Source: an uncultured Sterolibacterium sp. (GTDB lineage: Bacteria > Pseudomonadota > Gammaproteobacteria > Burkholderiales > Rhodocyclaceae). From it: a DNA stretch of 64,000 nt. The notes under the pieces were generated by a model. The model was not told the DNA's origin, did not search any database, and saw nothing but the letters and a program-made list of their open reading frames with translations. The stretch is taken from positions 1 to 64,000 of the forward strand of contig CAILCO010000124.1 of the NCBI GenBank assembly GCA_903832735.1. The letters are read 5' to 3'. Each line of letters opens with the position of its first letter. The first letter of the stretch is position 1. Positions 1-64,000 of this stretch are shown piece by piece. The position numbers and the translations under genes are program-made.

Positions 1-116
1 TGCGACTTCTTGATGTAGTCCTGATACTGCGGCAGGGCGATGGCGGCGAGAATGCCGATGATCGCCACGACGATCATCAGTTCGATCAGGGTGAAACCTT
101 TCTGTAGCTTTTTCAT
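1..116 (-). CDS. pilA: Type IV prepilin, N-terminal part (runs off window start)
   Basis: The first 38 codons encode a type IV prepilin N-terminus: a short basic leader MKKLQKG, then [20 protein letters not shown]. Prepilin peptidase would cleave between the Gly and the Phe, and the Glu at mature position 5 needed for assembly is present. The hydrophobic N-terminal helix is the polymerisation and membrane anchor. The ATG at 116 has a good ribosome site (GAGGAG, 6 nt upstream) and a sigma-54 promoter at 186-201. The globular pilin domain lies outside the window, so major and minor pilin cannot be told apart. Confidence 0.9.
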
Positions 117-185
117 ATCATGCTCCTCGATGTTTGCGGCGGATCCGGAAGGTGAGGCTGTTCAAGAGCCTCCCGACGACTATCT

Positions 186-201
186 AGCAAGCCATATGCC
201 A
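186..201 (-). promoter_or_regulatory. Sigma-54 (RpoN) promoter of the pilin gene
   Basis: Read on the minus strand the site is TGGCATATGGCTTGCT. It matches the RpoN consensus TGGCAYRNNNNTTGCW at every fixed position, with the -24 GG and -12 GC correctly spaced. Transcription would start near 174, giving a leader of about 58 nt before the pilin ATG. RpoN/PilR control of pilA is classical in Pseudomonas and many betaproteobacteria. The rest of the 117-453 gene-free stretch holds the hairpin at 352-375 and nothing else I recognise. Confidence 0.8.
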
Positions 202-351
202 GAAATCATGGTCCGCTGCCCGCGCGGCCTGGCGGCGGGCGGCAGATGACCTAGGCGAACAAGGTGCAGGGGAAAACGTCAGAATGTGACGATTTTCGTC
301 ACCCGGCCCCGGTGGGAGTCGCCACGGACCATAGTCCCCCCCATGGGGATA

Positions 352-375
352 AACAAGGGGAAATCTCCCCTTGTT
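352..375. repeat. GC-rich hairpin downstream of the GAF-ATPase gene
   Basis: Perfect 9-bp arms AACAAGGGG / CCCCTTGTT around a 6-nt loop. It lies 80 bp past the stop codon of the ATPase gene (stop at 454) and could end its transcript, although there is no T-tract. The flank on the minus strand (TACGAACAAGGGG) recurs at 45183-45207, so this may be a dispersed palindromic repeat rather than a dedicated terminator. Confidence 0.5.
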
Positions 376-453
376 CGTACTCTTCGGGTTTCCAGCCTAA
401 CGGAGCGCACCTGTCAGCCACAACCTCCGACAGGCTCAGCGCTAATACCGGCC

Positions 454-2826
454 CTACTTAATGCACACCGTCCGGACCTGCTTCATGTCGGTCTCGCCCT
501 GCAGGACTTTTTCCATGCCGTCCATCTTCAGCGTGCGCATGCCGTCCTCGAGCGCGGCGGCGAGCAGGTCGGCGACGCGGGCGTGCTCCTGGATCAGTTT
601 CTTCACGTGATCGGAGCCGATCATCAGTTCGTGCAAACCCAGCCGACCCTTGTAGCCAGTATCGCTGCAAACGGCACAGCCCTTGGGGCGGTACAGGGTG
701 AATTGCCCGCCCGGCGCGTAGTTCTTCAGCCATTCGCTGCGGATCGCGGCCCGGGCAACCTCAGCATCCTTCCTGAAGGTCACCGTGCTCATCATTTCCT
801 CGCAGTACTCGGTGAGCAGATGCTCGATCTCGGCGGCGTCAGGAAGGTAGGCTTCCTTGCATTTGCACAGGCGCTTGGCCAGGCGCTGGGCGAGTATGCC
901 GAGCAGCGCATCGGCGAAGTTGAACGGGTCCATGCCCATGTCGAGCAGGCGGGTGATCGACTCGGGGGCGCTGTTGGTATGCAGCGTGGCGAAGACCAGA
1001 TGGCCGGTGAGCGAGGCCTCGATGCCCAGCGCCGTGGTCTCCCGGTCGCGCATTTCGCCGACCATGATGATGTCCGGATCTGCGCGCAGGAAGGACTTCA
1101 TGATCGTGGGGAAATCGAGGCCGGCCTTCTTGTTGATCTGCACCTGGCGCAGACCCTTCTGGGTAATCTCGACCGGATCCTCGGCGGTCCAGATTTTGGT
1201 GTCCGGCTTGTTGAGGTAGCCCAGCACCGAGTGCAGCGTGGTGGTCTTGCCGGAACCGGTCGGACCGCAGACGAAGAACAGGCCGTAGGGCTTGGACACC
1301 GCGGTCTTGAGCCGTTCGAGGTTGACCGGCAGCAGGCCCAGCCGGTCGAGCGGAATCGGTTCGCCGGCGGCGAGGATGCGCATCACGATGTCCTCGACGC
1401 CGCCGGCAGAGGGAATCGTCGCGACGCGCAGTTCGATATCGAGCGGGCCGTATTTCTTGAACTTGATCTTGCCGTCCTGCGGCCGCCGCCGCTCCGAGAT
1501 ATCCAACTCGCACATGATCTTGATGCGCACCGCCAGTGCCGCGCGATAGCTCGACGGGATCTCGATATAGGGCACCAGCGAGCCGTCCTTGCGAAAGCGC
1601 ACCAGCGTCTTCGCCTTGCCCGGCCCGGGCTCGATGTGGATGTCGGAAGCGCCCTGGTTGTAGGCGTCGACGATGATCTTGTTGACCAGGCGAACCAGTT
1701 CGTTGTCGGAGGCGGCGGAGAGATCGTCGGCCGTCGTGTCGGCAGTCTCGTCGTCATCGGTGAGACCGGAAAGCAGTTCGCCGACACTCGATGAATCGGC
1801 GTCGCGCGTCGCGCCGAAATAGAGATCCAGGGTTTCCCTGAATTCGCTGTTGGTGGTGACGCGATAGATCAAACGGCTTTTGGGGAAGACGTTGCTGACC
1901 ACATGCGAACTCTTGATCTGCTCCGGGTCCAGGGTCAGGATCACGGTGCCGTCATCGGATGTCGCGATGGGCAGCCACTGATTCTGTTCGACGTAATCGC
2001 GCTTCAGGTTCTTCAGCAGATCAGTCGGTCTGCTGCGATCGGCCTGATAGGGCTCGTAAGGAACGGAAAAATATTTGGCCAATCCCGCCCCGAGCACCGG
2101 CAGCGGCACCTGGAATTCGTCGAGCAGCACCTCCTCCAGCGAGAGATTCTTGCGCCGCGCCGAACGCATGGCGAGTTCAAGTTCCTCCGCCGAGAGCACC
2201 GCATCGGTCACCAGGAAGTCGTATTTCGACCTGGCCATCGTGGCCGGCTTCTTGCGCTGGGAAAAGGCGACCGCCAGGGTTTCGCAAAGATCCTGGATAC
2301 CCTCCTCGGCCTCCGCCGAAAATGGCTTGTCGGCCTTGTTGTTGATGATCTGCGTCACGCCCAGGAGAGCGCCATCGTTCTTGCTGATGATAGGAGCAGC
2401 GAGCATCTGCTTGGTGTGATAGCCGGTGCGCCGATCGACCTCCTGCTGAAAGCGCAGGGACGCGCTATACAAGGCCAACTCCTTGGCGTCGTTGACATCG
2501 CGGATGTTGAGGATCTTGCGCGACTGCGCGATATACCCGGCGATGCTTTTGTTATTGATCGGCAGCCTGAGGCTCTGGAAGGAATTGTAGCCGGTCTTGA
2601 TTTTGGAGACGATGGCGGCGCGATCCTCGGCCATGGCATAGATCGTCAAGCGATCGGCGTTAAACAACTGGCAGACGTCTTGCGACAGTTCGAGCATGAT
2701 CTCGTCGACGTTGCTGGTCGCATGGATCTTGTTGGTGACCGACTGCAGATTCTTGAAGAACTTCAGCCGACTGCCATCCACGTCCGGCCGGCTTTTTTCC
2801 CGCGGCGGAGCCGGCTCGGTGCTCAT
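454..2826 (-). CDS. GspE/PilB-family pilus or secretion ATPase with N-terminal GAF domain
   Basis: A 790-aa protein. Residues about 15-195 form a GAF-like sensor domain, followed by an MshEN-type N-terminal domain (about 200-335) and the type II/IV secretion ATPase core. The core has Walker A GPTGSGKTTT, an aspartate box (WTAEDPVE), Walker B (ADPDIIMVGEMRD) and the His-box segment GHLVFATLHTN. A metal-binding insert with CKC and CAVC cysteine pairs is present, as in PilB. The family powers pilin polymerisation or type II secretion at the inner membrane. The usual length without GAF is about 570 aa, so the extra domain is the oddity. Its position upstream of a pilin gene suggests a pilus role. 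Which assembly system it drives cannot be told from the window. Confidence 0.88.
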   Translation of the reverse strand: MSTEPAPPREKSRPDVDGSRLKFFKNLQSVTNKIHATSNVDEIMLELSQDVCQLFNADRLTIYAMAEDRAAIVSKIKTGYNSFQSLRLPINNKSIAGYIAQSRKILNIRDVNDAKELALYSASLRFQQEVDRRTGYHTKQMLAAPIISKNDGALLGVTQIINNKADKPFSAEAEEGIQDLCETLAVAFSQRKKPATMARSKYDFLVTDAVLSAEELELAMRSARRKNLSLEEVLLDEFQVPLPVLGAGLAKYFSVPYEPYQADRSRPTDLLKNLKRDYVEQNQWLPIATSDDGTVILTLDPEQIKSSHVVSNVFPKSRLIYRVTTNSEFRETLDLYFGATRDADSSSVGELLSGLTDDDETADTTADDLSAASDNELVRLVNKIIVDAYNQGASDIHIEPGPGKAKTLVRFRKDGSLVPYIEIPSSYRAALAVRIKIMCELDISERRRPQDGKIKFKKYGPLDIELRVATIPSAGGVEDIVMRILAAGEPIPLDRLGLLPVNLERLKTAVSKPYGLFFVCGPTGSGKTTTLHSVLGYLNKPDTKIWTAEDPVEITQKGLRQVQINKKAGLDFPTIMKSFLRADPDIIMVGEMRDRETTALGIEASLTGHLVFATLHTNSAPESITRLLDMGMDPFNFADALLGILAQRLAKRLCKCKEAYLPDAAEIEHLLTEYCEEMMSTVTFRKDAEVARAAIRSEWLKNYAPGGQFTLYRPKGCAVCSDTGYKGRLGLHELMIGSDHVKKLIQEHARVADLLAAALEDGMRTLKMDGMEKVLQGETDMKQVRTVCIK

Positions 2827-2847
2827 GACGGGTACACCATCGTGGTT

Positions 2848-3627
2848 TCAGAAGTCGAAGACATAATTGCTTTCCAGTCTGCGCGGCCGATATTTCCCAA
2901 GGCAGGCCTCGATCTCCTGCATGATCAGTTCGCCCTGGCCCGCCTTCAGATGGGTGATGAACAATTCAGCCGGACGCCGCAATCTGGTCAACTCGGCGGC
3001 CAGCGCGACGGCGTGGAAGTGCATCGACAGGTGGGCCAATTCCGCTTCATGGTCGGCGAAGGCGGTCTCCACGATCAGGTAGCGCAGGTTGGAAATATCA
3101 TTCACTTCCTGCCAGAACTCCTCGCAGGCACAGGTGTCGCCCGTGAAAACCAGGGATGCCTGGCCCGAGTCGAGATGATAGCCCACTGCCGGCACGGTGT
3201 GGTTGGCGGGCAGCGCAGTGATCTTACGACTAGCGCTTCCGGCATCGAGTGTCACCACCTGGCCAGGCCGAATCTCCTGGAAACGCAGGAAGGGCCGCTC
3301 GGCATTGGGAATGCGGGTGAAGTCCGGCCATACCGAGCCATTGAAAATATGCTGCCGCAGGATAGCAATGGTCGGCTGCGTCGCATACACGGTCAGCGGT
3401 TTCTCGCGCAAATCGCCGACGCTATCGCCGATCAGGGGCAGACAGGCAATGTGGTCGAGATGGGAATGGGTGATGAAGACATGATCGATCTGCACCAGTT
3501 CGGCGATGGAAAGATCACCGACGCCGGTGCCGGCATCGATCAGGATATCGTGGTCGACCAGCATGGCGGTGGTGCGCAACGATGGCCCCCCGATGCCGCC
3601 GCTGCAGCCGAGTATCCTAACGCGCAT
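2848..3627 (-). CDS. Metallo-beta-lactamase-fold hydrolase, class II cyclic-nucleotide phosphodiesterase-like
   Basis: A 259-aa cytoplasmic protein with the metal-binding signature HSHLDH (residues about 54-59), a downstream His (ANHTVP), an Asp in FTGDT, and a late ITHLK. These are the zinc ligands of the metallo-beta-lactamase fold. Overall layout and the N-terminal LGCSGG motif resemble the class II 3',5'-cyclic-nucleotide phosphodiesterases (PDE1/CpdP type). Substrate is inferred, not shown. It ends 21 bp before the GAF-ATPase gene on the same strand, and GAF domains often bind cyclic nucleotides, so the pair may be functionally linked. Confidence 0.75.
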   Translation of the reverse strand: MRVRILGCSGGIGGPSLRTTAMLVDHDILIDAGTGVGDLSIAELVQIDHVFITHSHLDHIACLPLIGDSVGDLREKPLTVYATQPTIAILRQHIFNGSVWPDFTRIPNAERPFLRFQEIRPGQVVTLDAGSASRKITALPANHTVPAVGYHLDSGQASLVFTGDTCACEEFWQEVNDISNLRYLIVETAFADHEAELAHLSMHFHAVALAAELTRLRRPAELFITHLKAGQGELIMQEIEACLGKYRPRRLESNYVFDF

Positions 3628-3706
3628 GGCAACGTATTTTCACGCTAAGCGTCATGGCGCCGCCTCCCTTCCCGGCCAGTCACCGGGCTTGAACCAGGGC
3701 ACGCCA

Positions 3707-4303
3707 TCAGCCTTTCAGAAAGAATTCCATCTTCACGCCGGCCAGTTCGATCACGTCGTGGTCGGCAAGCGGATGGGATTGAGCTTCCAGCGTCTTGCCA
3801 TTGATCACCGGATATGTATCGCCTTCGACGTGGGTCAGGAAGTAGCCGTGCGGCCGGCGAGTGATCACCGCCACCTGCGCGTCAGGCCTGCCGAGCCGGG
3901 TCAGGTTCTTGGTCAGTTCCAGCTCCTTGCCGGCATTGGCGCCGGTGAGGATCTGGATCCCGCCTAGCGGCAATGGCGCCGCGACATCGAAACCCGCCCG
4001 CGCGGCCTGCTTGACCGTCTCGTTGAAATACTTGAGACGATATTTGCCCAGTTCGATCACGTCGCCATCCTGCAAGATGCGTTTCCTGACCGGTTGGCCG
4101 TTGACGAAGGTACCGTTGGTGCTGTTCAGGTCCTCGAGGAAGGAATCATCGAGGATGGTCACTATCACCGCATGCTCGCCGCTGATGGCGAGGTTGTCGA
4201 TCTGGATGTCATTGTATGGCTTGCGCCCGACGGTAATCCGCTCCTTGTCGAGCGCGATCTCCTTCAACACCAGACCGTCCATGCTGAGTATCAGCTTCGC
4301 CAT
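3707..4303 (-). CDS. FHA-domain protein (two FHA-like domains)
   Basis: A 198-aa protein starting at MAKLILSMDG. The first FHA domain carries the phosphothreonine-binding signatures GRKPYNDIQI, SGEHA and NSTNGTFVNG. A second, more degenerate FHA-like repeat follows (GRPDAQVAVI ... VINGKTLE). FHA domains recognise phosphothreonine on partner proteins. An upstream in-frame start at 4384 exists but would overlap the phosphatase gene; the ATG at 4303 has GGGAA upstream. The pairing with the PP2C phosphatase just upstream is the usual Ser/Thr phosphorylation cassette, but no Ser/Thr kinase is in the window. Confidence 0.85.
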   Translation of the reverse strand: MAKLILSMDGLVLKEIALDKERITVGRKPYNDIQIDNLAISGEHAVIVTILDDSFLEDLNSTNGTFVNGQPVRKRILQDGDVIELGKYRLKYFNETVKQAARAGFDVAAPLPLGGIQILTGANAGKELELTKNLTRLGRPDAQVAVITRRPHGYFLTHVEGDTYPVINGKTLEAQSHPLADHDVIELAGVKMEFFLKG

Positions 4304-4326
4304 CTTGATATTCCCGTAGGGGTCGA

Positions 4327-5139
4327 TTACTTGAAGCCTGCCAACAGCCGGGTAAGCCATCTGCGTAACGTGGAAGGATAGCATTTTCCGACGCGCACCA
4401 GAATCAGCGACACATTATCGTGCCCGCCGCTGTCATTGGCCCGCTGCACCAACTGCACGGCGGCCTTTTCGAGATCTGCGGCCTGCTTGCGCAAGAGCTC
4501 GGCGATAGCTTCATCCTCGACCAGGTCGTTCAAACCATCCGAGCAAAGCAGATAGATATCGCCGGGCAGCGTGCCATAGTCGTTGATCTCCGGCGTGACG
4601 TCGGGATCGATGCCCAACGCCCGAGTCACCAGATTCTTGTGCTGCGAGCGCCGCGCCTGTTCGCGGCTCAGCACACCGCGGTCGATCTGTTCCTGCAACA
4701 CCGAGTGGTCACGCGTGAGCAATTGCAACTCGTCCCCGCGCAAGCGGTACAGGCGCGAGTCGCCGATATGCGCCACGGTCATAGCATTGCCGTGGAACAT
4801 CGCCATCACCAGCGTCGTACCCATGCCGGCATACTGCGGCTGGTCCTGCGCCGCGGCATATATCGCGCTATTGACGCGGGCAATCTCCGCCTCCAGCAAG
4901 CCCTTCGCCACCTGGGTCGTCAATTGGCCGACGCTTGCTGCGAACGACTGCTCCAGCCCTGCACCGAGCAGTGTCGTCACCATCGTGCTGGCCACTTCGC
5001 CGGCGTTATAGCCGCCCATGCCGTCGGCCAGTATCGCCAGGCCGAGCGCCGGATTGGCATACACCGCATCCTCGTTATGCGTTCGTACGCGCCCAACATC
5101 GCTGCGGATGACGACCTCCAAGGTCGAAGCCAAAACCAT
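4327..5139 (-). CDS. PP2C/PPM-type serine/threonine protein phosphatase
   Basis: A 270-aa single-domain phosphatase. Metal-binding motifs of the PPM family are visible: RTHNEDA near residue 20, ADGMGGYNAGE near 38-48, GDSRLYRLR and a C-terminal GGHDNVSLILV. It would dephosphorylate Ser/Thr residues using two Mn/Mg ions. Its ATG directly abuts the stop codon of the TerC-family gene, and the FHA gene follows 23 bp downstream, so the three are likely co-transcribed. The closest functional analogues are Stp/PppA-like phosphatases; the cognate kinase is not here. Confidence 0.9.
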   Translation of the reverse strand: MVLASTLEVVIRSDVGRVRTHNEDAVYANPALGLAILADGMGGYNAGEVASTMVTTLLGAGLEQSFAASVGQLTTQVAKGLLEAEIARVNSAIYAAAQDQPQYAGMGTTLVMAMFHGNAMTVAHIGDSRLYRLRGDELQLLTRDHSVLQEQIDRGVLSREQARRSQHKNLVTRALGIDPDVTPEINDYGTLPGDIYLLCSDGLNDLVEDEAIAELLRKQAADLEKAAVQLVQRANDSGGHDNVSLILVRVGKCYPSTLRRWLTRLLAGFK

Positions 5140-5835
5140 TCAGATAATCCTTCGCTCCTCGGGCTGCGCCCGCCATGCCAGCCACTTCCCGGTCCCGACG
5201 ACCGAGAACGCAGCAAATATCCCCGCCGAGGGCTCCAGCCAGGCGGCCTTCGCCGCGACCCAGGCGCTGATCGCGCCGTCATTGACCGCCATGTCGCCGG
5301 CGATATAGCCTAGCAGGGCGCCGCCGAGCGTGATGATAACGGGGAAGCGCTCCATCAGTTTCAGCACCACAGAACTGCCGAAAACGATCAGGGGGATGCT
5401 GATCCCCAGGCCGAGAATCAGCAACGTCAGGTCACCCTTGGCGGCAGCCGCGACACCGATGACATTATCGAGACTCATCACCAGATCGGCTATGAGGATG
5501 GTCTTGATCGCGGCATACAGCGTGTCGCGACTCTCGAAGGACGCCTCGCCATCGCCTTCGGGCAGCAACAACTGGACCGCGATCCAGAACAGCAGGACGC
5601 TGCCGACCAGCTTGAGGTAAGGCAACTTGAGCAGTTCGACGGCGAAGATGGTCAGGATCACCCGCATCACGATCGCCCCCATGCTGCCAAGCGCGATAGC
5701 GCGGCCCTGCTGATGCGCCGGCACCGAGCGCGCCGCCATGGCGATTACGATGGCATTGTCGCCGCTCAGGACGATATTGACGCCGATGATCTGCAGCAGG
5801 GAAATCCAAAACTGCGCTTCCAGAAAACCGTTCAT
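5140..5835 (-). CDS. TerC/YjbE-family integral membrane protein
   Basis: A 231-aa polytopic membrane protein of about seven helices. It has the paired acidic motifs of the TerC superfamily: SGDNAIVIAMAA near the N-terminus and MSLDNVIGVAAA near residue 120. Members are implicated in metal ion (notably Mn) export or tolerance. The long frame extends upstream to 5949 but that part is not membrane-like; the ATG at 5835 begins MNGFLEAQFW directly before the first helix and has GGTGG upstream. It is head of the run TerC-PP2C-FHA. Confidence 0.85.
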   Translation of the reverse strand: MNGFLEAQFWISLLQIIGVNIVLSGDNAIVIAMAARSVPAHQQGRAIALGSMGAIVMRVILTIFAVELLKLPYLKLVGSVLLFWIAVQLLLPEGDGEASFESRDTLYAAIKTILIADLVMSLDNVIGVAAAAKGDLTLLILGLGISIPLIVFGSSVVLKLMERFPVIITLGGALLGYIAGDMAVNDGAISAWVAAKAAWLEPSAGIFAAFSVVGTGKWLAWRAQPEERRII

Positions 5836-5961
5836 GAAACCACCGCCCGTTTGGCAACCGCACGATTCTATCCAACTTCCAGGCCATCGGGCGCGGCAAT
5901 CGAGCCGCCGGGCCGCCCCAAGGCGAGGCAGCGTAATTACTGTGAGCACAGCGATCGATCA

Positions 5962-5997
5962 TCACCCCTTTCCTTGGGAAGGGGGCTGGGGGGAAGG
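5962..5997 (+). repeat. Short GC-rich repeat, copy 1
   Basis: A 36-bp element containing the imperfect palindrome CACCCCTTTCCTTGGG / AAGGGG followed by a G-run. A near-identical element lies at 42819-42853 on the opposite strand. It sits in the 217-bp gap between the TerC-family gene and sucD. Confidence 0.6.
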
Positions 5998-6004
5998 TAG
6001 TTGG

Positions 6005-6031
6005 AAAAAAACGCGCCGACTGGCGGCGCGT
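6005..6031 (-). terminator. Rho-independent terminator of the sucCD operon
   Basis: On the minus strand an 8-bp GC stem (ACGCGCCG / CGGCGCGT, loop of 5) is followed at once by a run of Ts (A-run 6005-6010 on the plus strand). It begins 22 bp after the sucD stop codon. This is a textbook intrinsic terminator. Confidence 0.9.
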
Positions 6032-6052
6032 CTTCTTTCACCAACGGTGGGC

Positions 6053-6934
6053 TTACAGCACGGTTTTCAATAGCCGCCCCATTTCCGAAGGGTTCCTGGT
6101 CACCTTGATGCCGCAGGCTTCCATGACGGCGAGCTTTTCCTGGGCCGTTCCCTTACCGCCGGAAATGATTGCGCCGGCATGGCCCATGCGCTTACCCTCT
6201 GGCGCGGTGACACCTGCGATGAAACCGACCACGGGCTTCTTCATGTTGGCCTTGACCCATTCGGCGGCGGTCTCCTCGTCCGTGCCGCCGATTTCGCCGA
6301 CCATGATCACGGCATCGGTTTCGGGATCGTCGTTGAACATGCGCAGGACGTCGATATGCTTCAAGCCATTGACCGGATCGCCGCCGATACCGACGCAGCT
6401 CGATTGACCCAGGCCGAGGTCCATCAACTGGCCGACGGCCTCGTAGGTCAGCGTGCCGGAACGAGAGACCACGCCGATGCGGCCCTTCTTGTGGATATGG
6501 CCGGGCATGATGCCGATCTTGATCTCGTCCGGGGTTATGACGCCGGGACAGTTCGGGCCGACCAGCACGGTCTTCTTGTTCAGCTTCCGCATCCGCTCCT
6601 TGACTTCGATCATGTCACGCACCGGGATGCCCTCGGTGATGCAGATGACCAGATCCAGATCGGCATCGACCGCTTCCCAGATCGCGGCGGCGGCGAAAGG
6701 TGGCGGCACATAGATCACCGAGACATTGACGCCGGCCTGACGTTTCGCGTCCTTGACGCTGCCGTAGATCGGGATGCCATCGAAATCCTCGCCGGCCTTC
6801 TTCGGATTCACTCCGGCGACGAAACAGTTCTTGCCGTTGGCGTATTCGCGGCACATCCGCGTATGGAACTGCCCGGTCTTGCCGGTGATGCCCTGAGTGA
6901 CGACGCGGGTGTCCTTGTTGATCAGAATAGACAT
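6053..6934 (-). CDS. sucD: Succinyl-CoA synthetase (ADP-forming) alpha subunit
   Basis: A 293-aa protein of standard length. It has the N-terminal CoA-binding Rossmann domain ([11 protein letters not shown]), the segment [10 protein letters not shown], and the phosphohistidine region [17 protein letters not shown] near residue 246. With SucC it converts succinyl-CoA, phosphate and ADP to succinate, CoA and ATP in the TCA cycle. The gene follows sucC by 29 bp and is closed by the terminator at 6005-6031. Confidence 0.97.
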
Positions 6935-6963
6935 GAATTCTCCTTAGTGGCGCTTGGTTGCGC

Positions 6964-8126
<1,163 letters not shown>

Positions 8127-8130
<4 letters not shown>

Positions 8131-8744
8131 GCTTCTTCCTTACTTTTTGAGAAATCAAATGGTGAAGTTGCCGAATCCGCAGTGTCAAACTCGGTATCGG
8201 CGGCCCTGTACCAGCGCGGGTAATAGCGCCTGACGACCTGCCCTCGGGTATCCAGGGCATGGCAGCGGTCGAGTTGAAATGGCTTCTCGCCGCCGCTGGG
8301 TTCCGTGTCGCGCTGCTCGCTGGCGAAGGTCTGGATCGCGGCGGTAGGCAGCGAGGAGAGCAGTTCGGTCAGGTGCGAGCAGCCGGCCACGGTACCGAAC
8401 ATTTCGCCGACGCTGCGCCGGAAGCCACGTACCAGATTCATCCCGACGATGGTCTGATAGGCCGGCGCGATTCGCTCGCAGCCCGGATAAGGCACGGCTT
8501 CCAGCGAGGCCTGGGCGTCGACGATATTGAAGTCCGCGTCTATGGTCACCCGCACCCACATCTGATGCACCGCATCGCCCTTGGCGCGCAGGCCCGAGGC
8601 CAGCGGGTAGTCGTGATCCTTGCGGTCGGTCAGGCGCGCTTCAATGTCCCAGAGCCCGTCGTCGCGCTTCCAGCCTTCGAGGACGATGCTGCGGAGATGG
8701 GTTCTGGTGCGCGAGGCGCGCGAGTCGATAAGCGGCTGCGACAT
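8127..8744 (-). CDS. DUF2889-family protein
   Basis: A 205-aa soluble protein without a signal peptide. It resembles the DUF2889 family: the early [22 protein letters not shown] block, the central GCERIAPAY motif, and the [15 protein letters not shown] segment with one conserved Cys and His. No enzymatic function is established for the family, which often sits near aromatic or acyl-CoA catabolism genes. Here it heads the sucCD operon, overlapping sucC by 4 bp. Confidence 0.8.
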
Positions 8745-8896
8745 GAACGGATGAGATGTATTCCCGGCGATTCGATTCTGATCAAGCTCTAAATTTTAGC
8801 ATAGTGCGGCCGCCGCCTCTTGCGCTCGCTCAGCACTCCTGGCCGGATTCTGTGATACGGTTAAAGTTTTCCGTCCCAGATGATGCGAGCCTGCCA

Positions 8897-9357
8897 GTGA
8901 CGCCCCAGCAGACGCCCCAGCAAATCGCCGAACGCTGCGCCGCCCTGATGTGGGCGGATGACCAGGCCGCGCGCGGCCTGGGGCTGGAACTGCTCGAGGT
9001 CGGTCCGGGCATGGCCAGAGCGCGCATGACTGTGCGTCCCGACATGGTCAATGGCCACGGCATCTGCCACGGCGGCTTTATTTTCACCCTCGCCGACTGC
9101 GCCTTCTCCTATGCCTGCAACGGCTATAACCAGCGCGCGGTTGCTTCCGGCGCCGACATCACTTTCCTCGCCCCGGCCCAACTCGGCGACACGCTCGTGA
9201 GCGTCGGCCAGGTCCGCCAGCAGGGCGGACGCAACGGCCTCTACGACATCGAGGTGAGCAATCAGGAAGGCCGTATGATTGCCCTGTTTCGCGGCCGCTC
9301 CTCGCGCATCAAGGGCACATTTTTCGACAACCTCAACTCAGCCAACGGAACCCCACC

Positions 9358-9361
<4 letters not shown>
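8897..9361 (+). CDS. paaI: PaaI-type hotdog thioesterase
   Basis: A 154-aa single hotdog domain. The PaaI signature VNGHGICHGGFIFTLADCAF is present, with the catalytic Asp in LAD. PaaI hydrolyses ring-hydroxylated phenylacetyl-CoA and related aryl-CoAs to recycle CoA. I choose the GTG at 8897 (reads VTPQQTPQQIAE as in PaaI N-termini); the frame is open from 8756 but that part is not protein-like. The stop overlaps the thiolase ATG (ATGA). The divergent gap 8745-8896 must hold promoters for both directions, but I cannot pick hexamers with confidence. Confidence 0.85.
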
Positions 9362-10563
<1,202 letters not shown>

Positions 10564-10576
10564 CGAGGATAGCCTT

Positions 10577-11884
10577 ATGTACATTAGCCGGCCGCAGAAA
10601 CTCGATCCGATCGAAATCGCCAGCCGCGACGAGATCGCGGCATTGCAGCTGGCGCGCATGCGCACTTCGCTGGCCCATGCCTACGAGCATGTCCAGCACT
10701 ACAGGGCCAAGTTCGACGCCGCCGGCGTGCATCCCGAGGACCTCAAGGAACTCTCCGATGTCACCAAGTTTCCCTTCACCACCAAGGCGGACCTGCGCGA
10801 GACCTATCCCTTCGGCATGTTCGCGGTGCCGCGCGAACAGGTGGTGCGCATCCATGCCTCTTCCGGCACGACGGGCAAGCCGACGGTGGTCGGCTACACC
10901 CAGCGCGACATCGACACCTGGGCGGATCTGGTGGCCCGCTCGATCCGCGCCGCCGGCGGCCGCCCCGGCGACAAGGTGCATGTCTCCTATGGCTATGGAC
11001 TGTTCACCGGCGGGCTTGGCGCCCACTACGGCGCCGAGCGTCTGGGCTGCACGGTGATACCTTTTGGCGGCGGCCAAACCGAGCGGCAGGTGCAACTGAT
11101 CGTCGACTTCAAACCCGACATCATCATGGTGACGCCTTCCTACATGCTGGCGATCGCCGACGAGTTCGATCGCCAGGGGCTGGATCCGGCCCAGACCTCG
11201 CTGAAGATCGGCATCCACGGCGCCGAACCCTGGACCGACGCGATGCGCGGCGAGATCGAGCGGCGCATCAACATCGAGGCCGTGGACATCTACGGACTGT
11301 CCGAGGTGATGGGTCCCGGCGTGGCTTCGGAATGCGTCGAGAGCAAGGACGGTCCGGTGATCTGGGAAGACCACTTCTACCCTGAGATCATCGATCCCGC
11401 CACCGGGCAGGTTTTGCCCGACGGCGAACTGGGCGAACTGGTGTTCACCTCGCTGACCAAGGAGGCGCTGCCGATCATTCGCTACCGCACCCGCGACCTG
11501 ACCCGGCTCCTGCCGCCGACCTCGCGCTCGATGCGGCGCATGGGCAAGATCACTGGCCGCTCCGACGATATGCTGATCATCCGCGGCGTCAATGTCTTCC
11601 CCTCGCAGATCGAGGAGATGGTCCTGAAGCAGCCTTGCCTCTCGCCCCACTACATGCTCGAAGTCTCCCGCCGGGGGCATCTCGACGAACTGGCCGTGGC
11701 GGTGGAGCTGAAGTCCGGCTTCGCCGCCGCCTCGGAAGCCGAGCGTGAGCAATGCGCCCACGATCTGCAGCACCATATCAAGTCCTATATCGGCGTGTCC
11801 ACCCACGTCACCATCGCCGCTCCTGGCGCCATCGAACGCTCGGTCGGCAAGGCCAGGCGCGTGATCGACAAGCGGCCGAAGTAA
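10577..11884 (+). CDS. paaK: Phenylacetate-CoA ligase
   Basis: A 435-aa member of the PaaK clade of AMP-forming ligases. It has the AMP-binding loop SSGTTGKPTVVGYT, the ATP motif YGLSEVMGPGVA and the hinge region GRSDDMLIIRGVN. It activates phenylacetate with ATP and CoA in the cytoplasm. It lies 13 bp after the thiolase with GAGGAT upstream of the ATG. Length and motifs are those of family PaaK. Whether it serves the aerobic epoxide route or the anaerobic phenylglyoxylate route cannot be read from this window. Confidence 0.93.
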   Translation: MYISRPQKLDPIEIASRDEIAALQLARMRTSLAHAYEHVQHYRAKFDAAGVHPEDLKELSDVTKFPFTTKADLRETYPFGMFAVPREQVVRIHASSGTTGKPTVVGYTQRDIDTWADLVARSIRAAGGRPGDKVHVSYGYGLFTGGLGAHYGAERLGCTVIPFGGGQTERQVQLIVDFKPDIIMVTPSYMLAIADEFDRQGLDPAQTSLKIGIHGAEPWTDAMRGEIERRINIEAVDIYGLSEVMGPGVASECVESKDGPVIWEDHFYPEIIDPATGQVLPDGELGELVFTSLTKEALPIIRYRTRDLTRLLPPTSRSMRRMGKITGRSDDMLIIRGVNVFPSQIEEMVLKQPCLSPHYMLEVSRRGHLDELAVAVELKSGFAAASEAEREQCAHDLQHHIKSYIGVSTHVTIAAPGAIERSVGKARRVIDKRPK

Positions 11885-11906
11885 CCAAGTAAGCAAAAAC
11901 CATCCG

Positions 11907-12449
11907 ATGAAACAACTCGAACTCGCCACCCTGGGCGGCGGCTGCTTCTGGTGCACCGAGGCAGTCTTCGACAGCCTCGCCGGCGTCCACGAGGTGGTCT
12001 CGGGCTATTGCGGCGGCCACGTCAAGGAACCTAGCTACGAGCAAATTTGCACCGGCGATACCGGCCACGCCGAGGTGGTGCAGATTCTTTTCGATCCGGA
12101 GCTTATCGGCTACCGCGAATTGCTCGCGGTGTTTTTCGCCATCCACGACCCGACCACGCTAAATCGCCAGGGCCATGATGTCGGCAGCCAGTACCGCTCG
12201 GCGATCTTCACCCATAGCGCGGAGCAGGATGCCGACGCCCGGGAGACGATTGCCGCGCTGACCGCTGCCGGCGCCTTTGCTCATGCGATCGTCACCGAGA
12301 TCGTTCCGGCCGCGACTTTCTGGCCGGCTGAGGATTACCATCAGGAATACTTCGCCCAGCACCAGCGGCAAGCTTACTGTCAGTCGGTGGTGGCGCCGAA
12401 GCTGGCGAAATTCCGCGCAACCTTCCGCCAGAAGTTGAAGCAGGACTAG
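11907..12449 (+). CDS. msrA: Peptide methionine-S-sulfoxide reductase
   Basis: A 180-aa protein with the MsrA catalytic signature GGGCFWCTEAVF (nucleophile Cys13), the GYCGG block, the GHAEVVQI segment and a C-terminal Cys (AYCQSVV) that can act as resolving cysteine. It reduces methionine-S-sulfoxide in proteins with thioredoxin. It follows paaK by 22 bp without an obvious ribosome site, so it is probably a passenger of the operon rather than part of the pathway. Confidence 0.95.
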   Translation: MKQLELATLGGGCFWCTEAVFDSLAGVHEVVSGYCGGHVKEPSYEQICTGDTGHAEVVQILFDPELIGYRELLAVFFAIHDPTTLNRQGHDVGSQYRSAIFTHSAEQDADARETIAALTAAGAFAHAIVTEIVPAATFWPAEDYHQEYFAQHQRQAYCQSVVAPKLAKFRATFRQKLKQD

Positions 12450-12458
12450 GAACAGAAA

Positions 12459-12917
12459 ATGACTACGGAAACGAAAAAGGACATCTTCTACAGCGACATG
12501 CTGGTACGCTTTTCGCACTGCGACCCGGCCGGGATCATCTTCTATCCGCACTATTTCGTGATGTTCAACGGGCTGGTGGAAGACTGGTTCAATCACGCCC
12601 TGGAAATCAACTACGCGGACTTCATCACGACCAGGCGGATGGGGCTGCCGATGGTCAATATCCAGTGCGACTTCGTCGCCCCCTCGAAGATCGGCGAAGT
12701 CATCACCCTGACGCTCAAGCTCGAACGCATCGGCAACAGTTCGCTCAAACTGGTGGTGCAAGCACTCCTCGACAATCAAACAAGGATCACGGCGCAACTG
12801 ACGCTATGCGTCTTTTCCTTTGAAACCAAGCGCGCCGTACCCATCCCCGACGATCTGCGCCAGCGCCTCAGCGATTTCCAGCAGGGTAAACTCGACCACC
12901 CCTGGCGCCAGGCGTAA
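12459..12917 (+). CDS. 4-Hydroxybenzoyl-CoA-thioesterase-like hotdog thioesterase
   Basis: A 152-aa hotdog protein. The motif RFSHCDPAGIIFYPHYF near residues 15-31 contains the Asp-Pro-Ala-Gly active-site loop of the 4-hydroxybenzoyl-CoA thioesterase family (Asp at about 20). It would hydrolyse an aryl-CoA or short acyl-CoA ester. It is last in the paaI-thiolase-paaK-msrA run, and the next gene (pobA) consumes free 4-hydroxybenzoate, so 4-hydroxybenzoyl-CoA is an attractive but unproven substrate. Confidence 0.8.
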   Translation: MTTETKKDIFYSDMLVRFSHCDPAGIIFYPHYFVMFNGLVEDWFNHALEINYADFITTRRMGLPMVNIQCDFVAPSKIGEVITLTLKLERIGNSSLKLVVQALLDNQTRITAQLTLCVFSFETKRAVPIPDDLRQRLSDFQQGKLDHPWRQA

Positions 12918-12919
12918 AG

Positions 12920-12935
12920 CCGCGAGCACTCGCGG
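12920..12935 (+). terminator. Possible terminator hairpin after the paaK operon
   Basis: CCGCGAG / CTCGCGG arms lie right after the thioesterase stop codon. The loop is short and there is no T-tract, so this is only a stem that could contribute to termination. Confidence 0.3.
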
Positions 12936-12958
12936 GCGAAAGTCCGCGGGAGGAAATC

Positions 12959-13010
12959 TTGCAATCCGGCCGGGCTCATGATACTTTTAACTGAATGAAT
13001 GATCATTCAG
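12959..13010 (+). promoter_or_regulatory. pobA promoter with TetR-type operator
   Basis: A candidate promoter TTGCAA (12959-12964), 15-bp spacer, GATACT (12980-12985) is followed 5 bp later by the operator CTGAATGA-ATGA-TCATTCAG (12991-13010), a perfect inverted repeat with 4-bp spacer. The same hexamers, spacer lengths and operator occur in front of the SDR gene (29032-29083), and the operator again at 30324-30347. Binding near +1 would repress. The likely binder is the TetR protein of 26668-27393. Confidence 0.7.
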
Positions 13011-13035
13011 CTAAAACATGGCCCGATGCGCGTGA

Positions 13036-14298
<1,263 letters not shown>

Positions 14299-14404
14299 AC
14301 TGTTTATTATCGAGACGCTTTCTGTCATCATGCGCTGCCTGCCGCCCAGGCAGGCCGTCAAGCAGAAATATATCTGCCGCCTTCAGACTATAGAGGAGAG
14401 ACCC

Positions 14405-15583
14405 ATGAACAAGTTTTTGAACCGACTATCCGCCTTGCTGGCCGCCTTCACGCTGGCCTGGACGGCTCAGCCCGCCCTCGCGCAGGAGGTGATCAAGATC
14501 GGCGTGATCCTGCCGCTGACCGGCCCCTATGCCGACTACGGCGAGGAGATCGGCAACGGCCTCAAACTCTACATGAAGCAAAACGGCGACACGGTCGCCG
14601 GCAAGAAGATTTCCATCATCATCCGCGACGACACGGGTATCGCCCCCGAGGTGTCGAAGCGGCTGGCGCAGGAATTCCTGGTGCAAGACAAGGTGGATAT
14701 TCTGGCCGGCTTCGGCCTCACCCCCAGCGCCTTGGCGGTGGCGCCCCTGGCGACCCAGGCCAAGAAGGCGATGGTGATCATGAACGCGGCGACTTCAGTG
14801 ATCACCACCAAGTCTCCCTATATCGTCCGCCTCTCCCACACCCTGCCGCAGATCTCCGCACCGATGGCGACCTACGCGGCGAAGCAGGGCATCAAGAAGG
14901 TCTATACCCTGGTCGCCGACTTCGGTCCCGGCATCGATGCCGAAACAGCCTTCAAGAAAGCCTTCGAAGCCACGGGCAACAAACTCATCGGCGGGGTTCG
15001 GGTGCCGGTGACCAATGTCGACTTCGCGTCGTATATTCAGCGGATCAAGGATGCCGCCCCCGAGGCCGTCTTCCTGTTCCTGCCGCCGGGCAGCGCCACC
15101 ATCTCCTTCCTCAAGGCCTACAAGGAACGCGGTCTGGACAAGGCCGGCATCATCCTGCTCGCCACTGTCGATTTCGCCGACGACAACCTGATGGATGCCC
15201 TGGGCACATCGGTACTCGGCCTGGTCAGTTCGGGCCACTATTCCGCGGCGCACGACTCACCGATGAACAAGGCCTACGTCCAGGCTTATGTCGCCGCCTA
15301 CGGCACCAAGATGCGGCCGAACTTCATGTCGGTGGCCGGCTACGACGGCATGGCGGCGATCTATGCGGCACTGAAGAAGACCAACGGCGATGCCGACGGG
15401 GACAAGCTGGTCGCGGCGATGAAGGGGCTGCAATTCGAGAGTCCGAGAGGCCCGGTGATGATCGATCCGGAAACCCGCGACATCATCCAGACCGTCTACT
15501 ACCGTCGTGCCGAGGAAAAGAACGGCAAGCTCTACAACATCGAATTCGACCAGATCAAGAATGTCAAGGATCCGGGCAAATAA
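14405..15583 (+). CDS. Branched-chain amino acid/aromatic acid-type ABC importer, periplasmic binding protein
   Basis: A 392-aa protein with a Sec signal peptide (MNKFLNRL then a hydrophobic stretch to ALAQ, cleavage before EVIKIG). The mature part is a type I periplasmic-binding fold of the LivK class (IGVILPLTGPYADYG). It lies 22 bp before livH and would hand its ligand to the LivHMGF importer. Next to pobA the ligand may be an aromatic acid instead of an amino acid; this is inference from context. Two close relatives lie at 30460-31650 and 31730-32887. Confidence 0.9.
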   Translation: MNKFLNRLSALLAAFTLAWTAQPALAQEVIKIGVILPLTGPYADYGEEIGNGLKLYMKQNGDTVAGKKISIIIRDDTGIAPEVSKRLAQEFLVQDKVDILAGFGLTPSALAVAPLATQAKKAMVIMNAATSVITTKSPYIVRLSHTLPQISAPMATYAAKQGIKKVYTLVADFGPGIDAETAFKKAFEATGNKLIGGVRVPVTNVDFASYIQRIKDAAPEAVFLFLPPGSATISFLKAYKERGLDKAGIILLATVDFADDNLMDALGTSVLGLVSSGHYSAAHDSPMNKAYVQAYVAAYGTKMRPNFMSVAGYDGMAAIYAALKKTNGDADGDKLVAAMKGLQFESPRGPVMIDPETRDIIQTVYYRRAEEKNGKLYNIEFDQIKNVKDPGK

Positions 15584-15604
15584 CACAGACTACGGCGAAA
15601 ACTT

Positions 15605-16474
15605 ATGCTCAACTTTCTCGGCTTGCTGTTCGACGGTCTGGCCTACGGCACCCTGCTCTTCCTGATCTCCGTCGGTCTGTCGGTGACGCTCGGCCTGATG
15701 GGCTTCGTCAATCTGGCCCACGGTGTTTTCGCCATGCTCGGCGGTTATCTGCTGGTCACCTTGATGGGCCGCCTGGGCTTCGGCTTCCTGACCGCCCTGC
15801 CGCTGATCTTTGTTGCCGTCGCCTTGATCAGCCTGGTACTGGAGCGCAGCCTTTACCGCCCCTTTTACAAGAAGACCCACCTCGAACAGGTGCTGCTCAC
15901 GGTCGGAATCATCTTTGTCGCGACGGCCGGCGCGACCTATTTCTGGGGGCCAGGGCAGCAGCCGATCGAGATACCGGTATGGATGAAAGGACAGCTCAAT
16001 CTGGCCGGCGTCGATCTCTCGCGCTATCGTCTGTTCCTGATGGCGGTAGGCACGGCGATTACCCTGCTGCTGGTCTTTGGCCTGGAGCGCACGCGCTTCG
16101 GCGCGCGGGTCCGCGCCTCGGTCGAGCGCCAGCGCACCGCCGAGTCCATGGGCATCCATGTCGAGCGTGTCTTCCAGATCACTTTCGCCCTGGGCAGCGG
16201 CCTGGCCGGCCTGGGCGGCGCGCTCGGAGTGGACGTGCTCGGACTCGATCCCTACTTCCCGCTCAAATATCTCGTCTATTTCCTGCTGATCGTCGTCGTC
16301 GGCGGCCCCGGCTCGGTGATCGGCACACTGAGCGCAGCGCTGCTCCTGGGCGTTGCCGACACCGCCGGCAAGTATTACATCCCTTCGACCGGCGCCTTCG
16401 TGATCTACGTGGCCATGATCGTCCTGCTGCTACTGTTCCCGCAAGGCCTGCTCGGGCGGAGGAAGGAAATATGA
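15605..16474 (+). CDS. livH: ABC importer permease, LivH family
   Basis: A 289-aa inner-membrane permease with about eight helices, beginning MLNFLGLLFDGLAYG and carrying the family motif GLMGFVNLAHGVFAMLGGY. The cytoplasmic coupling segment (RASVERQRTAESMGI) is conserved. It pairs with LivM; the stop overlaps the livM start (ATGA). Confidence 0.93.
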   Translation: MLNFLGLLFDGLAYGTLLFLISVGLSVTLGLMGFVNLAHGVFAMLGGYLLVTLMGRLGFGFLTALPLIFVAVALISLVLERSLYRPFYKKTHLEQVLLTVGIIFVATAGATYFWGPGQQPIEIPVWMKGQLNLAGVDLSRYRLFLMAVGTAITLLLVFGLERTRFGARVRASVERQRTAESMGIHVERVFQITFALGSGLAGLGGALGVDVLGLDPYFPLKYLVYFLLIVVVGGPGSVIGTLSAALLLGVADTAGKYYIPSTGAFVIYVAMIVLLLLFPQGLLGRRKEI

Positions 16475-17487
16475 ACATCCGCACCGAATCCGTTCGCGCG
16501 CCAGGCTATCTGGCGACGCTCGCAGCCCGAGAGCGCTGGGGCCGTAGCGAAATCGCCTTCTGGCTAGTCCTGGTCGCGGTGTATTTCCTGCTGCCCAACA
16601 ATCTGATGTTTGCCTCGCAGATCTTGATCACCGGCCTGTTTGCCCTATCGCTCGATCTGATACTCGGTTACGCCGGCATCGTCACCCTGGGTCATGCGGC
16701 GTTTTTCGGCCTGGGCGCCTACACCGCCGGCCTGTTGACCAAGACCGGCTACACCGAACCGGCCTCGGGCCTCATGGTCGCTGGCCTGGTGGCGGGCGCG
16801 TTCGGCTACCTGTCCAGCTATCTGGTGTTGCGCGGCCGGGATCTGTCGCGCCTGATGATCACCCTGGGGATAGGCCTCCTGCTCTACGAAGTCGCCAACC
16901 GAGCGACCGACATCACTGGCGGCGTCGATGGCTTGCAGGGCATAGCGGTGGGCAAGGTGTTCGGCCTGTTCGCTTTCGACCTGTATGGCAAGACCGCCTA
17001 CCTTTATGTCCTGGTGGTCTCCTTCCTGCTGTTCGTCATGGTCCGCTCGCTGATGACCGCTCCTTATGGCCTGTCCCTGCGCAGTATCCGTGAAAACCAG
17101 CAGCGCGCCGTGGCCATCGGCATTCCGATCCGCGCACGCCTGACCAACATCTACACGCTCTCGGCGGTGATCGCCGGCATTGCCGGGGCGCTGCTCACCC
17201 AGACCACGCAATTCGTCGCGATCGACGTCTTCGCCTTTCAGCGATCGGCGGACCTGCTCATCGTCCTCTTGATCGGCGGCACCGCCACCTTGTACGGCGG
17301 CTTCGTCGGCGCGGCCGTCTTCCTGCTTGCGCAGGACTGGCTGTCGAGCATCAATGCCGAGTACTGGCTGTTCTGGCTGGGCCTGCTGCTGATCATCACC
17401 ACGCGTTATCTGCGCACCGGCGTGATGGGCGGCCTGAAGAGCCTGCAGCGTCTTGCGGCACGCGCCAAACCGGGGGAAGAATCATGA
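16471..17487 (+). CDS. livM: ABC importer permease, LivM family
   Basis: A 338-aa permease with about ten helices. The family motif LILGYAGIVTLGHAAFFGLG and the coupling loop SLRSIRENQQRAVAIGI are present. The ATG at 16471 has a strong GGAGGAA site and overlaps the livH stop; the frame is open much further upstream but only as a shadow of livH. The stop overlaps the livG start. Confidence 0.93.
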   Translation: MNIRTESVRAPGYLATLAARERWGRSEIAFWLVLVAVYFLLPNNLMFASQILITGLFALSLDLILGYAGIVTLGHAAFFGLGAYTAGLLTKTGYTEPASGLMVAGLVAGAFGYLSSYLVLRGRDLSRLMITLGIGLLLYEVANRATDITGGVDGLQGIAVGKVFGLFAFDLYGKTAYLYVLVVSFLLFVMVRSLMTAPYGLSLRSIRENQQRAVAIGIPIRARLTNIYTLSAVIAGIAGALLTQTTQFVAIDVFAFQRSADLLIVLLIGGTATLYGGFVGAAVFLLAQDWLSSINAEYWLFWLGLLLIITTRYLRTGVMGGLKSLQRLAARAKPGEES

Positions 17488-18245
17488 GCGCGGTGCTGAG
17501 AACCCAGGACTTGTGCAAATCCTTCGGCGGCCTCAAGGTCACGCAGAACGTCAACCTGTCCCTGGAAGTAGGCGCCCGGCACGCCCTGATCGGCCCGAAC
17601 GGCGCCGGCAAGACGACGCTGATCAACCAGTTGACCGGCGTGCTGCGGCCATCCTCCGGTTCGATCTGGCTGGACGGCGAGGACATCTCCAAGATGCCGC
17701 CCTATGAGCGGGTCAGGCGGGGCCTGGCGCGAACCTTCCAGATCAATTCGCTGTTCCCCAACCTCTCTCCGCTGGAAGCCGTGACGGGCGCAATCTGCGA
17801 GCGTCAGCGCGACCACCTGAGTGTCTTCGAGCGCCGCTTCTTCCGCCTCACGCACCGCCGCGCCGAGATCGACGAGGCCTATGAACTGCTCGAACGCCTC
17901 AACCTCGCCAAGGACTGCATGCGCGAAACGCGGGAGCTCGCCTACGGCAAGCAACGCCTGCTCGAAATGGCCCTGGCGCTCGCGGTCAAGCCGAAAGTGC
18001 TGCTCCTCGACGAGCCTGCGGCCGGCGTGCCCGAGGGCGAAAGCGACGAGCTCCTGGCGGTGCTCGCCGAACTACCCAAGGACATCAGCATCCTGCTGAT
18101 CGAACACGACATGTCGCTGGTGTTCCGCTTCGCCGACCGGATCACGGTGCTGGTCAGCGGCACACAACTGGTATCGGGCACGCCGGCCGAGATTGCCGAA
18201 GACCCACGCGTCCAAGAAGTCTATCTGGGCAAACACCATGGCTGA
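17484..18245 (+). CDS. livG: ABC importer ATPase, LivG family
   Basis: A 253-aa ATP-binding subunit. Walker A is GPNGAGKTT, the Q-loop region is RTFQINSLF, and Walker B is KVLLLDEPAAGV. The signature loop reads LAYGKQRLLEMA, in the LivG style. It works with LivF as a heterodimer on the LivHM permease. Confidence 0.93.
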   Translation: MSAVLRTQDLCKSFGGLKVTQNVNLSLEVGARHALIGPNGAGKTTLINQLTGVLRPSSGSIWLDGEDISKMPPYERVRRGLARTFQINSLFPNLSPLEAVTGAICERQRDHLSVFERRFFRLTHRRAEIDEAYELLERLNLAKDCMRETRELAYGKQRLLEMALALAVKPKVLLLDEPAAGVPEGESDELLAVLAELPKDISILLIEHDMSLVFRFADRITVLVSGTQLVSGTPAEIAEDPRVQEVYLGKHHG

Positions 18246-18945
18246 AATGCTCACAGTCGAAAATGTCTTCGCCGGTTATGGCGATGCCACCGTGCTCGAC
18301 GATTGCTCGTTCTCGATGCAGGAGGGCGAGAGCCTCGCGCTCCTGGGGCGCAACGGCGTCGGCAAGAGCACCCTGCTGATGACCCTGATGGGTCACACCC
18401 GGGTGCATCGCGGCGCGATCCGCTGCTTCGGCGAGAATCTGGTGGACATCCCGACCCATCTGCGCACCGGCAAAGGCCTGGGCTGGGTGCCGCAGGAACG
18501 GGAAATATTCGCCTCGCTCTCCGTCGAGGAAAACCTCTCGGTCACCGCTCGCCCGGGCAAGTGGGATCTCGCGCGCATCTACACGCTGTTCCCCGGCCTG
18601 AAGGAACGCCGCAAAAACTGGGGCAATGAACTTTCCGGCGGCGAGCAGCAGATGCTGGCGATAGGCCGCGCGCTGATGCTCAATCCCAAGCTATTGCTAC
18701 TCGACGAACCCTTGGAGGGACTGGCGCCGGTGATTGTCGATGAACTCTGCAGCGCCATCGGGCACATGGTCGCAGAGGAGGGCCAGGCGCTGATCCTGGT
18801 CGAGCAGCATGTCGAGCAGGCACTACGTCTGACCAACCGCTGCCTGGTGCTGGAGCGCGGCAGCGTGGTGCACACCGCCGATAGCAAGCAACAACTGCAG
18901 AACCTTTCCCAGCTCGACAAGTGGGTCGGCGTCCGCCTGCACTGA
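18238..18945 (+). CDS. livF: ABC importer ATPase, LivF family
   Basis: A 235-aa ATPase with Walker A GRNGVGKST, signature LSGGEQQMLAIGRAL and Walker B KLLLLDEPLEGL. The chosen ATG at 18238 overlaps the end of livG by 8 bp. It completes the set of binding protein, two permeases and two ATPases that starts at 14405. Confidence 0.93.
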   Translation: MAEMLTVENVFAGYGDATVLDDCSFSMQEGESLALLGRNGVGKSTLLMTLMGHTRVHRGAIRCFGENLVDIPTHLRTGKGLGWVPQEREIFASLSVEENLSVTARPGKWDLARIYTLFPGLKERRKNWGNELSGGEQQMLAIGRALMLNPKLLLLDEPLEGLAPVIVDELCSAIGHMVAEEGQALILVEQHVEQALRLTNRCLVLERGSVVHTADSKQQLQNLSQLDKWVGVRLH

Positions 18946-18952
18946 CGGGCCA

Positions 18953-19840
18953 ATGAACGGCACGTCACCATCGAAGCTCTGGCTGTCGGGCGCCCCCGCG
19001 CTGTTCGTTCTGCTCTGGAGCAGCGGCTTCATCGGCGCAAAACTCGGCCTGCCTTACGCCGAGCCGCTGACCTTCCTGCTGCTGCGCTTCAGTTGCGCCA
19101 TCACCCTGCTGCTTGCCGCCGCGCTGATCCTGCGCCGTCCCTGGCCGCATCGCCCGATACTCTGGTTTCATATCGCCGTGGCCGGCAGCCTGCTCCACGG
19201 CGGCTACCTCTCGGGCGTCTTTGTCGCCATCCACATGGGCATGCCTGCGGGTATCGTCGCGGTCATCGTCGGCATCCAGCCGCTCCTGACCGCCTTCGTC
19301 AGCGCCAGCATGCTCGGCGAGCGGGTCAGCCCGCGGCAATGGTCCGGACTGGTGCTGGGCTTCGCCGGCGTCGTGCTGGTGGTCTACGACAAGATCGGGC
19401 TATCCGGCGCGAGCGGCGCCGGGCTGGCGTTCTCGACGCTGGCCCTGATCAGCATCACCATGGGTACGGTGTACCAGAAACGCTACTGTGCCGAACTGGA
19501 TCTGTGGAGCGGTTCGGTAATCCAGTTCGTCGCCGCGGGCCTGATCCTGCTGCCCTTTGCCCTGGTCTTCGAAACCATGAAGATACACTGGAGCGGCGAG
19601 TTTCTCTTCGCCCTGGCCTGGCTCATCCTGGTGCTCTCGCTGGGCGCGATCTCGCTGCTCCATCTTCTCATCAGGCGGGGTGCCGCGACGCGCCTCTCGG
19701 CCCTGTTCTATCTCACGCCGCCAACCACGGCGTTGTTGGCGTTTCTGGTTTTCGGCGAGGCCCTGAGCATCATCGCCATCGCCGGCATGGCGGTTGCTGC
19801 CGCCGGCGTGGCGCTTGCCGTGCGTCCCGCCGCGCGCTAG
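18953..19840 (+). CDS. DMT-superfamily (EamA) transporter
   Basis: A 295-aa membrane protein of ten predicted helices formed by two EamA repeats; the first starts ALFVLLWSSGFIGAKLGL. Members export amino acids, metabolites or drugs. It follows livF by 7 bp, so it is probably transcribed with the importer, perhaps to expel surplus or toxic pathway products. The substrate cannot be read from sequence. Its stop codon overlaps the palindromic repeat at 19837-19881. Confidence 0.85.
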   Translation: MNGTSPSKLWLSGAPALFVLLWSSGFIGAKLGLPYAEPLTFLLLRFSCAITLLLAAALILRRPWPHRPILWFHIAVAGSLLHGGYLSGVFVAIHMGMPAGIVAVIVGIQPLLTAFVSASMLGERVSPRQWSGLVLGFAGVVLVVYDKIGLSGASGAGLAFSTLALISITMGTVYQKRYCAELDLWSGSVIQFVAAGLILLPFALVFETMKIHWSGEFLFALAWLILVLSLGAISLLHLLIRRGAATRLSALFYLTPPTTALLAFLVFGEALSIIAIAGMAVAAAGVALAVRPAAR

Positions 19841-19881
19841 TGCCCGTAGTTGTCCGAAGGACAACCCAGGGCATTTGTGCC
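19837..19881 (+). repeat. 45-bp palindromic repeat, copy 1
   Basis: CTAGTGCCC ... GTTGTC-CGAAG-GACAAC ... GGGCA, a stem with a few mismatches in one arm. It shares 39 of 45 positions with 30359-30403. It includes the last bases of the transporter gene and could act as its terminator. Confidence 0.75.
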
Positions 19882-19898
19882 ACGGAGTAGGTGCTAGC

Positions 19899-20336
19899 TC
19901 AAACGGGCGGCGACTGCCCGGCGACGCGATTCTGCCGCTCGATCAACCTGAGCATGGTGGCGATGGTGATCGACTTGAACACTGCTTTTGCGGTCTCGTC
20001 TATTTCGCCAAGCACTTGCGCGATGGCGCGCTCGACATCGGTCGAGGCAGCTTTTTCTCGCTGCCCAGCCGCTTCAACGATCATCTCCTCGAACAGGCCG
20101 ATGACGTCCATCAGGGTCACGCGCTTGGCGTTTCCGGAAAACCGATAGCCGCCGCCGACACCGCGGGCAGACTCGAGCAATCCCGCCCGGCCCAGCCGGC
20201 GCAATACTTTGGCAAGGTGATGCGGCGACACGCCGTACTTTTCCGCTATCCCGGCCGAAGAGATCTGCCTGCCCGGTTCGTGCGCCGCTTCCAGAACGCT
20301 GCATAGCGCGATCACAGTACTCTTTTGCAGCTTCAT
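19899..20336 (-). CDS. Rrf2-family transcriptional regulator
   Basis: A 145-aa regulator with a winged helix-turn-helix (SSAGIAEKYGVSPHHLAKVLRRL) and the wing GLLESARGVGGGYR that mark the Rrf2 family. Only one Cys (residue 12) is present, so the three-Cys cluster site of IscR or NsrR is missing and it cannot be a standard Fe-S sensor. It ends the minus-strand run peptide-GNAT-Rrf2 and probably controls it through the palindrome at 21094-21107. Confidence 0.88.
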   Translation of the reverse strand: MKLQKSTVIALCSVLEAAHEPGRQISSAGIAEKYGVSPHHLAKVLRRLGRAGLLESARGVGGGYRFSGNAKRVTLMDVIGLFEEMIVEAAGQREKAASTDVERAIAQVLGEIDETAKAVFKSITIATMLRLIERQNRVAGQSPPV

Positions 20337-20370
20337 GCCGCGACGGAGCGCTTGGCCATAAGCAGGACTC

Positions 20371-20826
20371 CTACTCCAGATTGCGCTCCAGGGTGATGAT
20401 AGGCGCCGCCATCATGCCCTGGCTACGATAAAAAGTCATGACCAGCATATCGTCGAATACCAGCAGGGTGCGGACTTTGCTCACACCGGCATTTTTAAAG
20501 CAGTTGCAGAGGGCGTCGAGCAGGCGCGTGCCGATGCCGGAGAGTCGCGCCTCGGGTCGCACACTGATGCCGAACACCCAGCCGCAGGCTGGAGTGCCGA
20601 ACTCCCAGTCGCGGACCTCGCCGATGATGAAGCCGTCGATGCCGCCATCGCACTCTGCGACCAGGAAGAAGCACGGCTGTCGCTTGCGTTCGCCATAGCG
20701 GTGAAAACGCTCCTGCCAGTATTCTGCTTTCTCGATGCCGGTGATTTGCGCGTCAATGGCGATGATGCTGTCCAGGTCGCGCGCCCGGACCGGGCGAACG
20801 AGCAGATCCGCGCTCTGTGCCTGCAT
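20371..20826 (-). CDS. GNAT-family N-acetyltransferase
   Basis: A 151-aa single GNAT domain. The acetyl-CoA-binding motif A is seen as VFGISVRPEARLSGIGTRLLDAL, preceded by a beta-strand core (CFFLVAECDGGIDGF). The acceptor is unknown. It begins 9 bp after the small four-cysteine ORF and lies 34 bp before the Rrf2 gene, so its activity may be tied to that peptide. Confidence 0.85.
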   Translation of the reverse strand: MQAQSADLLVRPVRARDLDSIIAIDAQITGIEKAEYWQERFHRYGERKRQPCFFLVAECDGGIDGFIIGEVRDWEFGTPACGWVFGISVRPEARLSGIGTRLLDALCNCFKNAGVSKVRTLLVFDDMLVMTFYRSQGMMAAPIITLERNLE

Positions 20827-20835
20827 GGCCGGCGT

Positions 20836-21027
20836 TCAGGATTGCAGCGCCTGATGTTTCATCAGCAGCTGGTCGTGGCTGTCGCGATAGGCAGAGCGGT
20901 CGCCGATGCAATCCAGGGGGCGGGCCAGCCGGCACTGTGGCGCATCCGCGACGCCGATCTCCCGCTTTAAGCACGCCTCGGCAGAGACATCGAAGCCACT
21001 GCAGTCACCGTTGATTCTCAATGCCAT
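20836..21027 (-). CDS. Small four-cysteine protein, unknown function
   Basis: A 63-aa ORF not like any family I recognise. It has four Cys (residues 9, 19, 32, 40), enough for a zinc or Fe-S site. It is supported as a gene by an AAAGGA ribosome site 8 nt upstream of the ATG, a 9-bp gap to the GNAT gene, and a promoter with operator directly upstream. The longer frame from 21129 would start inside the promoter. Confidence 0.55.
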   Translation of the reverse strand: MALRINGDCSGFDVSAEACLKREIGVADAPQCRLARPLDCIGDRSAYRDSHDQLLMKHQALQS

Positions 21028-21093
21028 GACGAATTCCTTTGCGATGACTACAGCCCGGTTGACCCAAGTCAAAGTCTTGCGAATCACAATAAC

Positions 21094-21129
21094 GGTATTA
21101 TCGTACCAAATTACCTGATATTTCGTCAA
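21094..21129 (-). promoter_or_regulatory. Promoter and palindromic operator of the peptide-GNAT-Rrf2 operon
   Basis: On the minus strand: TTGACG (21124-21129), an 18-bp spacer and TACGAT (21100-21105). A palindrome GGTA-CGATAA-TACC (21094-21107) covers the -10 box, a position for repression. The likely binder is the Rrf2 protein encoded last in the operon. Confidence 0.55.
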
Positions 21130-21175
21130 CTCGAATGCATATACCGGTTATGGGTCATCTTCCAGGAGCGCTGAA

Positions 21176-22609
21176 ATGAAATTATTCGAACCGCTAGACA
21201 TCAATGGCATGGTGATTCCGAATCGCGTGATGGTTCCCGCCATGGTGACCCACCTATGCGAAGAGGGCGGCATGGTCAACGACGCCGTGATCGAGCGCTA
21301 TGCCGCCTATGCCGCAGGCGGTGCGGGACTGATCGTGGTCGAGGCGATGGCCGTGCACCAGAATAAGTCGGGCGCCCTGCTGCGCGCCAGCGAGGACAGA
21401 TTCATTCCAGGGCTGCGCGAACTGACGCGGCGGGTGCATGAAACGTCCGACTCCAAGATCGTGCCGCAGATCATCCATTTCATGAAGGTGGCGCGCACCG
21501 GCTGGCGCCAGACGATAGACACGCTGTCGACGGAGGAAATCGCCACCATCGTCGAACAGTTCGGCGCGGCGGCGGCGCGCGTTCAGGAAGCGGGTTTCGA
21601 CGGCGTCGAGTTGCACTCGGCGCATGCCTATACCCTGTCCTCCTTCCTCTCGCGCACCAATCCGCGCAAAGACGAGTATGGCGGCGACACGCTGGAGGGT
21701 AGGCTGACGCTGATCGGGCAGGTGATGGCGAATGTCAGGCGCCGCGTCGGCAAGAACTTCCCCGTCTGCGTCCGTTTCAACGCCGAGGAATTCATCAAGA
21801 ACGGCTATACCGTGCAGGAATCGAAACTGATCGCGCAGCGCTTCGCTGAACTGGGATTCGATTACCTGTCCTTGTCGGCGGGCGGCAAGTTCGAGGACGC
21901 GGTGCATACGCCGGGGGCGGTGCTGTTCCCCTATTCCGGCTACTCCGGCGACCGCTGCATGCCGGGCCAATGGCTGCCGCGCGGACTGCACGTGAACCTG
22001 GCCGCCGAGATCAAGGCGCACCTCGTCGCCCGTGGTTTCAAGACGCCGGTCGCCATCGCCGGAAAGTTGTCCGATCCCGTGGACGCGGAAGCGCTGCTCG
22101 CGCGCGGCGAGGCCGACATGGTGGCGATTGCCCGCGGCCTACTCGCCGATCCTGCCTGGACCAACAAGGTCAAGAACGGCCAGGTCGAGAGCATCGTGCA
22201 GTGCGACTATTGCAACGTCTGCAAGCAGCTCGATGGCACGCACAAGCCAGTCATCTGCGCGCTCTGGCCCCAGGGCTCGCTGCAGGCGCCGAAGGAGAAT
22301 TCTGCCGCCCGGGCGCCCGAATGGGGTGCCGACGGTGCCGGCTTGAGCGCAACGCTAACCGGAACGACTGTTTCCCTGCGCTGGAGCAAGGCCCCGGGAG
22401 CCGCTGGTTACGATATCTATCGCAGCACCGACGAAGGACAGGCGCAATTTCAGGATGCGGCGAAGCTGACGAAATGGGCCGACAAATGCGTCCTCGGCGG
22501 CCAGCGCTACCGATACCAGGTCAGGCCCCGCAGCACATCGGGCCTGGCGGGCATCCCTGTCGCGACGGAAGTGGAATTTCCCCTGCCCGGGTACATGGCA
22601 GCGAAATGA
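21176..22609 (+). CDS. Old Yellow Enzyme-family NADH:flavin oxidoreductase with 4Fe-4S motif and C-terminal fibronectin-III-like domain
   Basis: A 477-aa protein. Residues 1-340 are an OYE-type TIM barrel with the active-site segment ELHSAHAYTLSSFLSR (His147, His150) and the RTNPRKDEYGG loop. Cysteines 343, 346, 349 and 361 (CDYCNVC ... C) match the 4Fe-4S site of trimethylamine dehydrogenase and 2,4-dienoyl-CoA reductase. The FAD/NADPH domain that follows in those roughly 670-aa enzymes is absent. Instead residues about 385-470 look like a fibronectin-III fold (VSLRWSKAPGAAGYDIYRS). AGGAG precedes the ATG. It probably reduces an enoyl or dienoyl substrate; the electron donor is unclear. The CoA-type ligase follows 44 bp later. 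Confidence 0.85.
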   Translation: MKLFEPLDINGMVIPNRVMVPAMVTHLCEEGGMVNDAVIERYAAYAAGGAGLIVVEAMAVHQNKSGALLRASEDRFIPGLRELTRRVHETSDSKIVPQIIHFMKVARTGWRQTIDTLSTEEIATIVEQFGAAAARVQEAGFDGVELHSAHAYTLSSFLSRTNPRKDEYGGDTLEGRLTLIGQVMANVRRRVGKNFPVCVRFNAEEFIKNGYTVQESKLIAQRFAELGFDYLSLSAGGKFEDAVHTPGAVLFPYSGYSGDRCMPGQWLPRGLHVNLAAEIKAHLVARGFKTPVAIAGKLSDPVDAEALLARGEADMVAIARGLLADPAWTNKVKNGQVESIVQCDYCNVCKQLDGTHKPVICALWPQGSLQAPKENSAARAPEWGADGAGLSATLTGTTVSLRWSKAPGAAGYDIYRSTDEGQAQFQDAAKLTKWADKCVLGGQRYRYQVRPRSTSGLAGIPVATEVEFPLPGYMAAK

Positions 22610-22653
22610 TCCATGCCCCGGCGTATTGGCCGGGCTAGCAAGAGAGGATGAAG

Positions 22654-24284
22654 ATGCTGGAAGGATGCGTTGCCTGGCCTGAGGATTTCGCACGGCGCTA
22701 TCGCGAACAGGGTTACTGGGAGGACGCCACCTTGTTCGAGGTGCTGTCCCATACCGCGGCGCTGTTCCCGGACAAGTTGGCCGTGGTCGACGGCACTCGC
22801 CGCATTTCCTATGCGCAGTTGCGCGACGCGGTCCTGCGGCTCGCAACAGGGCTGGCGACACTGGGACTGCGTCCAGGCGAGCGGGTGATCTTCCAGCTCG
22901 ACAACAGCCTCGAATTGATCGTGAGCTTCTTTGCCCTCTGTCGCCTGGGCGTGATTCCGGTTTTGGCTTTGCCCGCCCATCGCCGGACGGAAATTGCCCA
23001 TTTCGCCCGTGCCAGCGGCGCAGTGGCGCTGTTCATACCCGACCGGGTACGCAACTTCGACTATCGTGAAATGGCCCGGGAAGTGGTGGCGCTATGCCCG
23101 ACCCTGCGCCAGGTCATCGTATCCGGGCAAGCCGAGGCCGATCAAGTGGCGCTGACGATGCTCTCCGAAAGTCAGGCGGAAGGGCAAGCCGCGATGCCTC
23201 TGCCCAAGGCCGGTGATGTGGCGCTGATGCTGCTCTCGGGCGGCACGACCGGTTTGCCGAAGCTCATTGCGCGAACTCACGCCGACTATATCTACGGCTC
23301 GAAGCAAAGTGCCAAGGTGGCCGGCTTCGGAACGGACACGGTGTTTCTCGCCCTGTTGCCGATCGCCCACAACTATACCCTGGGCGCGCCCGGCGTCCTC
23401 GGCACGATCGCCTGCGGCGGCACTACGGTGGTCTCGCCCGGCACGGCGGCGGAGGTGGTGTTTCCGCTGATCGACCGGGAAGGCGTGAGCGTCCTCAGCG
23501 CGGCGGTGCCGCTGGTGGCGAAGTGGTTGGGTTCGGACCTGTTCGGCCGCCACGACTTCGCGACACTGAAGGTTTTCATGAACGGCGGCGCCAAGCTGGT
23601 GCCGGAACTCAGGCAGAGGGTCGAGGAGAAATTCAACTGCCTCTACCAGGAGAGCTTCGGCACTGCGGAAGGACTGCTCAACATGACGCGCCTTTACGAT
23701 CCCGAGCATGTGCGCATGAACAGTTCCGGCCGGCCGGTCTCCGACGGTGACGAAATAAGGATAGTCGACGCCGCGGGCAATGATCTTCCGGACGGGCGGG
23801 CGGGCGAATTGCTGGTGCGCGGACCCTACACCATACGCGGCTATTACAACGGTTCGGAAAACAACCAGAAGGCATTTACCGCGGATGGCTTTTACCGCAT
23901 GGGAGATGTCGTCAGCAAAGTCGATGGCAATCTCTACCTTGAAGGCAGGATCAAGGATTTGATCAACCGGGGCGGCGAGAAGATCAGTTCGGAGGAGATC
24001 GAGAACCACATCCTGGCGCACCCGGAAATCGAATCGGCTTGTGTCGTGGCCATGCCAGACCCGGTATTCGGCGAAAAAGCCTGCGCCTTCACCATCCTCC
24101 GCCAGAATTGCGCCCTGACGCTGGCACAACTCCTGGCTTTCCTGCAGACGCGCGAAATCGCGCGCTTCAAGATGCCCGAACGGTTGGAGGTCGTCGAGGA
24201 ATTCCCCATCAGTCCGGCCGGCAAGATCCTGCGGGCCCGCCTCCGCGAGGCGGTGGCGGAGAAAATCCAGCAGGAGACTGCCCT

Positions 24285-24288
<4 letters not shown>
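22654..24288 (+). CDS. EntE/DhbE-like aryl-acid AMP/CoA ligase
   Basis: A 544-aa adenylate-forming enzyme. The N-terminus (WPEDFARRYREQGYW) is characteristic of 2,3-dihydroxybenzoate and salicylate adenylases. The ATP loop is LLSGGTTGLPKLI, and the C-terminal catalytic Lys is in SPAGKILRARL. The aryl pocket keeps the HNY triad and GGAKL loop of DhbE, but the position of DhbE Ser240 reads Ala (HNYTLGAPG). No siderophore carrier or synthetase genes are near. It more likely makes an aryl-CoA for catabolism, for example of salicylate or 2-aminobenzoate. ATG 22654 is preferred for spacing to GAGAGG. Its stop overlaps the convergent ligase gene by 4 bp. Confidence 0.82.
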
Positions 24289-25904
<1,616 letters not shown>

Positions 25905-25915
25905 GCTCACTACTT

Positions 25916-26671
25916 TCACTCCTTTTCCAGAAATCGGCGTACGCGCTCCTGGGTGTCCGCCGTGCCGAGCAGCATCTTGCTGCCCGCAAGCTCGACTTCG
26001 TACCCCTGGTCACTGCCGGAAGCCGCCACGCCTATGCATTCCTTGCAGGCGGCGAGCGCCTGCTTCGGCAACTTGGCAATCCGCTCCACCAGTGCCCGCG
26101 TACTCTCCTGCAATTCTTTCGCCGGCGCCACCCACTGGGCGAGTCCGAGCGCTACGGCATCGGCGCCTGCGACAATTTCGGCGCCCAGGATCAGGCGGCG
26201 GCTGATCGCCTCGCCGCACAGCCGGGTCATCCGTTGCGTCCCCCCGGCCGCGGGCAAGAGCCCCAGCCTCGCCTCGGGCAAACCGATCCTGGCGCTGTCG
26301 GCAACGAAGCGCAGATCGCAGGCCAGCGCCAATTCGAAACCGCCGCCCAGGGCCGCGCCACCGATCTCGGCGACGCTGACCACGCCGATCCGCTCCAGCC
26401 GCGCATAGACCTCCTGCAAGCGGCGGGTGAAAGCGATCATCCGCTCGCGCCCCTCCTCGGTCAGAAACCGCGCCCGCATGAACTCCAGATCGGCGCCGGC
26501 GCAGAACACCCGCTCGCTGCTGCGCAGCCAGAGCACGGCAACGTCCGGGGCCTGTTCGATCTCGGTTAGCACCTCGTCAAGCCGAGTCAACCATTCGTCG
26601 TTGATGGCATTGACCGGAGCCCGGCACAGGGTTGCGACGGCGATCGCGCCGTCGATGGCAAGTGAAATCAT
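25916..26671 (-). CDS. Enoyl-CoA hydratase/isomerase (BadK-like candidate)
   Basis: A 251-aa crotonase. Both catalytic glutamates of enoyl-CoA hydratase are in place: one in GGGFELAL and one in LPEARLG, and the oxyanion-hole loops (CAGADL, GGAALGGG) are intact. It should hydrate a 2-enoyl-CoA, here plausibly cyclohex-1-ene-1-carboxyl-CoA. It overlaps the TetR gene by 4 bp upstream and the ligase gene downstream. Confidence 0.88.
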   Translation of the reverse strand: MISLAIDGAIAVATLCRAPVNAINDEWLTRLDEVLTEIEQAPDVAVLWLRSSERVFCAGADLEFMRARFLTEEGRERMIAFTRRLQEVYARLERIGVVSVAEIGGAALGGGFELALACDLRFVADSARIGLPEARLGLLPAAGGTQRMTRLCGEAISRRLILGAEIVAGADAVALGLAQWVAPAKELQESTRALVERIAKLPKQALAACKECIGVAASGSDQGYEVELAGSKMLLGTADTQERVRRFLEKE

Positions 26672-27393
26672 TTTGTCTTGGCGCGGGCGGATGGCCGCTT
26701 GTCGTGTTTGAAATTGCCGGTGTTGCGCCGCATCGTCGCCAGCGCCGCACGGCCCTTGGTCGTGAGAAAGGGTTCTACCAGAAGCTTGAGGCCTTCGGAG
26801 ACATACTCCGAGGGCGACAGCTTGTCCAGAAACGCCCAGTTCTTCAGCGCCCAGGCATGGCAGAACATCACCACCTGATAGACCAGCAGATACTCATTCA
26901 CCTGGCGCATGTAACCGCCCGCGATGCACGCCCGCAGGCAACCTTCGAGCAGGCGATTGCTTCTGATCTCTTCGTCCTTGATCAGGCTGCGCCGATCGGG
27001 ACGCAGCGAGTTGGTCGAGCGGTAGGCCAGCACCGTCGCCTCGCGCAGCCGATCGACGATGGCGCAATATGCCCAGATGGCCATGCACAGCCGCTCCACG
27101 GGATGCTTGATGCCCTCAAGGCGCAGGGGGATCTCGGTCTCATAGGTTTCCAGGACGAGTTTCAGCGAAAGCAGCAGAATGTCGTCCTTGTCGCCGAAGT
27201 ACTGGTAAATCAGGCCGATGCTCACCCCGGCTTCGCGGGCGATCTGGGCGATAGTGGTGGTGTAGTAGCCCTGCGTCGAAAACAGCTTGACCGCGGCGCG
27301 CAGGATCTGGCCGCGCCGCTCCTCGATCAGCTTGCTGTCGGTGACCAGGCTATCGACCTGTCCCGGTGACGCAGTCTGCTTCACCACCCTCAT
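26668..27393 (-). CDS. TetR-family transcriptional regulator
   Basis: A roughly 241-aa regulator. The N-terminal helix-turn-helix is clear (FSTQGYYTTTIAQIAREAGV then SIGLIYQYFGDKDDIL). The C-terminal domain resembles acyl-CoA-responsive TetR proteins but its ligand is unknown. It is embedded in the catabolic operon. Three matching operators at 12991, 29032 and 30324 are its probable targets. The start is unsure: ATG 27393 has GGGAGG almost touching it, whereas GTG 27387 is better spaced. Confidence 0.88.
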   Translation of the reverse strand: MRVVKQTASPGQVDSLVTDSKLIEERRGQILRAAVKLFSTQGYYTTTIAQIAREAGVSIGLIYQYFGDKDDILLLSLKLVLETYETEIPLRLEGIKHPVERLCMAIWAYCAIVDRLREATVLAYRSTNSLRPDRRSLIKDEEIRSNRLLEGCLRACIAGGYMRQVNEYLLVYQVVMFCHAWALKNWAFLDKLSPSEYVSEGLKLLVEPFLTTKGRAALATMRRNTGNFKHDKRPSARAKTK

Positions 27394-27417
27394 GCCTCCC
27401 GCGGGACTCAACCGGCC

Positions 27418-28236
27418 TCAGTTGCCGACGAAAGCCGGCTTGGCCTTGGCCACGAAGGCGTGGTAGGCGATCTTGAAGTCCTCGGTCTGCATGCAGATGG
27501 CTTGGGCTTCGGCTTCGGTCTCCAGCGCCTGCTCGATCGTCTGGTTCCATTCCTGGTGCAGGCACTTCTTGGTCACCGAGTGGGCGAAGGCCGGGCCGTC
27601 GGCGAGCGAGCGCGCCATGTTGGTGGCTGTTTCCAGCAGCTTGTCCTGGGCCACAATGCCGTTGAAATAGCCCCAGGCCTGGCCTTCCTCGGCGCTCATC
27701 ATGCGGCCGGTGTACAGCAGTTCCGAAGCGCGGCCCTGGCCGATGATGCGCGGCAGGATGCTGCAGGCGCCCATGTCGCAGCCGGCCAGGCCGACTTTGG
27801 TGAACAGGAAGCCGGTCTTCGCCGCGGGGGTGGCGTAGCGGAAGTCGCTGGCCATGGCGATGATGGCACCGGCGCCGACGCAGATGCCGTCCACTGCCGC
27901 GATGATCGGCTGCGGACAGTTGCGCATTTCCTTGATGAAGTTACCGGTCATGCGCGTGAAAGCCAAGAGGCCGGCCATGTCCATCTTGGTCAGCGGGCCG
28001 ATGATTTCATGCACGTCGCCGCCGGAGCAGAAGTTGCCGCCGGCACCGGTAAACACGATGGTGCGCACGTCTTCCGCGTATTGAAACTTGTGGAAGGTGT
28101 CGCGCAGTTCGGCGTAGCTTTCGAAGGTCAGCGGATTCTTGCGGTCCGGCCGGTTGAGGGTGATGGTGGCGACGCGGTTGGCCACCTCCAGCTTGAAGTG
28201 TTCCGGCCGCCAATCGGCCGCTTTGAGCTTGTACAT
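27418..28236 (-). CDS. Crotonase-family enzyme lacking the hydratase glutamates (ring-hydrolase candidate)
   Basis: A 272-aa crotonase. The oxyanion hole is present ([19 protein letters not shown]), but the position of the first hydratase Glu reads Ile ([11 protein letters not shown]), and the second segment reads [15 protein letters not shown] with no Glu. It therefore should not be a simple hydratase. The KVG...D arrangement is reminiscent of MenB/BadI-type enzymes that make or break C-C bonds next to a ketone. In this operon a 2-ketocyclohexanecarboxyl-CoA hydrolase (BadI role) is the missing step. AAGGAG precedes the ATG. Confidence 0.75.
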
Positions 28237-28265
28237 GTGGTTCTCCTTTTATCGAAATGGTTGGA

Positions 28266-29012
28266 TCAGCCGGCCAGCACCAGTCCGCCGCAAACGCTCA
28301 GGACTTGGCCGGTGACGAAGCTGGCCCGATCGCTGGCGAAGAACAGCACGGCGTCGGCGACTTCTGAGGGTTTGCCCAGGCGGCGCATCGGCGTGGCGCG
28401 GATAAAGGCTTCGCGATGCTTCTCAGGCACGGCGGCGAGCAGCGGCGTGTCGGTCGGACCGGGGCAGACGCAGTTGACGTTGATGTTGTAGCGCGCCGTC
28501 TCGCGCGCCAGGCTCTTGCTGAAGGCAATGGCGCCGCCCTTCGCGCCGGAATACACGGTTTCGCCCAGGCTGCCGACACGTCCGGCGTCGGAGGCCACCG
28601 TGACGATCTTGCCGGCACCTTTTTCGATCATCTTGTCGAGGAAGGCACGGCTCACCATCACCGGTCCCATCAGGTTGATGTCCACCACCTTGCGCCAGAA
28701 GTCCGGGGTATTCTCGACGAAAGGCTGGATCTTGCCCCAGCCGGCGACATTGACCACGATATCGACGTGACTGCGCGCGGCATAGGCCTTGCCGGCAAAA
28801 TCGGCGACCGAAGCGAGGTCGGTGACATCGAGGCGGAAGAAGTCAGCACCCTGACCGCGGCCGCGGATCTCGGCGACTGTCGCGGCGCCGCCTTCCTCGT
28901 TGAGATCGCCCAACACGACATGGGCACCCGCCGCCGCCATCACCTCGGCCACCGCCCGCCCGATGCCGGAAGCCGCCCCTGTCACCACCGCTGTTTTTCC
29001 GTCTAGCCGCAT
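28266..29012 (-). CDS. Short-chain dehydrogenase, 2-hydroxycyclohexanecarboxyl-CoA dehydrogenase (BadH)-like
   Basis: A 248-aa SDR with the NAD motif TGAASGIGRA, NVAGWG, catalytic Ser in VASDAGRVGS, YSGAKGG (Tyr and Lys) and the C-terminal VTGQVLSVCGGL. The ASDAGRVGS, YSGAKGG and CPGPTDT blocks closely follow BadH, which oxidises 2-hydroxycyclohexanecarboxyl-CoA to the 2-keto ester. ATG 29012 has GAGGT at the right distance; an in-frame GTG at 29018 does not. It heads the operon SDR-crotonase-TetR-crotonase-ligase, under the promoter at 29032-29083. Confidence 0.85.
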   Translation of the reverse strand: MRLDGKTAVVTGAASGIGRAVAEVMAAAGAHVVLGDLNEEGGAATVAEIRGRGQGADFFRLDVTDLASVADFAGKAYAARSHVDIVVNVAGWGKIQPFVENTPDFWRKVVDINLMGPVMVSRAFLDKMIEKGAGKIVTVASDAGRVGSLGETVYSGAKGGAIAFSKSLARETARYNINVNCVCPGPTDTPLLAAVPEKHREAFIRATPMRRLGKPSEVADAVLFFASDRASFVTGQVLSVCGGLVLAG

Positions 29013-29031
29013 TTTCACACCTCAAGTAAAG

Positions 29032-29083
29032 ATGAATGATCGTTCATTCAGTTAAAATTATCATGGACAAATGCAAATTGCAA
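29032..29083 (-). promoter_or_regulatory. SDR operon promoter with TetR-type operator
   Basis: On the minus strand: TTGCAA (29078-29083), 15-bp spacer, GATAAT (29057-29062), 5 bp, then CTGAATGA-ACGA-TCATTCAT (29032-29051). Hexamers, spacer lengths and operator are the same as at pobA, and even the TTTAA between -10 and operator is shared. Confidence 0.75.
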
Positions 29084-29107
29084 GCGCGTAAGTCATGCCT
29101 GGGAGGA

Positions 29108-30286
29108 TCAACCGGCGCCGGCCGAAAATTCCTTGATCGCCTGTCGGCCGATGATCAGCTTCTGCACTTCGGTCGCGCCCTCGTAGATTCGCAGGGCGCG
29201 GATTTCCCGGTACAAGCGCTCCACCGGCATGCCCGACTTGACGCCGAGGCCGCCGAACAGCTGCAACGCACGATCGATTACCTGCTGCGCCGTTTCGGTG
29301 GCGACCATCTTGGCCATCGCCACTTCGGCGGTGGCTGGAACGCCCAGGCAGTCGCGCATCCAGGCCGCCCGGTAGGTCAAGAGAGCGCTCGCGTCGATGC
29401 CCGTCGCCATGTCGGCGAGCGCCGCCTGGGTAAGCTGAAAATCGCCCAGGGTCTGGCCGAACATCTTGCGGCTGACGGCGCGCTCGAGAGCCGCTGCCAT
29501 GGCGTGGCGTGCGAAGCCGACCGAGGCGGCGGCTACGCTGGTGCGGAAGATGTCCAGGGTCTGCATCGCCAGTTTGAAGCCGGAACCCGCCTTGCCCAGC
29601 AGATTCGCCGCCGGCACCCGGCAGTTGTCGAAGCGCAGCGTGGCCAGCGGATGCGGTGCGATGACCGGGATCTTCTCGGCGATGGACAATCCGGGCGTAT
29701 CGGCATCGATCACGAAACCCGAAATGCCGCGACTGCCAGGCGCCTCGCCGGTTCGCGCAAAGACGCAATAGAAGTCGGCAATGCCGCCGTTGGAGATCCA
29801 GGTCTTCTCGCCGTCGAGCACGTAGTCGTCGCCGTCCCTGCGTGCCGTCGCGGCGAGTGCGCCAACGTCCGAGCCGGCATCGGGTTCCGACAGTGCGAAG
29901 GCCGCGATGAGCTTGCCCGCAGCGACCTGCGTCAAGTATTTGCGTTTCTGTTCGACCGTGCCGCCGATGGAGATGGCGCCACTGCCCAGGCCCTGCATGG
30001 CAAAGGCGAAATCGGCCAGGCCGGAGCGCTTCGCGAGATTTTCCCGCAACAGGCAGAGCGAGCGGACATCGATGGCATCGAGCGCGCCGCCGTACTCCTT
30101 GGCCACGCAATACCTCAACCAGCCGGCCTCGCCCAACCGGGCAACCAGGGAACGGCAGAGCTGTTCGACGTCCTCCGCCCCTTCCGCCCCTTCCTCATGC
30201 AATTGGTCCGCGGCCCAGGCATCGAGATCCCGCGCCAGGGTTCGGTGGCCGTCATTGAAAAATGGCCAAGACAGACTGTCATTCAT
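29108..30286 (-). CDS. Acyl-CoA dehydrogenase (cyclohexanecarboxyl-CoA dehydrogenase candidate)
   Basis: A 392-aa flavoprotein with the ACAD signatures [23 protein letters not shown] and the C-terminal [17 protein letters not shown]. It would oxidise an acyl-CoA to the 2-enoyl-CoA using FAD and pass electrons to ETF. In context it supplies the AliB step, cyclohexanecarboxyl-CoA to cyclohex-1-ene-1-carboxyl-CoA. ATG 30286 has GGGAG upstream; the frame opens earlier (30337) but that lies inside the operator region. It is transcribed on its own promoter, 95 bp before the SDR gene. Confidence 0.87.
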
Positions 30287-30323
30287 TCCATGCTCCCGTG
30301 CCGACATCAGGGTCGTCGGCGTT

Positions 30324-30347
30324 GACTGAATGATCACTCATTCAGTC
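30324..30347 (-). promoter_or_regulatory. TetR-type operator at the acyl-CoA dehydrogenase promoter
   Basis: GACTGAATGA-GTGA-TCATTCAGTC on the minus strand, a perfect 10-bp inverted repeat with 4-bp spacer and the best of the three operator copies. It overlaps a candidate promoter TTGACT-N17-GATCAT, lying between the -35 and -10 boxes and over the latter, which would block RNA polymerase. Confidence 0.75.
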
Positions 30348-30358
30348 CCGGCAGTCAA

Positions 30359-30403
30359 CTAGTGCCCTGGGTTGTCTGAATGACAACCCAGGGCACTTGT
30401 GCC
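30359..30403 (+). repeat. 45-bp palindromic repeat, copy 2
   Basis: A perfect 16-bp stem, AGTGCCCTGGGTTGTC / GACAACCCAGGGCACT, with loop TGAAT. It matches 39 of 45 positions of 19837-19881, including flanking CTAG and TTGTGCC. Confidence 0.8.
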
Positions 30404-30428
30404 AGCAAAGCAGGGATACGGGAAGAGG

Positions 30429-30451
30429 AGGAGGGGCGTTTTGCCCCTCCT
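30429..30451 (-). terminator. Hairpin terminator candidate after the binding-protein gene
   Basis: AGGAGGGGC / GCCCCTCCT arms (9 bp) with a 5-nt loop begin 9 bp past the stop codon of the 30460-31650 gene. No T-tract follows on the minus strand, so termination strength is uncertain. Confidence 0.5.
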
Positions 30452-30459
30452 GAAAGGCT

Positions 30460-31650
30460 TCAGCTGCTGCCGGGATCCTTGTAGTTTTCGACCTTGTCGA
30501 ACTCGACGTTATACATGGCGCCATTGACCATCTCCGCCCTGCGGATATAAACGTTCTGGATAATGTCCCGGGTCGCCGGGTCGATGCTGACCGGGCCGCG
30601 CACGCTCATCCAGCTCATGCCCTTCATCGCCGCGACCAGGGCGTCGCCGTCGGTATTGCCATTGGTCTTCTTCAGCGCTTCGTAGATCAGATGCATGCCG
30701 TCATAGCCGCCGACAGAATGGAAGTTGGGGCGCATGCCCTTGGAAAGCTTCATGAACTCCTCGACGTAGGCCTTGTTTTCCGGCGAAGGATGGGCCGCGG
30801 AATAGTGGTGGGAAGTCACCACGCCCAAAGGCGCCATCCCCATGCTCGGCAACAGGTCGTCGTCGAGCACGTCGCCGGTGCCGATCAGCTTGATGCCGGC
30901 GGCGGCGAGGCCCCGCTCGACGAACTGTTTCATCACTGCCGTACCCGGGCCCGAGGGCACGAAGACGAACAGCGCGTCGGGCTTGCTGTCCTTGACACGC
31001 TGGATGAAGGGAGAGAAATCCGGATTCTGCAAGGGCACCCGCAGGCTCTCCAGAACCTTGCCGCCGCTTTCCGTGAAGCGCTTGACGAAGACCTTTTCCG
31101 AATCGATTCCCGGCGCGTAGTCGGAGACCATGGTGATGACCGTCTTGATCTTGTTCTTCACCGCCCACTCGGCCATCGGCGCGGTGATTTGCGGTACGGT
31201 GAAGCCGCTACGGACGATGTACGGAGAACGCTGGGGAATGATCGAGGTCGCCGCGGCCATGACGATCATCGGAACCTTCGCCTGGGTGGCGATCGGTGCG
31301 GCGGCGAAGGCCAGCGGCGTCAGGCCGAAGCCGGCGAGAAAATTGACATGGCTGTTGACCACCAGTTCCTGGGCCAGGCGCTTGGTGACATCAGGCTGCA
31401 AGCCGCCATCGTCCTTGAGCAGGATCTCGACCTTACGGCCGAGGACGGAGTCGCCGTATTTCTGCTGATATAGCCGGACCGCGGTGTCGATCTGCCGGCC
31501 GGTCGAGGCGAATGGGCCGGACATCGGCAGGATCAGCCCTACCCTGAACGGATCGGCCGCAAGGGCGAAACGCGGCATGAGTCCTGCGGCCACCGCCGCG
31601 GCGCCGCCGGCGACCAGCAGCCGGCGATGGATATTGAAGGGTTTGTTCAT
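30460..31650 (-). CDS. LivK-class periplasmic binding protein (second copy)
   Basis: A 396-aa secreted protein. The signal sequence contains an Arg pair (HRRLLVAGG) and a long hydrophobic stretch ending FALAAD, so it may use Tat or Sec. The mature protein is a type I binding fold (FRVGLILPMSGPFASTG). It is a paralogue of 14405-15583 and 31730-32887. No permease is adjacent, so it may serve the LivHMGF set at 15.6-18.9 kb. Located next to the acyl-CoA dehydrogenase, its ligand may be an alicyclic or aromatic acid. Confidence 0.88.
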   Translation of the reverse strand: MNKPFNIHRRLLVAGGAAAVAAGLMPRFALAADPFRVGLILPMSGPFASTGRQIDTAVRLYQQKYGDSVLGRKVEILLKDDGGLQPDVTKRLAQELVVNSHVNFLAGFGLTPLAFAAAPIATQAKVPMIVMAAATSIIPQRSPYIVRSGFTVPQITAPMAEWAVKNKIKTVITMVSDYAPGIDSEKVFVKRFTESGGKVLESLRVPLQNPDFSPFIQRVKDSKPDALFVFVPSGPGTAVMKQFVERGLAAAGIKLIGTGDVLDDDLLPSMGMAPLGVVTSHHYSAAHPSPENKAYVEEFMKLSKGMRPNFHSVGGYDGMHLIYEALKKTNGNTDGDALVAAMKGMSWMSVRGPVSIDPATRDIIQNVYIRRAEMVNGAMYNVEFDKVENYKDPGSS

Positions 31651-31729
31651 ATTGTCTCCTCACGTAAGTAAACCAATTTTGCGCTGCTCATCAAGTATAG
31701 CGTCGAAGTCAGGATGGGGCGGATCGTCA

Positions 31730-32887
31730 TTACTTGCCGGGATCCTTGACTGCTTCCAACTTGTCGAACTCGACGTTATAGAGCTTGCCATCGACCTTCT
31801 GGACGCGGCGGATATAGACATTCTGGACGATGTCGCGGGTCTCCGGATCGATCATGATAGGACCGCGCGGGCTGTCCAGCTTCATGCCCTTCAGGGCCGC
31901 CATGATCTTGTCGCCATCGGTGCTGCCATTGGTTTTCTTCAGCGCGCCGTAGATCGCCGCCATGCCGTCATAGCCCGCCACCGCCATGAAGTTGGGACGC
32001 ATCTTGGCGTCGATTTCGGCATAGCCCTTGACGAAGGCCTTGTTCAAGGCCGAGTCGTGCGCCGCCGAGTAGTGATGGCTGGTGATCACGCCCAGCGCCG
32101 AGTCGCCCATGGCCTCGATGACGTCGTCGTCGGTGACGTCGCCGGTGGCGATCAACTTGATCCCGGCCTTGTCCAGGCCGCGCTCGACGAAGCCCTTCAT
32201 GAAGGCCACGCCCTGCTCACCGGCGGGCAGGAAGATGAACACCGCCTCCGGCTGGCTGTCCTTGATGCGTTGCAGATAGGGCGAAAAGTCCGGGCTCTTC
32301 AGGGGCACCCGCACCTCGCCGACGATCTGCCCGCCGGCGGCGCTGAAGGTCTTCTTGAACTGGCCTTCGGCGTCATGTCCCGGGCCGTAATCGGAAACCA
32401 AAGTGTACACTTTCCTGATGCCATTCTTCGCCGCCCAGGTCGCCATCGGCGCCGTCACCTGCGGCAGGGTGAAGGAGAGCCGCGCGATGTAGGGCGACTT
32501 GGTGGTGATGATCGAGGTCGCCGCGTTCATGATGATCATCGGCTTCTTCGCCTCGGTCGCCAGCGGCGCAGCCGCGAGGCCGTTGGGCGTGAGCCCGAAG
32601 CCGGCCAAGATATCGACCTTGTCCTTGACGATCAATTCTTGGGCGTGACGCTTGGTGACTTCAGGCGCCGGCCCGGTATCGTCGCGCAGCAGCAGTTCAA
32701 TCTTCTTGCCGGCGACCTTGTCCCCCTGTTGCTTCATGTAGAGTCTGATGCCGTTTTCGATCTGCTTGCCGTAATTGGCGAAAGGCCCAGACATCGGCAG
32801 GATCACGCCGATCTTGACGCTCTCCTCGGCGCTGGCGGGCAGCGCAATGGCGGTAGCCAAAGCGGTGAGTAGGATGCTGAGTTTCAT
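31730..32887 (-). CDS. LivK-class periplasmic binding protein (third copy)
   Basis: A 385-aa protein with a clear Sec signal (MKLSILLTALATAIALPASA then EESVKIG). It is closer to the 14405 paralogue (shared INAATS.ITTKSPYI and ATDGDKI-type segments) than to its neighbour. ATG 32887 is preceded by GAGGAG; a longer frame to 32923 adds no signal-like residues. It lies upstream of the 30460 gene on the same strand, 79 bp apart. Confidence 0.88.
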   Translation of the reverse strand: MKLSILLTALATAIALPASAEESVKIGVILPMSGPFANYGKQIENGIRLYMKQQGDKVAGKKIELLLRDDTGPAPEVTKRHAQELIVKDKVDILAGFGLTPNGLAAAPLATEAKKPMIIMNAATSIITTKSPYIARLSFTLPQVTAPMATWAAKNGIRKVYTLVSDYGPGHDAEGQFKKTFSAAGGQIVGEVRVPLKSPDFSPYLQRIKDSQPEAVFIFLPAGEQGVAFMKGFVERGLDKAGIKLIATGDVTDDDVIEAMGDSALGVITSHHYSAAHDSALNKAFVKGYAEIDAKMRPNFMAVAGYDGMAAIYGALKKTNGSTDGDKIMAALKGMKLDSPRGPIMIDPETRDIVQNVYIRRVQKVDGKLYNVEFDKLEAVKDPGK

Positions 32888-32952
32888 GGTCGGTCTCCTC
32901 GGTTGAAATGGCTCAGTTTGCATTAGCCGGCATTACCCGGCATCAGGCGGAT

Positions 32953-33606
32953 TTAGGCAAAATCGGGCTGCTTCGCCGGCACGGCGTCGGCGAACGCCGG
33001 CAGTTCCAGGCAGCGCTCGAAGATGCGCATCACATTCGGCACATGTCCCAGCTCGCAGTTGAAGCGCTGGGCATTGAAGATCTGCGGCACCAGGCAGATG
33101 TCGGCCAGCGTGGCGACATCCCCGTGACAGAAGGCGCCGGTCGCCGGATCGTGCGCGAGTTGCGCCTCGACCGTGGCCAGGCCGGTCTCGACCCAGTGGC
33201 GATACCAGGCGCTCTTCTCCTCGTCGGACACGCCAAGCTTCTTGCTCAGGTAGCCCAGCACGCGCAGATTGTTCAAGGGATGAATCTCGCAGGCGATGGA
33301 CAGGGCGATCGCCCTGACGCGGGCTCGGTCGGCGGCGCCCGCGGGCAGGAGCGGCGGCGCCGGATGGCACTCTTCGAGATACTCGATGATCGCCAGGGAC
33401 TGCGAATATGCCCCGCTCTCATCGACCAGCACCGGCACCAGTGCCGCCGGATTGAGCGACCTGAACTCGGGGGCGAACTGTTCGCCGCCGCCCTTGAGAA
33501 GATGCACCGGGACGGTCTCGAAGGGCAGGCCCTTGAGGTTCAACGCGATGCGGACGCGAAACGAGGCCGAACTGCGAAAGTAGCTATAAAGTTTGATCAT
33601 CGGCAT
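32953..33606 (-). CDS. maiA: Zeta-class glutathione transferase: maleylpyruvate/maleylacetoacetate isomerase
   Basis: A 217-aa zeta-class GST with the glutathione-activating motif SSASFRVRIAL and the QSLAIIEYLEE segment. These isomerases convert maleylpyruvate or maleylacetoacetate to the fumaryl isomer with glutathione as cofactor. Because gentisate dioxygenase is in the same run, maleylpyruvate is the likely substrate. It follows the fumarylpyruvate hydrolase gene by 23 bp. Confidence 0.9.
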   Translation of the reverse strand: MPMIKLYSYFRSSASFRVRIALNLKGLPFETVPVHLLKGGGEQFAPEFRSLNPAALVPVLVDESGAYSQSLAIIEYLEECHPAPPLLPAGAADRARVRAIALSIACEIHPLNNLRVLGYLSKKLGVSDEEKSAWYRHWVETGLATVEAQLAHDPATGAFCHGDVATLADICLVPQIFNAQRFNCELGHVPNVMRIFERCLELPAFADAVPAKQPDFA

Positions 33607-33629
33607 GCCCTAATTCACGTCGCGGCGGT

Positions 33630-34322
33630 TCAAACCAAAGTGATCGAAAGATCGGTCAAGCCATCTACGCCGCCGACCAGGGTATCGCCCTTCTGCACCT
33701 TGCCCACGCCCGCGGGGGTTCCGGTGTAGATCAGATCGCCCGGCTCGAGGGTGAAGTATTCAGAGAGATTGCTGATCACTTCCGCAACCGACCAGATCAG
33801 TTCCGTGAGATCGCCCCGCTGCTTCTGCGCGCCATTGACGTTAAGCCAGATCGCGCCCTTGGTCTTGATGCCGGTCTCGCCGACCCGGTGCAGCGGCGCG
33901 ATCGGCGCAGATTGGTCGAAGGCCTTGCCCAACTCCCACGGCCGTCCCTTTTCGCGCAGTGCGAACTGCAGGTCGCGGCGCGTCATGTCGAGTCCGACGG
34001 CATAGCCGAATATGTAGGAGTCGGCCTCGGCGACGGGAATATTCCTGCCGCCTTTGCCGATCGCCACCACCAGTTCGATCTCGTAGTGATAGTTTTCGGT
34101 CATCGGCGGATAGGCCACCCGCCCGACCTCGTTAGCCGGCACCGGGAACACCGCATCGGCCGGCTTGCAGAAGAAGAAGGGCGGCTCGCGGCCGGTGAAG
34201 CCCATCTCCTTGGCGTGCTCGGCGTAATTGCGGCCGACGCAATAGACGCGCCGCACCGGAAACAACTGGTCGGAACCGGCGATCGGCACGGCGGCCTGGG
34301 GCAGGGCAAAAACGTAGTTCAT
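33630..34322 (-). CDS. Fumarylpyruvate hydrolase (FAH family)
   Basis: A 230-aa FAH-fold hydrolase. RVYCVGRNYAEHAKEMG opens the domain, and metal ligands appear in HYEIELVV and GLDMTRRDLQ, with the C-terminal IYTGTPAGVGK loop. It splits fumarylpyruvate into fumarate and pyruvate, the last gentisate step. The short length and order dioxygenase-hydrolase-GST match nag/gentisate clusters. Confidence 0.9.
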   Translation of the reverse strand: MNYVFALPQAAVPIAGSDQLFPVRRVYCVGRNYAEHAKEMGFTGREPPFFFCKPADAVFPVPANEVGRVAYPPMTENYHYEIELVVAIGKGGRNIPVAEADSYIFGYAVGLDMTRRDLQFALREKGRPWELGKAFDQSAPIAPLHRVGETGIKTKGAIWLNVNGAQKQRGDLTELIWSVAEVISNLSEYFTLEPGDLIYTGTPAGVGKVQKGDTLVGGVDGLTDLSITLV

Positions 34323-34353
34323 GGTTTAACCTTTTCGATTAATGAATGCATTT

Positions 34354-35370
34354 CTACGCGACTTCTTCGCGCAGCAGGTCGAGGGCTTCCTGCACCGGCC
34401 GGTCGGAGAAGGAGAATAGTACCGATTCGGCGCTGGCGGAGAGCTCGAGCATCTGCCAGGAAGGCACCACGAAGACATCGTGCGGCCCCCAGTCGAAACG
34501 CTTCCCGGCTATCGTGGCGGAGCCCTCGCCTTCGGCGCAGCAATACACCGCGGCGTCGGTGGCGCGGTGCGGCCGGCCGGCAAAGCCCTTGGGCAGGAGT
34601 TGCAGGAAGGTACCGATGGTGGGCATTGCCCAGCCGCCGGTCAGCGGATTGATGTAGCGCATCTTGACGCCGCGCGCCGCGTCCATCATGCCGTCGGCCA
34701 TAAGCTTGGCCAGGGCGGCGCGGCTCGTGACATAGGGATAGTTGAAGATCGGCGAGGCCCGCCGCCGGTGTTCGTGCGTCAGCGGCTGCATGTTGCTGGC
34801 CCAGCGCGCTTCGGAGTCGCCCTCGGCGCGCGCTATTTGCTGCATCTGCTCGGGATAGCGTTCGGCAAACTGGGCATCGAAGAGCGCCACGATCGGAACG
34901 TCGAGGCCATCGAGCCAAACCACCGGCTCCTGCGACTCGTTGCCATGATCGTGCCAGGTCCACGACGGCGTGATGATGAAGTCGCCCGGATGCATGATGG
35001 TGCGTTCGCCATCGACCGCGGTATAGGCGCCCTCGCCTTCGAGGATGAAGCGCAGCGCGCTCTGGGAATGGCGGTGCGAGGAGGCGATCTCACCCGGCAG
35101 GATCAGTTGCAATCCGGAATACAGGGCGCTGGTGATCAGCGAGGAGTCCGGCAGCCCCGGATTCTCCAGCACCAGCACCCGGCGCACGGCTTCCTGCGCC
35201 GTGATCAGGCGGCCCGACTCGAGGATGAAGGGGCGAATCGCATCATAGCGCCAGAGCATCGCCTGCGTCTTGGGCTTGGGCTCATCGGGAATCAGGTCGT
35301 CGAGGACTTCCCAGAGCGGCCGGAGCTTGCACTCCGAGATGCGGGTGTAGAAGTCGGCGCGGTCGTTCAT
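34354..35370 (-). CDS. gtdA: Gentisate 1,2-dioxygenase
   Basis: A 338-aa bicupin. The first cupin has the iron ligands in SHRHSQSALRF (His, His) with the later His in WTWHDHGN; a second cupin follows. It opens gentisate to maleylpyruvate with O2 and Fe(II). ATG 35370 starts MNDRADFYTRISECKLRPLW, the family N-terminus; the extra 64 codons upstream to 35562 look untranslated. It is first in the gentisate operon, divergent from the MarR gene. The 236-bp gap 35371-35606 holds the operator at 35574. Confidence 0.92.
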   Translation of the reverse strand: MNDRADFYTRISECKLRPLWEVLDDLIPDEPKPKTQAMLWRYDAIRPFILESGRLITAQEAVRRVLVLENPGLPDSSLITSALYSGLQLILPGEIASSHRHSQSALRFILEGEGAYTAVDGERTIMHPGDFIITPSWTWHDHGNESQEPVVWLDGLDVPIVALFDAQFAERYPEQMQQIARAEGDSEARWASNMQPLTHEHRRRASPIFNYPYVTSRAALAKLMADGMMDAARGVKMRYINPLTGGWAMPTIGTFLQLLPKGFAGRPHRATDAAVYCCAEGEGSATIAGKRFDWGPHDVFVVPSWQMLELSASAESVLFSFSDRPVQEALDLLREEVA

Positions 35371-35573
35371 CGATCGATCCTTGTCTGGGTCAAGTCCGCC
35401 AGTCAGCCCCGCCTGCGCTGCAGGGCGGCAGTTTGCATATTCTGCCACAAAGTCACATTGACGCCCTGGAATGCACTGCCTGCGCCATTTTTGCCCTTCA
35501 GCAGCTTGTCTAGCAGCCCACCTAGCACCCCATTTGATATTAAGCATATTCCCCTGCCCCAAAGTTTAGTATA

Positions 35574-35588
35574 GTTTGGATACCAAAC
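35574..35588. promoter_or_regulatory. MarR-type operator between gentisate operon and regulator
   Basis: Perfect palindrome GTTTGG-ATA-CCAAAC in the divergent region, 18 bp before the marR start. It overlaps an AT-rich TAGTATAGT that could be a -10 box on either strand. It is the natural binding site for the MarR protein next door. Confidence 0.6.
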
Positions 35589-35606
35589 AATTCTTTTTCC
35601 CTTCCG

Positions 35607-36107
35607 ATGCCTCAGAATCAAGCCACGCACAAGACCAACGGCAAAGCGGTCAGCGCCGACAAACTCGATTTCGACCTCTTGCCGGGGCTGATCGGTTACC
35701 AGTTGCGCCTGACCCAACTGGCGATATTCAACGACTTCGGTAAATCGCTTTCGGACCAGGCGATCTCGCCCGGACGTTTCGGCGTGCTGGCCTTGATCGG
35801 CGCCAATCCCGGTCTGACGCAGAGTCGCCTGGCCCAGGCCACGCATCTGGATCGCTCGACCATGGTGGCGGTGATCGACCAGCTCGAGGCGCGCAACCTG
35901 GTCGAGCGCCGCGCCGCGCCCAATGACCGGCGCTCCAACGCGCTGTGGCTCACCGAAGCGGGCAGGAAGATGCTGCGAATGATGAAGCAGCGCGTCAAGA
36001 CGCACGAGACGCACATCGCCTCGGCGCTGGGCGAAGAAGACGCGGCGCGCCTGATCGGCATGCTCTCGCGCATCCGCAGCCACCTTCAGCAAAGCGTGTC
36101 GGGCTGA
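35607..36107 (+). CDS. MarR-family regulator of the gentisate operon
   Basis: A 166-aa winged-helix regulator: recognition region LTQSRLAQATHLDRSTMVAV and wing RRAAPNDRRSNALWLTEAG. It is divergent from gentisate dioxygenase and probably represses it until an aromatic ligand binds. There is no Shine-Dalgarno sequence ahead of the ATG, so the message may be nearly leaderless. Function in this pathway is inferred from position. Confidence 0.87.
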   Translation: MPQNQATHKTNGKAVSADKLDFDLLPGLIGYQLRLTQLAIFNDFGKSLSDQAISPGRFGVLALIGANPGLTQSRLAQATHLDRSTMVAVIDQLEARNLVERRAAPNDRRSNALWLTEAGRKMLRMMKQRVKTHETHIASALGEEDAARLIGMLSRIRSHLQQSVSG

Positions 36108-36146
36108 AGCCCGACCGCAAGAAGTCCCATCGGACGACACCAGGAA

Positions 36147-36161
36147 GTCCCCTTGGGGGAC
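36147..36161. terminator. Hairpin between convergent marR and Nif3-like genes
   Basis: GTCCCC / GGGGGAC around TT, in the 59-bp gap between two converging genes. There is no T-run, so this is a weak bidirectional terminator candidate. Confidence 0.3.
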
Positions 36162-36166
36162 GGTGC

Positions 36167-36970
36167 TCACACCGGATTGTCGATATCGATAAATTCGACC
36201 GCCAGGCCAAGCTTGTCCTCCAACTCGGCCCCCACCGCCTGCACGCCGTAGCGTTCGGTGGCGTGATGGCCGGCGGCGATGTACGGGATGCCCGACTCGC
36301 GGGCCATATGAACATTCTGCTCGGAAATTTCACCCGAAACGAAGCAGTCGGCACCCGTGGCGATGGCCTGTTCGAAATAGTCCTGCGCCCCACCCGAGCA
36401 CCAGGCGATACGCCGCAAAGGCCGGTCCGCATCGCCCAGGAGCTGCGGCTTGCGGCCCAGGGTGCGCTCCAGCGCAGCGGCCAGATCGGCCGCCGTCGCG
36501 CTGGCACAGCGGCCGAGAAAACCGATCTCCTGCTCGGCGAAACGACCGTCTATCCGCCAGCCCAGAAGCTTCGCCAGTTGCGCGTTATTGCCCAGTTCGG
36601 GATGGGCATCGAGCGGCAGGTGATAAGCGAACAGGCTGATGTCGTGAGCCAGCAGCGTGGCCAGGCGACGGCGGCGGATGCCGGTGACACGGCCATCCTC
36701 GGACTTCCAGAACCAGCCGTGATGCACCAGCAACGCATCGGCCCCACAGTCCACGGCGGCTTCGATCAAGTCCTGGCTGGCGGTCACACCGCAGACGATG
36801 CGGCGAACCTCGGCACGGCCTTCCACTTGCAGTCCGTTTGGGCAATAATCCTGGAAGTGTGCGGCGCCGAGCAACTGATCGAGATGGTCTCGCAATTGGT
36901 TTAGAGATACGGGGTCTGGCGCTAGCGGGGCTGGTGTTATGGGGTGGCGCGACATGGGTCTCTCCGACAT
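36167..36970 (-). CDS. Nif3/YbgI-family dinuclear metal-centre protein
   Basis: A 267-aa protein of the Nif3-like family. The family's metal ligands appear in LLVHHGWFW (His-His), YHLPLDAHPE and the late AGHHATERYG. YbgI forms a hexameric toroid with a two-metal site; its physiological reaction is not settled (it is often annotated as a GTP cyclohydrolase I type 2 homologue). The start could also be the ATG at 36955. It is divergent from the HtrA gene with only 25 bp between the two. Confidence 0.88.
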   Translation of the reverse strand: MSERPMSRHPITPAPLAPDPVSLNQLRDHLDQLLGAAHFQDYCPNGLQVEGRAEVRRIVCGVTASQDLIEAAVDCGADALLVHHGWFWKSEDGRVTGIRRRRLATLLAHDISLFAYHLPLDAHPELGNNAQLAKLLGWRIDGRFAEQEIGFLGRCASATAADLAAALERTLGRKPQLLGDADRPLRRIAWCSGGAQDYFEQAIATGADCFVSGEISEQNVHMARESGIPYIAAGHHATERYGVQAVGAELEDKLGLAVEFIDIDNPV

Positions 36971-36995
36971 TCATTCATAATCAACGGACCAAATT

Positions 36996-38150
36996 ATGCG
37001 CCGACTCTGGCTGATTTTCGCCCAAGCTGTCACCGTCAGCCTGGCGCTGCTGTTCGTGGTCCAGACCCTGAAACCGCAATGGATCGCCAGAGGCCCAACG
37101 GGCGGCAACGTCATTTCGGTAAAAGAGGCCGCCCCGCTGTCCGGCGAAGCGCGCAAGGTGGTCTCGTACAACGATGCGGCACAGAAGGCGCTGCCTTCCG
37201 TGGTGCATATCTTCACCAGTCAGGAAGTCAAGACGCCGCGCAGCCCCCTGTTGAACGACCCGTTCTTCCGCCATTTTTTCGGCGACCGATTCGAGGTCCA
37301 GCCGCAACGGCGTTCCGGCCTGGGCAGCGGCGTGGTGGTCAGCGGCGAAGGCTATATCCTGACCAACAATCATGTCATCGAGGCCGCCGACGAGATCGAA
37401 GTGGCCCTGCAAGACGGCCGCAAATTCAAGGCGCGCGTCGTCGGCGCAGACCCCGATTCCGACCTCGCGGTGCTGCGCATCAACGCCGGCGGCAAACTGC
37501 CGGCGGTCACCCTGGCCCCGGCGGAATCGCTGCGGGTGGGCGATGTCGTGCTGGCCATCGGCAACCCCTTCGGGGTCGGCCAGACGGTCACCTCGGGCAT
37601 CGTCAGCGCCCTCGGCCGCTCGCACCTGGGCATCAATACCTTCGAAAATTTCATCCAGACCGACGCCGCTATCAATCCCGGCAATTCCGGCGGCGCCTTG
37701 GTCGACAGCAACGGCAATCTGGTCGGCGTCAATACCGCGATCTACTCCCAGAGCGGCGGCTCGATGGGCATAGGCTTCGCAATCCCGGTCTCGCTGGCCA
37801 AGAATGTCATGGATCAGATTATCCGGACGGGTGCTGTGACCCGCGGCTGGATCGGCATCGAGGTGCAGGAAATAACCCCCGAACTGGCCGAATCCTTCAA
37901 GCTGCCGGACACCCAGGGCGCCCTCATCGCCGGGGTCCTGCGCGGCAGCCCGGCGGATCGGGCCGGCATCCGCCCAGGCGACATCCTGCTGATGGTGGCG
38001 GGCAAGCGCGTCACCGACGCCCAGGGCATGCTCGAACTGATCGCCGGTCAAACCCCAGGTACCCAGGCGCAGTTCAAGCTCCGCCGCGATGGCGCGGAGA
38101 CCGACCTCACGGTGGCCATCGCCAAGCGCCCGAAACCTAAAGCCGAGTAG
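36996..38150 (+). CDS. HtrA-family periplasmic serine protease (DegS/DegQ-like)
   Basis: A 384-aa membrane-anchored protease. One N-terminal helix (residues 5-25) is followed by a trypsin-like domain with His126 (LTNNHVIE), Asp156 (DSDLAVL) and Ser231 (NPGNSGGAL), then one PDZ domain (about 285-375). A single PDZ and an uncleaved anchor are the DegS layout; betaproteobacterial DegQ/MucD enzymes normally have two PDZ domains. It would take part in envelope stress proteolysis. It converges with tatC; the two stop codons adjoin. Confidence 0.92.
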   Translation: MRRLWLIFAQAVTVSLALLFVVQTLKPQWIARGPTGGNVISVKEAAPLSGEARKVVSYNDAAQKALPSVVHIFTSQEVKTPRSPLLNDPFFRHFFGDRFEVQPQRRSGLGSGVVVSGEGYILTNNHVIEAADEIEVALQDGRKFKARVVGADPDSDLAVLRINAGGKLPAVTLAPAESLRVGDVVLAIGNPFGVGQTVTSGIVSALGRSHLGINTFENFIQTDAAINPGNSGGALVDSNGNLVGVNTAIYSQSGGSMGIGFAIPVSLAKNVMDQIIRTGAVTRGWIGIEVQEITPELAESFKLPDTQGALIAGVLRGSPADRAGIRPGDILLMVAGKRVTDAQGMLELIAGQTPGTQAQFKLRRDGAETDLTVAIAKRPKPKAE

Positions 38151-38897
38151 TTAGCTTTCGAGTTCCGTTTCCGGGTCGTCCGGCCGCTTGGCGATGAAGC
38201 GCGCGAGGATGATGCCCAGTTCGTAGAGCAACCACAGCGGCACCGCCAGCATGAACTGCGAGACCGGATCGGGCGGCGTAAACACGGCGCCGACCACGAA
38301 GGCGCCGACGATCACATAAGGCCGGATTTCCTTCAGCTTTGCAATGCTCACCAGACCGACCCGGACCAGCACGATGACGATCACCGGCACCTCGAAGGTG
38401 ATGCCGAAAGCGAGGAAGGTGGACATCACGAAGGACAAGTATTTGTCGATATCGGTCATCACCGCCACGCCCACGGGCACGACCTTGTTCACGAAAACAA
38501 ATAGCGTGGGGAAAATGATGAAATAGGCGAAGGACATGCCCAGGAAGAACAGGAAGACGCTAGCCGCGATCAGAGGCGGCACGAACTTCTTTTCGTGGGC
38601 ATAGAGGCCGGGGGCGACGAACGCCCAGACCTGATAGAGCACATAGGGCAGCGCGAGCAGGAAGGCCAGCATCAGGGTCACCTTCATCGGCACCAGAAAG
38701 CCCCCGGCCACGTCGGTGACGATCATCTGCCCGCCCTGCGGCAGCGCCGCCAACAGCGGACCCGCGAGCAAGGTAAAGATATCCCGCGCCCAGTAGACCA
38801 AACCCAGAAAGATGACGAGCACCGAGAGTATCGAACGGATCAGGCGGTCGCGCAACTCGACGAGGTGTGAAATGAAACTTTCCTGGCCCTCGTCCAT
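38151..38897 (-). CDS. tatC: Sec-independent translocase subunit TatC
   Basis: A 248-aa protein with six helices. The N-terminal SHLVELRDRLIRS and the FVAPGLYAHEKKF cytoplasmic loop are TatC signatures used to bind twin-arginine signals. It is the last gene of tatABC. Confidence 0.96.
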   Translation of the reverse strand: MDEGQESFISHLVELRDRLIRSILSVLVIFLGLVYWARDIFTLLAGPLLAALPQGGQMIVTDVAGGFLVPMKVTLMLAFLLALPYVLYQVWAFVAPGLYAHEKKFVPPLIAASVFLFFLGMSFAYFIIFPTLFVFVNKVVPVGVAVMTDIDKYLSFVMSTFLAFGITFEVPVIVIVLVRVGLVSIAKLKEIRPYVIVGAFVVGAVFTPPDPVSQFMLAVPLWLLYELGIILARFIAKRPDDPETELES

Positions 38898-38901
38898 GCG
38901 T

Positions 38902-39372
38902 TCAGACTTTAGCTTTCTCGGCGGCGGGCGCAGGTTCGACGTGATGTTCCAACGGACTTTCCTCGACCGGCACGTTCCCCGCCTCGAAGCGCGCCGCCAG
39001 CGGTACCTCGGGCGGTGCCTCAGGCGGCTCAGCGGACGGCGCGACTGCAGTCGGCGTTGCGCCTGGAACCGCCGGCGCCGCCTCGGCGGGCGGCGCGATC
39101 GACTGATTGAGCGATGTCTCGACAGCGTTCATTTCCTGGCTCACCGAGGACTCCATGGCCAGCACCTGATCTTTCATCTGCTCCTGCAGTTTCTTCAGTT
39201 CGTCGAGCTGCATCTCGCGATTGATATCGGCCTTGACGTCATTGACGTAGCGCTGCAGACGGCCGAGCAGCAACCCGGCGGTACGCGCCACCTTGGGCAG
39301 CCGCTCGGGACCGATGACGACCAGGGCCACCAGACCGATGACCACCAGTTCGGAAAAACCGACGTCGAACAT
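38902..39372 (-). CDS. tatB: Sec-independent translocase subunit TatB
   Basis: A 156-aa protein: a single N-terminal helix (MFDVGFSELVVIGLVALVVI), the GPERLPK hinge and a long amphipathic/charged tail, the latter Pro-, Ala- and Glu-rich. It forms the receptor with TatC. The start at 39372 lacks a clear ribosome site. It ends 4 bp before tatC. Confidence 0.94.
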   Translation of the reverse strand: MFDVGFSELVVIGLVALVVIGPERLPKVARTAGLLLGRLQRYVNDVKADINREMQLDELKKLQEQMKDQVLAMESSVSQEMNAVETSLNQSIAPPAEAAPAVPGATPTAVAPSAEPPEAPPEVPLAARFEAGNVPVEESPLEHHVEPAPAAEKAKV

Positions 39373-39440
39373 TGAGGGTAGTGGGAATTGAGGAGAGAGG
39401 AGTGAAAGGGCGAGCTTCGTTGCACTAGCGTTGCTGCTCG

Positions 39441-39662
39441 CTAGCTCCTGACCTTCTCCTTGATCTCGCCTTCGAGGGTGTGGCCGCCCTCCTGTGGCGG
39501 CGGCTCCGCGGATTTCTCGGCGGTGCCATCCTTCATGCCTTCCTTGAAGCCCTTGACCGCACCGCCCAGATCCTGTCCGATATTGCGGATTTTCTTGGTG
39601 CCGAACACCAGCATGACGATCACCAGCACGATCAGCCAGTGCCAAATACTTAAACTTCCCAT
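39441..39662 (-). CDS. tatA: Sec-independent translocase subunit TatA
   Basis: A 73-aa protein with one N-terminal helix ([17 protein letters not shown]), the FG hinge followed by [18 protein letters not shown], and a short acidic tail. It oligomerises into the twin-arginine pore. Confidence 0.96.
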
Positions 39663-39672
39663 GTCGATCTCC

Positions 39673-40020
39673 TTATTTGCGGATCATCGAGCCCAGCGGC
39701 TCGGGGCCGCCGAGGATATGAATGTGCAAATGATACACCTCTTGCCGGCCGATACGCCCGGTGTTGATGATGCTGCGGAAGCCGTCAACCAGACCCTGCT
39801 CGCGCGCCAAGCGGCCGGCCAGCGCGAGCATTCTGCCGAGCACCATCTGATGCGACAGATCGGCTTCCGCCAGAGAGGCGATATGGGCCTTGGGGATAAT
39901 CATGAAATGCACCGGCGTGACCGGCTGGATATCATGAAACGCGAAGACCTCCTCATCCTCATAAACCTTGCGGCTGGGAATCTCTCCCCTCGCGATCTTG
40001 CAGAAGATGCAGTCACTCAT
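39673..40020 (-). CDS. HIT-family nucleotide-binding protein (HINT type)
   Basis: A 115-aa histidine-triad protein beginning [13 protein letters not shown] and ending with the catalytic triad [13 protein letters not shown] enzymes hydrolyse nucleoside phosphoramidates. It stands between hisE and tatA, a position conserved in betaproteobacteria. Confidence 0.94.
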
Positions 40021-40023
40021 GGC

Positions 40024-40359
40024 TCAGGCTCCCGCCGCACCGGAACGCGACTTCTTCTCGTCGATTCCCGAGATGCCTTCGCGTCGGCGAAACTCGAACA
40101 GAACATCATCGACCCCCAGGCCGAAATGGGCCAGGAGGATCATGCTGTGAAACCACAGGTCGGTCACTTCGCGCACCAGATGCAGATGGTCGCCATCCTT
40201 CGCCGCCATGATGGTCTCGGCCGCCTCTTCCGCCACCTTCTTGCAGATGCTGTCGGTGCCCTTGGCGTACAGGCTGGCGACATAGGAGACATCGGGCGCG
40301 GCCTGCTTGCGCTCGGCCAGGGTCGCCTGGACGCGGTGTATCACTTCGAGATCGATCAT
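40024..40359 (-). CDS. hisE: Phosphoribosyl-ATP pyrophosphatase
   Basis: A 111-aa MazG-like all-alpha protein. Metal-binding glutamates lie in KKVAEEAAET and VREVTDLWFH. It removes pyrophosphate from phosphoribosyl-ATP, step 2 of histidine synthesis. I use ATG 40359 (MIDLEVIHRVQ), with AGGG upstream; ATG 40392 is also in frame. It ends 4 bp before the HIT gene. Unusually it is split from hisI by an opposing sensor-kinase gene. Confidence 0.9.
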   Translation of the reverse strand: MIDLEVIHRVQATLAERKQAAPDVSYVASLYAKGTDSICKKVAEEAAETIMAAKDGDHLHLVREVTDLWFHSMILLAHFGLGVDDVLFEFRRREGISGIDEKKSRSGAAGA

Positions 40360-40495
40360 ATCGGGACCCTGGGCCAAAAGATGGCGAATCATACCGCCTG
40401 CCGCGCCGCAATTCAAAGTCCCACGGCTGCCGCTGGCGCGACACCCAGTACAAGGGCATAATATAACGATCTGCGTAGAACGAGACGACACTCCG

Positions 40496-42427
40496 ATGCC
40501 CGATCCGCTGCGTGCGACAAGCCTCAAGACCCGGGTACTGTTCCTCGTCTCGCTGCTCATCGTCGTCGCCATCTGGGGGCTCGCCGCAGTCGTGGCGAAA
40601 GTTCTGCAGTCCGACCTGGAGAAGATCGTGGCGCAGCATTTGTCGGCGACGCTCGACTATGTCGCCGATGATATCGACCAAGGCATGCAGAACCGCATCA
40701 ATGCATTGAACAAACTCGCTGCCAGGATCACGCCGGAAATCCAGGCCGACCCGGCGAAAGTGCAGCGCCTGCTGATGCAAAGCGATCTTGCCGCCACACT
40801 CTTTCCTGAAGGCGTCACCTGCAGCAATCGCCAGGGCCTCATCTTTGCCGACAACCCCGAGCTCCCGGGCAGGTCGGGCGGTTCGCTGGCGGACCGGCAA
40901 TACTTTCGCGAAATCATGGCCGGCGCCCCTCTGGCGATCAGCAGTCCCATCGTCGGCAGGTTCGTCAGGCAGCCCGTGGTCATCCTGGCCGTGCCGGTCT
41001 CCGACGCGCAGGGCGTGACCAGCGGCATGCTGGTCGGCGCCTCCACGCTGTCCGACCAGGACCTGTTCGGACAACTGGAAAAGACCAAGATCGGCAGGAC
41101 CGGCTACTTCATCGTGGCCTCGCCCCGGGACCGGCTGATCGTTTCGGCCACCGACAGGACCCGGATCCTGACACCGATGGCGGTCAAAGGGACGAACCGT
41201 CTGCTCGACCGGCGCCTGGAAGAGGGTTTCGAGGGTGAAGCTATAGCCACCACTTCATCGGGCGTCGAAGTACTGAGTGTAGGCCGCGCCATAAAGAACA
41301 CAGGCTGGATCGCCGTCATCGGCATCGAGACCCAGGAGGCCTTCGCACCGATCGTGACGCTCAAACGTCAGATCTATTTCGGGGCGCTGCTGATTTCGCT
41401 GCTCGTCGCTCTGGTCCTGCGCTTCGTCCTGAAGCGGCAGTTGCTGCCGCTCGGGGTTGCGGCGCAGGCGATGCGGCGGATGAGCGAAGGCGAAGAACCT
41501 CTCGCGCCGATACCCGTCGTGCGCCGTGACGAAATCGGCCAACTGGTGGACAGCTTCAACCAGCTAGCGCTAGAGCACATTCGGCTCATCGAAGACTTGC
41601 ACCAGGAAATCGCCGAACGGCGGCACAGCGAAGATGAAGTCCGCAAACTCAACGAAACCCTCGAACAGGGCGTGATCGACCGGACCAACCAGCTGACCCT
41701 GGCCAATCAGCAGTTGGAGCAGGAAATAGCCGAGCGCAGAACTGCCGAATCAACGGCCCTGGACTTTGCGACTCGCTTGCAGGTCATGACCCGGCGCCAT
41801 GACGGTGCCCAGGAACTGGAGAAGCGCAGGCTGGCCCGCGAACTCCACGACCGCGTTTCATCCAGTCTGACGGCCATAGGTCTCAGCCTGGGCCTGATCG
41901 AAAAGCAACCGCCTCGGGATATCGCCCTCACGGTCAAGGAACGGCTGTCCGGGATCAGCGCATTGCTCAAGGAGACCATGAGCCATGCCCGGGAGATCAG
42001 CCATGATTTGCATCCCGCGGTGCTGGGTTATGCTGGCGTGGTGGCGGCGCTGGAAGACTATGGGCGGAAATTTTCCGCCCATACCGGCATCGATGTCCTG
42101 GTGGTCGGGGAAGACCGGGAAATCCGCCTCCCCCCGGAAATGGAAATCGCGCTCTACCGCATCGCCCAGGAAGCGCTGACGAATTGCGCCAAGCATGCCG
42201 GCGCCACCAGCATCACGATAGAACTCGATGGCGACAGCGAACGGGTCGCGTTCGCAATCTCCGACGATGGCAAGGGCTTCGACGCGAGCCGACTGAGCAG
42301 CAACGGCAACGCGCAAGGGCTAGGTTTGCTCTCGATGCGCGAGCGGGCCGAGGCGATTGGCGGCCGATTGACCCTGACCGCAATGCCCGGTACCGGCACG
42401 CGGATCAGCGTCGAAATCTATTTATAG
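40496..42427 (+). CDS. Orphan sensor histidine kinase (dCache-HAMP-HisKA_3)
   Basis: A 643-aa membrane kinase. TM1 is about residues 14-36, a periplasmic double-Cache-like domain reaches to about 285, and TM2 is followed by HAMP, a coiled coil and a NarX/DesK-type core. The phosphoacceptor is His451 in [13 protein letters not shown]-binding boxes are [10 protein letters not shown] and DDGKGFD. Such kinases sense small ligands through Cache domains and signal to LuxR-type regulators; none is nearby. The gene lies opposite to and between hisE and hisI and overlaps the hisI end by 10 bp. Confidence 0.9.
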
Positions 42428-42804
42428 ATTTCGCTCGGGTCCTTGATGACCGCGTCGATCGCCTGCCAGTGGCCTGCGTCCAGGCGCTGATAGAAGCAAC
42501 TGCGGCGCCCGGTATGGCAGCTGATGCCACCCTTCTGCTCGATCTTGAGCAGGATAACGTCGTTGTCGCAGTCGATGCGGATCTCGCGCACTTTCTGGGT
42601 GTGACCCGACTCCTCGCCTTTGTGCCAAAGCTTGCGCCTGGAACGCGACCAATAGATCGCCTCGCCGCCCTCGGCGGTGCGCTCCAGGGCCTCGCGGTTC
42701 ATCCAGGCGAACATCAGCACCTCGCCGCTGTCCGCGTCCTGCGCGATCACCGGAACCAGGCCCTGCCCGTCCCAAACGACGTCGTTCAACCAATTCGCAC
42801 TCAT
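42418..42804 (-). CDS. hisI: Phosphoribosyl-AMP cyclohydrolase
   Basis: A 128-aa protein carrying the zinc-binding signatures [13 protein letters not shown] and [10 protein letters not shown], and the [13 protein letters not shown] segment. It opens the purine ring of phosphoribosyl-AMP, step 3 of histidine synthesis. ATG 42804 reads [13 protein letters not shown]. It is separate from HisE, as usual in betaproteobacteria. Confidence 0.94.
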
Positions 42805-42818
42805 CTTGCCTCGCTTTG

Positions 42819-42853
42819 CCTTCCCCCCCACCCCTCCCCAAGGGAAGGGGTGA
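42819..42853 (-). repeat. Short GC-rich repeat, copy 2
   Basis: On the minus strand this reads TCACCCCTTCCCTTGGGGAG then a G-run, nearly the same as 5962-5997. It occupies the hisF-hisI gap (42805-42921). Confidence 0.6.
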
Positions 42854-42921
42854 CGGTCGTTCGTCCCTGCGGGACTCCGTATGTTACGCTGGACCGGGCT
42901 CGGGGCGACCTTCGCCCGGTG

Positions 42922-43680
42922 CTACAAACGCACCTCGATGCCCTGGGCACGCAGGTATTCCTTGGCCTGGCGCACAGTGTATTCCCCGTAGTGGAAAATG
43001 CTCGCGGCCAGCACCGCATCGGCGCGGCCTTGCAGAATGCCGTCGGCGAGGTGCTGCAGCGTGCCGACGCCGCCGCTGGCGATCACCGGAATGGCCAGCG
43101 CATCCGACACCGCGCGGGTCAGCGCGAGATCGAAACCGTTCTTGGTGCCGTCGCGGTCCATGCTGGTGAGGAGTATTTCGCCGGCACCCAGCGCCTCGGC
43201 CTGCTGCGCCCAGAGCACCGCGTCCAGGCCGGTGTCGCGCCGCCCGCCGTGGCTGAACACCGCCCATTTCCCCGGCGCCACCTGCTTGGCATCGATGGCC
43301 ACGACGATGCACTGGCTGCCGACCTTGGCCGAGGCATCGGCCACCAGTTGTGGATTTTCCAGCGCCGCGCTATTCATGGCCACCTTGTCGGCGCCGGCGT
43401 TCAGCAGTCTGCGCACGTCGGCCACGGTGCGCACGCCGCCGCCGACGGTGAGCGGAATGAACACCTGCTCGGCCACCTGTTCGACCACATGCAGGATGAT
43501 GTCGCGCTGATCGGAACTGGCCGTGATGTCGAGGAAGGTGATCTCGTCCGCCCCCTGCTCATCATAGCGGCGGGCGATTTCGACCGGGTCGCCGGCGTCC
43601 CTCAGTTCGACGAAATTGACGCCCTTGACCACGCGGCCGGCGGCTACGTCGAGGCAGGGAATGATGCGTTTTGCCAACAT
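42922..43680 (-). CDS. hisF: Imidazole glycerol phosphate synthase, cyclase subunit
   Basis: A 252-aa beta-alpha barrel starting [20 protein letters not shown], with catalytic Asp in CLDV and the second Asp in [10 protein letters not shown]-type loop ([13 protein letters not shown]). With HisH it makes imidazole glycerol phosphate and AICAR. ATG 43680 gives standard length; the frame upstream is a shadow of hisA. Confidence 0.96.
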
Positions 43681-43720
43681 GCGGAAGCGATCTGCGGCGA
43701 GCAGTGGTCTTGCGCGCCGC

Positions 43721-44473
43721 TTACGGCCGGTCTCCCCGCAAGAGTCTGTCGGCTTCCGCCTGCGCCGTCTTGAAATCGAGCGTTCCCTCGTAGATCGCGC
43801 GACCGGTGATGGCGCCCATGATGCCTTCGTGTTCGACGGCGCACAGCGCCCTGACATCATCCACGTTGGCGATGCCGCCGCTGGCAATGACCGGGATACG
43901 CAGCGCCTGGGCGAGCCGGACCGTGGCCTCGATATTCACGCCGGAGAGCATGCCGTCCCGGCCGATGTCGGTGTAGATCACCGCCTCGACGCCGTGGTCC
44001 TGGAACTTCCTGGCCAGGTCGACGACGTCGTGACCGGTCATCTTCGACCAGCCATTGACCGCCACCTTGCCGTCCTTGGCGTCCAGGCCGACGACGATGT
44101 GTCCCGGAAAGGCCACGCAGGCATCGTAAAGAAAGCCTGGCGTCTTCACCGCCGCGGTGCCGATGATGACGTAGGAGATGCCGTCGTCGAGACAGCGGCC
44201 GATGGTGTCGAGGTCGCGAATGCCGCCCCCCAGCTGGACGGGAATCTCCTCGCCGACTTCCTTGAGTATCGCCCTGATCGCCGGTTCATTCTTCGGCTTG
44301 CCGGCGAATGCGCCGTTCAGGTCAACCAGGTGCAGACGGCGCGCGCCCTGGTCTATCCAGTGACGCGCCATGGCCGCCGGATCTTCGGAAAATACCGTGG
44401 CATCTGCCATGTCGCCCTGCTTCAGGCGGACGCAGTGGCCGTCTTTCAGGTCAATCGCGGGAATCAAGAGCAT
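43721..44473 (-). CDS. hisA: ProFAR isomerase
   Basis: A 250-aa barrel: [20 protein letters not shown] with the first catalytic Asp, GGGIRD, and the second Asp in YTDIGRDGM. It opens the ribose of ProFAR by an Amadori rearrangement. It lies between hisH and hisF as expected. Confidence 0.96.
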
Positions 44474-44518
44474 AGGAGTATTCGGATCTCGATGGCGGAG
44501 AGAAAAGGTGGCAGCGAT

Positions 44519-45157
44519 TCAGGGATTCCAGCGCATGAAATTGGCCAGCAGTAGGAGCCCGTCGCGCGCGCTTTTTTCCGGATGGAATTGCACGGCGAAG
44601 ATATTATCGCGGGCGACGGCGCTGGTAAAGGGGATGCCATAATTCGTCGACCCGGCGATCAGGTCGGGGCTGGCCGGTTCGACGAAATAGCTGTGCACGA
44701 AATAGAAGCGCGCACCGTCGGCTATGCCGTCCCAGAGCGGATGCGGCCCGGCCTGCCATACTTCGTTCCAGCCCATGTGCGGCACCTTGAGGCGGCTGCC
44801 GTCCGGCCCGGCCATGGCCGCGCGCGGAAAGCGCGGCACCCGGCCGGGCAATACGGAGAGGCCCATGACGTCGCCTTCCTCGGCGTGGCCAAAGAGCATC
44901 TGCAGACCGACGCAGATGCCGAGAAAGGGCTGCGCCTTTGCCGCATGGAGCACCGCGTCGGTCAAGCCGCGCGCCGCCAGTTCGCGCATGCAATCGGGCA
45001 TCGCGCCCTGCCCCGGCACGACGACGCGGTCGGCGCGCAGGATCTCGGCGGCGCTGGAGGTGACGAGCACGCTGGCCTCGGGCGCGACATGCTCGATGGC
45101 TTTGGCCACCGAACGCAGATTGCCCATGCCGTAATCGACGACTGCAACCGTACTCAT
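44519..45157 (-). CDS. hisH: Imidazole glycerol phosphate synthase, glutaminase subunit
   Basis: A 212-aa class I glutamine amidotransferase. Nucleophile Cys is in FLGICVGLQMLF and the His/Glu pair in VQFHPEKS. It supplies ammonia to HisF through the barrel. Confidence 0.96.
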   Translation of the reverse strand: MSTVAVVDYGMGNLRSVAKAIEHVAPEASVLVTSSAAEILRADRVVVPGQGAMPDCMRELAARGLTDAVLHAAKAQPFLGICVGLQMLFGHAEEGDVMGLSVLPGRVPRFPRAAMAGPDGSRLKVPHMGWNEVWQAGPHPLWDGIADGARFYFVHSYFVEPASPDLIAGSTNYGIPFTSAVARDNIFAVQFHPEKSARDGLLLLANFMRWNP

Positions 45158-45182
45158 GGCGAAGACATCGAAGGCGGAAGGC

Positions 45183-45207
45183 TACGAACAAGGGGGGAGC
45201 CCCCTTG
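45183..45207. repeat. GC hairpin in the hisB-hisH gap
   Basis: CAAGGGGG / CCCCCTTG with a 3-nt loop, preceded by TACGAA. The same TACGAACAAGGGG...CCCCTTG layout is found at 352-380 on the other strand. It sits inside an operon, so it could attenuate or process the his message. Confidence 0.5.
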
Positions 45208-45276
45208 CAAATCCTCCAGCAACCCGCGCTTCGAACTACTCTGCTCAGACAATGGAAAGGATGGCGTCATAAGTAA

Positions 45277-45864
45277 CTACAGGCTGCCCTTGGTCGACGG
45301 CATGCGGCCAGCGGCACGGACATCCGCTTCGACGGCCATGCGCAGCGCCCTGCCGAAGGCCTTGAAAATCGTTTCCGCCTGATGGTGCGCATTCTCGCCG
45401 GCGAGATTGTCGATATGCACGGTGATCCCGGCATGATTGACCAGGCCCTGGAAAAATTCCCGCACCAGGTCGACGTCGAACTCGCCGATTAGCGCCCGGC
45501 GGAAATCGACGTTGAAGCTAAGGCCAGGCCGGCCGGAGAGATCCACCACGACGCGCGACAAGGCCTCGTCGAGCGGCACATAGGCATGGCCGTAGCGGGT
45601 CAGGCCCGTCTTGTCGCCGATGGCGCGGGAGATCGCCTGGCCGAGCGTGATGCCGATATCCTCGACGCTGTGGTGAGCGTCGATGTGGAGATCGCCCTTG
45701 GCCTCGACTTCGAGGTCGATCATGCCGTGGCGGGCGATCTGGTCGAGCATGTGATCGAGAAAACCAATGCCCGAAGCAAGTCGTACCTGCCCCGAACCGT
45801 CGAGGTCGACCTTGACCCTGATCTGGGTCTCCAGGGTGTTACGGGTAATTTCCCCTAGTCGCAT
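45277..45864 (-). CDS. hisB: Imidazoleglycerol-phosphate dehydratase
   Basis: A 195-aa monofunctional HisB (no phosphatase domain). The metal-binding repeats [11 protein letters not shown] and HHSVEDIGI, and later [15 protein letters not shown], are present. ATG 45864 or 45867 follow AAGG; the longer start is a TTG. It is first of the minus-strand set hisBHAFI and divergent from hisC, with a 129-bp promoter gap. Confidence 0.95.
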
Positions 45865-45993
45865 CATCAAACCTTATTCAATACTCGACATCCGAGCCCT
45901 ACGCATCATAATCCGCAGCATCCACTAACGGCAAGGGATGCGCTTCTTGCTAAGATACGCCCTTCGCGCCGAAATCCGCCCATCGTGCCCACC

Positions 45994-47079
45994 ATGAGCA
46001 AATTCTGGAACAGTCTCGTCCATAGCCTCACGCCTTACGTTCCGGGCGAGCAGCCGCAACTCGCCGGGTTGGTCAAGCTCAACACCAACGAGAATCCCTA
46101 CGGCCCTTCGGCCAAAGTCCTGGACGTGCTGCACGCGGAGGTAGGCGACAGGCTGAGACTCTATCCCGACCCCAACGCCCGCGATCTGAAGCGGGCCATC
46201 GCCGACTTTCATGGCCTGGCCGCGGAGCAGGTATTCGTCGGCAACGGTTCCGACGAAGTGCTCGCCCATGTCTTCCTCGCCCTGTTGAAGCACGAACAGC
46301 CGGTCCTGTTTCCGGACATCAGCTACAGTTTTTATCCGGTGTATTGCGGGCTCTACGACATCGACCATGTCACCGTGCCGCTTTCAGACAGCTACCAGAT
46401 CGAGGTTGGCGACTATCTCAAGGCCGGTCGATGCGGCGGCATCATCTTTCCCAATCCGAATGCGCCCACCGGCTGCCTCGTGGCGCTCGACGAAATCGAA
46501 CGCCTGCTCAAGGCGAAGCCGGAATCGGTGCTCGTGGTCGATGAAGCCTATATCGATTTCGGCGGCCAGACCATCCCCACGGCCATCCCGCTGATCGCGC
46601 GCTACCCGAACTTGCTGGTGGTCCAGACGCTGTCGAAATCACGCGCGCTGGCCGGCCTGCGGGTCGGTTTCGCGCTCGGCCATCCCGATCTGATCGAGGC
46701 GCTGGAGCGGGTTAAAAACAGCTTCAACTCCTATCCCCTGGACCGGCTGGCAATCGCCGGCGGCGCCGCCGCCATGGCGGATCGCGGCCATTTCGAACTG
46801 ACCCGCCTGGCCATCATAGCCAGCCGCGAGGCATTGTCCCGGGCGCTGGAAAATCTGGGCTTCGAGGTGCTGCCCTCGAAGGCCAATTTCATTTTCGCCC
46901 GGCACCCCGGGAAGGATGGCGAGGGCTTGGCCCTGGCGCTCAGGGAGCGGGGGATCATCGTGCGTCACTTCAAACTGCCGCGCATAGACCAGTTCCTGCG
47001 GATCAGCGTCGGCACCGAAGAACAGTGTCAGGCATTGGTGGCAGCTCTGGCGGAGATACTGAGAGCCGCTGCTGAATAA
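45994..47079 (+). CDS. hisC: Histidinol-phosphate aminotransferase
   Basis: A 361-aa PLP enzyme of fold type [27 protein letters not shown] and the PLP lysine in [13 protein letters not shown] are seen. It makes histidinol phosphate from imidazole acetol phosphate. It lies on the plus strand, opposite to all other his genes here, whereas betaproteobacterial clusters normally read hisG-D-C-B in one direction. I use ATG 45994; an in-frame GTG is at 45985. Confidence 0.95.
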
Positions 47080-47103
47080 ATCCCTCGTTGTCGATCGCTT
47101 TTC

Positions 47104-47178
47104 GGGTCTTTGCGAGGAGCGCAACGATGGGAGCCCGCAGGGCGGGATCACCCGACGAGGTGACGTGGCAATCCAGCC
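47104..47178 (+). repeat. Dispersed-repeat-like segment downstream of hisC
   Basis: GTCTTTGCGAGGAGCGCAAC ... GACGAGGTGACGTGGCAATC. This reads like the common bacterial intergenic repeat of the type TTGCGAGGAGCG...GTGGCAATCC. A related end (TTCGCAATGACAAAC) occurs at 49368-49382. The stretch 47080-47672 has no gene I can support; it holds this element, repeat R1 and the leader of the cassette. Confidence 0.5.
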
Positions 47179-47204
47179 TTTGCGGGGTTCAGAATATCGC
47201 CGCG

Positions 47205-47432
47205 GCAATGGTGACTGACGCCCGCCGGGTCTCGCCCCGGCGGGCGAGATACTTTCTTGCTGCGCGGCAAGAAAATATCCAAAGAATCGCGCCCCGCCGC
47301 CCCGGCCCTGCGGGCTTCCCTCCCTCCGAACCACCAGCCCGGCCGGCCGCTAAACTCGCTACGCTCAGACAACGCGTCCGGACTGCCCCGGTCCGGCGGT
47401 CCTCCGCTCGGCGGGACAGAGGGGATGGGTGA
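47205..47432 (+). repeat. Long inverted repeat R1 (left flank of cassette)
   Basis: About 228 bp, the reverse complement of 49132-49355 with roughly nine in ten positions shared over most of its length. It contains an interrupted palindrome (47249-47278) around TTTCTTGC-TGCGCG-GCAAGAAA. ORFs predicted across it are low-complexity Pro/Arg-rich frames and look spurious. Confidence 0.85.
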
Positions 47433-47595
47433 ATCAAATTCTCCGCTGCGCTTTCAATTCCGGAGTCCAGAGTCCAAATCGGGAGGTTCGGGTACAACCC
47501 ACTCCTGCCATTCAAGCTAAATTTTTACGGGTGGCTGTTTCCTGAACATAAAGCCGACTGTTAAGACGATCTATGTAGGTGAAATGGGGAGGTCG

Positions 47596-47612
47596 CAACG
47601 GTTAGACCGTTG
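47596..47612. promoter_or_regulatory. Palindrome upstream of the cassette, possible operator
   Basis: Perfect inverted repeat CAACGGT-TAG-ACCGTTG, 60 bp before the first cassette gene. It could be a regulator site for the two genes. Confidence 0.35.
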
Positions 47613-47672
47613 ATACATGATGGCATGCACGATAGGCTGCTTCGTCATCGTCGATTCGTGGGGTGGAATACA

Positions 47673-48035
47673 ATGCTGTCTCAACTGACTCGTGCCGAAT
47701 GCTTGATGATTGCGGGCGAACGGCTTCGGCACAAGTATGGAGATGCCATTCCTCGACTGGACCTAAAAGCGGTAGCGGCGAAGCTAGGTGGATACGAAGA
47801 GTCAAGCATCATCCCTTCGGACCACTGCTATGAAATGATCAATCAAGACCGGTCATCGTTTGTTTTTCATCTCTTTGTTCGTCATGGCCCAGGAACCTAC
47901 AAGTTCCTGGGTTCAGTCTACCCATACTCAGGCCCGGTTTTCTGGAAACCGAAAGGTCAGCCTCCGCGCCAAGTCGGCCACTGGGAAAACGGTCGACACT
48001 CTCTTTCTTTCGATCCACGTACACAAGGCAAGTAG
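47673..48035 (+). CDS. Cassette gene 1: 120-aa protein of unknown function
   Basis: I do not recognise the family. It starts MLSQLTRAECLMIAGERLRH, with a helical N-terminus, an SIIPSDHCYEM motif near residues 45-55, and a beta-rich C-terminus with aromatic residues (VYPYSGPVFWKPKG). No signal peptide or membrane helix is seen. ATG 47673 has GGGGTGG 6 nt upstream; ATG 47625 is also in frame. The coding sequence is visibly less GC-rich than the his genes. Cassette gene 2 begins 9 bp after its stop, so both are probably co-expressed. Confidence 0.65.
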   Translation: MLSQLTRAECLMIAGERLRHKYGDAIPRLDLKAVAAKLGGYEESSIIPSDHCYEMINQDRSSFVFHLFVRHGPGTYKFLGSVYPYSGPVFWKPKGQPPRQVGHWENGRHSLSFDPRTQGK

Positions 48036-48044
48036 GTTGCTTTT

Positions 48045-48989
48045 ATGCAGATCGACATTCAAGCGATCAAGGACCGTCTGTTTTCCAACGAGGCGGTACG
48101 ATCAAGGATAGCTCGCGATTTCGGACTGCCAGATATTCAGACTGACGCCGATGAGTTTGCGGCGTCCGTGCTCTATAAGCTTGGCCAACGGCCATCACCA
48201 ACACCTCTTGATCAGAAACTCAGCAACGCGGAGGTGTTCCGAGCCGCGGTTCGTGCATTGGGCAGCAACCAACGGAAATGGGCTGACTACCTCGGGAATG
48301 AGTCGCGCATTGCGGAGGTACTTTGTGGCTTCGATCCCGGCGAGGCTAGCAAATGTGCACGCGTAGAGAACATTGCCCGGTGGCTCCCAGGACAAAGTTC
48401 AAATGCGGATGCCAGAGCAATTTTAGAATGGGCAATGCTTCTGTCCAGCGACGTCAATTATTACCAGAGCATCAAGTATCTTGGCACTGCCTTCCGTTCG
48501 CATTCGCTCAACGACTATAACGAGCCGCTAACCGATGCTGAACTCTTATTGTGCATTGTTGGCTATCTCGGGAAACCATCAAACAGATGGGCTGGGGCGG
48601 TTCACCTGGATATTGCCGTCAGAGAACTCCCATATCGATATTGGAAAACTAGGGGCATGGGCTATGTACTGGCTAGCGAGTTTTTGCGGAACTTGGGGTG
48701 GAACGGCTTTAAGCCAGATCGTCATATCGCACGTCTATTTTCGCGTTGGCTACCTGAGCAAGGGTCTGTCGTGCTGGGAAGGGTACGCCGCCTGGAATCG
48801 CTTATAGGATGCACTGCCAAGCCGCTGGAGAGCTATCTTAAGTACTCACTTACCGGAAACAGCGTAGCCCCCAGGGACTTGCCCTTGTCTCAGGTAGACA
48901 ACCTAGTGTGGCTGTTGGGTGCTTACTTGGAGCGAAAGGGTTTGGAGTCGGCAGACCGATACCTAACGACCCAAGCGATAGCTGGGTAG
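48045..48989 (+). CDS. Cassette gene 2: HhH-GPD DNA-glycosylase-like protein
   Basis: A 314-aa soluble protein. Residues 204-230 (GMGYVLASEFLRNLG, then FKPDRHIARL) line up with the helix-hairpin-helix and catalytic loop of endonuclease III (GVGRKTANVVLNTAFG ... VDTHIFRV). Asp225 would be the catalytic Asp, His227 and Arg230 also match. The Lys used by bifunctional glycosylase-lyases is not present, so any activity would be base removal only. The remaining 200 N-terminal residues are unfamiliar. One sampled 60-nt line is about 52% GC versus about 63% in hisC. A role in defence or DNA-modification surveillance is speculation. Confidence 0.65.
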   Translation: MQIDIQAIKDRLFSNEAVRSRIARDFGLPDIQTDADEFAASVLYKLGQRPSPTPLDQKLSNAEVFRAAVRALGSNQRKWADYLGNESRIAEVLCGFDPGEASKCARVENIARWLPGQSSNADARAILEWAMLLSSDVNYYQSIKYLGTAFRSHSLNDYNEPLTDAELLLCIVGYLGKPSNRWAGAVHLDIAVRELPYRYWKTRGMGYVLASEFLRNLGWNGFKPDRHIARLFSRWLPEQGSVVLGRVRRLESLIGCTAKPLESYLKYSLTGNSVAPRDLPLSQVDNLVWLLGAYLERKGLESADRYLTTQAIAG

Positions 48990-49047
48990 CGCAATCTATG
49001 CAAGTCAATCGAGGATTCCGGTGCCCGCCATTCCAGCGGCTGCCGTC

Positions 49048-49099
49048 CTGAAGGTCAGCAGCAGTAGGTGAGACCGGACCTTCAGCAGTGCTGATTTTT
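49048..49099 (+). terminator. Hairpins and T-run after cassette gene 2
   Basis: CTGAAGGTC / GACCTTCAG (9-bp arms, 20-nt loop) is followed by TCAGC-AGT-GCTGA and TTTTT. The second stem with its T-run is a plausible intrinsic terminator 90-100 bp after the stop codon. Confidence 0.5.
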
Positions 49100-49131
49100 G
49101 CGCTTTTCCAGAGTTTCCTCGTGGCCGACTG

Positions 49132-49355
49132 CACCCATCCCCTCTGTCCCGCCGAGCGGAGGACCGCCGGACCGGGGCAGTCCGGCCGGGTTGTCTGAGC
49201 GTAGCGAGTTTAGCGGCCGGCCGGGCTGGCGGTTCGGAGGGAGGGGAGCCCGCAGGGCCGGGGCGGCGGGGCGCGTTTCTTTGCTTACTTTCTTGTCGCG
49301 CGACAAGAAAGTAAGTCGCCCACTGGGGCGAGACCCGGCAGCGTCAGGCACCATC
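49132..49355 (-). repeat. Long inverted repeat R2 (right flank of cassette)
   Basis: Inverse copy of 47205-47432. It contains a perfect 30-bp palindrome at 49285-49314 (TTACTTTCTTGTCG-CG-CGACAAGAAAGTAA). The region 48990-49382 has no gene I can support beyond this repeat and the hairpins before it. Confidence 0.85.
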
Positions 49356-49382
49356 GAACGGCGCTACTTCGCAATGACAAAC

Positions 49383-50684
49383 TTACGATTCGTAGCGCAG
49401 TTCGGCGGCCCGGGCATGCGCGTGGAGGCCCTCGCCCTGGGCCAGGACCGAGGCAATCGGGCCGAGCGCGCGAGCGCCGGCCTTTGAGACCTCGATCAGA
49501 CTGGTGCGCTTCTGAAAGTCGTAGACGCCGAGCGGACTGGCAAAGCGTGCGCTGCGCGAGGTCGGCAGCACGTGGTTGGGTCCGGCGCAGTAATCGCCCA
49601 GCGATTCGCTGGAATAGTGGCCGATGAAGATCGCACCGGCGTGGCGGATCTTGGCCACCAGCGGATGCGGCTCGGCTACCGCCAGTTCCAGGTGCTCGGG
49701 CGCGATGCGATTGGCGATGGCACAAGCCTCGTCGAGATTGCGCACATGGATCAGCGCGCCGCGGCCTTGCAAGGAGGCAGAGATCACTTCCTGCCGGGGC
49801 ATCGTGGGCAGGAGCCGGTCGATGCTTGCGGCGACCGAGTCGATGAAAGCGGCATCGGGGCAAAGCAGGATGGACTGCGCCAGTTCGTCATGCTCTGCCT
49901 GGGCAAAAAGATCCATCGCCACCCAGTCAGGATTGACCGAGCCGTCGGCGATCACCAGCACTTCGGAGGGTCCGGCCACCATGTCGATGCCGACCACGCC
50001 GAAGACCCGGCGCTTGGCGGATGCGACATAGGCGTTGCCGGGGCCGACGATCTTGTCCACCTGCGGCATCGTCTGGGTACCATAAGCCAGCGCGCCCACC
50101 GCCTGCGCGCCGCCGATGGCAAACACCCGGTCGATGCCGGCCAAGTGCGCCGCCGCCAGCACCAGCGGATTGCGCTCGCCGTGCGGGCAGGGCACCACCA
50201 TGATCAGTTCGCCGACGCCGGCAACCTTGGCCGGCAGCGCGTTCATCAACACGGAACTGGGATAGGCGGCCTTGCCGCCGGGAACATAGAGACCGACACG
50301 ATCGAGCGGCGTCACCTTCTGCCCGAGCCTCGTGCCGTCGGCATCGGCGTATTCCCAGGATTCGGCCTTCTGCCGCTGGTGAAAGCTGCTGATCCTGGCG
50401 GCGGCCTGCTCCAGGGCGCCGCGCTGCGCCGGCGGCAGTGTCTCGAAGGCCGCCCGGAGGTCAGCCCTGCTCAGTTCCAGTTCGCCCAGGCTGTGGGCGT
50501 CTACGTGATCGAAGCGGCGCGTGTATTCGAGCACCGCGGCATCGCCGACGCTGCGCACATTGCCGAGGATTTCGGCCACGGCTTGCTCGATCCGCTCGTC
50601 GGCTGTGCGCTCCAGCGCGAGCAGCGCATCGAGCTGCGAGAGGAATTCCGCGGTCAGGCTGTCGAGGCGCCGCAGCGCGATCAC
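49383..50684 (-). CDS. hisD: Histidinol dehydrogenase
   Basis: A 433-aa zinc enzyme performing the last two oxidations to histidine. [30 protein letters not shown] and the C-terminal [17 protein letters not shown] segment are present. It starts at GTG 50684, overlapping the hisG stop (GTGA); no good ATG exists and the frame upstream is a hisG shadow. The sequence right after its stop joins the R2 repeat. Confidence 0.94.
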
Positions 50685-51322
50685 TTCACCGCTCCGGCGA
50701 AGGCATCGATCAAGGGCTGGAGGATCTCGTGCTTCATCTTCAGTGCCGCCTGATTGACGATCAGGCGCGACGAGATCGTCATCAGTTCCTCGACCACCAT
50801 CAGATTGTTGGCCAGGAGCGTGTTGCCGCTGGAGACCAGGTCGACGATGGCATCGGCGAGGCCAACCAGCGGAGCGAGTTCCATCGAGCCATAGAGCTTG
50901 ATCAGATCGACATGCACGCCCTTGTCGGCGAAGTGCTCGCGCGCCGTGCTGATGTACTTGGTCGCGACACGGAGCCGGGCGCCGCGCCTGACCGCCTGCT
51001 GATAATCGAAACCGACGGGCACGGCCACGCACATCCGGCAGCGGGCGATATTCAAATCCAGCGGCTGGTAGAGGCCGGCGCCGCCATGCTCCAGGAGCAC
51101 GTCGCGACCGGCAATGCCGATATCCGCTGCGCCATGTTGGACATAGGTCGGCGTGTCCGAGGCGCGCACGATGACGACGCGGACATCGGGCCGGTTGGTA
51201 TTGATGATCAGCTTGCGCGAGGACTCCGGATGCTCGAGCGGAACGATGCCCGCCGCTGCCAGGAGCGGCAAGGTTTCCTCGAAGATGCGGCCCTTCGACA
51301 GGGCGATGGTGATGCCGTTCAC
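50681..51322 (-). CDS. hisG: ATP phosphoribosyltransferase, short form
   Basis: A 213-aa short-form HisG. PRPP-binding segment [16 protein letters not shown] and the N-terminal [17 protein letters not shown] are clear. Short HisG lacks the regulatory domain and needs HisZ, which is not in the window. The start codon is GTG. Confidence 0.95.
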
Positions 51323-51349
51323 GGTGAGATCCGCGCGAAAAAGCCGATT

Positions 51350-52637
<1,288 letters not shown>

Positions 52638-52645
<8 letters not shown>

Positions 52646-52889
52646 CGCGCGGCTTCTCTTGCCACTCCTCGGGGGTCAGGGTCTGCATCGAGAGGGCGTG
52701 CAATTCGCCGGAATCGAGCTTGCCCCTGACGGTTTGATAGACACGCTGCTGCCGCTTGACGCGATTCATGCCGGCGAACTCGCGGCTGACGATGAGCGCC
52801 GCGAAGTGCTGGCCGTCGCCTTCGATGGCGATATGCTCGCAGGCGAGGCCCTGGGCTATCCAGGTTTCGATTTCCTTGGGGTCGAGCAT
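52638..52889 (-). CDS. ibaG: BolA/IbaG-family protein
   Basis: An 83-aa BolA-fold protein with [20 protein letters not shown] and [10 protein letters not shown]; the His in GQH is the cluster-ligand type. BolA proteins act with monothiol glutaredoxins in Fe-S handling. Its place directly before murA is the conserved ibaG position. ATG 52889 begins [11 protein letters not shown]. Confidence 0.93.
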
Positions 52890-52897
52890 GAAATCTC

Positions 52898-53653
52898 CTA
52901 ATTTCTCAGTTTGTAGCCGCGCTCGAGCATGAACAGCGTGAGCATGCCGAGCAGGACGAAGCAGGCACCGACGATGGACAGGGACAGCCACGGCGAAACG
53001 TCGGAGACACCGAAGAAGCCATGACGGAAGCCGTCGATCATGTAAAAAACCGGGTTGAAGTGCGATAGCTGCTGCCAGAACGGCGGCAACGAGTGGATGG
53101 AATAAAACACCCCGGAGAGGAAGGTCAGCGGCATGATCAGGAAGTTTTGAAAAGCCGCCAACTGGTCGAACTTGTCCGCCCAGATGCCGGCGACGATGCC
53201 CAGGCTGCCGAGCATGCCGCCGCCGAGCACGGCGAAAGCCAGGACCCAGAGCGGATTATCGACCTCCAGCGGCGCGAACCAGATCGTCGCGACGAGCACG
53301 CCAAAGCCGACGACCAAACCGCGGACCACTGCCGCCAGGACATAGGCGGCGTAGAACTCGCGGTAGGAGATCGGCGGCAGCAGCACGAAGATGATGTTGC
53401 CGGTGACCTTGGACTGGATCAGCGAAGACGAGGAATTGGCGAAGGCGTTTTGCAGCACCGACATCATCACCAGGCCGGGGATCAGGAATGCCGTATAGCT
53501 CACCGTGCCGTAAACCCGGATATGGGACTCGAGCACATGGGAGAAGATCAGCAGATAGAGCAGCGCCGTCAGCACCGGCGCGGCGACGGTCTGGGTCGCC
53601 ACCTTCCAGAAGCGCAGCACTTCCTTGTAGAACAGGGTTCTGAAACCGCTCAT
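52898..53653 (-). CDS. ABC-2 type exporter permease (YadH-like)
   Basis: A 251-aa inner-membrane protein with six helices: FRTLFYKEVLRFWKV first, then PGLVMMSVLQNAFANSSSS. It partners the ATPase encoded upstream, sharing one base at the junction (TGATG). The exported substrate is unknown. Confidence 0.9.
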   Translation of the reverse strand: MSGFRTLFYKEVLRFWKVATQTVAAPVLTALLYLLIFSHVLESHIRVYGTVSYTAFLIPGLVMMSVLQNAFANSSSSLIQSKVTGNIIFVLLPPISYREFYAAYVLAAVVRGLVVGFGVLVATIWFAPLEVDNPLWVLAFAVLGGGMLGSLGIVAGIWADKFDQLAAFQNFLIMPLTFLSGVFYSIHSLPPFWQQLSHFNPVFYMIDGFRHGFFGVSDVSPWLSLSIVGACFVLLGMLTLFMLERGYKLRN

Positions 53654-54567
53654 CAGCCACGGTCTCCCTGCAGTCCGTGCATCACCCGGATGAACACTTC
53701 CTCAAGATCCGGCTTGCCGATCTCCAATTCCTCCAGCGTGCAACCGGCGACGCGCAGTTCTGCCAATATCGGCTCGATCTCATCGAAGCGATCGAAACTC
53801 AGCGAGCAGATTCCGTCCTTCTCCGTGGCCCGCAAGGCAGCGGCCGGCGGCAGCAGAGCGCCCGGCGCCAGACGCAGGCGCAGGGCATGGCTGGAAAAAC
53901 GCCTGAGCAAATTGGCGGTGCTGTCCAAGGCCACGACGCGGCCGGCCTTGAGCATGGCGATGCGGCTGCACAGGCTCTCGGCCTCCTCGAGATAGTGGGT
54001 GGTCAGGACGATGGTATGCCCATCGCGGTTCAGGCGGCGGATGAACTGCCACAAGGTCTGGCGCAGTTCGACATCGACACCGGCGGTGGGCTCGTCCAGG
54101 ACAATGACCGGAGGCCGGTGCACCAGCGCCTGTGCCACTAGGACGCGGCGCTTCATGCCGCCGGAGAGGGTACGCATGTTGGCGTCGGCCTTGGAGCTCA
54201 AGTCGAGGTTTTCCAGGATCTCGTCGATCCACTCGTCATTGCCGCGGATGCCGAAATATCCGGACTGGATGCGCAGGGTTTCGCGCACGCTGAAGAACGG
54301 GTCGAACACCAGTTCCTGCGGCACCACGCCGAGCTGGCGCCGGGCAGCGCGATAATCGGCGACGACATCGCAACCCATCACCTCGATCCGGCCGCTATCC
54401 ACCCGCACCAGTCCGGCCAGCGCCGAAATCAGCGTGGTCTTGCCGGCGCCGTTGGGCCCCAAGAGGCCGAAGAATTCGCCCTCTGCGACAGCCAGGTCGA
54501 CGCCGGCCAGCGCTTCGACCGAGCCGAAGCGCTTGGCCACCTGATGAACGGATATCGCAGTCGTCAT
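53653..54567 (-). CDS. ABC-2 type exporter ATPase (YadG-like)
   Basis: A 304-aa ATPase. Walker A GPNGAGKTT, signature LSGGMKRRVLVAQAL and Walker B VIVLDEPTAGVD are complete. It is followed by its permease. ATG 54567 (MTTAISVHQVAKRFG) gives family length; the longer frame is a shadow of mlaB. Confidence 0.92.
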   Translation of the reverse strand: MTTAISVHQVAKRFGSVEALAGVDLAVAEGEFFGLLGPNGAGKTTLISALAGLVRVDSGRIEVMGCDVVADYRAARRQLGVVPQELVFDPFFSVRETLRIQSGYFGIRGNDEWIDEILENLDLSSKADANMRTLSGGMKRRVLVAQALVHRPPVIVLDEPTAGVDVELRQTLWQFIRRLNRDGHTIVLTTHYLEEAESLCSRIAMLKAGRVVALDSTANLLRRFSSHALRLRLAPGALLPPAAALRATEKDGICSLSFDRFDEIEPILAELRVAGCTLEELEIGKPDLEEVFIRVMHGLQGDRG

Positions 54568-54607
54568 GGCAAATCGATTCCCGATGCGGCGCCGAAACGG
54601 CGCGGCA

Positions 54608-54889
54608 TCAGGCCAGCGGCAGGAGTTCGGCGACGCCGTAGACCTCTGCCAGGACCAGCATCTCTTTCGGTGGATGGACAATGCGGATGGTTTTGCCCTG
54701 GCGCTGCGCTGCGCGCTGCCAGCCAAAAATCACCGCTATCGAGGAGGAGTCGAGGTCATTCACTGCGGCGAGATCCAGCACCGTTTCCGGGTCAGCCAGC
54801 GCGGCGACGCCCTCGGCCAGCAATTTTGCGGCGGCCGGCAGGGTCATGGCGCCCGACACTTCGACGCGGCCGTCGCTCGCCCGGATCAC
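54608..54889 (-). CDS. mlaB: STAS-domain protein MlaB
   Basis: A 93-aa STAS domain with the conserved LAAVNDLDSSSIAV loop. MlaB stabilises and regulates the MlaFE phospholipid transporter. It starts at GTG 54889, overlapping the mlaC stop (GTGA). Confidence 0.85.
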   Translation of the reverse strand: MIRASDGRVEVSGAMTLPAAAKLLAEGVAALADPETVLDLAAVNDLDSSSIAVIFGWQRAAQRQGKTIRIVHPPKEMLVLAEVYGVAELLPLA

Positions 54890-55509
54890 TTCTTCTCCCC
54901 GACGGCAACGGTCCGGTTCTTAGTCTGCAAGGACTTGATCAGGCCGTCGATGCCATTGTTGCGAACTTCGGAAGAGAAGGAGTCGCGGTAATTTATCACC
55001 AGACTGATGCCGTCAACCTCGATGTCGAAGACCAGCCAGCCTTGTGGCGACTTCTCGAGATAATAGTTGACCGGAATCGGCTTGGCTCCAGGCTGGATGA
55101 TCTGGGCCACGACCTTGGCCTCGGTGTCGCCGGCCTTCATCTTGAAGGGTTTGAAGTCGATGCTCTGATTCTTGTATTCGATCAGCGCCTTCGAGTAAGT
55201 GCGCACCAGCAGGGTACGAAACTCATCGGACAGCGTGCGCTTTTGCTCGGCGCTGGCCAGCCGCCAATCACGCCCCAGGGCGAGCTGGGTCATGTGCGGA
55301 AAGTTGAAATGCGGCAGTACCTTGGCGTCGATCAGATCGATCGCCTTCTTGTAGTTGCCGGACTGAATATCCCTGTCCTTGTTGATGATAGCCACGACTT
55401 CGTCGGTAACATTCTTGATCATCGCGTCGGGCGGGGTATCCGGCGCCTGGGCTTGAGCCCCGGCGGCAGCGAGCAGCAGCACGGCCAGCAATATTCTGAA
55501 AAACTTCAT
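54886..55509 (-). CDS. mlaC: Periplasmic phospholipid carrier MlaC
   Basis: A 207-aa protein with a Sec signal (MKFFRILLAVLLLAAAGAQA). The mature part has the MlaC/Ttg2D fold (FPHMTQLALGRDWRLAS). It ferries phospholipid between MlaA and MlaFEDB. Confidence 0.92.
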   Translation of the reverse strand: MKFFRILLAVLLLAAAGAQAQAPDTPPDAMIKNVTDEVVAIINKDRDIQSGNYKKAIDLIDAKVLPHFNFPHMTQLALGRDWRLASAEQKRTLSDEFRTLLVRTYSKALIEYKNQSIDFKPFKMKAGDTEAKVVAQIIQPGAKPIPVNYYLEKSPQGWLVFDIEVDGISLVINYRDSFSSEVRNNGIDGLIKSLQTKNRTVAVGEKK

Positions 55510-55537
55510 CGGGAGTCCTGTCTTGGTCAATGGCCCG

Positions 55538-56329
55538 CTACTCGCGCGCCGCAGTGGTAAAAGCCGTGGTCGCAACAGCCGGTGCGGCGGCGCGATCAGC
55601 CGACCCAGCGTCGGAAACATCCTCCTTTTCGCGCGGCGGATTGCCGTCGTAAATCAAGCTGCGGCGACGCTGCAGATAGGCGTCGCGGAGGTAGGCGTAA
55701 CGATCGAGGGCCGCCTCATCGAGGATCTTCTCCGCGGGAAACAGTTGGGAACGAAGATCGACCGTGCGCGTCACGACCATGCTGTTGCGCTCCGCAATGT
55801 CATGCAGGTGGGCGACCGGATCGGCCTTGAGATCGAGCACCAGGCCGAAAGCATCCCGCGTCGTCCGGCTGCCGAAGAACGGCAGCACGAGATAGGGTCC
55901 GTCGCCCACTCCCCACCAGCCGAGCGTCTGGCCGAAGTCCTCTTCGTGCTTCTCGACGCCGAGATCCGAGGCGACATCCATGAAGCCGAGAACCCCCAGC
56001 GAAGTGTTGACCATCACCCGGCCGAAATCGTTGATGGCCTCGGGCACTTTCCCCTGGAGCAGATTGTTGACGGCTATGAAGACGTCACCGATGTTGGCGA
56101 AGAAATTCGACACGCCGTTACGCGCCTGTTGCGGCAGCACCGCCACATAGCCTTGCGCCACCGGCTTGATGACCGCCTTGTCGAGGCCGTCGTTGAAGGC
56201 GAACATGGCGCGATTGAAGCCCTCGATCGGATCCTTGGGATTGCCGGAGGTGGCGCAACCTGCCTGCAGGCCGGCCACGAGCATCATCAGCGACAGGATC
56301 GCAAGGCGCTGCGCGATTGATTTTTTCAC
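55538..56329 (-). CDS. mlaA: Outer-membrane lipoprotein MlaA (VacJ)
   Basis: A 263-aa lipoprotein. The lipobox is LQAGC, followed by the DPIEGFNRAMFAFNDGLD core of VacJ. It removes misplaced phospholipid from the outer leaflet. No ATG is near; GTG 56329 has AAGGA at good spacing, GTG 56335 is also possible. In E. coli mlaA lies apart from the operon; here it is inside, between mlaD and mlaC. Confidence 0.93.
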   Translation of the reverse strand: MKKSIAQRLAILSLMMLVAGLQAGCATSGNPKDPIEGFNRAMFAFNDGLDKAVIKPVAQGYVAVLPQQARNGVSNFFANIGDVFIAVNNLLQGKVPEAINDFGRVMVNTSLGVLGFMDVASDLGVEKHEEDFGQTLGWWGVGDGPYLVLPFFGSRTTRDAFGLVLDLKADPVAHLHDIAERNSMVVTRTVDLRSQLFPAEKILDEAALDRYAYLRDAYLQRRRSLIYDGNPPREKEDVSDAGSADRAAAPAVATTAFTTAARE

Positions 56330-56374
56330 TGGCACATCCTTCCCGCGGGCAAGCTTCTCTCCCGCCGATGAGTC

Positions 56375-56848
56375 CTACTTCTTGGCATTGCCATCTTCGG
56401 CAGCCTTGCTGAACATGAACTGGCTGATCAGCTTTTCCAGCACCACGGCTGACTGGGTCTTCTTCACTACATCGCCATCCTTCAGCATCAGCGAATCGCC
56501 TCCGACTTCCATGCCGATATACTGTTCGCCGAGCAGACCCGAGGTATTGATGGTGACAAAGGTGTCGCTCGGGAATTTGTAGCGCTTGTCGAGCTTCATC
56601 GTCACGACCGCCAGATAAGTCTCGGGATCGAAGTCGATCTCCGCTACCCGGCCAACAACGACGCCGGCGCTCTTCACCGCACCGCGCACCTTGAGGCCGC
56701 CAATGTTATCAAATTTGGCCTGCAGCCGGTATGTCTCGCCGGAAGTGGCCGAGCTGAGATTGCCGACTTTGAGCGCCAGAAACAGCAGCGCCCCAAGGCC
56801 GATGGCAACGAATACGCCTACCCACAGGTCTAGTGTTGCTCGGTTCAT
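56375..56848 (-). CDS. mlaD: MCE-domain lipid-binding protein MlaD
   Basis: A 157-aa protein with one N-terminal helix (LWVGVFVAIGLGALLFLAL) and a single MCE domain (AKFDNIGGLKVRGAVKSAGV). It forms a hexameric ring on MlaFE in the inner membrane. One base overlaps mlaE. Confidence 0.95.
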   Translation of the reverse strand: MNRATLDLWVGVFVAIGLGALLFLALKVGNLSSATSGETYRLQAKFDNIGGLKVRGAVKSAGVVVGRVAEIDFDPETYLAVVTMKLDKRYKFPSDTFVTINTSGLLGEQYIGMEVGGDSLMLKDGDVVKKTQSAVVLEKLISQFMFSKAAEDGNAKK

Positions 56849-57642
56849 TACGCCCCCCGGAACATGAATGCAGTCAGAATGAAATCGGCGGCCAGAACCG
56901 CCAGGGACGAGGTCACCACGGTGCGCGTGGTCGCCCCCGAGACGCCCTCCGCGGTCGGCTCCGAATCGTAGCCTTCGAAGACCGCGATCCAGCTGATGAT
57001 GACGCCGAAGACGAAACTCTTGATGACGCCGTTGATGATGTCTTCGCGGAAATCGACCGAGGCCTGCATCTGCGACCAGAACGAACCCTCGTCGACGCCG
57101 ATCAGCTTTACGCCGACCAGATAGCCGCCGAAAATGCCCATCGCCGAAAACAGCGCCGCCAACAGCGGCATCGATACCACCCCGGCCCAGAAACGCGGCG
57201 CGACCACGCGGGCGATCGGGTTGACCGCCATCATTTCCATTGCCGAGAGCTGCTCCGTCGCTTTCATCAGGCCAATCTCGGCGGTGATAGCGCTGCCCGC
57301 ACGGCTGGCGAAGAGCAGCGCGGACACGACCGGCCCGAGTTCGCGCACCAGCGACAGTGACACCAGGACGCCCAGCGCCTCGGCGGAGCCGTAACGCTGC
57401 AGAGTATCGTAGCCTTGCAGGCCGAGCACCATGCCGACGAACAGGCCGGACACCAGGATGATGATCAGGCTCAGGGCGCCGGCGAAATAAATCTCGCGGA
57501 TGGTCAGGTGGAAGCGGCGCAGGGAGGTTCCGGAGTGAACCAGGATCATCAGGAAGAAGCGACTGGCGAAGCCCAGCCGCCAGGCCGCGCTGGTCACGCG
57601 ATTGCCGAGGTTGGTGAGCATCGCCACGAGCCGCTTAGCCAC
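56848..57642 (-). CDS. mlaE: Phospholipid ABC transporter permease MlaE
   Basis: A 264-aa permease with the family block ELGPVVSALLFASRAGSAIT and MEMMAVNPI. The start may be GTG 57642, which overlaps mlaF, or ATG 57621. Confidence 0.94.
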   Translation of the reverse strand: MAKRLVAMLTNLGNRVTSAAWRLGFASRFFLMILVHSGTSLRRFHLTIREIYFAGALSLIIILVSGLFVGMVLGLQGYDTLQRYGSAEALGVLVSLSLVRELGPVVSALLFASRAGSAITAEIGLMKATEQLSAMEMMAVNPIARVVAPRFWAGVVSMPLLAALFSAMGIFGGYLVGVKLIGVDEGSFWSQMQASVDFREDIINGVIKSFVFGVIISWIAVFEGYDSEPTAEGVSGATTRTVVTSSLAVLAADFILTAFMFRGA

Positions 57643-58471
57643 GGCTCGCCGCCTTGGCCGACTGGGTCATGATTTCCTCGCCATATGACTGGGAAGTGGG
57701 GTAATGGAACGGCACCGGGCCGTCGGCTTCGCCCCAGACGAATTGATGGACGTATGCCGCCTTGGAGGCCTTGATTTCTTCTGGCGTGCCCTCGGCGACG
57801 ACCTTGCCCTCGGAAACGAAATAGACGTAATCAACGATCTTCAACGACTCCTGGACATCATGGGTAACGATGATGGAACTCGCGCCGAGCGCATCGTTAA
57901 GCTTGCGAATGAGGTCGCCGACGATGCCCATCGAGATCGGGTCGAGACCGGCGAACGGCTCATCATACATCATCAGCATCGGGTCAAGCGCAATCGCCCG
58001 CGCCAGAGCCACGCGCCTAGCCATCCCGCCGGACAGTTCGGAGGGCATCAGGTCATGGGCTCCACGCAGGCCGACGGCATTCAATTTCATCAGTACCAAG
58101 TCGTTGATCAAGTCCTCGGGCAGATCGGTATGCTCGCGCATCTGGAAAGCGACGTTGTCGAACACCGACATATCGGTAAACAAGGCGCCGAACTGAAACA
58201 GCATGCCCATGCGCCGACGCAGTTGGTAAAGTCCGTCGGAGGACATCTGATGCACGACCTTGCCGTCCACCCGCACCTCTCCGCTGGTCGGTTTGATCTG
58301 GCCACCGATCAGACGCAGCGTCGTGGTCTTGCCACAACCGCTCGCCCCCATGATCGCCACCACCTTGCCGCGCGGAATCTCCATGTTGATGCCGGTGAGC
58401 ACCGGACGACTGGCGTAGGCGAAACTGAGGTTGCTGATCTTGACCAGACTATCGCTGGAGGGGCTTATCAC
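57635..58471 (-). CDS. mlaF: Phospholipid ABC transporter ATPase MlaF
   Basis: A 278-aa ATPase. Walker A GASGCGKTT, signature LSGGMARRVALARA and Walker B MLMMYDEPFAGLD are complete, and the extended C-terminal tail that contacts the partner is present. The longest frame starts at a TTG (58492); GTG 58471 with GGGAAG upstream is more likely. It is first in mlaFEDACB; the promoter must lie in 58493-58665. Confidence 0.93.
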   Translation of the reverse strand: MISPSSDSLVKISNLSFAYASRPVLTGINMEIPRGKVVAIMGASGCGKTTTLRLIGGQIKPTSGEVRVDGKVVHQMSSDGLYQLRRRMGMLFQFGALFTDMSVFDNVAFQMREHTDLPEDLINDLVLMKLNAVGLRGAHDLMPSELSGGMARRVALARAIALDPMLMMYDEPFAGLDPISMGIVGDLIRKLNDALGASSIIVTHDVQESLKIVDYVYFVSEGKVVAEGTPEEIKASKAAYVHQFVWGEADGPVPFHYPTSQSYGEEIMTQSAKAASRG

Positions 58472-58665
58472 TAAGGCTTCCCGTAAATTCAATGGCCGGG
58501 CATTCTAACAGACTATGCCGGCAGACCTCGGCGGCAAAAGATCGGCTAATGGCTGCAGTACGGACGCTCCCTCAGCGGACTGTCTGCGCTATGATCGCGG
58601 CAACCCGCAGGGTCCGGGTATAGCTTCCGTTCCCGGCAAGATCCCCTAAAACGAGGCTGTCTGCC

Positions 58666-59934
58666 ATGTACCTCGATCATTTCGGCCTGAGCGAAGCACC
58701 ATTTGCCGGCACGGAGCACAGCAAATGCTTCTTTTCCGGCGCCAGACGCGGCGCCGTCCTCGACGCCCTGCTCTATGCCACCCGGCATAGCCATGGCAGT
58801 ATCATGGTTATCGGCGCATCCGGCAGCGGCAAAAGCACGGCCTGCCGGATGATGCTGGCGCGATTGCCGGCAGAACTGCGGGCCATCCCTCTGGCCGGCC
58901 CGGTGACCCGGGAAGAAATCCTCCGTGCCGTCGAACACGACTTGTCCGCTGACCTCCGCCAAACGCTGGTGCTGATCGACGACGCGCATGCCCTGCCCGT
59001 CGAGACCCTCGAGGAAGCCTGGCATCTGTCGGAGGCCAGTGCGGACGGACGCCCGGCGCTGCAATTCGTGCTGTTTGGACAGCCGGAATTGCATGGCCTC
59101 CTGGCGCGACCCGAGTTGCGTCAATTCAGGAAAAGCTTCTGCCACAGTTTCACGCTCGAACCTCTATCCCCCGATGAAATCGCCGACGACCTGCGCTTCC
59201 GCATGCACGCCGCCGGCTACCGCGGACCGGAGATTTTTAGCGCGGACGCGGTCAAACTGATAGCCGGGGCCACTCATGGTCTCGCCGGAGCCGTCAATGA
59301 ACTAGCCGACAAAGGCTTGCATTCGGCCTTTGCCAAGAACAACCGCCGGGTCACCAAGCGCCATATTCGCTCCGCCCTCCGCGATTCAGGTTCCGTCCCG
59401 GACCGGTCTTCGCGCAGCCGATTTTGGCGACAAGTGGCGGGCGCCACGCTGGCCGGCTCTGTTCTCGTCCTGGCGCTATTCGGCGTCTGGCAAAAATCCG
59501 GCCCGCTGCTCAGCGCGGCGCCATCGTCCATGACAGTCCTTCCGGTAGCCCAGCCACCCCTGCCCGTATCGCCCAAGATGGCCCTTCCCGCCGAAACAGG
59601 CAAGTCCGGGAAACTCGGCGCGGAAACCCTTGCCCGCATTGCGGCGACAGACCAGTGGCTGGCAAGTGTCCCCGACAATCACTGGTTCATCCAACTGATG
59701 GCCAGCGACGCCAGGAATGCCGCCGCGATCGAGGACTTCGTCGCCGCAGCCATCCGCCAATACGGCACAGACCAGGTCCGGGTTTATGTTGCCGAGAGCA
59801 AAGGCGTCCGCCGCGTCGGCATCATTTATGGCGACTACCCTACGCGCGGCACCGCCCTTTCCGCCGCGCACCGACTGCCCAAGCTGCTCCACGGCATCAA
59901 ACCGTATCCGCGCAAGGTCCAATGGATGCGCTGA
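58666..59934 (+). CDS. AAA ATPase with transmembrane helix and C-terminal SPOR-like domain (ExeA/MshM/DamX-like)
   Basis: A 422-aa protein. The N-terminal AAA domain starts MYLDHFGLSEAPF as in ExeA/MshM, with Walker A at residues 50-58 (GASGSGKST) and Walker B LVLIDDAH. A helix at about 257-275 crosses the membrane. The last 80 residues (WFIQLMASDA ... YGDYPTRGTALSAAHRLP) look like a SPOR domain, which binds denuded peptidoglycan. It may open the wall for the secretin encoded next. ACGAGG lies 10 nt upstream of the ATG. Confidence 0.82.
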   Translation: MYLDHFGLSEAPFAGTEHSKCFFSGARRGAVLDALLYATRHSHGSIMVIGASGSGKSTACRMMLARLPAELRAIPLAGPVTREEILRAVEHDLSADLRQTLVLIDDAHALPVETLEEAWHLSEASADGRPALQFVLFGQPELHGLLARPELRQFRKSFCHSFTLEPLSPDEIADDLRFRMHAAGYRGPEIFSADAVKLIAGATHGLAGAVNELADKGLHSAFAKNNRRVTKRHIRSALRDSGSVPDRSSRSRFWRQVAGATLAGSVLVLALFGVWQKSGPLLSAAPSSMTVLPVAQPPLPVSPKMALPAETGKSGKLGAETLARIAATDQWLASVPDNHWFIQLMASDARNAAAIEDFVAAAIRQYGTDQVRVYVAESKGVRRVGIIYGDYPTRGTALSAAHRLPKLLHGIKPYPRKVQWMR

Positions 59935-59948
59935 AAGCTCCGCGGGCC

Positions 59949-59988
59949 TTGCCTTGGGAATGCTTATGCTGATATGATTTTGTCATAT
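59949..59988 (+). promoter_or_regulatory. mshL promoter with palindrome
   Basis: TTGCCT (59949-59954), 18-bp spacer and TATGAT (59973-59978). The palindrome ATATGA-TTTTG-TCATAT (59972-59988) covers the -10 box and could be an operator. Confidence 0.5.
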
Positions 59989-60010
59989 TTCATACGGACG
60001 GGAGGCGCTC

Positions 60011-61795
60011 ATGCTTTCCATGAAAACCGGACACGCGCCCGCTGCCTGTGTCGCGCTCCTGATGACTGCGGCCTGCATCCACGCGCCGCTGCCAACGCCC
60101 TCCGCCGGCCACCTGAGGGCCGAAATTCCACCGCCTCCTGCCAGCCGGAACATTCCCCGGCCGGTCCAGCACGCCGCGGTTCTGCCCAAGCCCGCGCCTG
60201 CGCTCAAGAGCGAAACCTACAGCGTCGTGGTGAACAACGTTCCGGTGCAGGAACTGTTGTTCTCGCTGGCGCGAGACGCCGGACTCAACGTTGACGTTCA
60301 TTCCGGCATCAGCGGTAACGTCACGCTCAATGCCATCGACCAGACCCTGCAGCAATTGCTGAACCGCATCGGCAAACAAGCCGATATGCGCTGGGAGCTG
60401 GATGGGCCGAACCTGAGCGTGATGCCCGACTCACCCTACCTCAGAAGCTACCGGGTGGACTACGTGAATATCTGGCGCGATACCAGCGGGACCACCACCG
60501 TGACCACGCAGATCGCTTCACCCGGAACTCCCGGAGGGAACCCCGGCGCTTCCGGGTCGGGCGGAAACAATTCCCAGACCAAGATAGAGAACAGTGCCAA
60601 GAATCACTTCTGGGAAACCCTGGAAAGAAATCTCAGGGACATCCTCCACGAAACCGACAAGATACTGCCGGAAGGCTCCAGCGAAACCGTCATCGAACGC
60701 AGCGACCAGCAGGCAACCACCGGCACAGGTGGCAACACCGCCAGCGGGCGAAACAAGAATCCGCCCGCCCTGATCGCCAACCCCGGTCCTGCCACACTAC
60801 AGCAGGCGGGAACCACCGTGGTACGACGCACCACCTTCCGCGAAGCCGCCGCCGTGATCAGCAATCCGGAATCCGGGGTGCTGATCATTCGCGCCACTGA
60901 GCGCCAGCACGACAGGATTCAGGAATTTCTCGATCTGGTCATGTCGCGCGCCCATCGCCAGGTGTTGATCGAGGCCACAATCGCCGAGGTGCAGCTATCC
61001 GAAAATTATCAACAGGGCATAGACTGGAGCGCCCTGCCGCTGGGCAGCGCCGGCTTCCGCCTGATCCAGAAGGCCGCCGGCAACATAGCCGCACCGCCTT
61101 CGAGCATCCTGGAAATCGGCTACAACAACCCCAGCTCGCGCTTCGGCAATATCGGCAGTTCGGTCCGCCTGCTCGAATCCTTTGGCACCGTGAAGGTCCT
61201 GTCCAGTCCAAAACTGTCGGTAGTCAACAACCAGACCGCCGTGCTCAAGGTGGTCGATAACAACGTCTATTTCTCGATCAAGGCCGACATCACGCCGGGC
61301 GTTTCCGGAACCCAGCCCCTGGTTGCCTACACCAGCAATCCGAATACCGTTCCGGTAGGCCTGGTCATGAACGTGACACCGCAGATCAACGATAACGACA
61401 CCGTTCTGCTGAATATCCGACCCAGCGTCTCGCGGATCATCGGCAGCGTCGCCGATCCCAATCCGGACCTCGCCAAAGCCAACATCAGCAACTTGATTCC
61501 GATCATCCGGGTACGCGAGATGGAATCGATGATCCGCGTCGATAGCGGCAATATCGCGGTAATGGGCGGACTGATGGAGGACTCGGTCAACAACAATGAC
61601 AATGCCGTGCCCGGTTTGTCCAGATTACCACTGCTCGGTGGGCTCTTCCAGAACCGCGACGATGCCATAAAGAAAACCGAGCTGGTGGTCTTCCTGCGGC
61701 CCATCGTCATCCGCGATGCAGACATCAACGGCGACTACCTTGCTTATCGCGAGCAGTTGCCCGGCCGGGAATATTTCAAGGAACAAGGGCGATGA
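60011..61795 (+). CDS. mshL: MSHA/type IV pilus secretin MshL
   Basis: A 594-aa outer-membrane secretin. The N-terminus is a lipoprotein signal (LLMTAAC). An STN-like domain follows (VQELLFSLARDAGLNVDVHS), then a Gly/Asn-rich linker near residues 170-195, and the secretin core (VKVLSSPKLSVVNNQTAVLK ... PIVIRDADINGDY). It forms the pilus exit pore. GGGAGG precedes ATG 60011; the stop overlaps the next gene. Confidence 0.92.
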   Translation: MLSMKTGHAPAACVALLMTAACIHAPLPTPSAGHLRAEIPPPPASRNIPRPVQHAAVLPKPAPALKSETYSVVVNNVPVQELLFSLARDAGLNVDVHSGISGNVTLNAIDQTLQQLLNRIGKQADMRWELDGPNLSVMPDSPYLRSYRVDYVNIWRDTSGTTTVTTQIASPGTPGGNPGASGSGGNNSQTKIENSAKNHFWETLERNLRDILHETDKILPEGSSETVIERSDQQATTGTGGNTASGRNKNPPALIANPGPATLQQAGTTVVRRTTFREAAAVISNPESGVLIIRATERQHDRIQEFLDLVMSRAHRQVLIEATIAEVQLSENYQQGIDWSALPLGSAGFRLIQKAAGNIAAPPSSILEIGYNNPSSRFGNIGSSVRLLESFGTVKVLSSPKLSVVNNQTAVLKVVDNNVYFSIKADITPGVSGTQPLVAYTSNPNTVPVGLVMNVTPQINDNDTVLLNIRPSVSRIIGSVADPNPDLAKANISNLIPIIRVREMESMIRVDSGNIAVMGGLMEDSVNNNDNAVPGLSRLPLLGGLFQNRDDAIKKTELVVFLRPIVIRDADINGDYLAYREQLPGREYFKEQGR

Positions 61796-62712
61796 TGCCG
61801 CTCCTGGAAGCGCTGAAAAACGCTGGACAAGTTAGCCGCGACGACAAGGCGCCCGCGCGGCGCGCCTATTTGAAGAGCGGATCCGCGCGGCTCGTCGCCG
61901 CCCTGTTGCTGCTAGCGGCAGTCGGGGTCGCCGGCCATTACGGCTTGACTGTTGCCACTCCCGCAGCAGTATCCCTGGCCAGTGCCGCCTTAATTCCAGC
62001 GCCGCCGCTGGTCATTGCCGCAGAACCCAGTCCCGTCGCCGCGGCGGCAACTGCGCCCGCCCAGGATGCGGTGCCTGCTGGTGATGCCGATAGCGCATCC
62101 GAGACGCTCCCGCCGCCAAGGTCGTTCCACATCGGCAAGGCAAAACCCGGAATCGACCCCGGACTACAGGGAGCCTATGAGGCCTACATGGCCGGCGACC
62201 TGGTCGCCGCACGCGTAGCCTATGAGCGAGTTCTGGCCAGTGAAGCCCGGAACAGCCATGCCCTGCATGGCATGGCTGCGATCAACTTGCGCCAGGGGCA
62301 ACCGGCTGCGGCGGAGGAATATTATTTGCGCGCCCTGGAAGCCGACCCCAAGGATGTACTGGCCCAGTCCGGCATGATCAACCTCAAAGGCCAAGGGAAT
62401 CCGCTGCAATCCGAAAGTCGGCTGAAATCCCTGCTCGCCGCCCAGCCTGGACAGTTTGCCCTCAACTTCGCCCTTGGCAATCTATATGCCGCACAAGGCC
62501 GTTGGAGCGAAGCGGAGCAGGCCTATTTCAAGGCCGTCAAGAGCGATCCCGGCAACCCCGACGCTTTGTTCAACCTTGCTGTCGGTCTCGATCAATTGCA
62601 CCAGAGCAAACTCGCGGCGAACTATTACCAGCGGGCACTGGCCGCCACCACCGACCGGCCGGCCGGCTTCGACCCGACGCAGTTGCAGGCGCGGCTGCTC
62701 GAGTTGCAGTGA
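61792..62712 (+). CDS. Membrane-anchored TPR protein (MshN-like)
   Basis: A 306-aa protein with a cytoplasmic N-terminus, one helix near residues 36-54 and an Ala/Pro-rich periplasmic linker. At least four tetratricopeptide repeats fill residues 125-290 (AYEAYMAGDLVAARVAYERV; LGNLYAAQGRWSEAEQAY). Its place between mshL and mshE matches MshN, thought to scaffold pilus assembly. It starts inside the mshL stop (ATGA). Confidence 0.8.
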   Translation: MMPLLEALKNAGQVSRDDKAPARRAYLKSGSARLVAALLLLAAVGVAGHYGLTVATPAAVSLASAALIPAPPLVIAAEPSPVAAAATAPAQDAVPAGDADSASETLPPPRSFHIGKAKPGIDPGLQGAYEAYMAGDLVAARVAYERVLASEARNSHALHGMAAINLRQGQPAAAEEYYLRALEADPKDVLAQSGMINLKGQGNPLQSESRLKSLLAAQPGQFALNFALGNLYAAQGRWSEAEQAYFKAVKSDPGNPDALFNLAVGLDQLHQSKLAANYYQRALAATTDRPAGFDPTQLQARLLELQ

Positions 62713-62751
62713 TCGCCTATCCCGTCGCGACGCCCCGCCAACGGACCGCAC

Positions 62752-64000
62752 ATGAACAAGCTCGCAGCGCAGCGCCGGGCCGTAGGACAGATCCTCATCG
62801 GACAGGGTCTGATCAGCGAGGACCAGTTGCGCATCGGACTCCTGGAACAGGCGAAGCTGCCCCAGCCGATCGGCAAGCTGCTGGTAACCCTGGGTTTCAT
62901 CAGCGAGGCGACGTTGCGCGAGGCCCTTTCGGCAAAGTTCGGTAAGAAAAGCATTGATCTCGCACATGCCATCATCGACCCGCAAGCATTGCGTCTGGTG
63001 CCGCAACAGTTGGCCAAGCGCCACCGCCTGCTGCCTCTCGACTATCATGCCGACCTGCACCGACTCACGGTCGCCATGGCCGACGTCGATGACATCATCG
63101 CCATCGATCTTCTGCGCAAACTGACGCCGCGCGAAATGGCGGTCGATACCCTGCTCGCGGGAGAATCGGAGATTGCTCGCGCCATCGACCAGTACTACGG
63201 ACACGTCCTCTCGATCGACGGCATCCTGCATGAAATCGAGACCGGAGAGCTCGAGCAGCGACGCCCGGGAACGAAGGTCGACGAATACAGCCAGCCGGTG
63301 GTGCGTCTGGTCGATGCGCTGCTCACCGACGCCGTCAAGCGCGGGGCTTCCGATCTGCATTTCGAACCCGAAGCCAGTTTCCTGCGCATCCGCTATCGCA
63401 TCGACGGCATCCTGCGGCAGATCCGCGCCCTGCATAAATCCTACTGGCCCGCTTTGGCAGTGCGCATCAAGGTCGTCAGTGGCATGAACATCGCGGAGAC
63501 ACGCGCCCCGCAGGACGGCCACTTTTCGGCGAACATCAGCGGCCGCTCGGTGGATTTCCGCGTCGCCGCGCAACCGACCCTCCATGGCGAAAATCTGGTG
63601 TTGCGCATCCTGGACAGGCGCCGGGGGATCATGCCGCTCGAACAACTGGGTCTCGATGAAGCGCAGCTCGACATGCTCCTGCTGATGATCGCCCGACCCG
63701 AGGGCATCATCCTGGTCACCGGCCCGACCGGCAGCGGCAAGACCACGACCTTGTACTCGATTCTCAGTCACATCAACTGCGAAGGCATCAATGTGATGAC
63801 CCTTGAGGATCCAGTCGAATACCCGATGAACATGATCCGCCAGACCTCGGTGGCGGATACGGCCAAGCTCGACTTCGCCAACGGCATTCGTTCGATGATG
63901 CGCCAGGATCCCGACGTCATCCTGGTCGGCGAAATCCGCGATGCGGAAACCGCGGTGATGGCCTTCCGCGCCGCCATGACCGGCCATCAGGTGTACTCGA
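62752..64000 (+). CDS. mshE: MSHA pilus assembly ATPase MshE (truncated by window end)
   Basis: The first 416 codons of a GspE/PilB-type ATPase. An MshEN domain comes first (GQILIGQGLISEDQLRIGLL; PIGKLLVTLGFIS), which in Vibrio MshE binds cyclic di-GMP. The core follows with Walker A GPTGSGKTTT, Asp box LEDPVEYP and Walker B DPDVILVGEIRD. The frame is open to the window edge. Unlike the ATPase at 454-2826 it has no GAF domain. ATG 62752 lies 39 bp after the TPR gene. Confidence 0.92.
   Translation, partial: MNKLAAQRRAVGQILIGQGLISEDQLRIGLLEQAKLPQPIGKLLVTLGFISEATLREALSAKFGKKSIDLAHAIIDPQALRLVPQQLAKRHRLLPLDYHADLHRLTVAMADVDDIIAIDLLRKLTPREMAVDTLLAGESEIARAIDQYYGHVLSIDGILHEIETGELEQRRPGTKVDEYSQPVVRLVDALLTDAVKRGASDLHFEPEASFLRIRYRIDGILRQIRALHKSYWPALAVRIKVVSGMNIAETRAPQDGHFSANISGRSVDFRVAAQPTLHGENLVLRILDRRRGIMPLEQLGLDEAQLDMLLLMIARPEGIILVTGPTGSGKTTTLYSILSHINCEGINVMTLEDPVEYPMNMIRQTSVADTAKLDFANGIRSMMRQDPDVILVGEIRDAETAVMAFRAAMTGHQVYS

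Follow-up and report, generated by a model that had tools for sequence, protein, structure and literature searches.

An FAD-less protein of the Old Yellow Enzyme type with a four-cysteine Fe-S site and a C-terminal fibronectin type III domain, encoded beside an AMP-forming ligase

2,4-Dienoyl-CoA reductase continues from its Old Yellow Enzyme (OYE) barrel and Fe-S site into an FAD/NADPH domain, and the DNA considered here raises the question of what a protein might do that carries the barrel and the Fe-S site and ends in a different domain. The window, i.e. the whole stretch of 64,000 nucleotides analysed, is derived from an uncultured Sterolibacterium sp. (contig CAILCO010000124.1); the protein (P0001, 477 aa) is encoded at 21176..22609 on the plus strand, as assigned from the open reading frame, Pfam and AlphaFold2. 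The original prediction had described an OYE barrel, an Fe-S site formed by Cys343, Cys346, Cys349 and Cys361, and a final domain of approximately 85 residues resembling fibronectin type III (fn3); the reading frame, its length and the four cysteine positions proved correct in the translation, in which cysteine occurs at positions 28, 198, 261, 343, 346, 349, 361 and 438. The following parts, all on the plus strand, were delimited: an OYE-type FMN barrel (approximately residues 1–340, 21176..22195, from Pfam and residue counts), the Fe-S site C343-x2-C346-x2-C349-x11-C361 (22202..22258) and the fn3 domain (approximately residues 387–468, 22334..22579). That the protein consists of these three parts and has no FAD/NAD(P)H domain is practically certain.

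The barrel was recognised by Pfam Oxidored_FMN (PF00724) with 154.7 bits against a curated cut-off of 27 (5.1e-45); beyond it, Pfam returned a weak Dus overlap alone (0.0039). NCBIfam gave eight matches at E<=0.001, each of them under its own cut-off, so no curated NCBIfam name applies to the protein. Relatives were collected by scanning exact peptide patterns over genome contigs, a method that reaches close relatives only, and 76 loci were obtained. L006, L012, L067, L069, L071 and L073 were omitted from the set of relatives' proteins, and L011 and L075 were trimmed to 520 aa. In an alignment (A1) of the window protein with those of 49 of the 76 loci, the fn3-less L074 among them, Q98, H101, H147, H150, Y152, R200 and the four cysteine residues of the Fe-S site are invariant in all 50 rows. 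The spacing of this site is CxxCNxC, as in trimethylamine dehydrogenase, which was also the best PDB match of residues 285–369 (1.6e-8), followed by 2,4-dienoyl-CoA reductase (9.4e-8), histamine dehydrogenase (3e-7) and naphthoyl-CoA reductase (9.2e-7). The full AlphaFold2 model, prepared from a 50-row alignment of the window and locus proteins, reached a pLDDT of 87.4 and a pTM of 0.88, with residues 239–244 and 248–257 poorly defined. Structural comparison of the model with PDB entries gave Z scores of 45.8 for naphthoyl-CoA reductase (6qkg), 44.5 for trimethylamine dehydrogenase, 43.3 for histamine dehydrogenase and 42.9 for 2,4-dienoyl-CoA reductase (1ps9), reductases and amine dehydrogenases lying near one another. 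No FAD/NAD(P)H domain was found after the Fe-S site of the 477-aa protein with Pfam, AlphaFold2 or Foldseek.

Seven strands (391–395, 398–402, 411–418, 424–429, 433–436, 443–452 and 462–468) were predicted for the C-terminal region in the full model, and seven strands were again obtained, with a pLDDT of 90.4, when the domain was folded alone from 25 rows. The best PDB matches of the isolated domain in Foldseek were 5g56 (2.5e-5, a multi-module arabinoxylanase) and 3mpc (4.4e-5, an Fn3-like protein), with many fn3 domains ranking next, and a profile of 25 such C-termini matches 3mpc at 2.3e-10. Pfam fn3 (PF00041) was found at E<=0.1 in 13 of the relatives' 25 domains (best 1.2e-5) and GH85_C in 12 (best 1.4e-5); for the domain of the window protein itself, Pfam returned nothing at E<=0.1. 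Near-invariant residues of the domain include R416, K430 and D436. The fibronectin III fold proposed for the last 85 residues or so is therefore borne out by AlphaFold2, Foldseek and the 25-member profile, and the structure prediction recommended at the outset placed a seven-strand fn3 domain at approximately residues 387–468 in the full model and in the domain alone. The ranges aligned to the structural relatives extend to residue 460, which merely hints that fn3 might sit where their FAD domain does. To our knowledge, soluble catabolic flavoenzymes seldom carry an fn3 domain. The protein is a variant of the OYE-FeS kind; a search of the open-access literature for a combination of OYE and fibronectin type III returned no description of it, absence from that literature being weak evidence.

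The search for the same fusion in other genomes, also recommended at the outset, was successful: a domain profile built from 25 of the carriers detected fn3 at E<1e-5 in 74 of the 77 proteins encoded in the window and at the 76 loci, and the carriers include the isolates Roseiarcus fermentans and Paramagnetospirillum caucaseum. The three remaining proteins are L012, whose frame ends after 76 residues, yet whose tblastn match spans residues 1–471; L073, whose reading frame leaves the contig end; and L074, the sole genuine short form among the 77. According to their record titles, the 76 loci belong to Alphaproteobacteria, Betaproteobacteria or taxa inside these two groups, to Proteobacteria without further detail and, in two cases, to Deltaproteobacteria. 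The occurrence of the protein is patchy: it was detected in 3 of 199 genomes of the window's family, the window's own included, in 1 of 274 genomes of the window's class (its own), and in 15 of 289 genomes drawn from the class of G225, the alphaproteobacterial genome that holds L029 and formed the centre of this draw. For G565, which is among these 15, the contig ends at residue 372 of the match, before the fn3 domain. P. caucaseum has two OYE-fn3 copies (L020 and L076) on one contig (NZ_AONQ01000038.1), with a ligase gene 6.5 kb and a RidA gene 8.1 kb downstream of the L076 copy.

With regard to the origin of the domain, 18 of 198 genomes from a phylum draw around the L074 genome gave matches at E<=1e-50, and four of the 18 (that of L074 among them) encode a version of 376–395 aa, with 47–50% identity, which ends shortly after the Fe-S site. 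All four keep the CxxCxxC motif, and neither an fn3 nor an FAD domain was found in them. A tree was calculated from the window protein, the proteins of 19 further fn3 loci (out of 73) and 21 rows serving as outgroup. The 20 fn3 rows form one clade (100/99) and share one 100/100 branch with these four short relatives (rows L114–L117); across that branch lie 13 long rows together with 4 short ones in which CxxCxxC is absent. The tree was midpoint-rooted, L117 was flagged as a long branch, and the outgroups were derived from one phylum draw plus one row from the window's own genome, so other lineages may alter the result. Since the nearest fn3-less relatives also have no FAD domain, the fn3 domain was probably added to a protein that was already FAD-less, and on the basis of this one tree a single gain on an FAD-less OYE-FeS ancestor is well supported. 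The statement that fn3 stands in place of the FAD domain should accordingly be amended; a direct swap of one for the other is not favoured, L114–L117, the nearest tree rows, having the Fe-S motif and neither of the two domains.

The adjoining gene provides the first indication of function. An AMP-forming ligase of 546 aa (22648..24288, plus strand) starts 38 bases past the stop of the OYE-fn3 gene; its nearest match is (2,3-dihydroxybenzoyl)adenylate synthase, under cut-off with 556.9 versus 723.55 bits. When the loci with at least 800 bases downstream (n=74) were searched by tblastn with two reference ligases, an AMP-forming ligase was found on the same strand within 200 bases downstream in 50, and 22 had no adjacent ligase by these thresholds. 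In L011 and L075, OYE-fn3 and ligase form one frame of 1032–1034 aa, which carries OYE and AMP-binding Pfam domains with the fn3 region between them. These two are sister rows (99/97) in a separate tree, among its fn3 rows only, and may for this reason stem from one fusion event. The link to an acyl- or aryl-CoA ligase, which had been raised as a possibility, is substantiated by the 50 of 74 loci and the two direct fusions. The type of ligase varies by locus between one resembling the dihydroxybenzoate-AMP ligase and the benzoate-CoA ligase family, and L024 has both. The fn3-less relatives also have a ligase, directly downstream in L134, L135 and L136 and two genes upstream in L074, and an SDR and an acyl-CoA dehydrogenase are likewise located near the short form in L134, L135 and L074; of these neighbourhoods, that of L135 was confirmed by Pfam, and the others were assigned by BLAST to neighbour clusters or to L074.

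On the minus strand of the window follow a second acyl-CoA ligase (24285..25919; nearest cyclohexanecarboxylate-CoA ligase, under cut-off with 662 versus 792.3), a protein of the enoyl-CoA hydratase family (25916..26671, by family profile), a TetR-type regulator (26668..27411; best matches BetI and FadR, all under cut-off) and three recurrent neighbours: an enoyl-CoA hydratase family protein PRK08258 (27418..28236; 479.4 bits, cut-off 330), an SDR dehydrogenase (28266..29018; nearest 2-hydroxycyclohexanecarboxyl-CoA dehydrogenase BadH, under cut-off with 254.4 versus 431.2) and an acyl-CoA dehydrogenase family protein (29108..30337; best matches acryloyl-CoA reductase and cyclohexane-1-carbonyl-CoA dehydrogenase, both under cut-off). 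Genes of a branched-chain-amino-acid-type ABC transporter (15605..18945, plus strand, from ORFs and Pfam) comprise a permease within 15979–17487 and ATP-binding proteins at 17484–18245 and 18193–18945 (all by Pfam) and a further permease at 15605–16474 (by position only), with a binding protein upstream within 14054–15583 (plus strand, ORFs and Pfam). Within approximately 10 kb, PRK08258 was found at 23 of 77 loci, acyl-CoA dehydrogenase at 28 and a RidA-type protein at 7, counts that are lower bounds because many loci are cut by contig ends; SDR, MarR regulator and branched-chain-type ABC transporter genes were also found. Neighbour genes were taken from codon-model calls in GC-rich DNA and tblastn counts. 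Among the representatives of neighbour clusters 1–28, of which clusters 13 and 16 gave no Pfam match, no flavodoxin, ferredoxin or FAD reductase was recognised.

Further genes of the window were recorded as follows. At 32953–35562 (minus strand) lie gentisate 1,2-dioxygenase (525.8 against a cut-off of 442.1), a fumarylacetoacetate hydrolase family protein (under cut-off) and maleylacetoacetate isomerase (over cut-off), with a MarR gene divergent from them at 35607–36107 (plus strand). Between 24285 and 35562, every called gene is on the minus strand, which would be compatible with a single operon. The gentisate genes could mean another substrate; gentisate degradation was left out of the explanation because no gentisate gene was recognised in the general annotation of the representatives of neighbour clusters 1–28. 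Two adjoining periplasmic binding protein genes (Peripla_BP_6) are located at 30460–32923 (minus strand), with no permease gene called beside them, and genes for 3-oxoadipyl-CoA thiolase, phenylacetate-CoA ligase PaaK and 4-hydroxybenzoate 3-monooxygenase, all over cut-off, are located at 9358–14298 (plus strand).

A second indication is provided by PRK08255 (NF006101; also named salicylyl-CoA 5-hydroxylase), which consists of an FAD monooxygenase half and an OYE half and which we take to cover 2-aminobenzoyl-CoA monooxygenase/reductase. In the draw of 289 genomes from the class of G225, it was found (E<=1e-200) in 14 of the 15 genomes with the OYE-FeS-fn3 protein versus 38 of the 274 without it (Fisher 1e-10, the test ignoring shared descent); with the centre G225 excluded, the count was 13 of 14 (5e-10), and with G565 excluded as well, 12 of 13 (3e-9). 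The converse fails, 38 of the 52 PRK08255 genomes being without the OYE-FeS-fn3 protein. The genomes of 50 of the 76 loci were covered: 36 exceed the curated cut-off of PRK08255, 7 more (G205, G206, G220, G221, G227, G230 and G231) show matches that are large but partial or slightly too low for the cut-off, and the remaining 7, one of them the genome of the fn3-less L074, have no large match. Within the class to which the window belongs, the cut-off is exceeded by 12 of 274 genomes. The chemistry of the protein need not depend on PRK08255, because 6 of the 49 genomes with the fn3 form have no large match and none was found at E<=1e-100 in the four fn3-less genomes. PRK08255 is located in the same locus as OYE-fn3 in L026, L029, L040 and L055; in L097, from the genome holding L059, PRK08255, SDR, MarR, PRK08258 and acyl-CoA dehydrogenase stand in a row with RidA divergent; and PRK08255 of the window's genome was found on another contig, together with RidA and a relative of the benzoate-CoA-type ligase. 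Membership of the OYE-FeS-fn3 protein in a PRK08255-type pathway is somewhat favoured by these associations.

Several observations accompany this association. In the window's genome, a gene of the aldehyde:ferredoxin oxidoreductase family (L093:15317-17227), which conceivably relates to low-potential electrons, lies near PRK08255 and RidA, and a stand-alone homologue of the PRK08255 monooxygenase half (G000:C38:2077-3195, in L094) was found with 398.3 bits in an open frame of 391 aa; similar matches to this N-terminal half occur in other locus genomes. In L010 (L010:77-12177), OYE-fn3 and ligase are followed by a stand-alone monooxygenase of the PRK08255 N-half type (382 aa) and by a 657-aa OYE of full length that includes a Pyr_redox domain; genes upstream encode a Mo protein of the xanthine dehydrogenase type and a further AMP-binding protein. 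The genome of L010 (G207) gave no full-length PRK08255 at E<=1e-100, an absence that is weak in a metagenome assembly.

From these findings, a working model was assembled in which the protein acts on a cyclic CoA thioester as an FMN/[4Fe-4S] ene-reductase within a pathway of the 2-aminobenzoyl-CoA type, with a separate electron donor and the fn3 domain as docking module; taken as a whole, we regard it as evenly balanced. The protein, probably cytoplasmic, would carry FMN in the barrel and a [4Fe-4S] cluster at the four-Cys site, and would share a branch with 2,4-dienoyl-CoA reductase, naphthoyl-CoA reductase and trimethylamine dehydrogenase. The adjoining ligase would make an aryl- or alicyclic-CoA thioester, and the barrel FMN would pass a hydride to a ring C=C bond of this thioester or of a later pathway intermediate, with Tyr152 as putative proton donor and the conserved H147/H150 pair serving alongside it. 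These roles are presumed by analogy with OYEs, and the three residues fit OYE-type ene-reduction. Because the ligase linkage points to it, a CoA thioester is the likely substrate; the 2-aminobenzoyl-CoA-type route is suggested by the PRK08255 association, with PRK08255 monooxygenase/reductase, enoyl-CoA hydratase, acyl-CoA dehydrogenase, SDR and RidA, which acts on enamines, as possible pathway partners. A link between aminobenzoyl-CoA and old yellow enzyme was not found in the open-access literature, where absence weighs little.

Since the FAD domain is missing, either a separate donor or direct reduction by NAD(P)H is needed. A separate carrier, which would deliver electrons via the Fe-S cluster, appears slightly the better choice. 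In related Fe-S flavoenzymes, electrons enter through FAD, or leave to an electron-transferring flavoprotein (ETF), via the cluster, according to PMC6502838; a separate donor has a precedent in short BilR, an FAD-less OYE barrel that, according to PMC10769871, is encoded with the flavodoxin-like BilS, which is thought to be involved in electron transfer. For the fn3 domain, the role of a protein-docking module is proposed tentatively; a partner reductase or the ligase would be plausible as the docked protein, and the ligase would be the simplest choice, given that in both fusions the fn3 region separates OYE from ligase. Extending this proposal, OYE-fn3 might be the reductase half of a ligase–reductase assembly, with the cytoplasmic fn3 domain as a metabolon scaffold rather than an extracellular adhesion module, and might catalyse the reduction of a ring, either following the action of the reductive half of 2-aminobenzoyl-CoA monooxygenase/reductase or replacing this half as a split counterpart. 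The gene order in L010 (OYE-fn3, ligase, PRK08255-N-half monooxygenase) is suggestive of this extension, which we nevertheless consider rather unlikely.

The alternative to a separate donor, an ordinary ene-reductase whose FMN is reduced directly by NAD(P)H as in classical OYEs, with the Fe-S site as a structural relic and fn3 stabilising the protein or its oligomer, is the strongest competitor, although unlikely. The sequence matches of the barrel include solved OYEs named NADPH dehydrogenase, H147, H150 and Y152 are retained, and a donor gene was not recognised among the recurrent neighbours represented in clusters 1–28. A relic is at odds, however, with the retention of the four cysteine residues in 50 of 50 rows (L074 included) and of CxxCxxC in 4 of 4 fn3-less relatives, which argues for a working cluster, and a merely stabilising domain with the near-invariant fn3 residues, such as R416, K430 and D436. 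Operation in the oxidising direction, i.e. a dehydrogenase passing electrons from FMN through the Fe-S cluster to an ETF as in trimethylamine and histamine dehydrogenases, is regarded as improbable. The CxxCNxC spacing and the best local match of the Fe-S segment (trimethylamine dehydrogenase, 1.6e-8) are in its favour, as are cluster-to-ETF transfer in such enzymes, described in PMC6502838, and acyl-CoA dehydrogenase as a common neighbour (28 of 77 loci). Against it, the window protein lacks the C-terminal nucleotide-binding domains that those enzymes possess, and 2,4-dienoyl-CoA reductase and naphthoyl-CoA reductase score about as well. A CoA-ligase context is, moreover, typical of reductases rather than amine dehydrogenases. 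A frameshift in the assembly or a gene fragment concealing an FAD domain, which had been named as a possible cause and for which the odd architecture is the sole support, is excluded for practical purposes by the relatives, since 74 of 77 proteins from many assemblies, those of R. fermentans and P. caucaseum included, have the same fn3 end. In the window, no FAD domain follows in the 38 bases before the ligase start.

The preferred reading, that of a ligase-linked ene-reductase with a separate donor, would extend the OYE-FeS enzymes by an FAD-less group associated with CoA ligases, and would render the electron supply of such enzymes testable on a small protein. If the protein acts after 2-aminobenzoyl-CoA monooxygenase/reductase, it is a candidate gene for the steps beyond that enzyme, which are covered merely as 'enzymes of beta-oxidation' in the excerpted part of a review (PMC4539516).

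In comparison with known systems, the protein shares with 2,4-dienoyl-CoA reductase of E. coli (1ps9, Z 42.9) the OYE barrel and the four-Cys Fe-S linker, and differs from it by the missing FAD/NADPH domains, by CxxCxxC in place of CxxCxxxC and by the added fn3 domain. Type III aryl-CoA reductases (2-naphthoyl-CoA reductase, 6qkg, and 2-phenanthroyl-CoA reductase), which reduce an aryl-CoA ring without ATP, gave the top structural Z (45.8 with 6qkg), and the window gene stands in a CoA-ligase context. These enzymes contain FMN, FAD and [4Fe-4S] according to PMC6502838 and PMC12093976, whereas the window protein, having no FAD domain, does not show this three-domain make-up. Trimethylamine and histamine dehydrogenases correspond in the CxxCNxC spacing, the best segment match and Z scores of 44.5 and 43.3, but have C-terminal nucleotide-binding domains that the window protein lacks, and the latter is found in a CoA-pathway context. 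Short-form BilR with BilS is also an OYE barrel without FAD domain; the window protein, however, reaches only 137.6 versus 425 bits with NF045592, has SGDR but no HGDR, and carries fn3. It is also under the cut-off of the bile-acid flavoenzyme BaiCD (NF041087, 210.2 versus 825 bits). PRK08255 contains an OYE domain and would likely belong to the same pathway, but combines it with an FAD monooxygenase half; the window protein reaches 145.5 bits against a cut-off of 1078 (NF006101), and CxxCxxC is absent from all 10 PRK08255 rows checked (two partial). Because the C-terminal domains of 2,4-dienoyl-CoA reductase, type III aryl-CoA reductases and trimethylamine dehydrogenase were searched for and not found, the OYE-FeS-fn3 protein is not placed in these families as defined, although it may work like one of the three.
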